64,000 nucleotides of DNA from Nymphaea colorata (taxonomy: Eukaryota; Streptophyta; Magnoliopsida; Nymphaeales; Nymphaeaceae). Location: assembly GCF_008831285.2 (NCBI RefSeq), contig NC_045151.1, positions 10,406,571 through 10,470,570 on the forward strand, given 5' to 3'. Every line of letters starts with the position of its first letter. Position 1 is the stretch's first letter. Both the position numbers and the translations under genes were made by a program. Below are positions 1 through 64,000 of this stretch, one piece after another. The notes beneath the pieces are model-generated. The model saw only the letters and a program-made list of their open reading frames with translations, did not search any database and was not told where the DNA came from.

Positions 1-735
1 CTGGCCTGCTCGGTGCTTTGTTGACTAGGCCTGAAAGTCATAGGGGTTAATTGGTCTTCTAGTGCATGGGCTCCCTCTTTTTCATATTTATATGCAGTGT
101 TATTTGTATCGTATGATATAGAGGCGTATTGTATAATACATGTCATATAGGGCAGCAAAACCTATGCGATACACTTACGATGCACATGATTTGCATGTGT
201 ATTGTAGGTGTATCGGAATAATATGGCTGCTGTATCATACGATAAGACTGATACAGTCCATATCTTACAATACGGAGCTATTTTTAAGAAAGGGGCATGG
301 TGTCCCTTTTGATCGTTTTCTCTTTTAAAACTGTTTTCCTTCATTTCTAACACTTCTAAGAGCTTTGGGAGGGGGGAGTTTTGCTGGTTTTGGAGAGCAA
401 TGTCCAAATAAATCGAGGTCGAATCTGCCGGTTTGAAGGGAAATTTACTCATGGGAAATTCATTTGTATTTGGAAAAAGAGGGCTTTTGTGTTTCTTCTT
501 CTACAAAAGGTAGAGAATCTCTCAATTTAGTGGTTTACATAAATTTTGATTATTTTCTAAAGTTTATGAAGATATTTGTTTACTTTTTTAATGTGTTCTT
601 AACATATGATGACTTATGAATGATGAATCATGAATGTTCATTATTGAACATGTTTTTCATGATTTTTTTTAATTTTCTCTATCTTACTGATTGTTTTTTT
701 TATGAATTTAAAAAAACATACAGTGCGCCTTTTAC
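1..735. other. No gene seen; probable CDKC intron or flank
   Basis: AT-rich sequence upstream of the first recognisable CDKC exon. The short open frames here lack recognisable motifs, so it is most simply intron or flank. Confidence 0.5.
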
Positions 736-736
736 A

Positions 737-1345
737 ACATTGTTTATATGTATGTGTGTGTGTGTGTATTATGTGATGTTACATTCAGTGGGTGAATGTG
801 GTGTACTTGGCTTGCAACAATATGTTATGTTTGTTATTACCCTTGTCACTTTAAATTTCTGTTTTTTTTACTTAATGATTTTATTTTTAGTCAACTGACT
901 TGTACTATCTATTTGAGGGGCCCTACATGTGTCTACTTTTGAGTTTGACAGCTAGGTTCCTAGTTGTCAAAATGGAGATTGGTGAGAACTAAGTCTAGAC
1001 AGGTCAGTTTGAGTTGATCAAAGTCGCCTGCAAAAGTAAAATCAATAAGGAGGTGTAAAACAAATCCATATATTCGCCTCCCCCACTCCACCCACCCCCC
1101 AAAACACATACACGAGTACAGACACCATCCATACTGTTTCCATTATATATTCTATGTTGATCCTCCTCTTCTTCTCTATGATATCAGTTTGAGTTGATCA
1201 AAGTGGTCTAACTAAAATAAACTCAATAAGGAGGTGTAAAACAAATCCATATATTCTCCTCACACACGCATCCCCCCCTCTAGAGAAACCACCCATGATG
1301 TTTCCTTTTCATATTCTATGTTGGTCCTCCTCTTCTTCTCTATGA
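737..1345. repeat. Dispersed duplicated segment with internal duplication, inside a CDKC intron
   Basis: This segment matches 30269-30785 closely in the same orientation; both contain a GT microsatellite followed by the shared words GTTACATTCAGTGGGTGAAT and CTAAGTCTAGACAGGTCAGT. It also contains an internal tandem copy: the stretch beginning CAGTTTGAGTTGATCAAAGT near 1005 recurs near 1186, each followed by a CTCC-rich stretch and a TCTATGTTG..CCTCCTCTTCTTCTC block. The downstream end abuts the CDKC exon at 1380. It could be a mobile element or part of a segmental duplication; no target duplication was found. Confidence 0.7.
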
Positions 1346-2363
1346 TTGAAACTTTCCTTTTTCTGATAATTCTAGCCAGAGCAGTTGAATAAAATGTTTG
1401 AACTATGCGGATCACCTGATGAGGTTAACTGGCCGGGAGTTTCAAAGATTCCTTGGTACAATAATTTCAAGCCTTCAAGACCAATGAAGAGGCGTCTTAG
1501 AGATGTTTTTAAGCAGTAAGTACAAAACATATGAATCAGGTTTACAATGATTTATAGTGAGAATTTGTCTTGAGGAGTTCTTTTTCTCACATTTACCTTT
1601 TTTTTTATGTTGTGTTTGTTTAGTTTTGCAGTTTATCAGTGCTTTACCACCTTATTATTGTTATTGTTTCCAGTTTACTTAGAAGTAAATGTGCACCTGA
1701 GATGCAGTTATTTTTGCTTTCAGCTTCGATCGACATGCTTTGGAGTTGTTGGAGCGGATGCTAACTCTTGACCCATCTCAGGTATCACCTTGCTATTTTC
1801 TCAGAGTTTTTGGAGGTTTGAACTTTTTGTGACAAATGATTTAGTGTATGGATGTGAGTTCTGGCAAGTGGGAGTAGCAAACCTACTCCTTGAATTCTTA
1901 TAATTATTAAGTGGTAATTCCTGCTCCAGATCTGAACGTCCTTGCAAAACGAATGACACTTTGCAAATAAGATTGCAAATTTGGCCTTGGGTGTCCTTAT
2001 CAGTTTTAGTGTCAGATTTACTATAGACTTGTCAAGTTCGTAAGTGTCTAACTTTGGGCTCCCATAGCAGTTAATCTCTTTCTTGTTTTGACAGTGAGCT
2101 CGGTAGTTTCCCTATGTCTGGAGAACGAGTCTTTACTTCTTATTTGTTAAGTAGCTCTGTGCATGTAAATGTCTTTATTTCTAGATAGGGCATGATCTCT
2201 TATTTGTGGATTCTAATGATAGAGAAATCACAAACTCCAAAATCTAATGAACTGTGTACTAGTATTTCCTTGGATTTCCTTTTGCTGCAAAAAGAGATGA
2301 AGGTTTTACTTTATTGTTTGTTTAGTCTTGCAACAGCCTCTCCCTCCTTCACCCCCCTCTCCC

Positions 2364-2369
2364 TCTCTT

Positions 2370-2421
<52 letters not shown>
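2364..2421. repeat. Compound (CT)n(GT)n microsatellite
   Basis: A run of CT dinucleotides is followed directly by GT dinucleotides, within CDKC intron 3. Confidence 0.95.
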
Positions 2422-2422
<1 letters not shown>

Positions 2423-2718
2423 TGCTGAAAGGGAAAGACTTCCTATAAACATGAATAATAACCTTTACATGATTTTTGCAAGTTGAGGTTTTTTGAGTAA
2501 ATATTTATTGTTCTAATTTATTTTCTGCAAAAATCATACATGATACATGGCCATTGTATTGTCAAGTCATATAATATTCCTATTGTTGGCCTCCAAGCTT
2601 CGTTTGTTCGGTACCATGCCTTTTTTGCAAGCCACTTGTGGTGATGATCTTCCGTAGTTATGTAGTTCTCTGCCCATTCTCGTTGTCGAGTTACTATTTC
2701 AGTCTGCATTTGTGAACA

Positions 2719-2837
2719 GGGTGTCAAGAGGTGAGGTTGTGGCACTAAAGCATTTGGTGACTGCTTCACTTGATTCTAAAAGTGTTGCTGCTAGTGCTTT
2801 TGATAGCTTTCTGGAAAATTATGAATTACCTAACTAG
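2719..2837 (+). other. Exon-like open segment inside CDKC intron, unidentified
   Basis: After an AG acceptor-like site near 2718 an open frame of about 38 codons reads to TAG at 2835-2837. Its composition is protein-like (VALKHLVTASLDSKS) and it does not belong to CDKC. I do not recognise the family. It may be a captured terminal exon from another gene or a chance open frame. Confidence 0.3.
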
Positions 2838-3573
2838 CGTCTTGTTCATCTACCAAAATAAAATAACTACGATGTTTGGTTAGTATATGACATGAAAGTG
2901 ATACCTGGCATTCCAATGTATTTACAGTTTTGTTGTCTTCCCAAATATGGAAATGTATCATTCAAACTTCTCCGCGACTTAAAAATGACAAACGGAATAG
3001 GTGTTTCTTTGAGAAAATTATGGTCTATTTTTGAACTTGTCGTTGTCCGGTGGGATGTCATTGGAAGAATGTTGCCAGCAATTATTCAGCATTCAGTGTT
3101 GTCAATTCTTGTTTCTGGAACAAGCTGGAGTTAAGGACCTAAGGTTTAGAACGATGCTTGCTATGATATCCAACTAGTGAATAGTTAATCTGACTAGCCA
3201 ACTAATCAGTTCCCTGCTAAGTCACATTCGAATGGGGATATGGTCCCTGTACTCCCCATACCACAGATGCAGCACTGTGGTTAGAGGGACATATCTGGAT
3301 ACGGCTTTTTTCTTTTAACATTGTTTTTGGTTAAACTTGAAAAAGAAAGGGCAGCAAGGGAGGGTTTTTAGGAGAAAAAGGGAATGTGTGTGAGAGCGAG
3401 AGAGAGAGGCACACTGAAAATCTTTTTTGCTTGAATGGTGGAATTTTTTTTTTCTTTGGGAGGGTAGGTGGGGGGGGGGGGGAGAGACAGAGAGTTGGGG
3501 AACTGCAGCAGCATCCCGTTTATTTCTCTTCAAATTTTGTCGGGAAGAATTCTATTATTGTACATATTGAAAT

Positions 3574-4371
3574 CTATGTCACAGTGGTACACGCCACTTT
3601 TGGTGGCGTACCCGTACCGGTACGAAACGTACGTGCTGGTACGTTTGGATCTGGTTCCAGGTCGGAACCAGATCCAAACCACATCAAAATAACGTAAAAC
3701 CTAAAATCGCGAGGGGCGACCTCCTTCTCATCGACTTTGTTCCCTTCCTTGAATCCTTCCCTTGGCGGTGAGTTCTTAGCATCTTGCAGCAACCTTGGGC
3801 AGGGGCGACGGACGGCGACCGGCAACGGACGACGGACGACGACGGATGGCGGCAGCAGTGTTTAGGGTTTTGTTCTTGATGTCCAATATTGTGATTTTGT
3901 CTCTTGAATCCTTGATTGATGGCCGATTTTTTGATCAAATAGTAAATGCATCTTTCGGTTCATTGCATTGATGCCCGATTTTGTCTCTTGATGCCTACGG
4001 TGTTCAGTATCATGTTTCTATTTTCTGCACTCCTAAAGATGGATGTTTTCCATGAATGGCTCCCAATAATGTGTGAGCGTTGGGTTTAGGGGCTGCTATT
4101 TTAAATTGGTTTCTTTTCTCTAACAGTAAATACTGGTGTTCATTTTAGTTTATTGCTTGTTTCATGATTTATGAGATTATCTATGGATTCTTGGAAGGAA
4201 CATTGTCTTAATATGATGATATCATTTGGTTTTTTCAATTTTTTGAATATAGTAATAATTAATTATAATATATAATTGTCGCCGTACCCGTACCAAGATT
4301 TACGAAAATGACGTACCAGTACTCGTACCCCCGTACCCGTACCCGCCTGTACCCGTACCATTGTGACATAG
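3574..4371. mobile_element. 798-bp non-autonomous TIR element, hAT-like (8-bp TSD)
   Basis: The left end begins CTATGTCACAGTGGTAC and the right end, read on the opposite strand, begins CTATGTCACAATGGTAC, so the 17-bp terminal inverted repeats differ at one base. The element is flanked on both sides by the identical octamer ATTGAAAT (3566-3573 and 4372-4379). Subterminal regions are packed with GTACC/GGTAC motifs. No transposase frame is present. An 8-bp target duplication and repeated subterminal motifs fit the hAT superfamily, although the terminal bases are not the commonest hAT ends. It sits in CDKC intron 3. Tandem units at 37.9-40.2 kb share one end of this family. Confidence 0.85.
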
Positions 4372-5370
4372 ATTGAAATACTGAGACTGCGTGTCCTGTT
4401 TCGATCTACATTATGTGTCTCGTTATTTCTATTTACAAGGGGTTCTCTAGCTGCTTTGAAGTCAAAACTAGAGACTAGAGTTTAGATATGTTGGTACCAC
4501 TCCTTCCTCTTAGCTATGATATTTATCTTGTTGAGATAATTGTGTATTCTTCCTTGATGTTCTTGCATTTCTCCAGTTTTTATCTTTTCTTCTTGAAGTC
4601 TGCTGTTGATTTTAACCTTTTTTTCTCCTTGCATCCTCTGCTGTTTGTGTTTGTCCATTAATGGTTTCATTTTCTTCTTTTCAGAGGATATCTGCAAAAG
4701 ATGCACTTGATGCTGAGTATTTCTGGTGTGATCCGTTGCCATGTGACCCTAAAAGGTACAAAATCTTTTGTTTATGCCAAGTTTCACAATTGATGGCCTT
4801 CTGATAGTCGATTCTGGTCTTCCTCTTAGCTTGCCCAAATACGAGTCATCTCATGAGTTCCAAACCAAGAAGAAAAGACAACAGCAAAGGCAGCACGAAG
4901 AAACAGCCAAGAGGCAGAAATTACAGCATCCTCAACAGCATCAACGTCTGCCGCCAATTCAACAGCCAGGGCAACCACATATGCAAATCAGGCCTGGCGC
5001 TAACCAACCCATGCATAATGCCCCACCTCAAGTTGTTGCTGGGCCAAGTCACCACTAGAATAAGCCTCGGGGACCTCCAGGAGGACAGAACAGGTATCCT
5101 CAAGGCGGAAACCCAAGTGGTGGATACAATCCAAATCGTGGTGGCCAAGCTGGTGGATATGCTACTGGACCTTATCCACCTTAAGGCCGAGGTCCTGGTT
5201 ATGTTGGAACCAGTATGCCTGGAGGTGGCCCTCCTAGAGCTGGAGCTGGTGCCTATGGCGTCGGGGCTCCAAATTATCCCCAATCAGGTCCTTATGGCAA
5301 TTCAGGTACTGGTTGGGCGCCCAACATGATGGGTGGTAATCGGAATCCACAATATGGTTGGCAACAGTAG

Positions 5371-7706
5371 TCTGGAAGCAAACTGAAGCATGATCTGTCC
5401 AATATATCTGTGCACTTGACTGGTGATCCTACATTCTGAAGAGAAGGGCTCTGCCAGGGACTGTCGCTTTCACCTCAAGTGGGTCGATGGGAATTGGTTT
5501 AATGCACCAGAGGAATTCCTACAAACCAGTGTTGGATATTTAAGAATATCCCTTGACCTGGACTTAATTCACCCACTTGTTTTCAGTTTTATATGGAGAA
5601 AAACGAAATGGTTAGGTATTTCATTACTATGCTGCTCCTTTGTCCTGCAGACAGAAATAGGGAAACAAGAATGTGTGATTTGCTCTTCGATGTCTATCAT
5701 AACTTGATTGGGGATGATGAACTTGTCGGTATATGGATGGGTTATGTGGGTTTTGTCTTGCGAGTTGAATCTTCCTAGTAGCTATGCAGTCCAATGATAT
5801 TCCTGGTTTACTTTTTGTAAGTTCAAATATCGTGCCTGTGTCATAATCATTCACCACTAGTCTCTTTTATTGTATTTACATGCCTCGGGGCACTTAATCT
5901 GTTGGTTTTTTAGTTGAATTGCATGCTCCAAGTACAATTGTTGGTACACTTCTATGAAAGTTTGGGATTTGAACTTAATATCTAGTGAATACAATCAATC
6001 CTGTTTCATGTTTTGCATGGGAATGGTTCGGTTGTTTGTATGGTCTGAAGTTCTTTCACCAGCTGCTTCTTCCCAATATGCCACTGTGCAATCCCTTCAC
6101 GTCAAAGGATGAAATGACTTGAACATGGGAATGCCTCTTTGTTAGCATACAGGAAGGTCAGTGAATCAGCGGACCTGCGGAGCCCATTAGAAGGCGAACT
6201 AATCTTGGACTATCACTAATTCTTCTGTTTTTTTTTTTTTGAAAAAAAAAATCTCAGGTTTGGTGCTTTTCTGTTCATTCTTTTTTCCAATATCTCTGCA
6301 ATTAGCCCTGGATGTGCTTTGTGCTCCAAATTACCAAGCTGGGTGTCTCTTGTCCGAAGGGGAGATGGCCTAAGGTTTTCGAGGGCATCAATTCTCGTGC
6401 ACGAGGTTCTGCAGGGCAAGTGAATTGAACCATCTACCATTGTACCAGCCGCCTATAAGTTGCTGGTTGTTCAGCTAACCAAACCCCTCGGCGTAGCCCT
6501 TAAAGAGTGAAAAAACTAAATACCAAATTCTAATGTGTTCGGTCAGACTTTAGCATTCAACCTGTTCGGTATGACTGGACGACTAAATTTAGTTTTAATA
6601 GATCCATTGCAACGTGCATCTGAAAAGAAAAGGAAGAGCGTCTCCATCTGATTTTGGACCCCGAATATGGTTGCTCATCATCTGAATCCAAACCCTAAAT
6701 GGTTGCAATTTTTGGGGCCTGGTAGGGCTGGTCAGAACAGATTACGGAACAGTAATGTTCTATCCAAGAGCGGTTTCTTTTTATGAAAATATGTAGAGCA
6801 AGACACCATAAACAGCCTCCACCGACACTTAAAATTTGACGGGAGAAGTCAGTCCTGGCATTTTCCCAATGACGGCCTTGCCTGTGTTGGGAAAACCATA
6901 GCCGGCACTTCCGCAGAATTGTTGCTTTTCACTTGCTTGTTACAAATGCCGCGAAAAGTCCCTCTATGCAGTTGAGATTCAGAAAATTATATACATTTGT
7001 CAGCTTCCATCATCTGCAACCTTTTGTCCTACAGCGCCTTGAAGCAAGCTTCACAGAGTGCATATTTTGCATAAGCAGGATACCTGCAAAAGTGTGTAGC
7101 ATTAGTAGTCTCCACGAGAAAATCCTGACCCTCAAAACTCAAAAGCAGATGATGAAATCACATTGCATAAACTTGAAGAAATTGAAAATCAAATTCAGGC
7201 AACACTGGTACAGCCAAAGAAACGAATATAACACTAAAATCATGCATTGCCCATTTACTCTCTGTGTACCAGTTCTTTTTCCTTCAAAAAAGATACAAAA
7301 AATCATCAACTCTGTTCTTTGTGCTTTACAGTTAGCAGGTGGCCACCAAATTTCCCATGCGACCTCCAGCAATTTCCTAATGCCTTTTGGAAATCCAACT
7401 TCCTCTGCCATTTTCTCTTGTTCTTTTCCTGTTGACAACATTTTAAATTGCTTATCCATGGAAGTAATTATAGATGCATATACATGTGGTAGATAAATGA
7501 TTGACAAAGTTACCGAGATTTAAGACATAAATTTACTGCCACAAGAATCACTTCAACATAAGGAAGGAAGATACCAAAAGTAACATCAGAAAACAATAGG
7601 TTTCTAATTATTGGGCCACTTTTTAGGTGTAAAATTGTAATGATCTAATATGGTTGATTTCAAGAGAAGGCCATAAGAGACCATTTAAATGCAAAGCCAA
7701 CCTGTT
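5371..7706. other. CDKC 3' flank and intergenic DNA; no gene recognised
   Basis: The first few hundred bases are probably the CDKC 3' untranslated region. The rest has short open frames on both strands with no recognisable motif, a T/A homopolymer run near 6228-6250, and a segment at about 6640-6745 that recurs near 30785-30890. Confidence 0.5.
6640..6745. repeat. Segment duplicated at about 30785-30890
   Basis: The phrase CTGAATCCAAACCCTAAAT and the following GGTAGGGCTG words occur here and again near 30785, where they directly follow sequence copied from the CDKC intron near 737-1345. Confidence 0.65.
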
Positions 7707-7801
7707 CAGAACTCTGTAATGGAGCTTCTCAAGTATGCATATTCCTCGCTAAGTTCATAGACATTTCCGGCAGGCACAACAACGTTGTCTATGATCCACC
7801 C
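7707..7801 (-). other. Exon-like segment, unidentified
   Basis: On the minus strand a TTTTAG acceptor is followed by an open frame of about 31 codons (GWIIDNVVVPAGNVYELSEE) ending in TGA at 7707-7709. The composition looks coding but I do not recognise the protein. Another possible minus-strand segment lies around 7330-7440. A relic terminal exon is the best guess. Confidence 0.3.
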
Positions 7802-7913
7802 CTAAAATAATAAAGAAAATTCCAGGTGAGTAATTTTTTCCTTGAAAGTCAAATAAAGCTTAATTTACTTTGACTGATCTAAATCGTTTCCGAAAATTTT
7901 GAAAAAAGGTCGA

Positions 7914-7914
7914 G

Positions 7915-7987
<73 letters not shown>
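7914..7987. repeat. Compound (AC)n(AG)n microsatellite
   Basis: AC dinucleotides run to about 7942 and then switch to AG dinucleotides. The same two-part design occurs at 11484-11571. Confidence 0.95.
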
Positions 7988-7996
<9 letters not shown>

Positions 7997-8428
7997 GCGC
8001 CTAGGATTCAGCCCTTATTTAGGCCTGTATCATTGGTAGCCCTAGAGAGTGAGCCAGCCCCAAATTGTATGTCTAAACCAAAATTTTCATCAAGATGTCC
8101 ATCTTAACTTCACATCTTTCCTAGAAAGATCAGACCACAAAATAAAGGAAGCAGTCATGCAATGTAATTTCAATGAAGTTGGTGTCTAAGAAAATGAAGA
8201 TGGACGTTAATGAGATACAAAGTCAGCAACTTTGCATCTAAATCTGGTTGCCACCATCGATCTACAGCAAATGATCATTTTTCTTGTTTAAGATATGTGT
8301 TATAAAGAAAATCTCATGTGCGCTTCCAAATCAAACTCCTAAAATGCAGTTTGAGATGCATAGAGTCAAACTTAATGGAGTAAACAAGCTAATTGCAGGA
8401 CAATGAAACACCCTGAAGAGCCTGAACC

Positions 8429-8543
8429 TCAACTGATATACTGAAGCCAATAAAGGCCTGCCTTCCAAAATATCAAAATTTCTGAAAATTGGGTAACGGA
8501 TGTCAAGCCTTTGATGAATAAATGGACCATATGCAATATCCAC
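8429..8543 (-). pseudogene. Single exon relic resembling a lambda-class glutathione transferase
   Basis: After an ACAG acceptor the minus strand reads VDIAYGPFI, then DILEGRPLLA at family-like spacing. Lambda GSTs have a conserved VDIAY.PFIERF...DIT.GRP.LAAW stretch in the C-terminal helical domain. Several family positions are changed here and no other GST exon was found nearby, so this is probably an isolated decayed exon. The match is short, and the assignment is tentative. Confidence 0.4.
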
Positions 8544-11482
8544 CTGTTAATCCAGATTTTTCACATTAGACTTGATACTACAAATAAAGCTAGCAGAATT
8601 AAACAGCAAATGTTGCGACTGTCTAGCAAGTAGCTTGGATTCAGTAAGAAGCTTGATCAATGAATCTGAAATCTGACTCTGATATCTGACTGAGCCACTT
8701 ACATGTGAGTATCTGATCTTATGCTTGCTGAAATACTTGCAAGGGTACACTTAACTATAGTAGGCATAACGGAATGACAGAACCAACCTGATTGTAAACA
8801 ACAGTAGATCACAAAGTTCCATGAAGAGCAAAGAAGACACAAGCATCTTTTTTCTTCCAAATTACCTGCTGAAACTTTGTTGTGCCAAAGTTCCTCCTAT
8901 TTCTGATCATGCATCTGACCTGGTCCTGCTAATTAGTCTGACATGTTGAGTCTGAGAAAGCCAACCTCTTACTATTGTATATGCCAGTTGAGTGCAAAAA
9001 AATAAAGTTTAGCTGATAAAGACAGACAGGGCTTCATCTAGCCAGACCAAGATCCCTTGACTCCTAGGTTCTTTATTTCCTGGGTCTATTCAGGCTAGCC
9101 CACCTAGATCTCACCTCCCTTCCACCAATTCAAAGCACCAAAAAGGTAAGCTGCATGGGACCTTCAAATCTCACATCATTGTGACGAGATTGGAACAAAT
9201 TTCTTCTTTCTGTCCTACATTTCCAAAGAATTCTTCTTGCATCTTCCACCCCTCAAATGGCACTATACGAATCATGTAAAGGGATAATGGCGATACCAAA
9301 TATCCTTCAAAATGTGAATTGGAAATAGTTTAATGTCCTCACCTTATGAACGTATTATTATGAGGAAGATACGGCATGCCATCTACAAGCAAAAGAAGGA
9401 AGAAAAAGTGAACGAGATCCAGATTTTGCTTATTTTTTGCTGCACGAGGAAACAGAAAGGAAAGGATGTCAAAGATATGTTACTACAGAGCCAACCAAGT
9501 GAATATAAAATATCGAAAGAAGGATGGAACACTAGACCCTCTTCATCATTGTACCTTTGCTTCACCTTCAATCACTATGTTTAGACTCTAAAACTTTCCT
9601 CATTTTAAAAGCAGCATGTCTATGAATTAAAGAATTCGATGCCTGATAGTATGCAAGAAAACAAAAACAGCAACATTTTGCTTACTACCTATGGAGATAT
9701 TAAACAGCAATACATATTTTAAACTAAAAAAAACCCAAATAGAATGAACATGACCACAATCCTTATATCAGATGCGAAATACATTTATATCTCTCTCTTT
9801 TGCTTCTTTGGGATCACTTCTAAGCCTAAACTCTGTCCTCCTTTCCACGTTTGGTTTGTTGCCTTCTATGTTGACGCTGTTAAGCAGCAAAATGTGCCAA
9901 TATATCAGTGAAGGTCATGCTAGTTATTCCCTAATCGTTATACTAAAAATCTAGGCATGGACCCAAATCTTCAGATGGAGAAGGGAAAATGTAAAGAGAA
10001 AATAAAGACCATATCTTTGGCAAAACCTGCTGTCTTAAAAAATGAAAATCCAGCTCTTGAGATATTGATTAGCATTACAGGATCTGCGATCTGCAGTTCG
10101 CAGCTGTTCTTCTGGATCTACCAGATGCTTATCCACAACACCTGGCTTTCTAGGTAACGTGATTGATTTTTGTACATGGAATTACCTGTAGCTATCTAGC
10201 ATTTGAAAAACATAAGCATACAGATTTAGAAGGGTAAAAACAAGAGAACGTGGGATGACTGACTCATGAATGAATTTTTCTTTTTTTCTTTTTCTAAATT
10301 GCTGATGTCATGCCACGATCGTTGATTGACGTCTGGAAGGGCCTTTCCTACCTCTTTTAAACAGAAATTTGTCTTTATTCAAAGAAAAGAAACTAGCTAG
10401 AAAACCAAAGAAAGAACTATTTAATACAGCTCAGCTTTACAAATCTGCAGAAAAGAAAACCTGTGATCTTTTGTCACAAGTTCAGTCATGAATTGTACGA
10501 CCTGTACTTGTGCATGGCATGTGCATTACTGTCGTGATGATGGAAGAGATCACATGTACATGGCACAGCATGCCTTTGCTAAGTCCAACCTAGTAGCAAG
10601 CCCTAGATTGAAACAATATACAAAGCTACAGGAGGAAGAACAAAGAAAAAGGGCTCTCTCACTCTCTCTCTCTCAATCTCCGTCGGACACACATACATGC
10701 AGAAAGGAAGGAAAATTATTTGCAAATGAGCTTAAATTTAATACCCATGAACCCCTCTAGTTTAGCCAAGTTTTAGACTTAAATAAGGGAAGGTGAAAAA
10801 TCTCTCTCTCTCAAACCTTCTGTGAATGCTAACATGCAGAGCAAAATCAGAAATTGATGCCACCAGGGGCTAATTTAGACTGTCAGGGAGGGAGCTCTAC
10901 TTTGATTAAATTTTATAATTAAAAACATTTGTAAATTTGACTACATCCTGTTTTCTGCAGTTGTAATTGTATATTTTTGGAAAATAAAAATCAATATAAA
11001 ATTGTTGGTTTTTTTAAAGCTAGGATGTTGTATGTTGTTAGATTATGCTTTTTCAAATAGGGTATGGGACCATGCAGAATCTTACGGGTTGTGGAAAAAA
11101 GAGAATTGGGAACAGAAATTAGGCCCTAGAGATAAAGGAGACAGTGTAATCTGTGGGTTGTAGAGACTTTGAGCAGAAAAGAAAGGAAAAAAAAAAAACA
11201 ACAGAAAACAGGCCTTAAAACTTTTTATACAATATAAAAGACCAGTGTCAGGACATGACAACATTAGGCATTGATGGGTACATATTAACTCACCGTTATC
11301 TGCTTGGCCAAGTGCTTTCTGCATTACTTGGGTCTCAGATCTTGAAGAGGACAGTGAGTGTTCTGTGATCGACCTGATTCATGAATAGAATTCAGGAAAG
11401 GAACTACAGATGAAGTCATGCATACTGATTCACACTGTGCACCTCAAATCAATGTTACTGGAATTATAATTAAAAGGGTAGA

Positions 11483-11483
<1 letters not shown>
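8544..11483. other. Intergenic DNA; no gene recognised
   Basis: AT-rich sequence with short open frames lacking motifs or supported splice structure. Short CT runs occur at about 10660-10677 and 10800-10811. Confidence 0.5.

Positions 11484-11571
<88 letters not shown>
11484..11571. repeat. Compound (AC)n(GA)n microsatellite
   Basis: AC dinucleotides to about 11515, a short AAACA break, then a GA run of about 50 bases. Confidence 0.95.
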
Positions 11572-11575
<4 letters not shown>

Positions 11576-12591
11576 AGGAAGGAGTTTCTGACATTTGAAA
11601 GGAATGCTTCTTAGGCCTAACGTGGAACGTGTACTGAATCACTCTCATGTTCTTGCTGGCAAAAGGCGTTTCTGACATTCCAAATGGAAGAATCGGATAG
11701 GAAGTGAGTCACCATATGAAGATCTCAATGATAAAACAAATGGAGTTGGATGCATTAAACTGAAATTAATTGAACCAAGACTACTTAAGCCATGGTTTAA
11801 CAACATACTTTACTTTGGTACAAAGTGAAGAATCAGTGCTTAAATGTGCAAGACGTCCCACTCTATGACAGCCTTGGTCTGTGTTGTTCGGCGACTCAAA
11901 CAAGAGGGGACCTGATCATAATAACCTAGAGTGCCATGAAGAAAGTAGAGAATCGGGGCTTAGACCTGCCATGATTCACCAGCTACTAGTTCAAAGTGAA
12001 GAATCTTACTTAGAGCTTGACAAAGTAAGGGGCATGATAGTTTGATCCGCTTGCCAGGAACAGTGCTTTCAGGGTTCACACATGACAGACACATTCACTG
12101 TGGACATAGTCCGAGACGGTAGAATACTGAATCGCCCCACTATGAAACCAAAGTATAGCAGTGATCAATTTGCACATATCTGATATAAATAATCAATTCT
12201 CAAATAGCCATGCACCAAGTGATTTTGACAGTTTAGGTACAAAGACTAAGAAAGTGGTGCAGAATCTTCTGAGTTCAGATTGTATCCTGGAGTGAAGAAT
12301 GAAAGCGCCGACCGCCATGTAGCAAAATTCATAAACCTAATTGTTTGAGACAATCAGCGAAGTAACAACTTGTAATCTGGAAAAAGGAAATTGTTCATGT
12401 TCTGCATAGACTTTACTCATCTGGACTGACATCTTCCGCGCTATTGCATATATAGTTCAAAAGAGAAGCTGTACGTGCCAATAAATCTTCGGGTCGCCAA
12501 AGGCAACATTGTAGACGCCATTTCCTTTCTTACATGAGGCCACTGCTTTTCATGCACGCAATGGTGGACCTCAGTTAAAGAATGACAGACC
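11572..12591. other. Non-coding stretch, nothing recognised
   Basis: Unique-looking sequence downstream (on the minus strand) of the Obg exon. It may include the old 3' untranslated region. No gene or transposon motif was seen. Confidence 0.4.
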
Positions 12592-12930
12592 TTAATCGAC
12601 CACAATGCTGTCCAGTTTAACTCTGCTAGTCTGAACACCATCTAGGAGAAGTCTGAGACCAACTTTTAGTTCTGGAAGACCCTCCTCTAAGACTGCACGG
12701 ACAGGGTAGATGGGGACGCCCTGCACTCTTTTTTTCAGTTCTCCATAGACCTCAATTGCACCTGCCTCGTCAATTTTGTTAGCAACTACAAGAGATGGCC
12801 GCTCAGACAACCCAGGCTGGTGACATTCTAGCTCCATAACTAGGTCTCTTGGCTGTTCCCACGGTGGAATCCCTTTTCTTCCATCCAATGAAGCCGATAA
12901 ATCTACAACATACGCAAGAATCTTTGCGAC
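12592..12930 (-). pseudogene. Obg-family GTPase, 3' terminal exon only
   Basis: The minus strand reads KILAYVVDLSASLDGRKGIP, then PSLVVANKIDEAGA, and ends LDSIVVD at TAA (12592-12594). These are the C-terminal part of the Obg G domain, including the (N/T)KxD-like guanine-specificity motif (ANKID), as in plant Obg proteins that act in ribosome assembly in chloroplasts or mitochondria. The Walker A and switch regions are absent and no upstream exon is found before the MADS-box gene that begins 370 bp away on the opposite strand. The remaining frame is open. I infer a truncated gene fragment; which Obg paralogue it came from cannot be decided. Confidence 0.75.
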
Positions 12931-13300
12931 CGCCTATTGATTTAAGTACCGGTGGTTTCCTTACTTCTTCGTTCCTTGTCTTCATTCACTTAAATTCCAA
13001 CGGTCCATCAATCACCAACAACCTCACTCATCAACTACCCAAACGCAAAAAATCTCATACAAAAAGGGAAATCTGGTCTGTAAGGGCCGTCCCAGATTCC
13101 GGATCTGTGGTGATGTGCTTGGAAGGGAAGGGAAGGTGGTGGTAGATTTAAAATAGGAAGGCGGATTTGATTTTAAATAGAGGGGGCAATCAAAGGAGGC
13201 ACCATCCCTCTGTTTCCTCTCTCTCTTTCTCTGTGACAGTTAACCAGGCCATACGTTGCTTTCCTCCATATTTCCGTCCGCCGTCTCCTGTTTTCCGCCG

Positions 13301-14260
13301 ATGGGGCGTGCCAAGCTTCCGATCAAACTCATCACCGGCGAACGATCCCGCAACGCCACTTTCACCAAGCGCAGTCGGGGCCTGACGAAGAAGATTTTTG
13401 AGTTCTCGACGCTCTGCGACGTGGAGGCACGCATGATCGTCTATAGCTCAGCGCCGGGGTCGTGCCCCCAGACGTGGCCGGAGGACCCAGCTAAGGTCGG
13501 GAGGGTGATCAAGCGGTTCCAGCGGGCGCCTAAGGAGGAGCGCGACAAACGGCAGCAGGACATCTCGAGCCTTCTGCGATCGAAGAAGAAGAAGCTGCAG
13601 GACGAACTGGAGCACAGGCGGGAGGAGAACCCGAAGCTGGCGTCTCTGTTGCTGTGGAACCAATCGAGCCTGGAGGACATGGACCTCAAGGGAGTGCTCG
13701 ATTTGCAACTCCGGCTGGACTCCAAGATGAAGCAGGTGAACCGCAGCATTAAACAATACCTGGGTGAGTCATCGAAGGTGCCGGGAAGCACGAGGTCGTA
13801 CCATGTCGCAAGGTACGAGACCAAGTTGCAGTCCGCTCTTCTTCCGCCACCTCCGCTGCCGGCAGGCACCATTACTCTGTTGGAATCGGAAGAAGTACTG
13901 GTGCATTTCGGTTACGACAATGACAACGCGCCTTGTGGTGGTGGTGGTGGCTTAACCAGCTGCTGGCTCAGCGACTATGAGGCCGCTCTCATCCCTGGCG
14001 CCACTCCTGCTTGCTACTGCACCCAACCGACGCCATGCATGCAAACACCGGCGGCGTTCGAGTGGGGGATGCAGGAGAGCAACGCCTCCTTCATGGCTGA
14101 AGAAACGTTCACCACTAATATCGATGATCAGAAGACGATGAAGCATCAACAGCAGCTCGTCTCTCAAGCACCGCCTTATACCCCTACTCCCTCCGATGCA
14201 CGAGGACATGGATCTCTTTATGGGCCTCATGGATCACTCGGGCCCCATGCAGTCGTTTGA
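13301..14260 (+). CDS. Type I MADS-box transcription factor, M-gamma-like, intronless
   Basis: The 319-residue protein starts at MGRAKLPIKL; an in-frame ATG at 13256 would add 15 residues outside the MADS domain, so 13301 is preferred. Residues 1-58 form the MADS DNA-binding domain (RNATFTKRSRGLTKK, then STLCDVEA). Residues 59-60 are TrpPro, followed by a Val..Val.(K/R)F segment, the pattern of M-gamma proteins such as the AGL80 group. A Lys/Glu-rich helical region follows to about residue 155. There is no keratin-like K domain and no intron, which fits type I. The C-terminal half is Pro/Gly/Gln-rich. Type I factors mostly act in the female gametophyte and endosperm, usually as heterodimers with M-alpha partners. 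The upstream DNA has a TTTAAATA box near 13172. No defect is seen. Confidence 0.88.
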   Translation: MGRAKLPIKLITGERSRNATFTKRSRGLTKKIFEFSTLCDVEARMIVYSSAPGSCPQTWPEDPAKVGRVIKRFQRAPKEERDKRQQDISSLLRSKKKKLQDELEHRREENPKLASLLLWNQSSLEDMDLKGVLDLQLRLDSKMKQVNRSIKQYLGESSKVPGSTRSYHVARYETKLQSALLPPPPLPAGTITLLESEEVLVHFGYDNDNAPCGGGGGLTSCWLSDYEAALIPGATPACYCTQPTPCMQTPAAFEWGMQESNASFMAEETFTTNIDDQKTMKHQQQLVSQAPPYTPTPSDARGHGSLYGPHGSLGPHAVV

Positions 14261-14959
14261 TTAGTGGATGGATTGAAGTCATGCAAGAGGCCATGGGTAG
14301 TCACCGGTTCTTCCTTGTTGCTTCAGTCAGTCTTGGCTTCATGGTCGCTTATGTGCTTCTTTTTGTAGCTATTCTCTTTACGCTGGTTTTTGAAGATTTG
14401 ATTATAAGCTAGGGATTCCATTGATTTAAATTGTAAATATATATTTTCCTTGCAGCATGTAACTGATCTTCCTTCCTTCCACTTCTTGGTCTTGTTAATG
14501 TTCCTTTGGAAGTTTTGGTCGGGATTAACTCTGTCTGGTTCAGTTTAATGTAATGTAACGTAGATCATTTTATTGGCCGAGCCAAGATTGGTTTTGGGTT
14601 GCCTGCCCGTGGCCGGATTTGCTTCGTATAAGCTGCGTCATGTTTGCATAAACGATGTTGGTAGTTATTAATGATTCATTAATGAAGTTGATCGACTCAA
14701 TGTACGCAATAATGAACTCTGTACTCGTATTCTTAATCAACGGTGAGTTCTCTATTTCTTACTATCGATCGATGGAGTTCTTTGGTCTCTCTCTTTCTCT
14801 CTTTGACATTCTCTCATCACCCAATTCATTAGTTCAAAATTCGACCTGCCTTCCCCTAGCGTCTGGCATAGTTCTATCTCTCACATCTTCTCCTCTCACT
14901 TTTGGTCTGACATGCTTTCTGTCCTTCATCTTTTCCTCCGCCTTGCTGACCTCTCATCG
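14261..14959. other. MADS gene 3' flank
   Basis: Probable 3' untranslated and flanking sequence. A segment at about 14575-14675 (GGCCGGATT, then ACGATGTTGGTA) resembles 16630-16715. No other gene is seen. Confidence 0.45.
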
Positions 14960-15530
14960 TCCACGTCCCCATCCTGACCCCTTTCACCTACCCGTGAGTT
15001 CATTTTTTCTTCTTGCTACCTGGTCTTTTTTGGTCCTTCTATCGCGTCACTCCCCTCGGTATCTTTGGTTTCCTGGCCCATCTTCTCGTGCCATTGCTTT
15101 TGTCTGACTTCTTCTGACTGGCCATATCAACACTTTTGATCACCTATAGCGCCTTGGCATCAGTTTGGCTAACCAGTGTCCCCTATGTCTTGTTGCGACT
15201 GAGTCTCGGATCCACCTTTTTACTTTTTGCCCTTTTTTTTCTAGTGTCCTTGCTTGTACTTGGCCTTCCCTTGTTAGTAATCTTCTAAACCCACCATCCA
15301 TTCGTCTTTTCTTCTTCTTTTGTCCTTTCCCCTACTGACTGCTTCCTGGGGTCATGTCTGGAGGCCGTGGCTCATTTCAACTTGGTGGCGCATTTGGGTG
15401 GAGCGCAACAACATGGTCTTCAGGGGCACCTTCTCTTCACCAGATTCTGTGGCTCGTCTTGTGCAAGGGGATATCCAGTTCGCCATTCGGTTAAAGCGCC
15501 GCTTGACTGCGGTTGGGTGACTGTGCCGCT
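14960..15530 (+). mobile_element. LINE (L1-type) relic: C-terminal zinc-binding region of reverse transcriptase ORF
   Basis: Across broken frames the plus strand encodes GHINTFDHL, GISLANQCPLC, ESRIHLFTFCPF and WRIWVERNNMVF. This is the order of the zf-RVT region (C..C...H..F.C) and the W...W.ERN.R.F motif at the end of plant L1-type ORF2 proteins. At least two stops and several frame changes interrupt it. The reverse transcriptase catalytic core is absent. The end of the element and any poly(A) tail could not be placed. Confidence 0.75.
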
Positions 15531-17217
15531 TCGTCTTTCCTCTTCTCTCCTATTTTTCTGTGCATTGTATTGTATATTTATTCTTCCTGCTTTTGTGTTT
15601 TTGCGGTATGTTTTTTTTGCGGATTGTTTTTGTATTTAGGGGACCTCTTGTTTCCAAATTTTATTATATATTCCCATTTTATCGGCTCTCTCTCTCTCAT
15701 TACCATATCGTATGTCTCTCTTGATCTCTCCATCTCTGCTGCGAGCAATTGAATTGAACCAGAAAATGAAGGTTTTTTTTTTCCTGAAAATCAAGAGTTG
15801 TAGCTGAACTTTAGAAAACTTGACTGGCGGCATGATTTTGATCAAAATCCAACCTAATGGATTCCAATTTCTATTTATTCTGGTTTCCAAATCATCATAT
15901 GCACAGTCCTAATGCGTCTACACACAAAAGCCCCGATTTTTAATAATAAAAAAAACTCCTGTTTTGCGTTAAAAATCAGAAATCGCCACCGGAAAATGGG
16001 AAGAACATGTCCGACATGGGCAGCAGTCGATTCGAACGAAATCTGATCGACTTCTCAACTGTTTTTTGTAAAATTTGATCCCGGTACCAAGTGCTAAGAA
16101 GGCAATATTTTCAGAACATCTGTTCCTTTCTTCTACTTTGTGCATGTCTTTTCTTGTCCTTTCGTGTATTCATTCCTTTACTCAAAATTGTGCTCCCGAA
16201 ATGTTATCGAGTAAAGCATATTGATTTCCTGATCTCCAGGGCTTTAGTTTTCATCAATTTTTCAGGATCTTTCTCTTTATAATTCACAAAAGGGATGAAA
16301 ATTTGTAGCCAACTATAATTGTCGCCGATGGACCACCGACTGTTAGAACTTCGTTTTATGCTTGTGATCAGCAAGAAACGTGCCTCCACTAAGTTGTTTC
16401 AACACAACTATATTTTTTGTTTAACATAATTACAACGAGTTGTGGATCAGACGTGATGCAACCATTTATGGTGTTGCGCATTTAATTGCACGGAATTTTC
16501 TCTTCATGGTTGTTGAAAATTCTCTTGCTGATTTGCTTCTGAACTGACTGCTACAAGTTTACTTTTTCATATGTTCTTTTGGCAAATCAGTTTACTAGAA
16601 CATCCCAACCACCTTCCAGGAGGAGCTAACTCCTTGGGCCAACATCGGTTTTGCCGGCCGGGGGCCGGATTGCGTTCCCATCAGTTGCATATTAATGATG
16701 TTGGTATATTTTAATTTACCAAAATTTTATGCAAATTTTTATTATAATGCAAATGACCCTAGTTACAAATAACATTTCAGAATTTTAAACATTGCGTATA
16801 ATACTGTGTGAGTTTGAATAAAAAAAGAAAAATATGATAAATTTTTAAAAATTTTAAAAAACTAAAAATGAGAAAAAAATAAAACAAGTAAGAAACTAAT
16901 AACAAAAACATCACAAGATAAGTAGATTTGAAATAAATAAAAAATAGAAAATGAAAAAAACTTTTTGGCTTTAAAAAAAAACTGAAAAAAGTGAGCAAAA
17001 AGCACATTAAAAATGTGTTTTTTTTGTTTTTAAAGGTTTTTTTTTAAAAAAAACGTGTTTTTTTAAGTTTTAAACGGTCATTAATTTATCACGTTTTTTT
17101 CACTTTCTTTTAAAAAAAGAACGGTTTTTGTGACTTAGGACACATTCTCACACTCAGGAATAAACTTAATTTACATAAAAAGAAACCGCTCTTGGATAGA
17201 ACATGACTGTTCCGTAG
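15531..17217. other. Non-coding, with AT-rich low-complexity tract at about 16780-17110
   Basis: No gene motif is seen. From about 16780 the sequence becomes dominated by A and T runs. A segment at 16630-16715 resembles the MADS 3' flank at 14575-14675, so a piece of that flank may have been duplicated around the LINE relic. Confidence 0.45.
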
Positions 17218-20200
17218 TGTCACACCCCGACCTTTTGACACACAACCATTTTTTTTTTCTAAACATCAAACATCGAGGTGTGACTACACAACAATTCAAA
17301 AGAAATGAGCCAAGCAATTCAAAACAATGGGGCGAACTTTCATTTACTTTCATTTTTAGAACAACGTCATTTCATACAAAATCACATCCCTATACATGAC
17401 AAAAATGCCCCAAAATCCCAACATTGATGCCTAACAAAATAAGACATCAATACAAACGAAGCAAGACGCGCCGACACTATACAAACAAAACCCAAAACCT
17501 CCCCAGTAGGACGTGAGCGAAGCCATCTGCTCAACCTGCTGCCCGGGGTCCGCCAAAACCTGAAAAAGAAAACAACTGAAGGCTCAGCCTTCGCAGTATG
17601 ACAACAAACCAGGAAAATGCCAAACCTTTTCAAGTAAGGTTCAAATAAGAGAACAAATATCAACCTATCTATCATCATGTCGTGTCAGAGTACAACACGT
17701 AAAGGCCATTTGATGGCCACACTAACACAATGTCAATCGCATGCGAAGCATGCTTAAACATAACACTTGCATTCAGATCATTCACATACACATCATTCAC
17801 ATGCATTCCATCAGATACATCACATTTTCATTAACTTCAGTGTATTAACAGTTCATGTGGGTGCAAACACAGACACGTGCACACCGCGGGCGGCCTACAG
17901 CCGAGAGACAACCCCCGTGGTGGCCCAGAACAATATGGATCCATCCATCCGCTGCAGCGGTAGAGCACTCATTCATGGATGTGTGAGTTCCAAGGAGAGA
18001 CACTCAGCCTTCCCTAGGACACCCAGGTTGAGAAGGCGGGAGCCTACGCTCCAAGCACATCACACAATAGAACCCTGGGGCCTTGCACCACCTGCGCTCC
18101 GAACAGGCGAGACCAGTGGCAAAAGCGGGACAACTCCCAAACACATAGCCACATCCCAATGGCCTCTCATCTCTTATTCTTTCATTCTTATTATTATAGT
18201 TACACATTCACAAGATGACTGGCTAGCACATGAGGTTAGTACACTTTACGAGTGCACCCATACATCCAATTACCTGCACATGAGGTCTATACATACAGTA
18301 ACAGTCATTGCTAGCCGTCATACCATACGGGTACAACTACCCTCCAAATCATCCATTTGCATCATTGCAATGTATATGCAACAACATACACATTCATAAC
18401 GATCATCTCATCAATCACATCAATCACATCTTTTGAAGACTTAGCCAAACCACACAGAGTAGTCTCGATCTGCGGTTGGCTCGTAGCTGTCCTATGCAGT
18501 TATCATTCTATGATGCTTTCTAATGCACAATTGGGGTCGAGGAGACACTCGACTCGATACCCCGCCTCATCTGTCCTAAACAGTTATCAATTCTAGCATG
18601 CACATGCAAATGCGTCATTTTCAAAACAAACTACTAATAGCCTTTCAAAACAGTTCATGTTATATACCAAAGCATACATATACTCATTCACGAAACAATC
18701 AATCAATTCACATCTCAATCCTAGGATCTCATGATCCTAGGAGCACACAGTCACACATTTGGCCAGGCATGGATTTGCCTGAAATGTCCCCATACCTGTG
18801 GCGCGCTCACCAAATTCTTCAAAACTCATTGAGCTTTGAATTCAAGGTCGACGGGACGTACCCGGTGTACCTGCAACCATAAACCAAAGGTAAGATTCCT
18901 ACTAGATACCTAAACAATTCAAACAAATACAAACAGAATCATTGAGACACGTGTCATCGCCTCAAGAGGGGGTCGACAGGTAGCGTCGACCAACAAGCTC
19001 TCCATTAGGCCTCCTCTTTACAACTAGACGTTGGCACAAAATATCAAAATCCACAACCATCAATCAATCCATCACTAACACCTTCCTCAATAACGTTCTT
19101 TTATTAAGACATCAACCCCAAAGTCACATCCAAATACATATATTTCCCCAATTAACTTCATGACACACCCGTTCACCAAAGCATGCGCTACGTGCATCCT
19201 AAGACTGTTCTAAATCTTCCCCACAACCTCACAATCTCTACCATGCTTCCCTAATGCTTCGAAAATTAATCCATTATGTTTAAATGATCATCAAATGTAA
19301 ATTAATCCATCATGTTTAAATGATCATCAAATGTATGAATCTTCGCTTTCCAACATAATCTTAAGCTTTCCCCAAAAAACAAAATCACTAACATGTGTTC
19401 CAAATATTCAATTCTAAGCTCTAGCATGCTCAAACAATAATTGTACATGCTTTTAAAGATAACATTCAATAATTTGAGCTTGATTAGGTCTAGCTCATCC
19501 CAAATCAAAAGTCCAAACTGCTGCAACGCCTTCGACAGCCACCTCAAGCGTCCAATCGATCCCCAACCAACAAAAATCGTGCCCAGCCTCCACCACCAAC
19601 ACCCCTAGTCGCTGCTATGAGGAAAATGAACACTTCCCCCAAGCTGAAACAGCGATAAAATTAGTGAAAACAACTGCTCAGTTGGGAAAAAAAGGAAAAT
19701 CAGATAGAAAATAGGGAGAGAGAGCTCACGAAGGGACCGTGTGGGCTGGGAGAGGCGCTGACAGAAAAGGGGAGACAAAGAGAGGAGGGGTTCAGACCAA
19801 AAAGGGGAAAACGGCGGTGGGGGTGAGAGAAGAGAGAGAGCAGGTGGGGGAGTGAGAGTGAGTGAGGAGAGGGATCGTGTGAAGAAGAGGGCACGAGAGA
19901 AAAGAGGGAGACGGCCAGAGATAGTCATTCGGTTGAGAGGGGAGACGACAGACAGTGGGAGAGGGAGGAGGGAAAAGAAAACAGAAAGAAGAAGAGGAGA
20001 GAAGAGAGGAAGAGGCAGGGGACGACAGGGTTCACCTCAAGCGCCGCCGTCGTCACCGTCGCCGCCTTCTTCTTCCCTGAGTTCCGGTCGTGGGTAAGGA
20101 AGAGACGATACAATGAAAACAGGGGAGAAGAGAAAGCGAGGGAGGGGAGACCGTGTCGGGCTCCTCGCGCGTGGGGCTAGGGTCCGGGTCTGGACCCTGA

Positions 20201-20235
20201 CCCGACCCGCTCTGCCCAAAACGCCGAGCGTTACA
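17218..20235. mobile_element. 3,018-bp LTR-type element, TG...CA with 5-bp TSD; probable solo LTR
   Basis: The element begins TGTCACACCCCGACC at 17218 and ends CGAGCGTTACA at 20235, so it has TG...CA termini. The pentamer CGTAG flanks both ends exactly (17213-17217 and 20236-20240), the size expected of LTR-retrotransposon integration. No gag or pol motif is found inside, no internal repeat copy of the start is seen, and open frames are short. A solo LTR left by recombination between the two LTRs of a large element is the best reading; a non-coding LARD-type element is the alternative. The right part (19700-20100) is purine-rich and contains a GC-rich end. Confidence 0.72.
19265..19336. repeat. 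36-bp tandem repeat, two units
   Basis: The unit ATTAATCCAT(T/C)ATGTTTAAATG... occurs twice head to tail (19265-19300 and 19301-19336) with two differences. It lies inside the presumed solo LTR. Confidence 0.9.
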
Positions 20236-20240
20236 CGTAG

Positions 20241-21118
20241 TCAGTTTGACCAAAAAGCAAAACTAATTTCCAATTTTGTGTAGTAATTAATGTTGTTAGC
20301 AATCTTGGATTCCACATCCAATATCAATTGTCATGTTCCTAAAAACCATGAACAATGTGGCAGCGTTTGTACCAACTCTGACATTGTTTGATTGATTGCG
20401 GAAAAAGTGGTGGATTTAAAAATTAATCCAAAAAATAAATTCATTAATTACCAAAATCCTTTTTCTTTTTCTGTAGAACTCAGAAAATAGACAAACACCA
20501 TATTCAATCTATAGAAAAATGTGAATTTCAGATCTTCGGGTCTGACCTCAAATCACATCCTTGATGATCTCATATCACCTCTGATATCAACTGAGGTGAA
20601 CAAACAACACTTAGGTTTGTATGGGCATCTCAGACTTGCCAGCTTAATTTGTTGACTACTTTTAAAGCTTTTCATTTTCTTTGAATTTCTACTCTTTGAT
20701 GTCAAAAGTTTTCAAGTTGTGAATGTAATTGTGAGGGATTTAAGAGCTTAAGAAACGAGGGACTATTCTGGTTTTTAGCATTTTTGAGGTTAGAACCGAA
20801 ACTGGTAGGGAACGGGTTAGAATCCGTCGAACCAGGGGTCTGAGCCAAGAATGGGTCAAGTTCTTACAATAGGTCGCCATGCTCTCCCAGATTTTCCAAT
20901 TAGTTTTTATATAAAAGTATTTTTAAATGGAAAAAAGCCATGAGGTCTTCATGTAAAACTAATTACTTCTCATGGGTCTGTGTGGGCAATTGCCCACGAA
21001 AGCCCAAGCCCATTGCTGCCTCCACCCCTGTGATTTTTTTTTTTTTTTTGCAGAAACAAAACCTTAAGTTCAACAGGAAAATGAAAACTCTGAAATCACT
21101 TATCCCAAGCTGGGATAA
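20241..21118. other. Non-coding, nothing recognised
   Basis: AT-rich sequence without recognisable genes. A T homopolymer of about 15 bases lies near 21037. Confidence 0.4.
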
Positions 21119-22473
21119 GGTGTGGTTGTTTGTACCAATCTTTTTTTTCCCTGTCTTTTTGTAATATTGGTGCTTTTCTTTTTTGTTTATTAATGCTTTT
21201 CATGTAGGCTAGAACATAAGAAACGATATATCATTTGATTTTACGGGCTTAATGATGCTTGATTACCAAGAAATCATCGTTAATTGATAACTATAATGGT
21301 TGATAGACTGGTGCATAGGGATGTCAACGGATCATATATCCGTTCGAATTGTCTTTAAAAAGTCGGATATGGTAACCAATTTAACATCTGAATAAGAAAA
21401 TCAGATCGGATGCAGATTTAAGAAGATACGGATTCAGATTCGGTTTTAAATAAATATCCGATCGGATACTAACCATCTTAACAAGTATATATGAATCCGA
21501 ATGCAGCTTGATATCCGAATCTGAACCGTGAGTTGATATCCGAATCCGAACCGTGAGTGTTGACATCCGAATCCGAATTGCAGCTTGATATCCGAATCCG
21601 AACTGCGAGTGCTGACATCCGAATCCGATGATATCCGAATCTTGTAACCAAATATCCCAATTCAAGCCGAGCTTGATTGGGGTTGAGTACTTTATGATCC
21701 TGTTCATCCTAGACAGGATGTCTCTTGTTTCCCCAAGCCGTTTGGCAAGTAAAGACAGAATAAGAAGGTGTGGTTGTTTGTACCAATCTTTTTTTTCCCT
21801 GTCTTTTTGTAATATTGGTGCTTTTCTTTTTTGTTTATTAATGCTTTTCATGTAGGCTAGAACATAAGAAACCATATATCATTTGATTTTATGTTTATTA
21901 ATGCTTTTCATGTTGGCTAGAACATAAGAAACGATATATCATTTGATTTTACGGGCTTAATGATGCTTGATTACCAAGAAATCATCGTTAATTGATAACT
22001 ACAATGGTTGATAGACTGGTGCATGGGGATGTCAACGGATCAGACGTTCGAATTGCCTTTAAAAAGTCGGATATGGTAACCAATTTAACATCTGAATAAG
22101 AAAATCAGATCGGATGCAGACTTAAGAAGATACAGATTCAGATTCGGTTTTAAATAAATATCCGATCGGATACTAACCATCTTAACAAGTATATCTGAAT
22201 CCGAATTGCAGCTTGATATCCGAATCCGAACCGTGAGTTGATATCCGAATCCGAACCGTGAGTGTTGACATCTGAATCCGAATTGCAGCTTGATATCCGA
22301 ATCCGAACTGCGAGTGCTAACATCCGAATCCGATGATATCCGAATCTTGTAACCAAATATCCCAATTCAAGCCGAGCTTGATTAGGATTGAGTACTTTAT
22401 GATCCTGTTCATCCTAGACAGGATGTCTCTTGTTTCCCCAAGCCGTTTGGCAAGTAAAGACAGAATAAGAAAT
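21119..22473. repeat. Tandem duplication of a hAT-like repeat with iterated TCCGAATC motifs
   Basis: Two head-to-tail copies begin GGTGTGGTTGTTTGTACCAA (about 21119 and 21767) and end GGCAAGTAAAGACAGAATAA before 21766 and 22473. Each carries AGGGATGTCAACGGATC (GGGGATGTCAACGGATC in copy 2) and then many iterations of GATATCCGAATCCGAA in slightly different contexts. Copy 2 has an additional short internal duplication near 21880-21930 (CATGTAGGCTAGAACATAAG / CATGTTGGCTAGAACATAAG). The TAGGGATGTCAACGGATC word resembles ends of plant hAT non-autonomous elements. No transposase is present. Confidence 0.8.
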
Positions 22474-23209
22474 TTTTACTGGCAGGATCTGGGGTCAAAA
22501 TATAATTTTTTAAAATTTTTATGGGGCCATAGTATAATTTTTAAAATTTTTTTAAAGGGGCCAAGCTAAAATTCTGTAAAAATATAATGGTAAATTATTT
22601 TTTCAATATGTTGGCGGCAGGGGGATGAACTGTAGAAGAATTTATTTAAAAAAAATTAAGGACTTATTTAAAACCTTAAAAAATGGATACCCTTTTATTA
22701 TTTGCTCATTCCTAGAACTTCGTTTTGTAATATTTTACAAAAAGAAAAGTTTGGAGGATGTGCGAAATGAAAGAAGTGGGGATGCTTTTCCGATTCGAAC
22801 CGCATAGAAGTCTGCTTCCTTCCATTTTATCGCCAGTGAGACAGTAAGATCTTGAAAACAACTTCACTTTCATGAGATTTCCATCGTTTAATCTTAAAAA
22901 ATTGAGCATAATCTTTCTATGAATCTAGTTTAGAATCTTTAGATACAAAAGAAATACCGACCTGAAGAGGATCCATATCAGGTTCAGTTCGGGGAAAAAA
23001 TATAAAAAGGGGGAAAATCACAATATTTTAAAAAGACGTACCTTTGACCATACTTTTTCGAAACACTGCTTCTAATATATTTTACCTTTTATAAGTTTTT
23101 TTTTCACATTTTAATAGCTATTTTGAAGTGACAGATATTTTTATACGAAAGTACAAAACTCGCATTTCTTAATTTTTCCATTGCTTAAAATTGGTTGAAA
23201 ATGACAGCT

Positions 23210-23241
<32 letters not shown>

Positions 23242-23577
23242 CAATTAAAAATATTTACTGTGCAAATTTGTAAGTAGGTGACGCAATTATTTAATTCACT
23301 CACATATGAGAAACTTTGGAAAATAATTATGATACAAATGCCACTTTATGAAGGATATGTTACTTTAAAATATTATGTGTTGAAATTATGCTTAAAATTT
23401 TGTTAAAGAACAGCTTAGTAACTGGCATACGAACTTTTTGTGTGACGGTATGATTAATGATGAAAATATAAGACTAAAAAAAATAAAAAATAAAAAAATA
23501 AATAAGAAAATATCTCCCATTTCCTTACAAAGTATGTTAACAGTGCACGCACCTCTAACGGTAACATGAACACCAAA
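22474..23577. other. AT-rich non-coding flank of the second MADS gene
   Basis: No gene motif. Contains a (TA)n run at about 23210-23236. Confidence 0.45.
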
Positions 23578-23634
23578 CGTGTCTAACGCGCCATTTTTCA
23601 AACCGCAATCGTGTCTAACGCGCCATTTTTCAAA
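23578..23634. repeat. Exact 25-bp direct repeat, period 32
   Basis: CGTGTCTAACGCGCC followed by ATTTTTCAAA is found at 23578-23602 and again at 23610-23634 without a difference. It lies about 400 bp upstream of the M-alpha MADS start, so a regulatory role is possible but not shown. Confidence 0.92.
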
Positions 23635-23778
23635 GGAAAGCAGCCATTAACGTCGAAGACGCTTTCAAGAAGACGGGCAGAGCTGTCTTCTCTCTCCTTC
23701 CCTTCTCTCCCTCCTCTGCGCTCTCTCCAGTCTCCACCTTCCCGTCCTCAGCTCCCTCAGGTGAGTCTCTCTCCCTTT

Positions 23779-23871
23779 CTCTGTCTCTCTGTTTCTGGGT
23801 AGGTTGCGTCCGCCACGGACGTCCCTCTCTCTGTCTCTCTCTGTCTGGGTAGGTTGCGTCGGCCACGGACG
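23779..23871. repeat. Approximate 50-bp tandem repeat in the presumed 5' UTR
   Basis: The unit CTCTGTCTCTCT...GGGTAGGTTGCGTC(C/G)GCCACGGACG occurs twice, starting near 23779 and 23829, about 200 bp before the MADS start codon. Confidence 0.85.
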
Positions 23872-24033
23872 ACGGCGACCCCCGGTAGTCCGGCGGGGAT
23901 GGCCAACCCCCGACCGCCGTGGCGCCGGATGGGACGAGTCTTCGGAAGATGAGAGGGCTATCGCCCCTTCCTCTTCTCCTTCTTCGTCTCTTCTGCAAAT
24001 TAACAGCTCGAATTTATCAACAGATCATCCGTA

Positions 24034-24939
24034 ATGGTGAATAAGGGGAGCAGTCGGAGAATGGGACGTCGGAAGATTGAAATAAAGAAGATTGAGGACA
24101 AAGACAAGCGTCACGTGTGCTTCTCGAGGCGGCGGAACGGCCTCATGAAGAAGGCCAGCGAGCTGTTCATCCTATGCGGTGCTGAGATTGCCGTAATTGT
24201 CTTCTCCCCAACCGGCAAATCCTACTCATTCGGCAGCCCCTCCGTGCACTCGGTCGTCCACCGATTTCTCAATCTATCGCCCCCGTATTCTTCCCTCCCC
24301 ATCCGGCGGACGTTGGATGCGGACCCTGCTACCCACCAATCCAGCACCATGCGTGAGATCAACCAGCAGCACGACGGACTCTTCCAGCAGGTCGAGGAGG
24401 AGAGAAAACGTCGGGCATCGCTGCAGAAGCTGCAGGACAAGACATGCAATGCGCAGGCGATCGACGGCTGGGATGCAGACCTGAACAACCTCGACCGCAG
24501 CCTACTGGACGACCTGCTTCCGGAGGAGTTGAAATCGACGCTAACGGGGCTCGATGAGGAGCTCGTGCTTAGGACGCCCGGTAACACCTGCATTGGATTT
24601 GATGCCAGATTGACTGCCCTTCCCCCTCTTCCTCCTCCTCCTCCCCCTGCTTCCGAGCATCTTGCCTCTTCCTTTGTCAGTACTAGTGGCTATGATTTTA
24701 AGGCTAATGATGGCAACCCATTGTACTTGCCAATGTTCGAACCGGCCAACTTCGATCATGGCTTCACCACCGGTGGCCTTAACAGCCAGATCGACATCGG
24801 GAGCTCCTTCTCCAGCGAAGAAGATGATGCCTACACCATTGATCTCCCTGATTTTAATAATGATGATGGCATCCCCTTGTGTTTGCCAATGTCCAAACAG
24901 GCCAACCCCAATCTTGGCTTCACCACCCGGTGGCCTTAA
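24034..24939 (+). CDS. Type I MADS-box transcription factor, M-alpha (AGL62-like), C terminus frameshifted
   Basis: The frame opens at 24034; a second ATG at 24061 begins exactly at [10 protein letters not shown] and may be the true start. The MADS domain has the M-alpha signature ([38 protein letters not shown]). A charged coiled-coil-like region and a C-terminal part with two copies of a 52-codon repeat (LPM..., FTT, QIDIGSS) follow. In the first repeat the DNA reads TTCACCACCGGTGGCC; in the second TTCACCACCCGGTGGCC, one C more at 24926-24928. That moves the frame to TAA at 24937-24939. The expected continuation remains open in another frame to 25036. The gene is intronless. M-alpha proteins regulate female gametophyte and endosperm development, often dimerising with M-gamma partners such as the one at 13.3 kb. 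The MADS domain is intact, so function is still possible. Confidence 0.88.
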
Positions 24940-25036
24940 CGGTCAGATCGACATTGGGAGCTCTTTCTATGATGCCTGCACCCTTGATCTCTCCCACTTG
25001 AGCTATGATCTCGATATAATGAATTATGGGTTTTAG
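24940..25036 (+). pseudogene. Out-of-frame C-terminal remainder of the M-alpha MADS gene
   Basis: In the frame one base away from the upstream coding frame the sequence continues the second 52-codon repeat ([12 protein letters not shown]) and ends NYGF at TAG (25034-25036). It is the tail lost through the extra C at 24926-24928. Confidence 0.85.
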
Positions 25037-25589
25037 ATTTTTTTCTTCTCGTTCTTTTTTCAAATAAAAAATGTTTCGCTAACCCTTTGTACAGATGTAT
25101 TCTTTTTTTTTTTTTGGGTGAAGGGAGGAGGTAATTCTTTCTGATTATACGTGTAGGCCTTTTGGCTAAGTAACACTTTGTACATGGTCAACGTGAAATG
25201 CCTTGCCATAAGACCTTTGATCAATTGAATAATATGACATGATTGTTTTGCTTGTGCTGGTTTTCTTTTAATTGTATCAAGGATATGGTTAGCATGTGCT
25301 GGTTTTGCAGAGTGGATCTATTGCATGAAAGGTAGAAACTGATGGCATTGATCTATGAGATTTGTTAACTCGACAATAAGCAGGATATGGAAATTCCTTT
25401 AACATATCATAAAGGATTTTGATATAGAAATTACTCACCGTTTTTATAAAAAAACTTGGCTATTATCATTAGGTGTGTGCTAAAGTGAAGTTCAAAACAG
25501 AAAAATGAGAAACTTGAAAGTGTCTTTGAGATTATGGTGAAGTTCACAACATGATCATATTTCCTTGGTCAATCTTTTTCCCTTGCAGA
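25037..25589. other. MADS 3' flank and spacer before TAF1 exons
   Basis: Non-coding AT-rich sequence with no recognised feature. It probably contains the MADS 3' untranslated region at its start and the TAF1 intron at its end. Confidence 0.5.
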
Positions 25590-28433
25590 TTTTAAGTCTT
25601 CTGAAGGAATGAAAATATTCTATTCGGGAAAGGAGCTTGAGGATGACAAAACTCTTGCCCAACAAAATATCCGACCAAATTCTGTGCTACATCTTGTGAG
25701 AACGAAAATACATTTGTGGCCAAGTGTTCAAAGACTTCCTGGTGATAACAAACCTTTACGCCCTCCTGGAGCCTTCAAGAAAAAGTCAGAGCTTTCTGTT
25801 AAAGTTGGTCATGTATTTTTGATGGAGTAAGTTGCATTCTACAATTTGTGAACCTTATTTGCTTTAGCTTATGTTGAAATATGAGAGAAAGAAAGGCAGA
25901 GGAAACACACAGAGCTTAACGTGGTTCAGCCTGTTCAATGGCCTACATCCACACACAAGACAGCACAATGGCTGCTTTCTCACACTAACAACCAGTTCTT
26001 TTACAAGTGAGAGAATATTAAAAAAAAAAAAAAAACCCACACCTCCACCGTGAACCAAAACTAAAGGTAGGAGATGATATGAAATAACTGCCAACCAACA
26101 ACAACATTTGAGACACGTCTTTATAAAAAATAACTGATCAGAAGGACGTGCATAAAACAAAAAAACGTTCTTCAACAGCTTAGTATATAGAGACATAAGT
26201 ATTGCGATTGAAGTTCTGGCTGTGGCTTATTGTTAGTGTTAACCCTTCCCCTGCCCGGTTCTCATTCACCTTTGAGGCACTGAATTTGTATTACCTCTTT
26301 TAGTAATTTCATTTCATTTTTTTCCTTTCTTAACTAGGTACTGTGATGAAAGACCGTTGCTTCTCGGAAATGTTGGGATGGGAGCAAGACTTTGCACATA
26401 TTATCAGAAACTGAACTCTAATGATCAGACTGCTGCTTCATTACGGCATGGAAGACATGGTTTGTTAGCCTTTCTTACACTGGAGTCAGCAGATAAGTCA
26501 CCCTTTCGAGGAGATATTAGACCTGGTTGCTGCCAATCATGTTTAGAAACAAACATATTATCGGACTCCTATATTTCCACATAAGCTGTCAACCACTGAC
26601 TATTTGTTAGTGTGCTCCTCAAAAGGCAAGCTCTCTTTAAGGCGCATCGATAGGCTGTATGTTGTAGGCCAGCAGGTGGGCTTCCTATGTCCCTTTTTTT
26701 AATTTCTGCAAGGGAATACTTGTCTCCATAATGTTTGTGCTTGAGAATCTTGTTTGTGAGCTTTCTGCGGCATTGTGTCAAGTCTATGTTCTTAAAATAC
26801 TTGTGAGCTTTCCGTGGCACTGTGCTAGTTCTATGTTTAAATTAAAGTACTTAAAATACTGAATACCAGTCTCATATTTCACATTTACACACACATTGGA
26901 GTGTGTGATTTTGTATGTGATCAGGACCCCAATTTGACGGCTAAAAATGAGAGAAGCTGAATTGATCAACTTGAGTGGTGTCATAGTACTTGGACACGTT
27001 ACTTTTTAATTCATCAACTTTTTTGATCCTCGGGACCAAATTTGATTTGTTCATCTTTTATGATCTCCAGGAACCTCATATGGAAGTAATATCCCACAAT
27101 AAAAAAAATATGCACACGTATATTGGGAACAGGTTGTTAGTATATATCTATCGTGAATTTCGTGCTAGTGAGAAGCCTGGTTTCCTTCCATGTGTTCGCG
27201 CTGATGAATTGTCTGCTCAGTTCCCTAATATGCCAGAGTACTTTATATGCAAGAGATTGAAACATTGCGCTGATCTGCAGGTATTTCTGCATCTATTCTA
27301 TATTGGTTGATTCTTTATTTTTAGTTCATGTTGAAAACTTACATTTGCACTTTGTTATAGTTCTTTTATGTTATTAACTATCTGTATGCAGTTCTGTTGA
27401 TCCTGACAAATCAATCCTTGATGCTTGCAGCGGGGATCAAATGGTGAGCTGGTATGGGTTATGAGGCGTAATTTCCGGATACCATCAGAGGAGGAACTTA
27501 GGAGGATGGGGTCACCAGAAGATGTCTCTCTCTCTCTCTCTCTCTCTCCCCACCCCTTCTTTTTTTCTTCAAAACACACACACACCAATGAAAAGAAGTT
27601 TATTCAAAATCTATTTGTATTGACACTTGTCTTGGCTATGTTTTTGAATTTTTTTTCATCAGTTCTGCACCTATGAAAGCATGTTAGCTGGTCGGCACCG
27701 ACTTAGGTGCTTGGGGATCAGCAGGCTGACGAATACTGTTGGCCTTGCATTTGCTATGAATCAAATTCCAGATGAAGCCCTTACTCTTGCAGCCGCATCA
27801 CACACTGAGAGAGAACTGCACATAACCTCATGGAATCTTAGCAGCAATTTCATTGCATGCATAGCACAGCATTTTATTTCTAATATTTTACCAATTTCTA
27901 CATCGTTCTTATGGGCTTTGTTTTCCATTATTTTTCATTGAATCTCTTTGTTACTTTTTAATACTTTCTTCAAATTTCTTGCTGTTGTTTGAATGTCTTT
28001 GAAGCATCTGTTTGCAAATGGTAGAGTGATTGTCTTCAACAGTATTTTGGTTGTTTGTTGTTGTTTGATACTACGCCGTGGCATGTGCTTCTACCAGCTG
28101 TATCATCCAAATTTATCATGAATTGTTGCATCTTTCCCAGAGTTTAACTCATTTCATGCAAGATACTCTCAGAATCTCCCTATATCAAAGCTGAAGTAGG
28201 TTTGCAATTCTTTCCTCATTTTGCAGGATAGGGACAATATTGAGCGTCTAGAAATTACAGGTGTAGGAGATCCTTCTGGTAGAGGCTTGGGTTTTAGTTA
28301 TGTCCGTGTTGCACCCAAAGCACCAGTTTCGAGTGCAGTGGTTAAAAAGAAGGCAGCTGCTGCTCGTGGTAGTTCAGCAGTTACATGAACAGATGCCGAT
28401 CTTAGAAGATTGAGCATGGATGCTGCACGTGAG
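25590..28433 (+). pseudogene. TAF1: TAF1 (TFIID subunit 1), six internal exons with frameshift and stop
   Basis: Exons are read at about 25590-25827, 26338-26671, 27071-27280, 27431-27522, 27662-27861 and 28228-28433. They encode the end of the ubiquitin-like domain (IFYSGKELEDDKTLA), the segment SELSVKVGHVFLMEYCDERP, then RADELSAQFPNMPE, and RLEITGVGDPSGRGLGFSYV, in the order of plant TAF1 (HAF1/HAF2), the largest subunit of general transcription factor TFIID. In exon 2 one extra base near 26555 shifts the frame to a TAA at 26581-26583; the correct frame continues beyond. In exon 6 TGA at 28386-28388 replaces a sense codon. The donor after exon 5 reads CA where GT is expected. Both ends of the protein are missing: nothing of the N-terminus, kinase or bromodomain region was found. 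A dead fragment. Confidence 0.85.
27523..27548. repeat. (TC)n microsatellite at a TAF1 exon/intron border
   Basis: A TC run begins exactly where the exon 4 donor should be. Confidence 0.9.
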
Positions 28434-30236
28434 GTATGATTCGGTATGATTCATTTTAATATTCAGTTTCAAATGATTTCTGAAGCATTATAAATTCATC
28501 GTTTCTTGCAGGCTTGCATTGTGTATTCTATGGTCCAATTTGATGCTTTCCATGCTTATTTATAATCATTATTCTGTATGATATGTCTGTAGAGAAATGT
28601 ACTTTGTTTTGTGTTTCCACCTGCTACACTTGGTATTTCTCTTTTCTGTAATGTTGATTTCAAAATTTCAATTATATTAAAAAAAAATTGTCAATTATAA
28701 AGGAACTCATGATTGGAAATACAAGCAAAGGCTCTTCCATGAAAACCAATGGGAGGGATCACCTTGTGGAGCTCTTTCTCTCATTTTCCCAACTCTTGCT
28801 CTTTTCTTCTTCTTCTTCTTCTTATGGTCCATCTGAGCTACCAAATGTCATTCTGATCATGAGCCATATCCTTCTGAGCCTGATATTGTGCTAGCAAAAG
28901 CCCTGCTGAGCCCTATCCAACTAGTTTGTAGTGCTAGCAAATGGGTGGGCCTCTCCCGTGTATCCATTATCATTGGTGAAGAATGCCTTCAGAAACCAGC
29001 TTTTAATGAACTTTCCTTGAGGAATTATAAATTGTGAAAGGAAGACTCTCTTTGTTAATCATATATTTGAAGAATGTAGATAGAGAATGTTGGATAAGTG
29101 AACAATTTGTCAAATGTGTAGTGGCTCCTGACAGCCTGATTGGCCACTTTTAAAAAGGATGATTGTCCCATTGAGGTCATTGATGGGATTTTGTTGAACC
29201 AGAATTTATTTCTGCGACAGTCTAGCCTTCAACATGACGAATGAAAGGGTGTAACTTCCTACCACTGTTCAGATCTCTGAAGTAGATATTTAAAGTGATG
29301 GTGATTTTGGATATTTGATGGGTGGTGGAATCCACCACCAAAGGCATTGGCGGATTACAAATTCTCATTTATTTAGTGCTAATTGGATCCTTAAATGAGT
29401 TCTCTGAAGAAAAGAATGGAAATTATAAGGGAATGTCTCCAATTATAACATGCATGAATACTGTGGTAGAATGAGCCAACTTATAAACTAATGCCTTCTG
29501 TAAGGTGAATAAGTTGAGTAATTTCTGTAAGAATTTCCTTGAGATTTCAGTCAAGGGTTTTAATTGTTTTCAGAAAGTGAATTTTGAAGATAGCTTCTTT
29601 TAATAAGGTTTTCTAATAAGACATCTTTAGCTTTCCCAAATAAGTTTAGGATCATTCAAATGGAAACCTTTCAAATGGTTTATATTATAAGTTTCACAAC
29701 AAGCTTTTGTGGTTATCGGTTATCCTATATTTTCCTAATGGTTTTTCTTCGTTGACGTTCATAACTAGGTCCTTTATACAATCTAATTATTTGTTAAAAG
29801 TTATTTGCCTGCAGAGCATTATAGCTCATTAAAATTTATTATCTTTTGCGGGTCACTTTTGAAGAGAATGAAGGATTTGATATATGATATGTGGCAATAT
29901 GTGACCTGAGCACTGGTACCAGATGCAGGTGTGACATTTTCCATAAAACTTTTTTGGGGGGTTTGAATGGGGCGCTGTTATAAAATAATGGCTGTGATAA
30001 TATCAAAACAAGTAGTTTAATTTTAGCTAGTCAACAAACAGAAAAATAGCATATTTTTTATTATGATATCATGATATTGAAAATGAATCTAAATTTAAAG
30101 CAATAATGAGACAATGGTTTTAAATGCGTTGTGGTTGAATTGAAAATAAATTCGTAAATCAACAAACTTGACATGATTGCACAATCAAGTTACCAATTAA
30201 TCAAACAAACAAGGTATAAAGTTGACATGATTGAAT
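28434..30236. other. Non-coding, nothing recognised
   Basis: The next expected TAF1 exon was not found. AT-rich sequence with short unrelated open frames. Confidence 0.45.
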
Positions 30237-30900
30237 TTTTTTTCATCAGGTCTGCACCTATGAAAGCATTGTTTATATGTATGTGTGTGTGTATTATACT
30301 ATTATGTGATGTTACATTCAGTGGGTGAATGTGGTTTACTTGGCTTGCAACAATGTGTTATGTTTGTTATTACCTTTATCACTTTAAATTTCTGTTTCTT
30401 TGACTAACTGATTATTTTTAGCCAACTGACTTGTACTATCATTTTGAGGGGCCCGACATATGTCTACTTCTGAGTTTGACAACTAGGTTCCTGGTTGTCA
30501 AAATGGAGACTAGTGAGAACTAAGTCTAGACAGGTCAGTTTGAGTTGATCAAAGTCGCCTGACTAAAATAAAATCAATACGGAGGTGCAAAACAAATCCA
30601 TATATTTCGGCTACATACACACACCATCCATACTGTTTCCATTATGTATTCTATGTTGGTCCTTCTCTTCTTCTCTATGAGGTCAGTTTGAGTTGATCAA
30701 AGTGGTCTGACTATCCCTTCGCTCCTCCCCCACCCAACAAAACACACACACACACACACATGCGCCATGATGTTTCCATTTTCTGAATCCAAACCCTAAA
30801 TAGTTGGAATTTTTGCGGCCTATCTGGTAGGGCTGTCGCTAAAATACGCCGGACTGGCTAATCGGGGCATCTCCATCTGATTTCAAGTTCAAGTCTAATT
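30237..30900. repeat. Chimeric block joining pieces of the TAF1 and CDKC loci
   Basis: Three segments follow one another in the same orientation. 30237-30268 copies the TAF1 intron 4/exon 5 junction (TTTTTTTTCATCAG, then TCTGCACCTATGAAAGCAT; compare 27648-27683). 30269-30785 copies the CDKC intron segment at 737-1345, without part of its inner duplication. About 30785-30890 copies the CDKC 3' flank at 6640-6745. The copies are diverged but unmistakable. Confidence 0.75.
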
Positions 30901-32357
30901 TTATTCGTCAAGACGATTCAAGTCAGAGCTCACAATATTTGCCTAAAAACATGAATAGCTTGCTCAAGCAAAGATTAATATGAAACTTGGTAGATTTCAC
31001 ATACAAATGACCTCACGTAGAAATAGCTACGAACACACGGCGGAAACTAGAATGATGCCTACCAAATATGCTACTACCCATGGTCAAAGCCCAGTCGAGA
31101 AACTTAAGTTGACAAAAGTCTTGGTTCGATCACAAGAACATAGTCATTGAAGTAACTAAATTTTAGGAGTATCCCAAGCATCATCTTAATGAGAATGTAT
31201 ACGCAGAATCTGTGAAAAATGTTCGAGTCCTAGAAATCTCCTAATGAAGTTTGTAGGTTTGCACGACTGAAGAGGTTTAGTAATTTGGCAAACAGGTTGC
31301 TACTTTTGAGGAGCTGACCGATATGAGGGCGAAGGTGCCGGTTGTCTGCAACTGAGGTGTTGCTTAGGACCTTAATACGTGCAAGCTTTATTTATTGACA
31401 ACAAAATGGGCAACTTGAAAAAATGCAAGTGCGTGTGCAAAATTTAGGATGTCCGATACAACAACCTGTTCAAGGTTTAGATCATCACACTCCGGGAACA
31501 GCCTGAACTTCATTTACACTGTGGGGTTCGAGTTAATGAACACAACTTTCAGGAGCAGTCCTCGTTTTTAGTCTTCTAAATTTTGATCCATGTGAGGGCT
31601 TGTGAAATTTGTCTGGATAATTATTGTCAATTTAAAATCGACTTTTCCTTTGTATGATATTCTTTGGCACTGATTACAAGAAAATTTTGAACAAAACTAA
31701 TTTTGGAGGGGGAAAAAATGTGGCAATCAATTAAATTATTTACAGAATTCCCTACAAAAGTACCATGATAATTCTTCAATAGTAACATTGTTTCTCCCCC
31801 TCTCGATACACCTTTTTCTAACTGATTAGTATGTGAGAAGTAATAAATATATATGCCTAGACAGTGCCATGATAATTAAAATCCTGAATTTTTAGACAAA
31901 CCATAACAAAAATTCTTCGAACAAACCCTGGCGACCATGTGGAGACGCTTGTGAGCTAGTCTTTGTAAAGTTACTACTCCGTAATTGAAGCCCACAATCA
32001 CAAATGTCCGCGAGCCACAGGCATACGTGTATGCATGTACCTAAACCGAGAAAAAGAGGTTCAAGATTATATTTGTGTGGAATAAATTGTTAATCTCCCC
32101 CCAAGTACATTCAGATGTCAATTACTCCATGAACTAATTGCATTTCCTGCTAGCAAAAGCGTATGACGAGTACAACATCTTTGCTATCTGATGGTGCTAA
32201 TAACTTCTTGATTTACTATCCTCCACCTCGTAATCTATATTGCAAGATGTCTTTACACCAGCTCCAGTCACTTGAATGTGTCAGTGTTACGCCAGAACCA
32301 CATTCTAGCAGCCACTTGGTACTATGGTCGTGGAGATGTTTCAGTTCCTTCTCCACT
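30901..32357. other. Non-coding, nothing recognised
   Basis: Unique-looking sequence downstream of the HRQ1 stop codon. No gene, transposon end or RNA gene was recognised. Confidence 0.4.
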
Positions 32358-35300
32358 TCATGTTGCCTTTAAATTTTCCGACTCAATGACACCCTGCAGG
32401 GTATACCATAAAAACATAATGTACATCCAAAGATACAACATATATTAACTTTAAAGCAAGGGAAGCTTACCTCAAGAACTAAAATGGCAGCAGTCTTGCT
32501 CAGAACTTCATTATACTCGGAACAAGAAAAATTCTGTAATAATTTTTGAAATGCTAAGGGTGCTCTTGCAAAAAAAAAATTAATAACAACAATAATAATA
32601 AAATCCACATTGAAGATGGTACAGAATGCCTAAACAGACCTGCACACAGTTTGGACAGCCTTTATCTCCCAAGCAGCTACATGATCTAATAAGTTCCAAT
32701 GAAGCAATTAAAAGGTCTCCAAATAGTGGTTGTACCTGTAACGTAAGTTCCATCGTAGTAGTCATAAGGCTTCCACAGGTACAACTACACATTACAGACA
32801 TATCCATATAGGTACATCATATATATGTTCATAATTCTATTTTTGTTTCTCTTATACATATCATCTGTTTTGCATTTTCTTAATTTTCTCTGCATGTTTT
32901 ATTAGTGGCACTTTGATTATCACTGAAAGTCAAGAAGATGTTGGAGCTAGCCAATGGCCAGTCAAACTTGCCTTTAGGTTAGTTGATTGTGTAGGTGTAT
33001 AGAGTCATGGTACAATATGCCTCCTTTAACTTGTACGTACTTTTTTGAGCTTATTGTGATCAATACAAGTATCACCCACCTGTGCTGAAATACCAACTCC
33101 ACCAGGTTGCTGGTCATACAAGAGTAGTCTTGCTGGAAAATAACGAGATTCATGTGGATTTGCACACTCTGTCCCCAAGTCTGAAGAATTTGACATTATA
33201 CACCTACCAAAGTATCCCCAAATGAAAAAAAATATTATAATACGCCATGTATCAGAATCAAGAAAGCTTCTAACAAGAGGATGTTCTCAACTTGTGGAAG
33301 CCAAGAGCAGCTCGAGTGGCAATATAATCATAGTAATGCATATTCAAAACCATCACAAACAAGAGTCCCAACTTCACCTTCAAGAATTCCAAGAAAGAAT
33401 CCTCTTAAGGTATCAAGGTCATAAACTAACTGATCAAGCAAAATGGCTTCATTTGAAAACTCCAAAGGCGCAATAGAAATTAAAATTCTCTACTTACAAA
33501 GGTACCAAATTAAGTATTGCATGAGAAGCAGCATGAAGCCCTGTGCGTAATGGAAGATTCTGAGCTTCCACCTTTATTTTGGTTGGTTCAGGAACACGAA
33601 TCCAAACAGCCTGTTTCACATAATAACATGAGAAGGTTGTAAGCATGGATATGAAAAATGTAAATGAAGATTATGCCATAAGAAACATCAGAAAAACAAT
33701 AGAGCTGCTTTTTTGCAGACCTGAGATTCATAAGAATATTCTGGTAGAAATAGATCAACTTTGTCAAAGATCTTGTTAGTTCTTCTCCAAATTTTATAGA
33801 AGCCAAACCATTTGGTTGTTACTTTACATGCAGTCACCCGAGCTGTTGTTCTCTGATAGTTCATTCCAGTCATCTTAGCAGGATATGCCTGGACAACACA
33901 ATCTCAAATGCTGGATGATACCATGACTTGAGAAGTTTGAAGTATTGGTATCGTAACATTCTACATTAGACACTTGGAACATTTTCACTGAAAGCCACAA
34001 CTTCAATAACCATACTACTGAAGATTGGATCTTTCAGACCATATAACTGCACATGAGATATAATCAAACAAGCAGCATAAATTAAACCCAAGAAGAAGAA
34101 TGAATATTTGATCCATGTAAATTACTCTAAAGGAGGTTAGTTAACTTGGTCATTTTTACTTCCAACTAATAACTAATTCTACAAAATTCCTGTTTAGATA
34201 TATACAGATACTTTTAAACAATGTCACAAGTTCAAGATCAAGGCCTACATATTCACCATTCAAGATACGAATCTCCTCCAACTAATAACTAATTCAAAAA
34301 ACTTCCTGTTTAGATATATACAGATAATTATCAGACAAGCTTACAAGTTCAAGATTGAGGCTTACATATTCACCACCAAAAACATGAATATCAGTATAAT
34401 CACGTGTTTTTGTGTAGTACTTCAAATCCACTTTTCTACACATAGCAATCTTTGCAGATAAATCTATCACTCTAACCAGGTAAGATTTCCCTTGTTGCAT
34501 ATAGACAGCACCTTCATAAACCTGAAAGATGAACACAAAGAAGGAATGAGTAATTGAATTTTATTTGCAGTACGCAGTAGACAGTGCTTCCTCACTAACT
34601 TTAACAAGGTGGAAATTTTTGAAGTTTGAACTCCAATTGACAATGCAAATAATGTATACCCACGGGTAATATCTCCGGTTGAGTATTTTTCACATGATGT
34701 GACCATGAAGTTATGATTCAGGTGCTTCATTACTAACTTCCATCTGGTGGAACATCTAGTTGGAGGAAAGAAATCTCACAAAGCACCCCATATACAAACT
34801 CCAGTTGAGAATGCAAACGGGTCGCTAAAGAAGGAGTAATATGACAGTACGATAATGAGTAACACTGCATGGCAGCAACTCAGTTAACATAAAACATTGA
34901 CATTATTCGGAAAAGAAAGACCATATCCTATCAAAAACATACTTATTCTCCTGTTTTGGAGAAAAACTAGATAAATTTGTGATCCTTTCTTTATAGAATA
35001 CTAATATATAAAGCTGGGAACTTCCTCAACAAGGTCACATTAAAGGACAGATAACAGATTCACAACCAAAAGAGACTCACAAAGTTGACATCTAACTAAA
35101 AAAGAAAAAGTATCACTAATGCAGCAGGAAAAAAGAAATGTTTTCTTCAAAGGCAACATTTCTGAAGAATTCTCATTATATACATCTAGAAAATGCATAC
35201 ACATGCGTGCAAACAAAAGCACTACCACACTAAAAAAGAACAAAAACGACTTTGCTACTTTGCAAATCATAACAGGCAATGTACAACCTGAAAGAAGGCT

Positions 35301-37740
35301 TTGCTTTCTTCAATCTCCTCGATCACAGCACTTGTAGTCTCGTCGATTACTTGATACTTATCATTTTCTGTTGAATGGATGCCAATTGGATGTGAAGGGA
35401 TTTTCTACCAAGGAATCAAAAAGCAATGGCTATCATCAGGGATGAATGCTGAGCTTTAGTGATAAAATAAGCATGCACAATGAGGAAGCATACCTCACGC
35501 CCTACATAAACCCATGTTCTGACAGAGGTAATGCATGATTCATGACCTAAGTTCCCTTTAGTCCTGAGGGTTGTTATTGTATCCTCTAGCCTGGAACCAA
35601 AGTATTTGGCATCAAGTTGCAAAGACAATGGATGCTCAAAAGCAGCACAAGTAATATGTTGCTCTAAAATCTGCAAACCCAAAATAAACATTAGCCTTTT
35701 AATATGCCTCCAGTTTCTTTCTGATCTGATCTACAGGTCCAGTACACAAATGAGAAGAATCATGTGCCCCCTTCAGGAAAATTTTCTTGCACTTAACAGT
35801 AGATTCCCTGTTGTAGAGAAAGGAGTTGTCTGTAAACTAGGAAGATGACGCCAAACCCAGTGGCAAAGTTGTATGTCCCATTTTTTATGGTGTTCTTTTA
35901 ACAGTCAAAAGAAACTTCTTTCCAATAATTTTAACCTTGAAATTATTGTGTTTTATGTTGCGTGAAGGAAAGACACAAGGTCCCTGTTTTCCTTAATATT
36001 TTATCCATATTTAGCAATCACATGACCCTAACGAAGATGTCTACGGATGAACATGCAAAAGAAAGACAAGTCTCAGTTTAAAAAGGAACCTGCTTGTTGT
36101 GAACATCAATTTGACAATTCTCAATAGACCTTCCAAAAAGTTTCTGCGGAAATTTCATGAAATACTGATCCAGAGGTCCTTCAAATGCAATGTATATAGA
36201 CAATGATGCATTTTCCCTTCTTCCAGACCGCCCAGCTTGCTGCCACAAGCTGTATTGTGAAGAAAACATTAGCTAAAGCTGCATAACTTCTGTAACTTGT
36301 AGCAATATGAAAAGCATTTATACAAATGACAAACACACCTAGCAACACTACCAGGAAATCCTAGATGTAGCGTAGCATCAATATGGCCAACGTCAATCCC
36401 TAGTTCAAGTGCATTCGTTGCAGTAACCCCCAAAAGCTTCCCACCAAAGAAATCCATCTCTATTTTTCTTCGTTCCTATTCAACATGTAACCAAGCAAAC
36501 AAACCACATGTCAAGCTGGTGGACCATGTCACCATCATTTCAAACATGTGAATATGCTCACTGTAAATGGCATCTTACATGCATATCATCGCTATGCATA
36601 TCAAAGTAAAGTACGTTCATTAATGCTGAGCACTTATATACTCATATAGGTAATATTACAGTGTCAGTTCTAGTAGATACAGCTCGTGGTGTTGGATGTT
36701 TCCAACCAAATATCACATGCACGATCAAATGATGAAGAAAATAAGAAACCACTCTCAGATGTTAATAGAGTTAAAAATGATGAAAGACTCATACAAGGCT
36801 AATCCCGGTACTCAACTATCTGGTCATGTTTGTTCAATTGTCAGAAATATCATTCTCAGCCTCAGGTTCACACAGCGAGACTTTTTCTTGGGAATCCAGA
36901 AATGGAAAAACGTGAAGAACTATGAACTTTCGAGCTTTTTTAACTAATTTTCTTACAAAAAAATTGATAAGGATCTAGAAAAGTCATAAAATGACAAAAA
37001 ATAAAATATACTAAAAATACTTTTAAGGAACAAAGTCTCACATAAATGTTGTGAGATTGTACCAACATTTTATTTTTGGTGATATCTTCATAATATGGTG
37101 ATAAACTCCCTTCTTTGTTTCACTTTCTTTTGCCAACATTATCATAATGTTTTGAAAACATCACTAATATCTGCGACAAGGCTTTACCAACCCTTCTACT
37201 CCACTACCATTTTTCTACTTTTTACAACAACTAGTACAAGTTATGGAGATCATGCCTGCTGATGAGATGACCTACTCAGTGCCTAAGCATATGCTATCTA
37301 CTCATCTTCTCACACCCCATAATGTTTTGGGGTGCACCTAATTATAATAGTTAACGTTTTGTCCTGCATAAAGATAAAGCAACTAGCTATATTTCATTAA
37401 CGACAATCATACTCACTTGATTTTACTTCAAAGAATCAAACTACTGTTTTCAATTTTTTTGTGTGCTTTGCCACCCAAATAGCCACTCATTAGTCATTAC
37501 TGCAGTTTTATTTTGTCAGGTGATAAAATTCTCTCCTTTCTGAAACTAAAATTAGGTCTTCAGCAGTTTGCAAAAAGTAATCCTTGATGCAACAAAAACT
37601 TTAACCATATAGCAAAGAAAATGCTTCCAAATGTATGACTTCAGCCTAATAAACATTGCATATACATGCAATTGATAAAACAAAATGTGCATCAGAAGAT
37701 AAGATGAAAAACCTCTGCAATATATCCAGCACGATAAGTC
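32358..37740 (-). CDS. HRQ1: HRQ1-type RecQ-family DNA helicase, C-terminal 12 exons, 5' truncated
   Basis: Minus-strand exons lie at about 37713-37740, 36339-36474, 36091-36250, 35494-35672, 35288-35404, 34366-34521, 33721-33888, 33497-33610, 33078-33201, 32640-32735, 32471-32533 and 32358-32393. They encode the second helicase lobe: motif V (ATNALELGIDVGHID) and motif VI (WQQAGRSGRR), then the DUF1998/MZB region with RWFGFYKIW-like and HPGG-like segments (KWFGFYKIWRR, QQPGGVGISAQ) and the Cys cluster CSCLGDKGCPNC..CSEY. HRQ1 unwinds DNA and acts in nuclear DNA crosslink repair. Every exon joins in frame with consensus splice sites; phases match and no stop is present before TGA at 32358-32360. 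The first exon is cut in mid-coding after YRAGYIAE, where foreign GC-rich DNA begins. Motifs I to IV were not found elsewhere in the window. A recently disrupted gene, or one whose 5' half lies beyond 64 kb across a very long insertion. Confidence 0.85.
34163..34376. repeat. 115-bp tandem duplication spanning an HRQ1 exon/intron border
   Basis: The word CAACTAATAACTAATT begins at 34163 and again at 34278; both copies continue with TTCCTGTTTAGATATATACAG and end with CATATTCACCA. On the minus strand this duplicates the last bases of an HRQ1 exon with its donor site, giving a second decayed donor 115 bp downstream. Confidence 0.85.
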
Positions 37741-40225
37741 TTCCCCTCCTTCTGCCGGGCGACAGGAGGGCGCGGGGAAAGGGGGTCGTGAGGGGGGGGG
37801 GGGGGGGTGGTTGGGGGTGGGGAAGGGGGTCGGGAGGGCAGGCCGGGCTGGGCCGGGTCCGGGTCGGGCCCGGCTGAGCGGCCTGACAGGCCGGCCCTTA
37901 CCCGGCCGGGCTGGCTCGTCCCGGCCCGGCCCAATGCTCAGGCCTACTCAATGTCATCACCTATGTCACATAGGTATGGGTACGGGTGCCGGTGCTGGTA
38001 CGGGTACGGACCATTTTTAAAAAACTTGGGTATGGGAGTACGGCCGTACACACACATTCACATATACATATATATGTTAAAAAATTTCAAACAGAATAAT
38101 ATATTCGCACATATATATATCCAAAATTACAAACAAAATAACATATTGTCATATTCATAAATCATAATCTAAAATTTATCAGTCATTCCAACTTATGTTT
38201 GAAAAGCACTTAGCAAAAGAGCTGCAACACAGAACCAATAGAAACAGGGATCATTCTAAATAGACGAATCCTCTCACGAAACGATATATCATATATCACA
38301 ACAATAACTAGGGAAGACACAGAGATGCAAAATCTGCAAGAGGAGACTCAAACATGTCTCAACATGAAAGTTGTTTGACCTCTTAATCAGAAAACGACTA
38401 TCAATTAGCCAAACAACGGATACTAAAATCGATAATAAACACAAAAACAAAAACTAGAACCGTCTGCAACAAATGTACAAAAAATTATAATGAGGAACAA
38501 AAATAGAAAGTAAAATCATAATGAGGAACAAAAGGAACAGAAAAAACAGACGCCCTGCGCTGTCTGCCATCGCCGACGGCGAACGTAGGGGAGGGAAAGG
38601 TGGTCAGGAGGGCGGGTCGGGCCCGGGCCGGGCTAAGCAGCCCGACAAGCTGGATTGGGCTGGTCCGTCCCGGCCCGGCCCAATGCCCAGGCCTACTCAA
38701 TGTCATCACCTATGTCACATAGGTACGGGTACGGGTGCCAATGCTGATACGGGTACGAACCATTTTTAAAAAACTTGGGTACGGGAGTACGGCCGTAAAC
38801 ACACATTCACATATACATATATATGTTAAAAAATTTCAAACAGAATAACATATTCGCACATATATATATCCAAAATTACAAACAGAATAACATATTATCA
38901 TATTCATAAATCATAATCCAAAATTTATCAGTCATTCCAAATTATGTTTGAAAAGCACCTAGCAAAAGAGCTGCAACACAGAACCAATAGAAAATCCTCT
39001 CACGAAACGATATATCATATATCATAACAATAACTAGGGAAGACGCAGAGATGCAAAATCTGCAAGAGGAGACTCAAACATGTCTCAACGTGAAAGTTGT
39101 TTGACCTTTTCATCAGAAAACGACCATCAATTAGCCAAACAACGGATACTAAAATCGATAATAGACATAAAAACAAAAACTAGAACCGTTTGCAACAAAT
39201 GTACAAAAAATTATAATGAGGAACAAAAATAGAAACTAAAATCATAATGAGGAACAAAGGGAACAGAAAAAACAGATGCGCTGCGCCGTCTGCCATCGCC
39301 GGCGGCGAACGCAGGGGAGGGACAGGCGGTCGGGAGGGCGACGGGAGGAGGGGGGAGGGGGAAGGGGGTCGAGAAGGTGACGGGAGGGGGTAGGGGTTCG
39401 GGAGGGCGGGGGGAAAGGCGGTCGATGACGGGGAAAGGCGGTCGGGAGGGCGGGTTGGGCCCGGGCCGGGCTGAGCGGCCTGACAGGCCGGATCGGGCCG
39501 GCCCTTACCCGGCCGGGCTGGCCATTACCCGGCCGGGCTGGCCTGTCCCGGCCCGGCCCAATGCCCAGGCCTACTCAATGTCATCACCTATGTCACATAG
39601 GTACGGGTACGGGTGCCGGTGCTGGTACGTGTACAGACCATTTTTAAAAAACTTGGGTACGGGAGTACGGCCGTACACACACATTCACATATACATATAT
39701 ATGTTAAAAAATTTCAAACAGAATAACATATTCACACATATATATATCCAAAATTACAAACAGAATAACATATTGTCATATTCATAAATCATAATCCAAA
39801 ATTTATCAGTCATTCCAACTTATGTTTGAAAAGCTCCTAGCAAAAGAGCTACAACACAAAACCAATAGAAACAGGGATCATTCTAAATAGACGAATCCTC
39901 TCACAAAACGATATATCATATATCACAACAATAACTAGGGAAGACACGGAGATGCAAAATCTGCAAGAGGAGACTCAAACATGTCTCAACATGAAAGTTG
40001 TTTGACCTCTTAATCAGAAAACGACCATCAATTAGCCAAACAACGGATACTAAAATCGATAATAGACACAAAAACAAAAACTAGAACCGTCTGCAACAAA
40101 TGTACAAAAAATTATAATGAGGAACAAAAATAGAAACTAAAATCATAATGAGGAACAAAGGGAACAGAAAAAACAGACGCCCTGCACCGTCTGCCATTGC
40201 CGGCGGCGAACGCAGGGGTGGAGCC
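37741..40225. mobile_element. Three-plus tandem units of GC-rich/AT-rich TIR-element sequence
   Basis: Units start CTCAATGTCATCACCTATGT at 37947, 38696 and 39574 (spacings 749 and 878 bp). Each opens with CTATGTCACATAGGTA(C/T)GGGTACGGG, the same terminus family as the element at 3574-4371. An AT-rich body follows, then a GGCGGCGAACGCAGGGG-type GC-rich tail ending CCGGCCCAATGCCCAGGCCTA (CCCAATGCTCAGGCCTA in the first). That last motif, read on the other strand (TAGGCCTGGGCATTGGGCC), resembles plant hAT termini. Unit 1 is preceded by part of another GC-rich tail that abuts the broken HRQ1 exon. The third unit ends at about 40225. Unequal crossing-over or nested insertion could have produced the array. 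No transposase is seen. Confidence 0.75.
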
Positions 40226-40632
40226 GATGAAAAACCAAAAAAAAAATGACAAAAGAAAAAAAATACCGTCGCCGTTCGGTCGTTGCCGTCGCCGCCCATG
40301 CCTTCGTTGCCGGAGGTCGTTCGGTGAGAGGTGAGAAGTGAACAAACGAAAAGTCGACAAAAGTTTTTGGTGCTTGAATTTATTACACGGTCAACGCACA
40401 CGAGGCCGTATCTGTCTTTTTTTGGACACAAGTCAAATTTGGCCAAGTCCAAATACGTCCTTTTTTAATTTTAATAGTTAATTTGATTTTACAAGAATAT
40501 TAACTACAACATAGAATCCTAGGAGACTCTTCACATGTTACAAGGACATTAAATATCTTAACACATTTTACAAGGATGTGGAATCCTAAGAGACTCATTT
40601 TCAACGTGCTGGTGAAGGATTTATAGTTTAAC
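40226..40632. other. Spacer and probable partial 3' LTR of the copia element
   Basis: Immediately beyond the polypurine tract of the copia element (minus strand), LTR-like sequence starts TGTTAAACTATAAATCC at 40633 and runs toward lower coordinates. Its other end could not be placed. Confidence 0.4.
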
Positions 40633-40687
40633 ACCCTCCCTCGAGTTGTGCATGGTTTTGCACCATGTACAACTTGCCTTTTAGAAA

Positions 40688-41716
40688 CTAGAATCGTTGC
40701 TTTGTTAATCCTTTTGTAAATAAGTCTGCAACTTGTTCATCTGTACGAACATAAATAGGTTGAATCTCATTGTCTTCCACCTTTTGTCTAACAAAGTGTT
40801 GATCAATCTCAATGTGCTTTGTTTGACCATATTGTATGGAATTAAAGGCAATGTTAATAGTGCTTTGATTATCGCACATTAACATTGACGTTTTAATCTT
40901 TTCTCCAATGTCTTCTAGCAAATGTCTAACCCATATAACTTCAGCAGCACCCACAGCCATGCATCTGTATTCAGCTTCAGTGCTGGATCTTGCTACTGCC
41001 TTTTGCTTTCGACAACTCCAAGACACAAGATTACATCCAATGAAAATACAAAAACCAAAAATGGACTTTCTTTGATCGGGATCTCCAGCCCAATCTGCAT
41101 CTGTGAATGTCATAAGTTGATGTCCAATAGTTATATTTTCACTATTACCATAAACTAAGCCATCTCCTGCTGTCCCTTTAAGATATCTTAATATTCTTTT
41201 GACAGTATCCATGTGAGTATCTCTAGGTGCATGCATAAATTGAGATATTTGATTCACAACATATTTAATATCTGGTCTAGTAAATGTAAGATATTGAAGT
41301 GCCCCAACAATACTTCGATATTGCGTAGCATCTTCATATAACTCCCCATCATGAGCACTTAGTTTTTGATTTATAACACTAAGAGTTCCAACAAGCTTAC
41401 ATTCAGACATACTTGACTTTTTCAGCAGATCCAACGTGTATTTCTGTTGCGTCTGCGCAATGCCCGCCTGTTCACACACCTTGGCGAACTCGAGAAAGAG
41501 GAACTTGCCTCCCCGATCGGTCCTGAGCGTCTTGATGCAACACCTGCACGCGTTCTCGGCTAGCGCTTTGATCCTCATGAATGTTGAGCATGCCTGGTCT
41601 TTATTTCTGAGCACGTACAACCATATCCATCGAGAGAACTCATCAATGATTAACAAGAAATAACTACTACTAGCAGGAGTGGGTGGTGTGATCAAACCAC
41701 AAAGATCAGCATGCAC
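40688..41716 (-). pseudogene. Copia integrase/RNase H in-frame deletion fusion (342 aa)
   Basis: Residues 1 to about 90 match the copia integrase core: ADLCG near the start, then DEFSRWIWLYVLRNK and LRTDRGGKF, carrying two catalytic Asp positions of the D,D35E core. At about residue 92 the sequence jumps to the end of the reverse transcriptase (QQKYTLDLLKKSSM) and continues through RNase H with TDADWAG, STEAEYRCMA and CDNQSTINIA to HIEIDQHFVR and DLFTKGL. The integrase Glu, the integrase C-terminal region and nearly all of reverse transcriptase including its catalytic YVDD are missing. The join is in frame, so the frame stays open for 1 kb. This is deletion debris, not a natural fusion enzyme, unless transcription is shown. 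Confidence 0.85.
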
Positions 41717-41724
41717 GAGTTAGA

Positions 41725-42360
41725 GGGCTCCTTCGCTTGATAGTTGGCTGCCGATGGGAACGGCTGTCTCGTCTGCTTTGCCACCAAGCACTCCCGACAT
41801 AACTGAGCGGGGTGAGAGATCGGTGGTATCTCAGTTGCCATCTTCTTGTTTATAAGCATCTTCATTGCTTTAAAGTCACATGGCCAAGACGAGCATGCCA
41901 CAGCCATGCTAGATCCTCGATGTTTGCCAGGAGACACACTGGCCTTGCAATCTGCAGCTCAATGTGATAGAGACTATTTGGTTTGTGTCTCACCTTTATG
42001 ACCAGCGGCCATGAATTTTTTACGAACATCTCCAGCTCGTCTTCATCCATAACCACCTTGTGGTCTGCCTTGATGAGTTGTTCAAGACTCACGATACTCC
42101 TGCGAAGCCTCAGGATATAATATACTTTCTGGAGCAGCTATTGATAATCATTTTTGCATCTAAAAAGAATCGAACCCTTACCACTGAAGAGTTGTCGTTG
42201 AACTTCACCTTGCCAGTGATTGCCTCGTCCAACTCGTGAAACTTGACTTTGTCTCCAGTCATGTGGTTGTTAGCACTGTTATCCAGATACTATATGTCAG
42301 TAGTTTTCATGCCGTTCTCAGTCCTGTGCAGTTCCGGCCATACCTGCTCTTCATTCATGA
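41725..42360 (-). pseudogene. Copia protease and GAG-pre-integrase region, frameshifted
   Basis: The minus strand encodes LDNSANNHMTGD at the protease active site (family form DSGA or DNGA..NHMTG; the Asp is kept, the Gly is Ser). The GAG-pre-integrase segment (WLWHARLGHV, then CRECLVAKQTRQPFP) lies in different frames around 41870. A further one-base loss near 41725 separates it from the downstream integrase frame. Confidence 0.8.
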
Positions 42361-42373
42361 GGATGACATCCTG

Positions 42374-43299
42374 TCAATCTAGCCATTCTGGTTGTTCAAG
42401 TGCTGCGAACACCACTTTTTCCAACTCTGCAAGTAGCAGGGTTGGCTCGGTGTCGTTAGCTTGTGTGAGATGTGCCTCCTCTTTCTTCTTGGGAACCTTG
42501 TAGCGGTTCATGTAATGCCCCAATTCGTCACAATTGAAGCAATATATGTGACTTGTCACGACCACCACCCCTGGAGCCATCTGCATTGTCCTTGAGTGGG
42601 AAGTTGCCGCGACCACCTCTGTCGCGTCCACATCCACGCGGATGCGAACCCCTCCTTCCCCGTGAGCCTTCTCCTTTCGGGTCAATGATGGGTCGCCACA
42701 GCTTCTCATCTGCCGTGCCTCCCACTCGGCCTGAGTGAGAAGTAGTTGAGCATTGCTGTTGCCACCAGTACTGAATGCTCGGGGACAAGAACGTTCTTCG
42801 TAGGTCTTGAGTCGTCCCACGACCTCCTCAAATAGCATAATCTCGAGGTCACAAAACTACTCTATTCTGGTGATTACGCTGAGGAATCGATTTAGAACAG
42901 TGTCAAGTAACTTCTTCCTAGGGTGGCGTCGCTCAGGGTTCCCCCCAAGTTGGCATACTTGACGGACATCCCGGTGAGCCTACACCACATACTGATCCAA
43001 CGACTCTCCTTCCTTCATTCGCATGGCATCAAAGAGCTCTTCAACATCTGCAGGTGCACATTCCTCACGCAATCTACTCCGACGAATCTCGTCTTGAGGC
43101 AGTCCCAGACCTCCTTCACTGTCGCCTTATTCGCCACCTGCATTAGGAGATCCTCCGGGAGGGCTTGGAGAAGATGCGACCTGGCCTTCTTGTCCTTCCT
43201 CATGTCGACAGCCACACCGGCTACCGGCTCGACCGCCTCCCTATCGCCTTGGTCCCCCATCATCGCCTGGACCATAATTATGGTCAACAACACAAACAA
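42374..43299 (-). pseudogene. Copia gag, split over frames
   Basis: The N-terminal part (43015-43299) has the UBN2 pattern with ALPEDLLMQVANKATVKEVWD; the next part (42374-42838) has RLKTYEER and a zinc knuckle at about 42480-42540. The knuckle reads CFNCDELGHYMNRY: the last Cys of the C-x2-C-x4-H-x4-C motif is replaced by Tyr. The two parts lie in different frames. Confidence 0.8.
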
Positions 43300-43310
43300 G
43301 CTTTGTATTT

Positions 43311-44584
<1,274 letters not shown>

Positions 44585-44775
44585 AATTATTTCTTCCTTT
44601 GCCATTTTCAGCTTCTCAATGGATTGACAAAGACCCACCATCGTCTTATTGCTAATATTCTTACATTGTATATAATTGCCTATCTCATGGAGTCTTGGGT
44701 GCAGCTGACCAACTGTCTTCCCAAAGTCCACATCAAGTGAAGCACAAGACCATGTTATACCTCATTCATTTTGCA
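44585..44775 (-). pseudogene. MAP65 exon fragment
   Basis: The minus strand reads CASLDVDFGKTVGQLHPRLH, then KNISNKTMVGLCQSIEKLKM, close to the conserved (L)CAVLGLDF..TV.E(V/I)HPSL and ISN.T...L stretches of plant MAP65 proteins, which bundle antiparallel microtubules in the phragmoplast and spindle midzone. Only this exon-sized piece is present. It is the best-preserved of five related copies (see 50.2, 50.6, 59.3 and 59.7 kb). Confidence 0.65.
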
Positions 44776-45123
44776 TATAACCTTATCATGTCTGTCTGTC
44801 TGTCTCTTTACATTCTACTAATATATATATACGTATATATATATATATAATCAAATGGCTAAAAACTGAAAGTTGTCATTGAATAACAATCACAATTAAC
44901 AGCATTGGCAATGATTTATGGTGTCCCTTTTGCCTTCTTCATTTTTCAAAAATATTCCTTATTCTACCATGAATTTGGAAGAGGTATGTAGTTTCCCCTC
45001 CTATCATCCCAAGGATTTTCAGATCCAGCTTCCGAGTAGAAGATATGGACCCAAGTTCTAGTGGACCTACTATGAGAAACCCATGCCCTATGAAAAAAAA
45101 GGTGGATTTACCGCCAGCCTCAA

Positions 45124-45245
45124 AATGTCAGTAAGACTTTTACCAATGTATGTAGAGGTTGACGGTGAAGAAAATGTCGGTATGACTTTTACTGACGTCT
45201 GTAGTGGCCGTCAATAAAGAAAATGTAAGTAAAAACTATCACCAA
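45124..45245. repeat. 49-bp tandem repeat, two units and a partial third
   Basis: Units starting AATGTC(A/G)GTA(A/T)GACTTTTAC lie at 45124 and 45173; a third, diverged start (AATGTAAGTA) is at 45222. Each unit includes GACGG/GGCCGTC, similar to the gacggt words of plant TIR elements. Confidence 0.8.
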
Positions 45246-45502
45246 CATTTTTGTGGCACACATCGCTGCACGCATCTGTGTTGAAATCTTCAATGACACG
45301 TGATCGATGTTTGGATATCTAGAGTCACCCTACTCACTTATGAGGGTCATTGGATCCAACGTCATGTTCAGTTTAGAGAAAAACAAGGAGAAAATTTGAT
45401 GGCATTTTAATCATTTCATATTTTTTATACCCTTTCTTGTTTTTCTCCCAACCGTCCATTACTTTGGATCAGAGAGAATTCATGAATCAGCTTTCACTCA
45501 CT

Positions 45503-45504
<2 letters not shown>

Positions 45505-45586
<82 letters not shown>
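45505..45586. repeat. (AT)n microsatellite
   Basis: An uninterrupted AT run of about 80 bases. Confidence 0.97.
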
Positions 45587-45588
<2 letters not shown>

Positions 45589-48239
45589 TATTCCCTTGAA
45601 AATAAAAGGCCAAAGCGCTCAATGAAACTAAAAATTGAGTTTTATAGGAATGGAACTGTTGCTTAAAAAATGGAATTAAATGTTAATTCTATGGATGGTT
45701 ATTGTAATTTATATCGGTTTGATTCAGTTGTGCCAAATTGAGGACCCACGACATATTTTTTTCTTTCTTTTAGTTGAGTAAGAAAACCAAAAGGTTTAAT
45801 TAGTGTTCATTGGAAACTTTTGGTGCACTGTATCATGTCCTATTAAGTACCATGGAAAATGGTGAACCCAACTAGTAGTAACCTAAAATGTTATAATTAG
45901 TATGCTAATTCAAGACTTAGTGTGTGCATTCATTTGACAGAGTGCTACTACAAGAAAAGAGTTGAATGTGGTATTGAGGAAAAGAAGAGAAATGGATGAT
46001 GTTCTTGGGCTTTGTAAAATTAATGGACTGGGTTGAAGAGTGTGCTGCTACCTGCTGATGATGATGCAGTCCATAACCGAGCTTGAGATGGGAACACACT
46101 TTCTTTGTCCCTCTTAATTTAGGGTATAGCTTTTTTGGGGCTTATTTGGCAGTGGTTACAATAACACACTGTTTCATGTATCTGCATCAATAATTGGAGA
46201 AACTACTCATGAAACATTATGTCATGGTACTATATGAATGTCCCTCTATTTTTAAGACAGATATATGCATGTATTATCATACTCCGATTGCCAACAAGCC
46301 CTTAACAAACATTATGTCATCAAGATATTTTTTAAGACATAATTTATAATCTGTCACACAAGTATGATACATGCTCTTATTTACTTTAAAATTGTAGAAC
46401 TGAGATCAGTTCACCACTTATGTGTCACCTAACAATTCAGTTCTAAGATATAAAAAATCACAACTGCTTTGTTTCTTGAAGGACCGACACCTTAATGAGC
46501 ATCAATGGGGTATTTTTTATTGCAGCTGCTTGTTTATATATCTCGATGAACGGGTCATCATTATGAGCATTGATGACACACCATTTCGTGGTGGGAAATG
46601 CTGGAGTCTCCTCAATGTCTAGGCGATGGTTTTTTGGGTGAGCAGAAAGGCCCACTGCTTGATTGAAGACTGAATTCTAAACTTAAGCCCTTGTCTTTTA
46701 GGGTCTAAGGTCTTCTTAGGGTAAAAGGTCTGCTCGACATACCATCCTGCTGTACTTGTATATATGTGACCTCCTTTTTTGTAGTACAGAAAGTTGTTCA
46801 TAATGAAAACTAGCTGCTTACCAGTCTCTGTTGTGTTCATTGCGATAATGTCCTTTAGAATGGGTATGCAGACGGTTGCAGGTGGAGATTTTAAACACCA
46901 ACATTTTTGTTCAATTAGAAACACACATAGTGGTGCACTAGTCGTTAAATTTCAATAGTTTACGTGAGTGATCAAGTATCTCAACTTTATTAGTCTGCAG
47001 TTTCTCCAATTGTGATGACAAATAAAACGGTTATGAAACTGGCCTCTGAGAGCGCCGTTGTAGACATGATTTATTCAAAATGAAATTTGAAGGCACATAA
47101 TTGGCATTCTCAAACCTAACCAGAAGTATACATTTGCTAAAATAAAATAAGATGAAATATATGGTGAAGATTATTAGGATAAAGGATTATACCCATTATT
47201 CCTATCTAGTCATTGATGGGTACATGGCTTCCCTGGATATAGCAAAGCTGTTTTTTGACTTTTTTTAGTTCTTTCAATAATGAAAAATGGTTCAGTAATC
47301 AGTAGATTGGATTTGGATTGGTGTACTATGTAGTGTGCTCAAGACCCAATGCATGTCACATCATATTATTGGATAAAAAAACTTTCCTTATATTTTTTCT
47401 CTTTGTAATAGGGGGTTTAGCAACATGAACATTAAGAGGAGTTCTATGAATATACATCAAAATTAGGATAGATTCATGAAGCACTACAGTTTAGTGTTTC
47501 AACATTATGCTATAATATTTAAAATAGATTTATGAAATACTAAATTAGTGTTAATGTTAGCAAATAGCCCTTTATGGGATTCTTTTAACTTTGATTTTAT
47601 CATTGCTCTTAGTTTTTAAAGTAAAACTGTATTAAGGGGCTTTTTGGTCTTTTTAAACATGCAAACATTTTTTTTTGTTACATTCAACCTACCTTGCTTA
47701 AAAATTGGTTTTTGATTGATGTATAGCATGATCGGTGGGTAGTCAAGATCAATGTATGACTGAAAATTGTGGACACACATATGATAGGTGAACTTGGTAG
47801 ACTTTTTTTTTTGTCAGGTTTAGAATAAGTTCATGATGTCTCCAGAAAGGGTGTTTATGAATGGTTATCGTAGGGTGTGGCCATCAAATGTGGGTGTCCA
47901 AACGCATATAATCATCAAAATACTTGTTTTGAGAATATTGCATTTGACACATAATTGGATATCCTTTGTTTCTTTTTTATCTTTTTTTAAAATAGTTGAA
48001 TAAGATCTCTGAATTACATCGAATATGTTGACATCCCTATAAAAAATAGACCATGGACAAAGGATATGAAAATTACCCAACCATATAAAAAATTTTGAGC
48101 TAATTTTACTCTTATTTTAAGTTCTTTAATCCTCTTTATGCTTCTTGTTTTAACAGAAATCCTAATTTCTCTTTGTAAAACAAGCTTCAATGGAGCCACG
48201 ATACATGTAACCACAGTACATATTGATTGAGCATGAGGA
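45587..48239. other. Non-coding repeat-derived DNA
   Basis: No gene is recognised. Parts are diverged relatives of the palindrome arms: 46850-46930 resembles 53740-53810, and 47330-47440 resembles 54170-54310. Confidence 0.45.
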
Positions 48240-48640
48240 CCATGAGAAGTCATTTATTACCCAATTGATTGATTTAGTTTGTAGTTCTCAAGGTTTGACA
48301 TATGCTTTTTCTTCGACATAAAAACAAATTATATATCATTCTAGCATTTCACAAGGTATGACATATTTTTTTCGTAAAAATATAAATAATACAACGTTCA
48401 CCTTTTTGAAAAAATTATTTTATAACTAACTCCTTGTTAACCATGTAATGCAATTAATTGAATGTCAGATGATCAATGCAGTAAAATTTTTTTATAACAA
48501 TATACAGTTAAAATTTTCGTGGCAGTAAAAAAAGAAAATCTTCGAAGGTATTAGTCGGGCTTAGAGCCTTTGATCTGATTAAATATATGAGTGTTTTATC
48601 TAGCCAAATTAAATTTATAACAATATGCAGTTAACGTGTA
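48240..48640. repeat. Dispersed repeat with copies at 55840-56130, 56130-56430 and (inverted) 63550-63740
   Basis: Shared words in order are CACAAGGTATGACATA, AACCATGTAA, TGGCAGTAAAAAA and CTTAGAG(C/T)CTTTG. The two copies at 55.8-56.4 kb are head to tail and sit between the arms of the large palindrome. Confidence 0.7.
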
Positions 48641-49131
48641 TACAAGTATGTTATAAGAGTTATTTTTCTAATGAACAAGAAGAACTTTTGTTAGAACTGT
48701 ATAAATTTAATTTTAAGAATTCTTTAAATCCGTGTAGCTGGTCAACTGCAAGTCTGTGAACCGAAAATTTTTTAGTGACTTGAACGTTTGACACATAGTT
48801 AGATTTCCCTACAATTTTTTAGTGGCAACCGTTTGTTTTGCAGCTGTTGATTTGTATCAAGTTTTTGTCGCTAGTGTCAACGGTCAAATGGCACAATGGT
48901 GATGGTTCTTTTCTTGAAGATCAATTTCAATTTTTTTTGTTCAAAGTATAAAGAATAATGATTTTGAGAAGTTTCTATCAATTACATAATTCTCATAATG
49001 TAAACAATTCATTAGCAGCAAAATCTACTTAAATGTCATTTAATGAATCTCACTTTTTCTCTCAATATGTATGTGTGTATTTGTGTGTATGAATGTGTGT
49101 GTGTGTGGGTATGTTTCTCTCTCTCTCTTTT

Positions 49132-49207
<76 letters not shown>

Positions 49208-49365
49208 CATTGGTAGGTATGAGACTCATAAACTATAGTTGTAGACATTGATTTTCCAAGATGGACAGTAGCAAACAATTCAATAAAATTATTTTAATAA
49301 TCTAGCATCAATGTGTAACTTTTCTCCCAATTTTTTTCAACCATTTATATTAGAAACATTATGTG

Positions 49366-49416
<51 letters not shown>

Positions 49417-49659
49417 GGAGAGAGAGAGAGAGATTGGTAGGCATGAGACACATAAACAATAATTTTAGCCATTGATTTGTTGAAGATGGACAGCTGAGAA
49501 CAATTCAAGAAGGGTATTTTAATAATCAAGCATAAGGAGTAACTTTTTCTCTCAAATTTTTTTTTACCATTTAGATTGGAAAAACCAGCGGTCAAATTGA
49601 TTTTTTATGGGGTTTGCACCTAAGGGTTTAGTACCTACCAATTTCTCTGACACACAATA

Positions 49660-49691
<32 letters not shown>

Positions 49692-50224
49692 GCATTCAAT
49701 GCCAAAAATATTAATATTAAAATCTAACCATTTCTATTACTGATATCAAATACATTGTGACAAAACTTTTATTTATTCATCTGTATAGCTTCCAAATTTG
49801 ATTAAATTGCCGCACTAGTGCCAGAACTATATCGCCATTGTATAAGTCTGACATCTTAGTTTTTAAACAATGTAGAATGTGAGAAGTTATTTTCCCAACT
49901 CTATTCTCTCAAATAAACCATAAGCATAAGTTGGGAAAATTTAGACACAAATACTTGAAAGTTGGAATGTACAATTGGTAGTGGTAAATGGTAAGGGGCC
50001 TCCAATGTCAACATTAATATTGAAACCTAAAATCATCATTCTTGTCATATATAAACGAAAATGTCAACAATGATATTGGAACCTGAAATTTCCATTCTTG
50101 TTTTTGATACATCAGAACTTGAGTTTTTTTTACTTATGTGTATAATGTTGACTGAAATGTTATTTTCCAATACCTTACTCCTCACATATATTTTTTCTAT
50201 AAATTTGACTTTTGAAGGACAAAT

Positions 50225-50515
50225 CCAAGTATCATCTTGCTAAGAGTTATCGCAAGTTTAGCATTTGACACTAATGTGCAGCTGTATATCCTTCAGTCAG
50301 ATTGTCTTCATAAAGTTCTTCAATATGTGAATGAGGTAAGTGGCATTTTTTCTTCACTTGATTTAGACTTCAGAAAGATATTTAGTCAGGATTACCGAAG
50401 CTTCCATCAGATAGGTAGACATGATGTAAGAACATTAGCAATAATACGGTGATGAGACTTTCTCAGTCAATTGATATGATGAAAATGGAAAAGAAAGCAA
50501 AAATTAAAAAGGTAT
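50225..50515 (+). pseudogene. MAP65 exon fragment, left arm, plus copy
   Basis: The plus strand encodes LQSDCLHKVLQYVNEVSG followed without intron by SSLDLDFRK, matching RLRKVLEFV..VHDLCAVLGLDF of MAP65. Downstream the frame decays into stops. Confidence 0.65.
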
Positions 50516-50599
50516 GTAGATTAATTCTATTGTACTGTCAGGATTGTAATTTGGGATCCTGTATCTGAATGACATTTTTTCGTCGCTATTGGAACCATG

Positions 50600-50850
50600 G
50601 AACTTGTTGGACTCACCCAATTGAGAAAAAGAAGCTACTGGTTTTGAGGTTACATAGTTCCTGCAGCAGCGATGAAACATTCAATGCTTTTGCTTACAAG
50701 TACAATAGAATTATACATACCTTGTTAATTGTTGCTTCCTTTGCCATTTTCATCTTCTCAATTGATTGTCTTTTTAACATTGCTTGGAGGCAGCTGACTA
50801 ACCTTCTTCCTGAAATTCAATGAAGTGAAGCACAAAAGCAATGTTATACC
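50600..50850 (-). pseudogene. MAP65 exon fragment, left arm, inverted copy
   Basis: The minus strand repeats the LCFTS(L)NFRKKVSQLPP and IEKMKMAKEATINK parts of the exon seen at 44.6 kb, with a deletion between them. Together with 50225-50515 it forms a small nested inverted repeat. Confidence 0.55.
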
Positions 50851-51654
50851 TCACTTATTTTGCATATAAAATAACCTTATCTTGTCTGTCTCTTTCTTTA
50901 CATTCTACTAAATTGCCTTCACACACACATACATATATATTGGTGATGATTTGTGTTGTCTTTTTTGGCTTCTTCAGTTCTCCACATACATGATTGAATA
51001 AATTAAAGTGGCCACCACGCGAGCGGACATACAAAAAATCGAGGAGAAAAATGGAGGCTCATTTGTAGGAATGTATCTGAAATAGGAGACTCAAATGAAA
51101 ATTCTAAAAAGTAAGGAGGATAAATGGCTTATGCGAAGAGGGGATGATGCATCATGCCCACTTGTAGGATTGTCTAAAATAAATCTCTAACTTATTGTTA
51201 CACCTGTTAGACTTGTAGGAAGTGAGAAGAACGGTTGTAGCTGCTACCGCATAAGCATTTCTTTCAAGATGCCTTCAATGATCTTAGACTTTAGAAGATT
51301 TGAATCCTTGTTTACCTTATGCCTCAAATTTAAATATCTCAAGCTGGAGGGGAGGGAGGCTTACTTGAGATCTATGTATTTGAATATGTAATGCTTACAA
51401 TTTTTGGTATGGATAATGGCATCTCATTTTTTTATGGATAATGGTATACAATTGACATTTGTCCTTTTCTTTTTCCATAAATTGCTTTTTCTTTTCTTTC
51501 AAAAGTACTAATGGCATCTAATTACAATTGATCCTTTCTATCAAGTCATGACCTTTTCATAAATCAGGTCAGGTTTCAGTTTCTGAAGTTCAGAGCAAAT
51601 AAGGACAGATAAGTCAGATAAGGACAGAGCAAAGTCAGCAAAGTCTTCTTTTGA

Positions 51655-52577
51655 AGATCTCTTTAGTGAGCTCAGGAAGATGAGCCTCTAGAAGTCCTAC
51701 TGTGCACAATCCCGAAGAATCAGCCGGAAAGAAAAATAAATGCAATAGCCTAATGAAGATGGGCAATATCGGTCAGCCATCAACTTTGAGTTTGCAGATG
51801 GACAAGAAGGGTGAGAATGGCAGTTTCCACTCCTTGGGAGGTACCCAAGATTACTGGAATCGGGGTGTTGGGCATCAAGATTCCACTGACCTGTCAAAAG
51901 TGGCCCCAATCCTTGGGGACATCCAAAAAATTCTTCCATTTCCCCTTGATCCGAGAATAGCGACATGAACGACATGTCCTGCCCAAGCCAAGGAGCTGAC
52001 TCCGAAGAGCCCTGACAAATGATGATTGAGATGAGATTCGGCATTTTTGTAACCATGGCTTCCATTTGGTTGTAACCAACCCACTACGACAGATATTGTA
52101 GAAAGAAATAATAGAAAAAGAGCTCCAGTAGAAAGATCTTCATAGGTGCACAGGCCGATTGTATACCATCACTAAGAAAGACCGGAATAAGCAAGATTCA
52201 CTGGGCCGAGAGCATACCCTCGAGTCAATGCTTCTACAGCCAGTTGACCAAAATGAGGATCCCAAATAGGTTTAGCAATGGGTCTGACATGGTTGGGGTG
52301 GTCTTGTACCCATGACTCAAAATTTCCTTGCCAAGCCACATGAAACAGATTGCCGGAAGTCCACAGAATCTAAAGCCATAATGCCTTTCAAATCCTCCTA
52401 GCCAGATTCTTTCTTGCTAAGAGCTAACTGCCCGAAGTTAGAATTAGGAGCTCAAATCCTCTGAGCAGTCATCATGACTCTCTTTGTCATGTGTGGTAGC
52501 AATACCAAACCAAATACGACGAGTAGTGGGGTCCCGAGCTAAGCCTTGGCTAAACCTTGGAACTTATCTAAAGCCAT
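51655..52577 (-). pseudogene. psaB: Plastid psaB fragment (photosystem I P700 apoprotein A2), nuclear copy
   Basis: Minus-strand frames encode RFSQGLA, then [48 protein letters not shown] and DLLEAH, the N-terminal half of PsaB, through several frameshifts. The start ATG is at 52575-52577, 25 bp downstream of the psaA stop, as in plastids. A 36-bp copy of the psaA/psaB junction (52567-52602) is repeated at 52370-52405 inside psaB. The rest of the gene is absent. Confidence 0.88.
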
Positions 52578-52602
52578 AATGCCTTTCAAATCCTCCTAGC
52601 CA

Positions 52603-52885
52603 TTATCCTATAGCAAGAATTCTTGCTAAGAAGAATGCCCATGTTGTGGCAATTCCACCCAGAAGGTCATGGGTGATTCCCACAACACTGTCCTTGTACA
52701 ATGCTCAAGGCTAACGGCGGAGTAGCAGGAGCTACTTTTCGTTTGTTATGAGCCCAGATGATGGATTCAATGAGTGATTGCCAATAACCACGACCACTCA
52801 GTATGGACAGAATCATTGATGGATCCTGAGAGCGGAAGGTCTTTCTGAGGTCTTGTTCTGCCAGAAGATCGAGATGCACTCGTCT
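52603..52885 (-). pseudogene. psaA: Plastid psaA 3' fragment (photosystem I P700 apoprotein A1), nuclear copy
   Basis: The minus strand encodes [31 protein letters not shown] and, one frame over, [18 protein letters not shown] with TAA at 52603-52605. This is the C-terminal end of PsaA including the start of its last membrane helix. Frame changes show it is not functional. Confidence 0.88.
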
Positions 52886-53169
52886 GAAATGCCATCGCTC
52901 GCGTACAAAACTCTGACTGGGACTCTTCCCCCCACCGTCATTCCTATGGTTGAAGAACGCAAACGAGGTTGGTTTTTCTCTTAATAATGTTGGTCAGATC
53001 GACTGCCTCACTAATCTAATATGAACCGTAGTGCTCATTGGAATGTGATCAAATGTTCCAATCCATCAAGCAACCAACCTCTGACCTATACATCGACTAT
53101 CAAGCCTCTGAGATAGGTGTGCCGCTTGTTTCTGGACTCATTTCTGTTGTACTCTTGATGGAATTGATC

Positions 53170-53240
53170 TGGGATGGAAGGATTAGAACCTCCAAGTAAG
53201 AGAACCAAAACCCATTGCCTTACCACTTGGCCACACCCCA
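53170..53240 (-). pseudogene. Plastid-type tRNA-Gln (UUG) copy, decayed
   Basis: The minus strand reads TGGGGTGTGGCCAAGTGG, an anticodon loop GTTTTGGTT with TTG, and ends CCTTCCATCCCA. Compared with the usual plastid trnQ, most changes I can name are C to T or G to A, including in the T loop (GTTCTAATCC for GTTCGAATCC is a G to T exception), so folding is weakened. Confidence 0.75.
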
Positions 53241-54335
53241 TTTCTCTTTCTATTCGAAACTAAGAAAAACACGTGGTTGTTCGTCCTGCCCTTTATTCTT
53301 TGGAATGGCAATTGTATGCCATTAGTGCTGACCATATCATAAATGCAATTGTATGCCATTAGTGCTGACTATTACAAAAAGCTAAACAAGAAGGCTTTTA
53401 GTATTGTCATTGTATCTTTTACACAAGAATTTAATTGCCTCAAAGGGCATAGCAAAACTGGTCGGGTTTGGGACCTGTGAAAATGCAAGTCTTTAGTTCG
53501 GTTTACATGGGTATTATACTTATGCGTCTTAAGTGGTGGAACATGGTAGCTAAGTCGAAGGGTGCAGTTCTGCCATAGTTGATGCTGATGCAGTTCATGA
53601 CCCCTAAGGTAGGGGCACAAAGAGTCTTTTGGGCCTCTTTTCAGGATGGAAAGTTGCTAATTACCTCTCACTCACTCAAACAAAACATAAGACTTCCATT
53701 TTTTTAAAAAAATAATCAATCAAGCACACCTCTCATTATGTGTAGGTGGGCGGTTGTAAGTGCATATTATGAATGCCAGCATTTGTGCTCAAATGGAAAC
53801 GAGCAAATCAAAAGGTTATCAAGCTTGGCCTTTGAGCGGGCCATTAAAGGCCAAGTGAGTTAAATGCACTGGTTTGTGCATGCAATACATATACCCCAAA
53901 AAGAAAACATGGTAGGGGTTGCAATATTGTGGAAATTATCTAAAAATATATATATATTTAGTCTTTTAATTTCTACAAAGAGTTTTTCATAATTCAAAAC
54001 AGAAGTATGTATTTGGTAAAATAAAATCAAATGAAGGCATACGTGCCTTCACTAGATATTGCAATGCTGTTTTTTCTTAGTTATGAAAACATGGTGAAGG
54101 ATTGGAACCAATGATGCATAATTGGGTTCTTTCAATATTGACAAATGGTTCATTAATTAGACAGAATGGATGTAGGTTGGTGTGCCATGCAGTGTGCTCG
54201 GGGCCAAATATAGTATTCGAACATGTAACCTAAGATTGTTGGGCCCTTACAAGAAAATTGCCCCGTCATTTTTCCTTTTTTATTTTTTTACAGGTGTTTG
54301 GCAACATGAGTTTGCCAAAAAGAGCCTATACCCTG

Positions 54336-54541
54336 GGGCGGAGCCAGAAATTTTTCATGAGGAAGGCCGAATTAAAGTTTCTAAATTTTGACACGGGCCG
54401 AAATATCTTTTTTCAAAATCTTTATATAGGACAAGCAAAATTTTCTAAAATTTACAAGAAAACTTTTAGAAAGAATTTTTTTAGGCAGGCCTCCAGAAAG
54501 ATTTTTTTTGAGGCAGGCCTCCCCTTTCCTCCGCCCTTGCA
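54336..54541. mobile_element. About 200-bp MITE-like element, GGGGCGGAGCCAG family
   Basis: The left end is CTGGGGCGGAGCCAGAAATT; the right end is CCTTTCCTCCGCCCTTGC, an approximate inverted match. The same family recurs at 62664-62826 (CAGGGGCAGAGCTATGAATT ... GGCTTTGCCCCTAC), with shared inner words AAATTTTGAC and AAAATCTTTATA/AAAACTTCTATA. No target duplication was established. Confidence 0.55.
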
Positions 54542-54954
54542 TGTACCAATGGTTATGGTAGGGTGATATCAAGAGAAATGTGTGGCTATCAAATCTGGGT
54601 TTTTTTTAAAAACTCCATGTACAATGTACAATGTTTGATGTTTTAAAAATGTATAATATAAAACATAGTGTTCTTCTTATCTAACACTGCTTGATGGTGC
54701 TTGATAGCATAATATGAAGAACATAAATGCCTTTTTTGGACTCTAGGAATGGGATATAAAAAGAGCATACGCAAAACATGATGTTGCTTCTTTGCTAGGA
54801 AGCTAAATCAGCATTTGGTAAGAGGAACATTGGGTTCTCTTCAACGAATCAAGGATTTCTTGCAGGAAGATGCCCTCCACATGCTTTGGAGGCAATTTTC
54901 TACCAAGCAACATGTTGATGGAAGAATTAGAGGAAACATGGATGCAGGGGAAGG

Positions 54955-55440
54955 GTAGAGCCATTAACTCCTTCACCGTCTTCACCAGTAGTGGTGGATC
55001 CGAGTTTGAAGTGTTTCTCAGCTTCAGAGGCGAAGACACCCGATAGTTTTTCTTTGAACCTCTTTATGAGCCTCAAGGAGCATGGTATTTCCTCCTTCAT
55101 AGACAGCGGAAAGTTGGAAAAGAGGGACAATATCAAGAAATTGTTTGAATGCATACAGCGGTCCAAGATCTTTGTCCTCATCTTATCCAAATGCTTTGCA
55201 GAATCGAGATGGTGCTTGAAAGAGGTGACCAAGTGTTGAGTGCGGGAAGGAGATAATTTCAGTGTTATTTGGCGTGGAACCTTCCGACGTCGCAACCAGA
55301 ACTGGCCTTTCAAATCTGCATTTAAGGATCATCAATCCAACAAGAAGAAGGATCAAGTGGAGGTGAGGAACTGGAGGGAAGCATTGAAGAAAGTCGGAAA
55401 CCTCTCTGGCTTCAATCCGATCAAGGACATGAATGGGTAT
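54955..55440 (+). pseudogene. TIR domain of a TIR-NBS-LRR resistance gene, broken
   Basis: Successive frames encode GSEFEVFLSFRGEDTR (TIR motif 1), a stop TAG at about 55042-55044, then SLKEHGISSFIDSGKLEK, SKIFVLILSKCFAESRWCLK (TIR motifs 2 and 3), and after another frame change CGKEIISVLFGVEPSDV and WREALKKVGNLSGF. This is an almost complete plant TIR domain, including the alphaA Glu region, the NAD+-cleaving signalling module of TNL immune receptors. At least two frame changes and a stop inactivate it, and no NB-ARC or LRR sequence follows. Confidence 0.85.
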
Positions 55441-55444
55441 ATGT

Positions 55445-55467
55445 CTCTCTCTCTCTCTCTCTCTCCC
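55445..55467. repeat. (CT)n microsatellite after TIR relic
   Basis: CT run immediately downstream of the TIR pseudogene, at the place of the first TNL intron. Confidence 0.9.
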
Positions 55468-56639
55468 ATGGACAATTAAAGTTTAATCAAATCTCTCATT
55501 CTTTTCTCTCTCTCCAAATTTAAAGTCTAACCAGGCGCATGATTTGTTGTCTATAGCTTTTCAGTTGCTTCCATTCATATCTTATTCATATGCTTATTTT
55601 CTTCTTGAGTTGTCCCAACATCATTTTTGGCTAGTATTTTAGATATTTTTCCTTTAAAATCATTATCTTATCAGATATATTAATCAAACACATCCTTAAA
55701 GCTACTAACAGTTAAAAGTGAGAAAATTTAAGACGTGATCTTTGTGTTGAAAAATTGACTACTATATAGATATATATATATATATTGGCCGATTGGTCAG
55801 TCAATTGATAGGTCACAAGGTTCAACACTCGTTTTTTCTCTTTGGCGTAAAAATATTTATAATATTCCATTCTAATACTTCACAAGGTAAGGCATATTTA
55901 ACTTGAAAATATAAATCATAAATTGTTCTCCTTTTTAAAAAAATATTTTTATAAGTAACAGCTAGTTAAGCATGTAATGAACTTAATAAATGTTTCATAA
56001 TCAATGGACGTAACAGCTAGTACATATATGTGTTCCAAAATATTTTAGGTATTGTTTTCATTTCTTTAATTTTTCATGGCAGTAAAAAACATAAAAGCTG
56101 TAAAGCTACTAAACGAGCTTAGAGTCTTTGATTGATAGTTCTAGTACTTCACAAGGTATGACATAATTTTTCCTTGAAAATATAAATTATAAATTGTTCT
56201 CCCATTTGAAAAATTTATTTTATAAGTAACACCTCATTAACCATGTAAGGAAATTAATAAATATTTCATAATCAATGAACACACACACACACATATATAT
56301 ATAAATATATAGAGAGGCATGTATATCAAAAATATTATAGATATTGGTTTCATTTCTTTATTTTTCATGGCAGTAAAAAACATAAGTGCTTTAAAGCTAC
56401 TAAACAAGCTTAGAGTCTTTGGTCTGTTAAAAGTTATAAGAGTTTTAACTAGCCAGATTTAATTATATAACAGAACACTGATAATGTGTATACAAGTGTT
56501 AAAAAAAAATATGCCAGTTATTTTTCTAATGAACAAGAAGAAAATTTATAAAATAATTTGTTTGAATTAAAGTTAGGTATCTCAGCCCTTGGCAGCAGGT
56601 AAATGAGCAGCTCACGTCAATCGTCATCATCTTCTTCCC

Positions 56640-56850
56640 TTAGGAGAGGGAGAGCGAGGTATTGGTCTCTCTATTTCACCCGACTTTTTCCAATATTCTG
56701 CTGTCTATGAAGGTGGAAACCCTCATAAAGATGTCCAATGAAACACTTTGGGGTGTCTTCGCCCCTAAAGCTCAGAAACACTTCAAACTTGGATCCACCA
56801 CTCTTGGTGCAGACGGTGAAGGTGTTAATGGCTCCACCCCTTTCACTGCC
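56640..56850 (-). pseudogene. Inverted partial copy of the TIR domain relic
   Basis: The minus strand carries the same PLTPSPS...VVDPSLKCF out-of-frame reading as 54955-55030 and then decayed TFIDSRILEKVG. It is the inner end of the right palindrome arm. Confidence 0.7.
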
Positions 56851-59187
56851 TCTGTGTTTCCTCTAATTCCTCCATTAACATTTTGGTTGGTAGAAAATTG
56901 CCTCAAAAGCATGTGGAGGACATCTCCAGCAAGAAATCCTTGATTCGTTGATGGAAGACATGACCAAAGAGAACAGAATGTTCCTCTATCCAAATGCTGA
57001 TTTTGCTTCCTAGCAAAGAAGCAATATTTCATGTTTTGCATGTGCTCTTTTTATGAAATGCATAACATGGGCTAAGGCAGGCAAATTAAGGTTGTCATAT
57101 CCCATTCCTAGAGTGTCCAAAAAAGGCATTTATGTTCTTCGCATCATGCTATCAAGCACTATCAAGCAGTGTTAGATAAGAAGAACACTATGTTTTACAC
57201 TATATATTTTCAAAACATCAAACATTATACATGGACACCAGATTTGATAGCCACACATTTCTATTGATATCACCCTACCATAACCATTGGTACAAGCCCT
57301 TTTTGGCAACCTCATGACCTTATTCTATTCTAGTGCCGAATAAAAAATCTATCAAGGTCACTTGTATGGGATCTTGACTCCCCAACGAACACGCTACACC
57401 TCATTCACAAAGCAAATTTTAAGCAATGTAGATTGACATAACAGAAAGAAACTGTTTGGATGTCTGAACCAACCAACACAGCCCCTTAACACAGATTCAC
57501 CTTTAATGATAAAATTAGAGTAAAAGGAAAGCCCCATTAGTGGTGTTTGGCATCGTAAACACTAGTTTATTGTTTCATAAATCTATTGCAAATATTATGA
57601 TAGATTGATGAAACACAAAAAATAATCTTTCATAAAATCTATCCTAATTATTAATACAAATTCATGAAACTCATGTTGCCAAGGACCTCTAAAAAAAATA
57701 AAAAAGGAAAAATGGCAGGGCAATTTTCTTGTAAGGTCCCAACAATCTGACGTTACATGTTCCAATAATGTATTTGGCCCCAAGCACACTACATGGCACA
57801 CCAACCCACATCCATTCTGTCTAATGAATGAAGCATTTGTCAATATTGAAAAAGCCTGATTACGCATCTTTGGTTCCAATCCTTCACCATGTTTTCATTA
57901 CTAAAAAAAAAAACAGCATTGCTATATCCAGTGAAGGCATGTATGCCTTCATTTTATTTCATTTTAGCAAATACATACTTCTGTTTTGAATTATTGACCA
58001 CAAAATGTAAATATGTGCCTCCACATTTCCTATAAAATAGATTGTCTTCAACCAAAGCAGGTTATGTACGCCATGCAGTGCACGAAATTCTCGTGCGCTA
58101 ATATAGGTCATTACAAAAATACTCTTGGTTAATAAAATAAAGCTTTTTATAGGGACAGAAAAACTGAAATATATTAAAAGACACAAAAAAATATATTTTT
58201 TAGATAATTTCCACAATATCGGAACTCCTACCATGTTTTCTTTTTGGCATATATGTGTTATGTGCACAAACCGGTGCACTTATCTCACTGAGTCTTTAAT
58301 GGCCTGCTCAAAGGCCAAGCTTGATAACCTTTTTGATTTGCCCGTTTCCATTTGAGCACAAATCCTGGCGTTCATAATCTGCACTTACAACGGTCTGCCT
58401 AAACAAAATGAGAGGTGTGCTTGAATGATTGATTTTTTTTTTAATGAAACTCTTATGTTTTATTTGAGTGAGTGGGATGTAATTAGCAACTTACCATCTT
58501 GAAAAGAGGCCCAAAGCGTCTCCACGCCCCCTGCCTTAGGGGTCATGAACTGCATCAGCATCAACAATGGCAGAACTGCACCCTTGAACATAGCTACCAT
58601 GTTCCACCACATAAGACACATAAGCATAATACCCATGTAAATCAAAACAAAGACCTCCATTTTCACAGGACCCAAACCCGACCAATTTTGCTATGCCTTT
58701 TGAGGCAACTGAATTCCTGTGTAAAAGATACAATGACAATACTATAGTTTTGTAAGCTTTACATCTTCAAATACATAGATCTCAGGTCAGCCTCCCTCCC
58801 CTCTGGCTTGAGATCATTAAATTTGAGGCATAAGGTAAACAAGGATTCAAATATTCTACAGTCTGAGATAATTGAAAGCATCTCGAAAGAAATACTTATG
58901 CAGTAGCAGCTACGATCCTTCTTCTCACTTCCTACAAATCTAACAGGTGTAGCAATAAGAGATTTATTTTAGACAATCCTACAAGAGGGCATGATGCATC
59001 ATCCCCTCTAGGTATAAGCTATTTATCCTCCATACTTTTTAGAATTTTCATTTGAGCTTCCTATTTCAGATACATTCCTACAATAAGCCTCCATTTTTCT
59101 TCTCAATTTTTGTATGTCCGCTCACGTGGTGGTCACTTGAATTTATTCAATCGTTTATATGAAGAAATGAAGAAGCCAAAAAAGACA

Positions 59188-59225
<38 letters not shown>

Positions 59226-59289
59226 GTGATTTAGTAGAATGTAAAGAAAGAGACAGGCATCATAAGGTTATTTTTATATGCAAAATAAG

Positions 59290-59480
59290 TGAGGTTTAAC
59301 ATTGCTTTTGTGCTTCACTTCGTTTTAATTTTGGGAAGACGGTTAGTCAGCTACACCCATGCTCCATGAGACAGGCAATTATAAACAATATAAGAACATA
59401 AGCAATAACACAGTGGTGGGTCTTTGTCAATCCATTGAGAAACTGAAAATGACAAAGGAAGCAACAATTAACAAGGTGTA
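59290..59480 (+). pseudogene. MAP65 exon fragment, right arm, plus copy
   Basis: The plus strand has NFGKTVSQLHPCSM and, in another frame, VFVNPLRN-type decay of the exon seen at 44.6 kb. It is the inverted partner of 50600-50850. Confidence 0.55.
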
Positions 59481-59689
59481 TATAATTATATTGTACTTGT
59501 AAGCAAAAGTACTGAATGTTTCATCGCTACTGTAGGAACTATGTAACCTCAAACCAGTGGCTTCTTTTCCTCAATTGGGTGATTCCAATAAGTTTCATGG
59601 TTCCAATAGCGATGAAAAAATGTCGTTCAGCAACATGATCCCAAGTCATAGTTCTGACAGTACAATAGAATGAATCTACAAGCCTTTTG

Positions 59690-59965
59690 AATTATTGCGT
59701 TCTTTTCCATTTTCAGCTTCTCAGTGGACTGAGAAGGTCCCATCAGCGTGTTGTTGCTAATGTTCTTACATCGAGTCTATCTGTCTCATCTTGGGTAATC
59801 CTAATTAACTGTCTTCCTAAAGTCTAAATCAAGTGAAGAACAAAGGCCACTTACCTCATTCACATATTGAAGAACTTTATGAAGACAATCGGACCGAAGG
59901 ATATACAATGGAGTGACATTAGTATCAAATGCTTAAAACATGAGGTCACTCTTAGCAAATTCAGA
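59690..59965 (-). pseudogene. MAP65 exon fragment, right arm, minus copy
   Basis: The minus strand reads FDTNVTPLYILRSDCLHKVL, QYVNEVSG and SSLDLDFRKTV, the inverted partner of 50225-50515 and the fullest version of the 5' part of the exon. Confidence 0.65.
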
Positions 59966-61035
59966 ATGACACTTTGATTTTTTCTTTAAAAATCAAATTT
60001 ATAGAAAAAATATATGTGAGCAGTATCATATTGGAAAATAACATTTTAGGCAACATTATACACATAAGTCAGAAAACATAGGTCCTGATATATCAAAAAC
60101 AGAAGTGGCAACTTCAGGTTCCAATATTGTTGTTGACATTTTCATTATATATATGACAAGAATGACAATTTTAGGTTTCAATATTATTGTTGACATCAGA
60201 GGCCACTTATCATTTACCACTAATAATTGTACATTCCAAACTTCGAGTATTTGTGTCTAAATTTTCCTAACTTATGCTTGTGGTTTATTTGAGAGAAAAG
60301 AGTTGGCAAAAGGACTCCTCATATTCTACATTGTTTAAAAACTAAGATGTCATTGACTTATATAACAGCAATATAGTTCTAGCACTAGTGCAACAAATTA
60401 TTCAAATTTGGAAGCTATATAGACAAATAAAAAAAGTTTTTGTCACAATGTATTTGATAGCAGTAATATAAATGTTATATTTTAATATTAATATTTTTGG
60501 CATTGAATGCTATATAAATATATTTTGTGTGGGAGAGAAATTGGTAGGCACTAAAGCCCTAGATGCAAACCCTATAAAAAATCATTTTGACCACTAGTTT
60601 GTCCAATATAAATGGTTGAAAATAATTGAGAGAAAAGTTATTCCTTATGCTAGATTATTAAAATCCCTTCTTGAATTGTTCTCGACTATCCATCTTCAAA
60701 AAACCAATGGCTAAAATTAGTGTTTATGTGTCTCATACCTACCAATGTCTCTCTCTCTCCCCACCCACCCACCCCCCCCGCCCATATATGTACACACACA
60801 CATAATTTTTCCAATATAAATGGTTGGAAAAAAATGGGAGAAAAAGTTACACGTTTATGTTAGATTATTAAAATACCCTTATTGAATTTTTCTCAGCTGT
60901 CCATCTTGAAAAAATCAGTGGCTAAAATTATAGTTTATGGGTCTCATACCTACCAATGTCTCTCTCTCTCTCTTGATATATATATATATATATATATCAC
61001 ACAGACAAATGCACACAGACATATAGAGAGAAAAA

Positions 61036-61640
61036 ATGAGATTTTCACAGGGACGACGAGCCGGAACCCACCAAAAACCCGGCCACTCAATGGAGTCCTT
61101 CCTTTGTGAAGTACTCTGCAAGTGAGCTTCACCATTATGCTTTAAAGAAGACATTAACTGATACGCAATTGACCTTTTGTCTGCTCATTAATGGCTTGTA
61201 AGTCATGAAAATGCCAATTTGAGGTGCAAAGGTAGTATAGTTTATCTTTTCTTCTAAATTTAGATGTAGTGATGTAACGAACGTGAGGTGATGATGGAAT
61301 CAGATCTGTGCAGAAAGAAAGTTCGTCATGTTTTTGGGTCAGGATCATAACGAGCTTTCTTTCTGTGCAGATCTGATTCTATCATCACCTCATGTTCATT
61401 ACATTACTACATCTAAATTAAAAAAAAAAAGATAAACTGTACTGCCTTCGCACCTCAAATTGGCATTTTTATGACTCGCAAGCATTAATGAGTAGACAAA
61501 AGGTCAATTGCGCATCAGTTAAAGTCTTCTGTAAAGCATAATGGTGGAGCTCACCTGTAGATGACTTCAAGGGAAGGACTCCATTGAGTGGCCTGATTTT
61601 TGGTGGGTTCCAGCTCGTCATCCCCTCAAAAAGATTAAAT
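61036..61640. repeat. Palindrome of about 600 bp, centre about 61338
   Basis: Arms of about 260-290 bp are near-perfect reverse complements: CAGATCTGTGCAGAAAGAAA at 61301 pairs with TTTCTTTCTGTGCAGATCTG ending 61375, and GGACTCCATTGAGTGGCC near 61577 pairs with GGCCACTCAATGGAGTCC near 61080. The loop is about 40 bp. It is fold-back-element-like, with no coding capacity. Confidence 0.88.
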
Positions 61641-61792
61641 GGCAATGTCGATCTCGTGTGAATTGCTGGATCCACTTCCACAGATAAAACATATTGGATC
61701 TTGAGAAATTGCCAAACAGTTTCTCCATCTTTCTCAAGATTGAGACTGGATATACAGATAACATCATTGTGAAGAGACACTAAGGAATGCAT

Positions 61793-62657
61793 TTTAAAAA
61801 ATTTCACGTGGAAGCTTCTTTCACAGCACATTTCGTTAAGATTAGTATCCCGTGTTTAGAAGGCGTAATCCTCTGAAACACTGTTTACGCTTTAAGACTA
61901 TTGTGTGAGAAGGGCAACAGTTTCATCACCTTCGACGGTGATGGTAAAAAAAATAATAACAAGAAAGTGTGCAATTAAAATCACAAAAAATGACATATGT
62001 CAAGTGTAAGCCATGAACCATATATCGTATAACATAGAATTTTTTAAGAAAAGCAAGTGCAAGAAGTCTTTCAAAAAAAAAGCTCGGCATAGCCAGGTTT
62101 TCGTGAAGTGTTCCATTTCCAAAGTCAAGTGATGCTGTTGATGCTACAATGATCGATCAAACGTGATTGTGAAAAGTAGATGTTGGGAGGAACGAGGAGA
62201 CTTGGTGAATGCCCATTGATGAGGGGGCCTAGCGCCGGGGTCTGGTCAAACTTTCTGGACAAGTGTTCATGCTCAGCCTTTGCTTTGACTGCCCGTCACA
62301 TATGGAGGCTTCGATTTGCCAGTTCGAGTCCATATGATATATGGTTCATGGCTTTCATTTGACATTTGTCATTTTTTGTGATTTTAATTGCACACTTTCT
62401 TGTTGTTATTATTTTTTTTACCATCACCATGGAAGGTGATCTTGCTATTTTAGCAGTACATCACATGCCATCGCTGTAGTAATCCCTGCCTGCCTTGACA
62501 CATATGGACAAGTTACGTATAAAAGGAAACTGTTGCCCTTCTCACACAATAGTCTTAAAGCGTAAACAGTGTTTCAGAGGATTACGCCTTCTAAACACGG
62601 GATACTAATCTTAACGAAATGTGCTGTGAAAGAAGCTTCCACGTGAAATTTTTTAAC
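61793..62657. repeat. Palindrome of about 865 bp, centre about 62225, with about 280-bp spacer
   Basis: The left arm (61793 to about 62045) and right arm (about 62335 to 62657) are reverse complements: AAACACTGTTTACGCTTTAA pairs with TTAAAGCGTAAACAGTGTTT, and GTGTGCAATTAAAATCACAA pairs with TTGTGATTTTAATTGCACAC. The right arm has an extra stretch at about 62445-62525. The central spacer has no recognised gene. Confidence 0.88.
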
Positions 62658-62663
62658 CATGCA

Positions 62664-62826
62664 GGGGCAGAGCTATGAATTTTTTATTAGAATGGCCAAA
62701 CCATAGTTTTAAATTTTTGACGAGGGTTGAAATTGTTACTTTTTAAAACTTCTATACACGGTAAATGAAATTACATGTAAATTTTTTCTATGACCCCTGT
62801 CGGCCTCCCTGGCTTTGCCCCTACTA
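62664..62826. mobile_element. MITE-like element, same family as 54336-54541
   Basis: It starts CAGGGGCAGAGCTATGAATT directly after the 62.66-kb palindrome and ends CTGGCTTTGCCCCTAC. No coding sequence. Confidence 0.55.
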
Positions 62827-62889
62827 CCATACCTTCACAAACCAATGACTAAAACTTGAGGTCTACTAGAATGCTCAGTAAGATGCTTG

Positions 62890-63445
62890 GATTTGTCCTT
62901 CAAAACCCAAATTAATAGAAAAAATATATGTGAGCAGGAAAGATATTGGAAAATAATGTTTCAGACAACATTATATGCATAAGTAAAAAAAACTCAGGTC
63001 AACATTATATGCATAAGTAAAAAAAACTCAGGTTTCTATGTATTGAAAACCAGAATGGCAATTTTAGATTTCAATATCGTTGTTGACATTTTTGATGTGT
63101 CTATCATGACAAGAATGACAATTTTAGATTTCAAATTATTATTGTTGACATTGAAGGCCATTTATCATTTACCACTACCAATTGTACATTCCAAACTTCG
63201 TGTATTTTTATCTAAGTTTTCCTAACTTAGGCTTGTGCTTTAATAGAGATAATAGAGTTGGCATAAAGGCCCCTCACATCCAACATTGCTTAAAAACTAG
63301 ATGTCATAGATTTATACAATGGGTGACATAGTTTTAGCATTAGTGCAGCAAATTATTCAAATTTTGCAAGCTATATATGCACATGTAAAAAACCTTGTGT
63401 CACAACATATTTGATAACAGTAATGGAAATTTCAGATTTTACTAT
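62890..63445. repeat. Direct diverged copy of 59980-60560
   Basis: The stretch AATAGAAAAAATATATGTGAGC through TATTTGATAACAGTAAT repeats part of the right palindrome arm in the same orientation; a 40-bp subunit (CAACATTATATGCATAAGTA) is itself doubled at 62967-63030. Confidence 0.75.
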
Positions 63446-63446
63446 T

Positions 63447-63460
63447 AATATTTATGAATG

Positions 63461-63492
<32 letters not shown>

Positions 63493-63500
63493 CATTCATA

Positions 63501-63535
<35 letters not shown>
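63447..63535. repeat. Perfect (TA)n-centred palindrome
   Basis: ATTTATGAATGCTAT, a TA run, then ATAGCATTCATAAAT form a perfect inverted repeat; a second TA run follows to 63535. Confidence 0.92.
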
Positions 63536-63539
<4 letters not shown>

Positions 63540-64000
63540 TTGATGATGCGACATTTAATTAATTTCGTTACATGTTTATGAACGTATTATTATAAAATAA
63601 AATTTTCAGAAAGGTAAATGATTTATAATGTATATTTTCATGAAAAAATTATGTCATAGCTTGTGAAGTTTTAGAACAATTATTATTTATATTTTTATGC
63701 CAAAGACGAAAAAAACTAATGTCAAACCTTGTGAATTACCAACTAATTGACCAATCGGCCTATAAATTCGTTCTCATAGTCTTGATCCTCAATCTATATA
63801 TGCTGCAGTTAAATGCGTCATGGCTCCATCCAAGCTCCTTTCAAAAGAGAAGTTAGGATTTCAGTTGATGCAAGAATGAAGCTATTAAATATCTTGAATA
63901 TGTATCACGTGCATCATATTTTCAATTACTTAAATCCATTTTTTAGGTGCCCCTTGTAATCTTGTATTTCTAAAATCGTTTCAATACTGAGATTGAGATT
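63536..64000. other. Repeat-derived non-coding DNA
   Basis: 63550-63740 is an inverted, diverged copy of the 48240-48640 repeat family. The remainder has no recognised feature. Confidence 0.45.

Follow-up and report, generated by a model that had tools for sequence, protein, structure and literature searches.

An old inverted segmental duplication is the likeliest origin of a large palindrome of MAP65 and TIR-exon fragments in Nymphaea colorata

The window, a 64-kb stretch of Nymphaea colorata DNA, contains a large palindrome whose left arm, at 49167-55121, pairs inversely with a right arm at 60997-56686 through four self-BLAST matches (Table 1). Over 3863 alignment columns the arms, of 3957 bases on the left (insert excluded) and 4312 bases on the right, are 84.8% identical (K2P 0.171), bearing out the palindrome described in the initial annotation; in a control comparison of the left arm with the reverse complement of window positions 1-42000, the best eight matches were only 27-28 bases long. 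The inverted arms stand, but the limits originally given need extending: rearranged, more diverged sequence of the unit lies in reverse outside them, and stretches at 43.5-48.8 kb of the window recur reversed in a locus to the right of it, L029, to ~8.4 kb beyond the window end.

Table 1 Features of the palindrome and its flanks, numbered from the first base of the window
Feature	Position	Strand	Basis
Outer left part of unit; stretches recur reversed in L029	43523..48813	+	Comparison with L029
Further MAP65 inverted pair, left outer unit	44414..44802	.	74.6% and 80.9% to C10 MAP65 gene
Outer portion of left arm, with MAP65 pieces and spacer	49167..51400	+	Inverse of 60997-58750, 82.7% (self-BLAST)
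MAP65 exon and following intron piece, left arm	50270..50636	+	77.4% to C10 MAP65 gene, E 5.6e-83
Second MAP65 piece, left arm (50699-50768, 50782-50853)	50699..50853	-	Match to C10 MAP65 gene
Organellar (plastid-type) insert, left arm only	51401..53398	-	PF00223; psaA C-terminal and psaB N-terminal pieces
Left arm, inner spacer	53399..54313	+	Inverse of 58744-58173 (53399-53970, 87.2%) and 57994-57667 (53989-54313, 89.9%) (self-BLAST)
Left arm, innermost: TIR exon beginning and its upstream	54539..55121	+	Inverse of 57297-56686, 76.5% (self-BLAST)
Broken TIR exon of TIR-NBS-LRR-type gene (frame changes, stop)	54839..55450	+	PF01582 and match to L015
Sequence after TIR exon in family copies; left unit	55451..56566	+	Nine loci match
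Centre junction, 4 shared bases	56563..56566	.	Both sides aligned with family copies
Right-unit piece, downstream of TIR exon in L012	56563..56689	-	89.8% to L012:8652-8778
Right arm, innermost: truncated TIR exon and upstream	56686..57297	-	PF01582 E 0.0018, below Pfam cut-off
Right arm, spacer and MAP65 pieces	57667..60997	-	Self-BLAST and family matches
MAP65 piece, right arm	59290..59513	+	78.6% to C10 MAP65 gene
MAP65 exon piece, right arm	59560..59925	-	76.6% to C10 MAP65 gene
Patchwork with inverted copies, right arm outer edge	61043..62656	.	C4 locus, C782 locus, resident spacer pieces
Right unit, next outward part	62653..64000	-	L009, L011, L012, L020, L024 at 78-85%

Each arm belongs to a copy of a repeat unit that carries MAP65 pieces, a non-coding spacer and a TIR exon of a TIR-NBS-LRR-type gene. 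MAP65 copies lie on both strands of each arm, as had been proposed, and are 76.6-87% identical in DNA to a MAP65 gene on C10 that carries PF03999. It was this DNA comparison, made with MAP65 loci of the same genome, that identified them: Pfam found no MAP65 domain in ten short ORFs from the stretches concerned, and when three pieces were read over their frame breaks, two had no match and the third gave two weak, unrelated ones. Judged by sequence, the MAP65 stretches in the window are fragments without gene status, and because the similarity spans intron sequence the piece concerned derives from genomic DNA. We rejected an intact MAP65 gene in the window, where Pfam reports no PF03999; the 17 matches of a genome search with this domain include none on C14.

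The TIR exon is present in both arms. On the left, PF01582 is found at 54931-55236 (E 2.7e-13) and the stretch 54839-55697 is 85.4% identical to L015, an intact-type gene on C2; the truncated right-arm exon is recognised by its DNA, 86.5% identical to L015 over 56714-56974. The TIR half of the TIR-NBS assignment thus holds, but the NBS half does not, NB-ARC being unmatched in the window and in the fetched flanks of 15 C14 TIR loci and present in five of five loci on C2 and C1. These two sequences also hold the family relatives with an open TIR frame and NB-ARC (open TIR frames at all five loci), whereas every one of the 15 C14 copies read is broken. A genome-wide search with PF00931, in which 123 of 672 candidates were scored, gave four C14 matches, none within the arrays. 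The palindrome had been placed near a resistance gene; a TIR family is indeed there, but as these broken C14 copies with NB-ARC unmatched. TIR-NBS-LRR resistance gene status for the locus itself was rejected, its TIR frame being broken and NB-ARC unmatched.

An insert of ~2.0 kb extends the left arm to ~6 kb. Four of its ORFs match PF00223, with E from 1.8e-08 to 1.1e-20, and at its gathering threshold Rfam reports nothing but a tRNA-Gln(UUG), located at 53169-53240; in 23 other loci only scraps of 25-38 bases of the insert occur. A psaA piece followed by a psaB piece on one strand, with decayed frames, is as in nuclear plastid insertions (NUPTs). The adjoining tRNA-Gln is unlike them, and its position beside psaA/psaB means that the insert may have arrived via a mitochondrial copy.

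Strong matches to the unit were found almost entirely on C14. Among the best 40 of 105 candidates scored for the spacer at 53989-54313, 69 of 73 matches lie there, and the four others are short and 70-79% identical; for the MAP65 piece (best 40 of 157 candidates scored), 56 of 57 matches lie on C14 and the remaining one is the C10 MAP65 gene. Scoring was confined to the best candidates and one such search overlooked the C10 gene, so copies may also exist off C14. The same spacer is present in 14 of the 15 C14 TIR loci read and in none of the five on C2 and C1. The C14 copies form several separate clusters; along the 40 main ones, orientation switches eight times, in four cases from one copy to a neighbour within 30 kb. 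Within 9.9 kb fetched at each of the 14 C14 loci with both parts, spacer and TIR exon share one orientation, whereas the window alone holds the spacer in both. Assemblies of such repeat arrays may contain errors.

The tree of full arms was built with the nine C14 loci, out of 15, whose arms are full or nearly so; it paired the two window arms in 0 of 200 bootstraps (AU p 0.042, barely under 0.05), and K2P distances from the right arm are 0.103-0.145 to the nine other full arms, all of them below the 0.156 that separates it from the left arm. Over 49800-51380, a part of the left outer arm with many C14 copies, three other copies outscore the right arm, which is only the fourth-best match. Mutual similarity of the arms is no greater than among family members generally, and their sequences do not suggest a sister relation. 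These results weigh against an origin in which a single unit was duplicated directly, in inverted orientation, on site, so that the arms would once have been identical and would since have aged and decayed. We consider such an origin unlikely, although the arms do face each other across a four-base microhomology, and its exclusion is not unanimous among the single-segment trees, which pair the arms in 27%, 28%, 8% and 0% of bootstraps. Gene conversion within the array could erase a genuine sister relation of arms.

The centre of the palindrome can be placed to within those four bases. Nine loci (L013, L014, L016-L022) match the left unit and end exactly at 56566, five of them also aligned, and the right-unit match starts within the same four shared bases; the right-unit piece also matches L017, L021 and L029, though over 49-62 bases only. 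Tandem arrays are difficult to assemble and near-identical blocks exist at 3.97 and 9.87 Mb, but an assembly artefact at the centre is very improbable: the window contains no N, so the centre cannot be a scaffold gap; the junction resembles normal end joining; and arms that differ at ~15% of sites are two real copies.

Our reading is that inversion or inverted duplication very probably brought two diverged members of a TIR-MAP65 pseudogene array on C14 into facing positions, giving the palindrome. The arms belong to a C14 family with ~40 scored copies, and they are two opposed paralogous blocks homologous to further copies, as in an inverted segmental duplication. Units would have multiplied through segmental duplication and unequal exchange until an inversion or inverted duplication, closed by end joining, put two of them face to face; the arms would then have decayed, organellar DNA would have entered the left arm at a later stage, and the right flank would later have gained its templated patchwork. 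The palindrome as a whole would be without function as a unit.

A hairpin locus producing small RNAs against the TIR-NBS-LRR family is, on this DNA evidence, a highly doubtful alternative. Both arms carry TIR exon sequence, and the left TIR shares 9-46 of its 592 exact 21-mers with each of the five C2/C1 loci; one review holds that inverted repeats of parts of NLR genes probably gave rise to NLR-targeting miRNAs (PMC10575705). The likeness to that proposed origin lies in the inverted copies of an NLR gene part, but the arms here are old, diverged and kilobases long. With ~15% difference between them and only 244 of 3937 exact 21-mers in common, they would make a poor long hairpin; the TIR parts are also ~1.6 kb apart, and the right one shares 0-4 of 269 exact 21-mers with the C2/C1 loci. 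That convergent TIR pseudogene exons on C14 might yield double-stranded RNA tuning the intact C2 TIR-NBS-LRR genes in trans, with MAP65 pieces as passengers, is likewise a long shot.

Of the two origins first proposed, the inverted segmental duplication is retained, but a Pack-MULE or fold-back element with very long TIRs that captured MAP65 and TIR fragments is hardly credible and was rejected on its ends, target duplication, distribution and arm phylogeny. As in such elements, gene pieces lie between or inside long inverted repeats, and the MAP65 intron is expected of capture at the DNA level. No element ends and no target duplication came to light, however: at three choices of end no duplication was found and no exact word of at least 6 bases was shared except (AT)n (one 14-base match is an AT repeat), and four loci (L010, L018, L019, L022) run collinear straight across the outer left end of the arm, which is thus not an end in them. 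Nor does such an element readily fit strong matches confined to C14 among scored candidates, arms that are not mutually closest kin, or the single orientation of the unit in the 14 C14 loci. Gene pieces in long inverted repeats do not in themselves imply a transposon; this palindrome is probably none, and most likely a fairly ordinary, old inverted segmental duplication.

The C14 array resembles plant segmental duplication arrays with resistance-gene pseudogenes in its clustered paralogous units, orientation changes and truncated or broken copies. It differs in that the C14 copies read show the TIR exon alone, fused with unrelated MAP65 pieces that spread with it. A piece of an immune receptor and one of an unrelated cytoskeleton gene thus became one duplicating unit, with pseudogenes at several places of one chromosome. 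The titles and abstract openings consulted on N. colorata NBS-LRR genes and on NLR inverted repeats gave no description of a TIR-MAP65 array, which is not proof of absence; the array could aid study of how relatives of resistance genes turn over in this early-branching flowering plant. Recent inverted duplication also occurs, barring an assembly duplicate: the blocks at 3.97 and 9.87 Mb are 6070 bases long, 99.5% identical and oppositely oriented.

Self-comparison of the window bore out the inverted arms that the initial annotation had placed here as a large imperfect palindrome. Aligned without the left-arm insert, the arms spanned 3863 columns at 84.8% identity (K2P 0.171), with a longest exact run of 45 bases and 30 runs of at least 21 bases; in a control, the eight top matches of the left arm to the reverse complement of window 1-42000 were 27-28 bases long. 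The palindrome is a real feature, correctly seen from the sequence alone, and of an ordinary kind. The Nymphaea colorata assembly is described as 409 Mb from PacBio and Hi-C, with 770 of 804 scaffolds anchored to 14 pseudo-chromosomes (PMC7015852).

Coordinates of the palindrome and associated features (C4, C10, C14, C782: contigs of the same genome)
Feature	Position	Strand or arrangement	Remarks
Window	C14:10406571-10470570		genome 407.8 Mb, 783 contigs
Left arm	49167-55121		includes 2.0 kb insert
Right arm	60997-56686	inverted order
MAP65 piece	44414-44802		DNA match to C10 MAP65 gene
MAP65 piece	50270-50636	+	DNA match to C10 MAP65 gene
MAP65 piece	50699-50853	-	DNA match to C10 MAP65 gene
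MAP65 piece	59290-59513	+	DNA match to C10 MAP65 gene
MAP65 piece	59560-59925	-	DNA match to C10 MAP65 gene
Organellar insert	51401-53398	left arm only	psaA/psaB pieces and tRNA-Gln
Patchwork	61043-62656	forward and inverted pieces	outer edge of right arm

Of the TIR-NBS sequence proposed for the arms, only the TIR part was recovered; Pfam placed it (PF01582) at E 2.7e-13 in the left arm and, under the curated cut-off, at E 0.0018 in the right, where the exon is truncated on the centre side. The MAP65 pieces are 75-87% identical to a gene near C10:16.503 Mb (long ones reaching E of about 1e-83), with similarity extending into its intron. Pfam did not report MAP65 on these fragments, and a genome search with PF03999 gave 17 matches, including the C10 gene and others on C1, C2, C3, C7 and C8, with none of the 17 on C14.

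We compared 20 TIR-copy neighbourhoods with the window (15 on C14, four on C2 and one on C1). The five C2/C1 loci have an open frame over the TIR region followed by NB-ARC matches; in L027 the frame is open over part of the TIR only and the NB-ARC match shifts frame, and L023 has an additional second TIR piece, broken. Pfam confirmed NB-ARC in all four scanned (L015, L023, L025 and L028), which also show a hydrophobic stretch before the TIR domain and NB-ARC in a subsequent open frame. Frame changes or stops break the TIR in 15 of 15 C14 loci, and their fetched flanks gave no NB-ARC match. Among the best 123 of 672 candidates in a genome search, from which weaker matches could escape, NB-ARC matched C14 at 0.99, 4.11, 4.13 and 9.70 Mb and nowhere inside its arrays. 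Since the C14 TIR frames are broken, with no NB-ARC match in those flanks or inside the arrays as far as scored, the window's TIR copies are pseudogene exons.

The inner spacer (53989-54313) occurs in 14 of the 15 C14 loci (missing in L017) and in none of the five C2/C1 loci; spacer and TIR exon are co-oriented in all 14, while in the window the spacer occurs in two opposite orientations. Genome searches placed 69 of 73 spacer matches on C14, the other four being short, 70-79% matches on C8 (two), C10 and C12 (best 40 of 105 candidates), and 56 of 57 matches to the MAP65 piece alone, the remaining one being the C10 gene, our positive control (best 40 of 157). A search with 49800-51380 gave 131 matches, all on C14 (best 40 of 224), but overlooked even the C10 gene, so that this list is incomplete. 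TIR exon and MAP65 pieces are amplified jointly as one pseudogene unit, a somewhat unusual aspect, and as far as scored the unit is confined to one chromosome.

From the same best 40 of 224 candidates we took the 40 copies of at least 400 bits, leaving out row 10207068-10207517 as the same copy as its adjoining row. They are clustered, with eight orientation switches along C14, four of them between neighbours less than 30 kb apart. The tightest of those switches, among the copies taken, is the window's pair, at 7.4 kb, and another lies at 7.5 kb; opposite-facing neighbours are therefore not peculiar to this site. L019 (C14 9.87 Mb) and L021 (C14 3.97 Mb), in opposite orientation and 5.9 Mb apart, are 99.5% identical over 6070 bases and so are not independent loci; either the block was duplicated very recently or the assembly contains it twice. 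In several searches, scores near the start of C14 almost equalled those at 3.917-3.922 Mb, perhaps the same phenomenon.

The best-supported account is array growth with two diverged units brought face to face: the array would expand by segmental duplication, an inversion or inverted duplication would set two diverged units facing each other, and the arms would decay thereafter. Its main rival, less likely, is a direct inverted duplication at this site. A tree was built from 11 arms, complete or almost so (the window's two and those of nine of the 15 C14 loci); the window's arms paired in 0 of 200 bootstrap trees, and forcing them together cost 12.8 log units (AU p 0.042). Each of the nine other copies lies at K2P 0.103-0.145 from the right arm, against 0.156 for the left arm, which is itself closer to L009 and L026 than to the right. 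Single-segment trees were less clear, pairing the arms in 27%, 28%, 8% and 0% of bootstrap trees, and one of four best trees joined them with weak support. Overall, the two do not look like sister copies. Terminal repeats of one element are expected to be identical at the outset.

The centre is consistent with a join between units. In nine loci (L013, L014, L016-L022; five aligned) the match to the left unit ends precisely at 56566, and window 56563-56689 matches a piece downstream of the TIR exon in L012, with shorter matches in L017, L021 and L029. The overlap is four bases, TGAA, and the junction has the look of end joining.

A small-RNA role for the arms would be reasonable in kind, since a review regards inverted repeats of NLR gene parts as the probable origin of NLR-targeting miRNAs (PMC10575705), but nothing at this locus points to such a role. 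The arms share 244 of 3937 21-mers; each of the five C2/C1 loci shares 9-46 of 592 with the left TIR and 0-4 of 269 with the right.

A fragment-capturing element with long terminal inverted repeats, one of two alternatives in the initial annotation, is improbable: L010, L018, L019 and L022 run collinearly with the window past the left arm's outer end (L014 almost so), and no target duplication was seen at three end choices, the sole match being an AT repeat. Beyond the limits first annotated, L029, right of the window, carries reversed stretches of window 43.5-48.8 kb interspersed with further pieces of the unit; neither L030, on the left side, nor L031 gave a match in this comparison. The patchwork outside the right arm combines array spacer, stretches of C4:26.5474-26.5481 Mb in both orientations (77-91%) and one piece resembling C782:517297-517565 (90%); it is self-inverted at 61050-61624 (86%), and its outer inverted repeats (61794-61924 / 62526-62656) are identical over 131 bases. 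It looks like templated filler from repair.

Four ORFs of the left-arm insert match PF00223, their psaA and psaB pieces lying in plastid order. Comparison with 23 other loci found only scraps of 25-38 bases, so the insert probably arrived after the unit had spread. Elsewhere in the window, two ORFs (13244-14257 and 24004-24936) contain MADS (SRF-TF) domains, an exon-like ORF at 35419-35730 matches the HRQ1 helicase winged-helix (E 6.4e-12), a unit of about 0.8 kb occurs three times in tandem at 37774-40221 (copies about 90% identical), and decayed Copia-type retroelement pieces occupy the minus strand at 40691-42856 (integrase core, gag-pre-integrase and a weak zinc-knuckle match).
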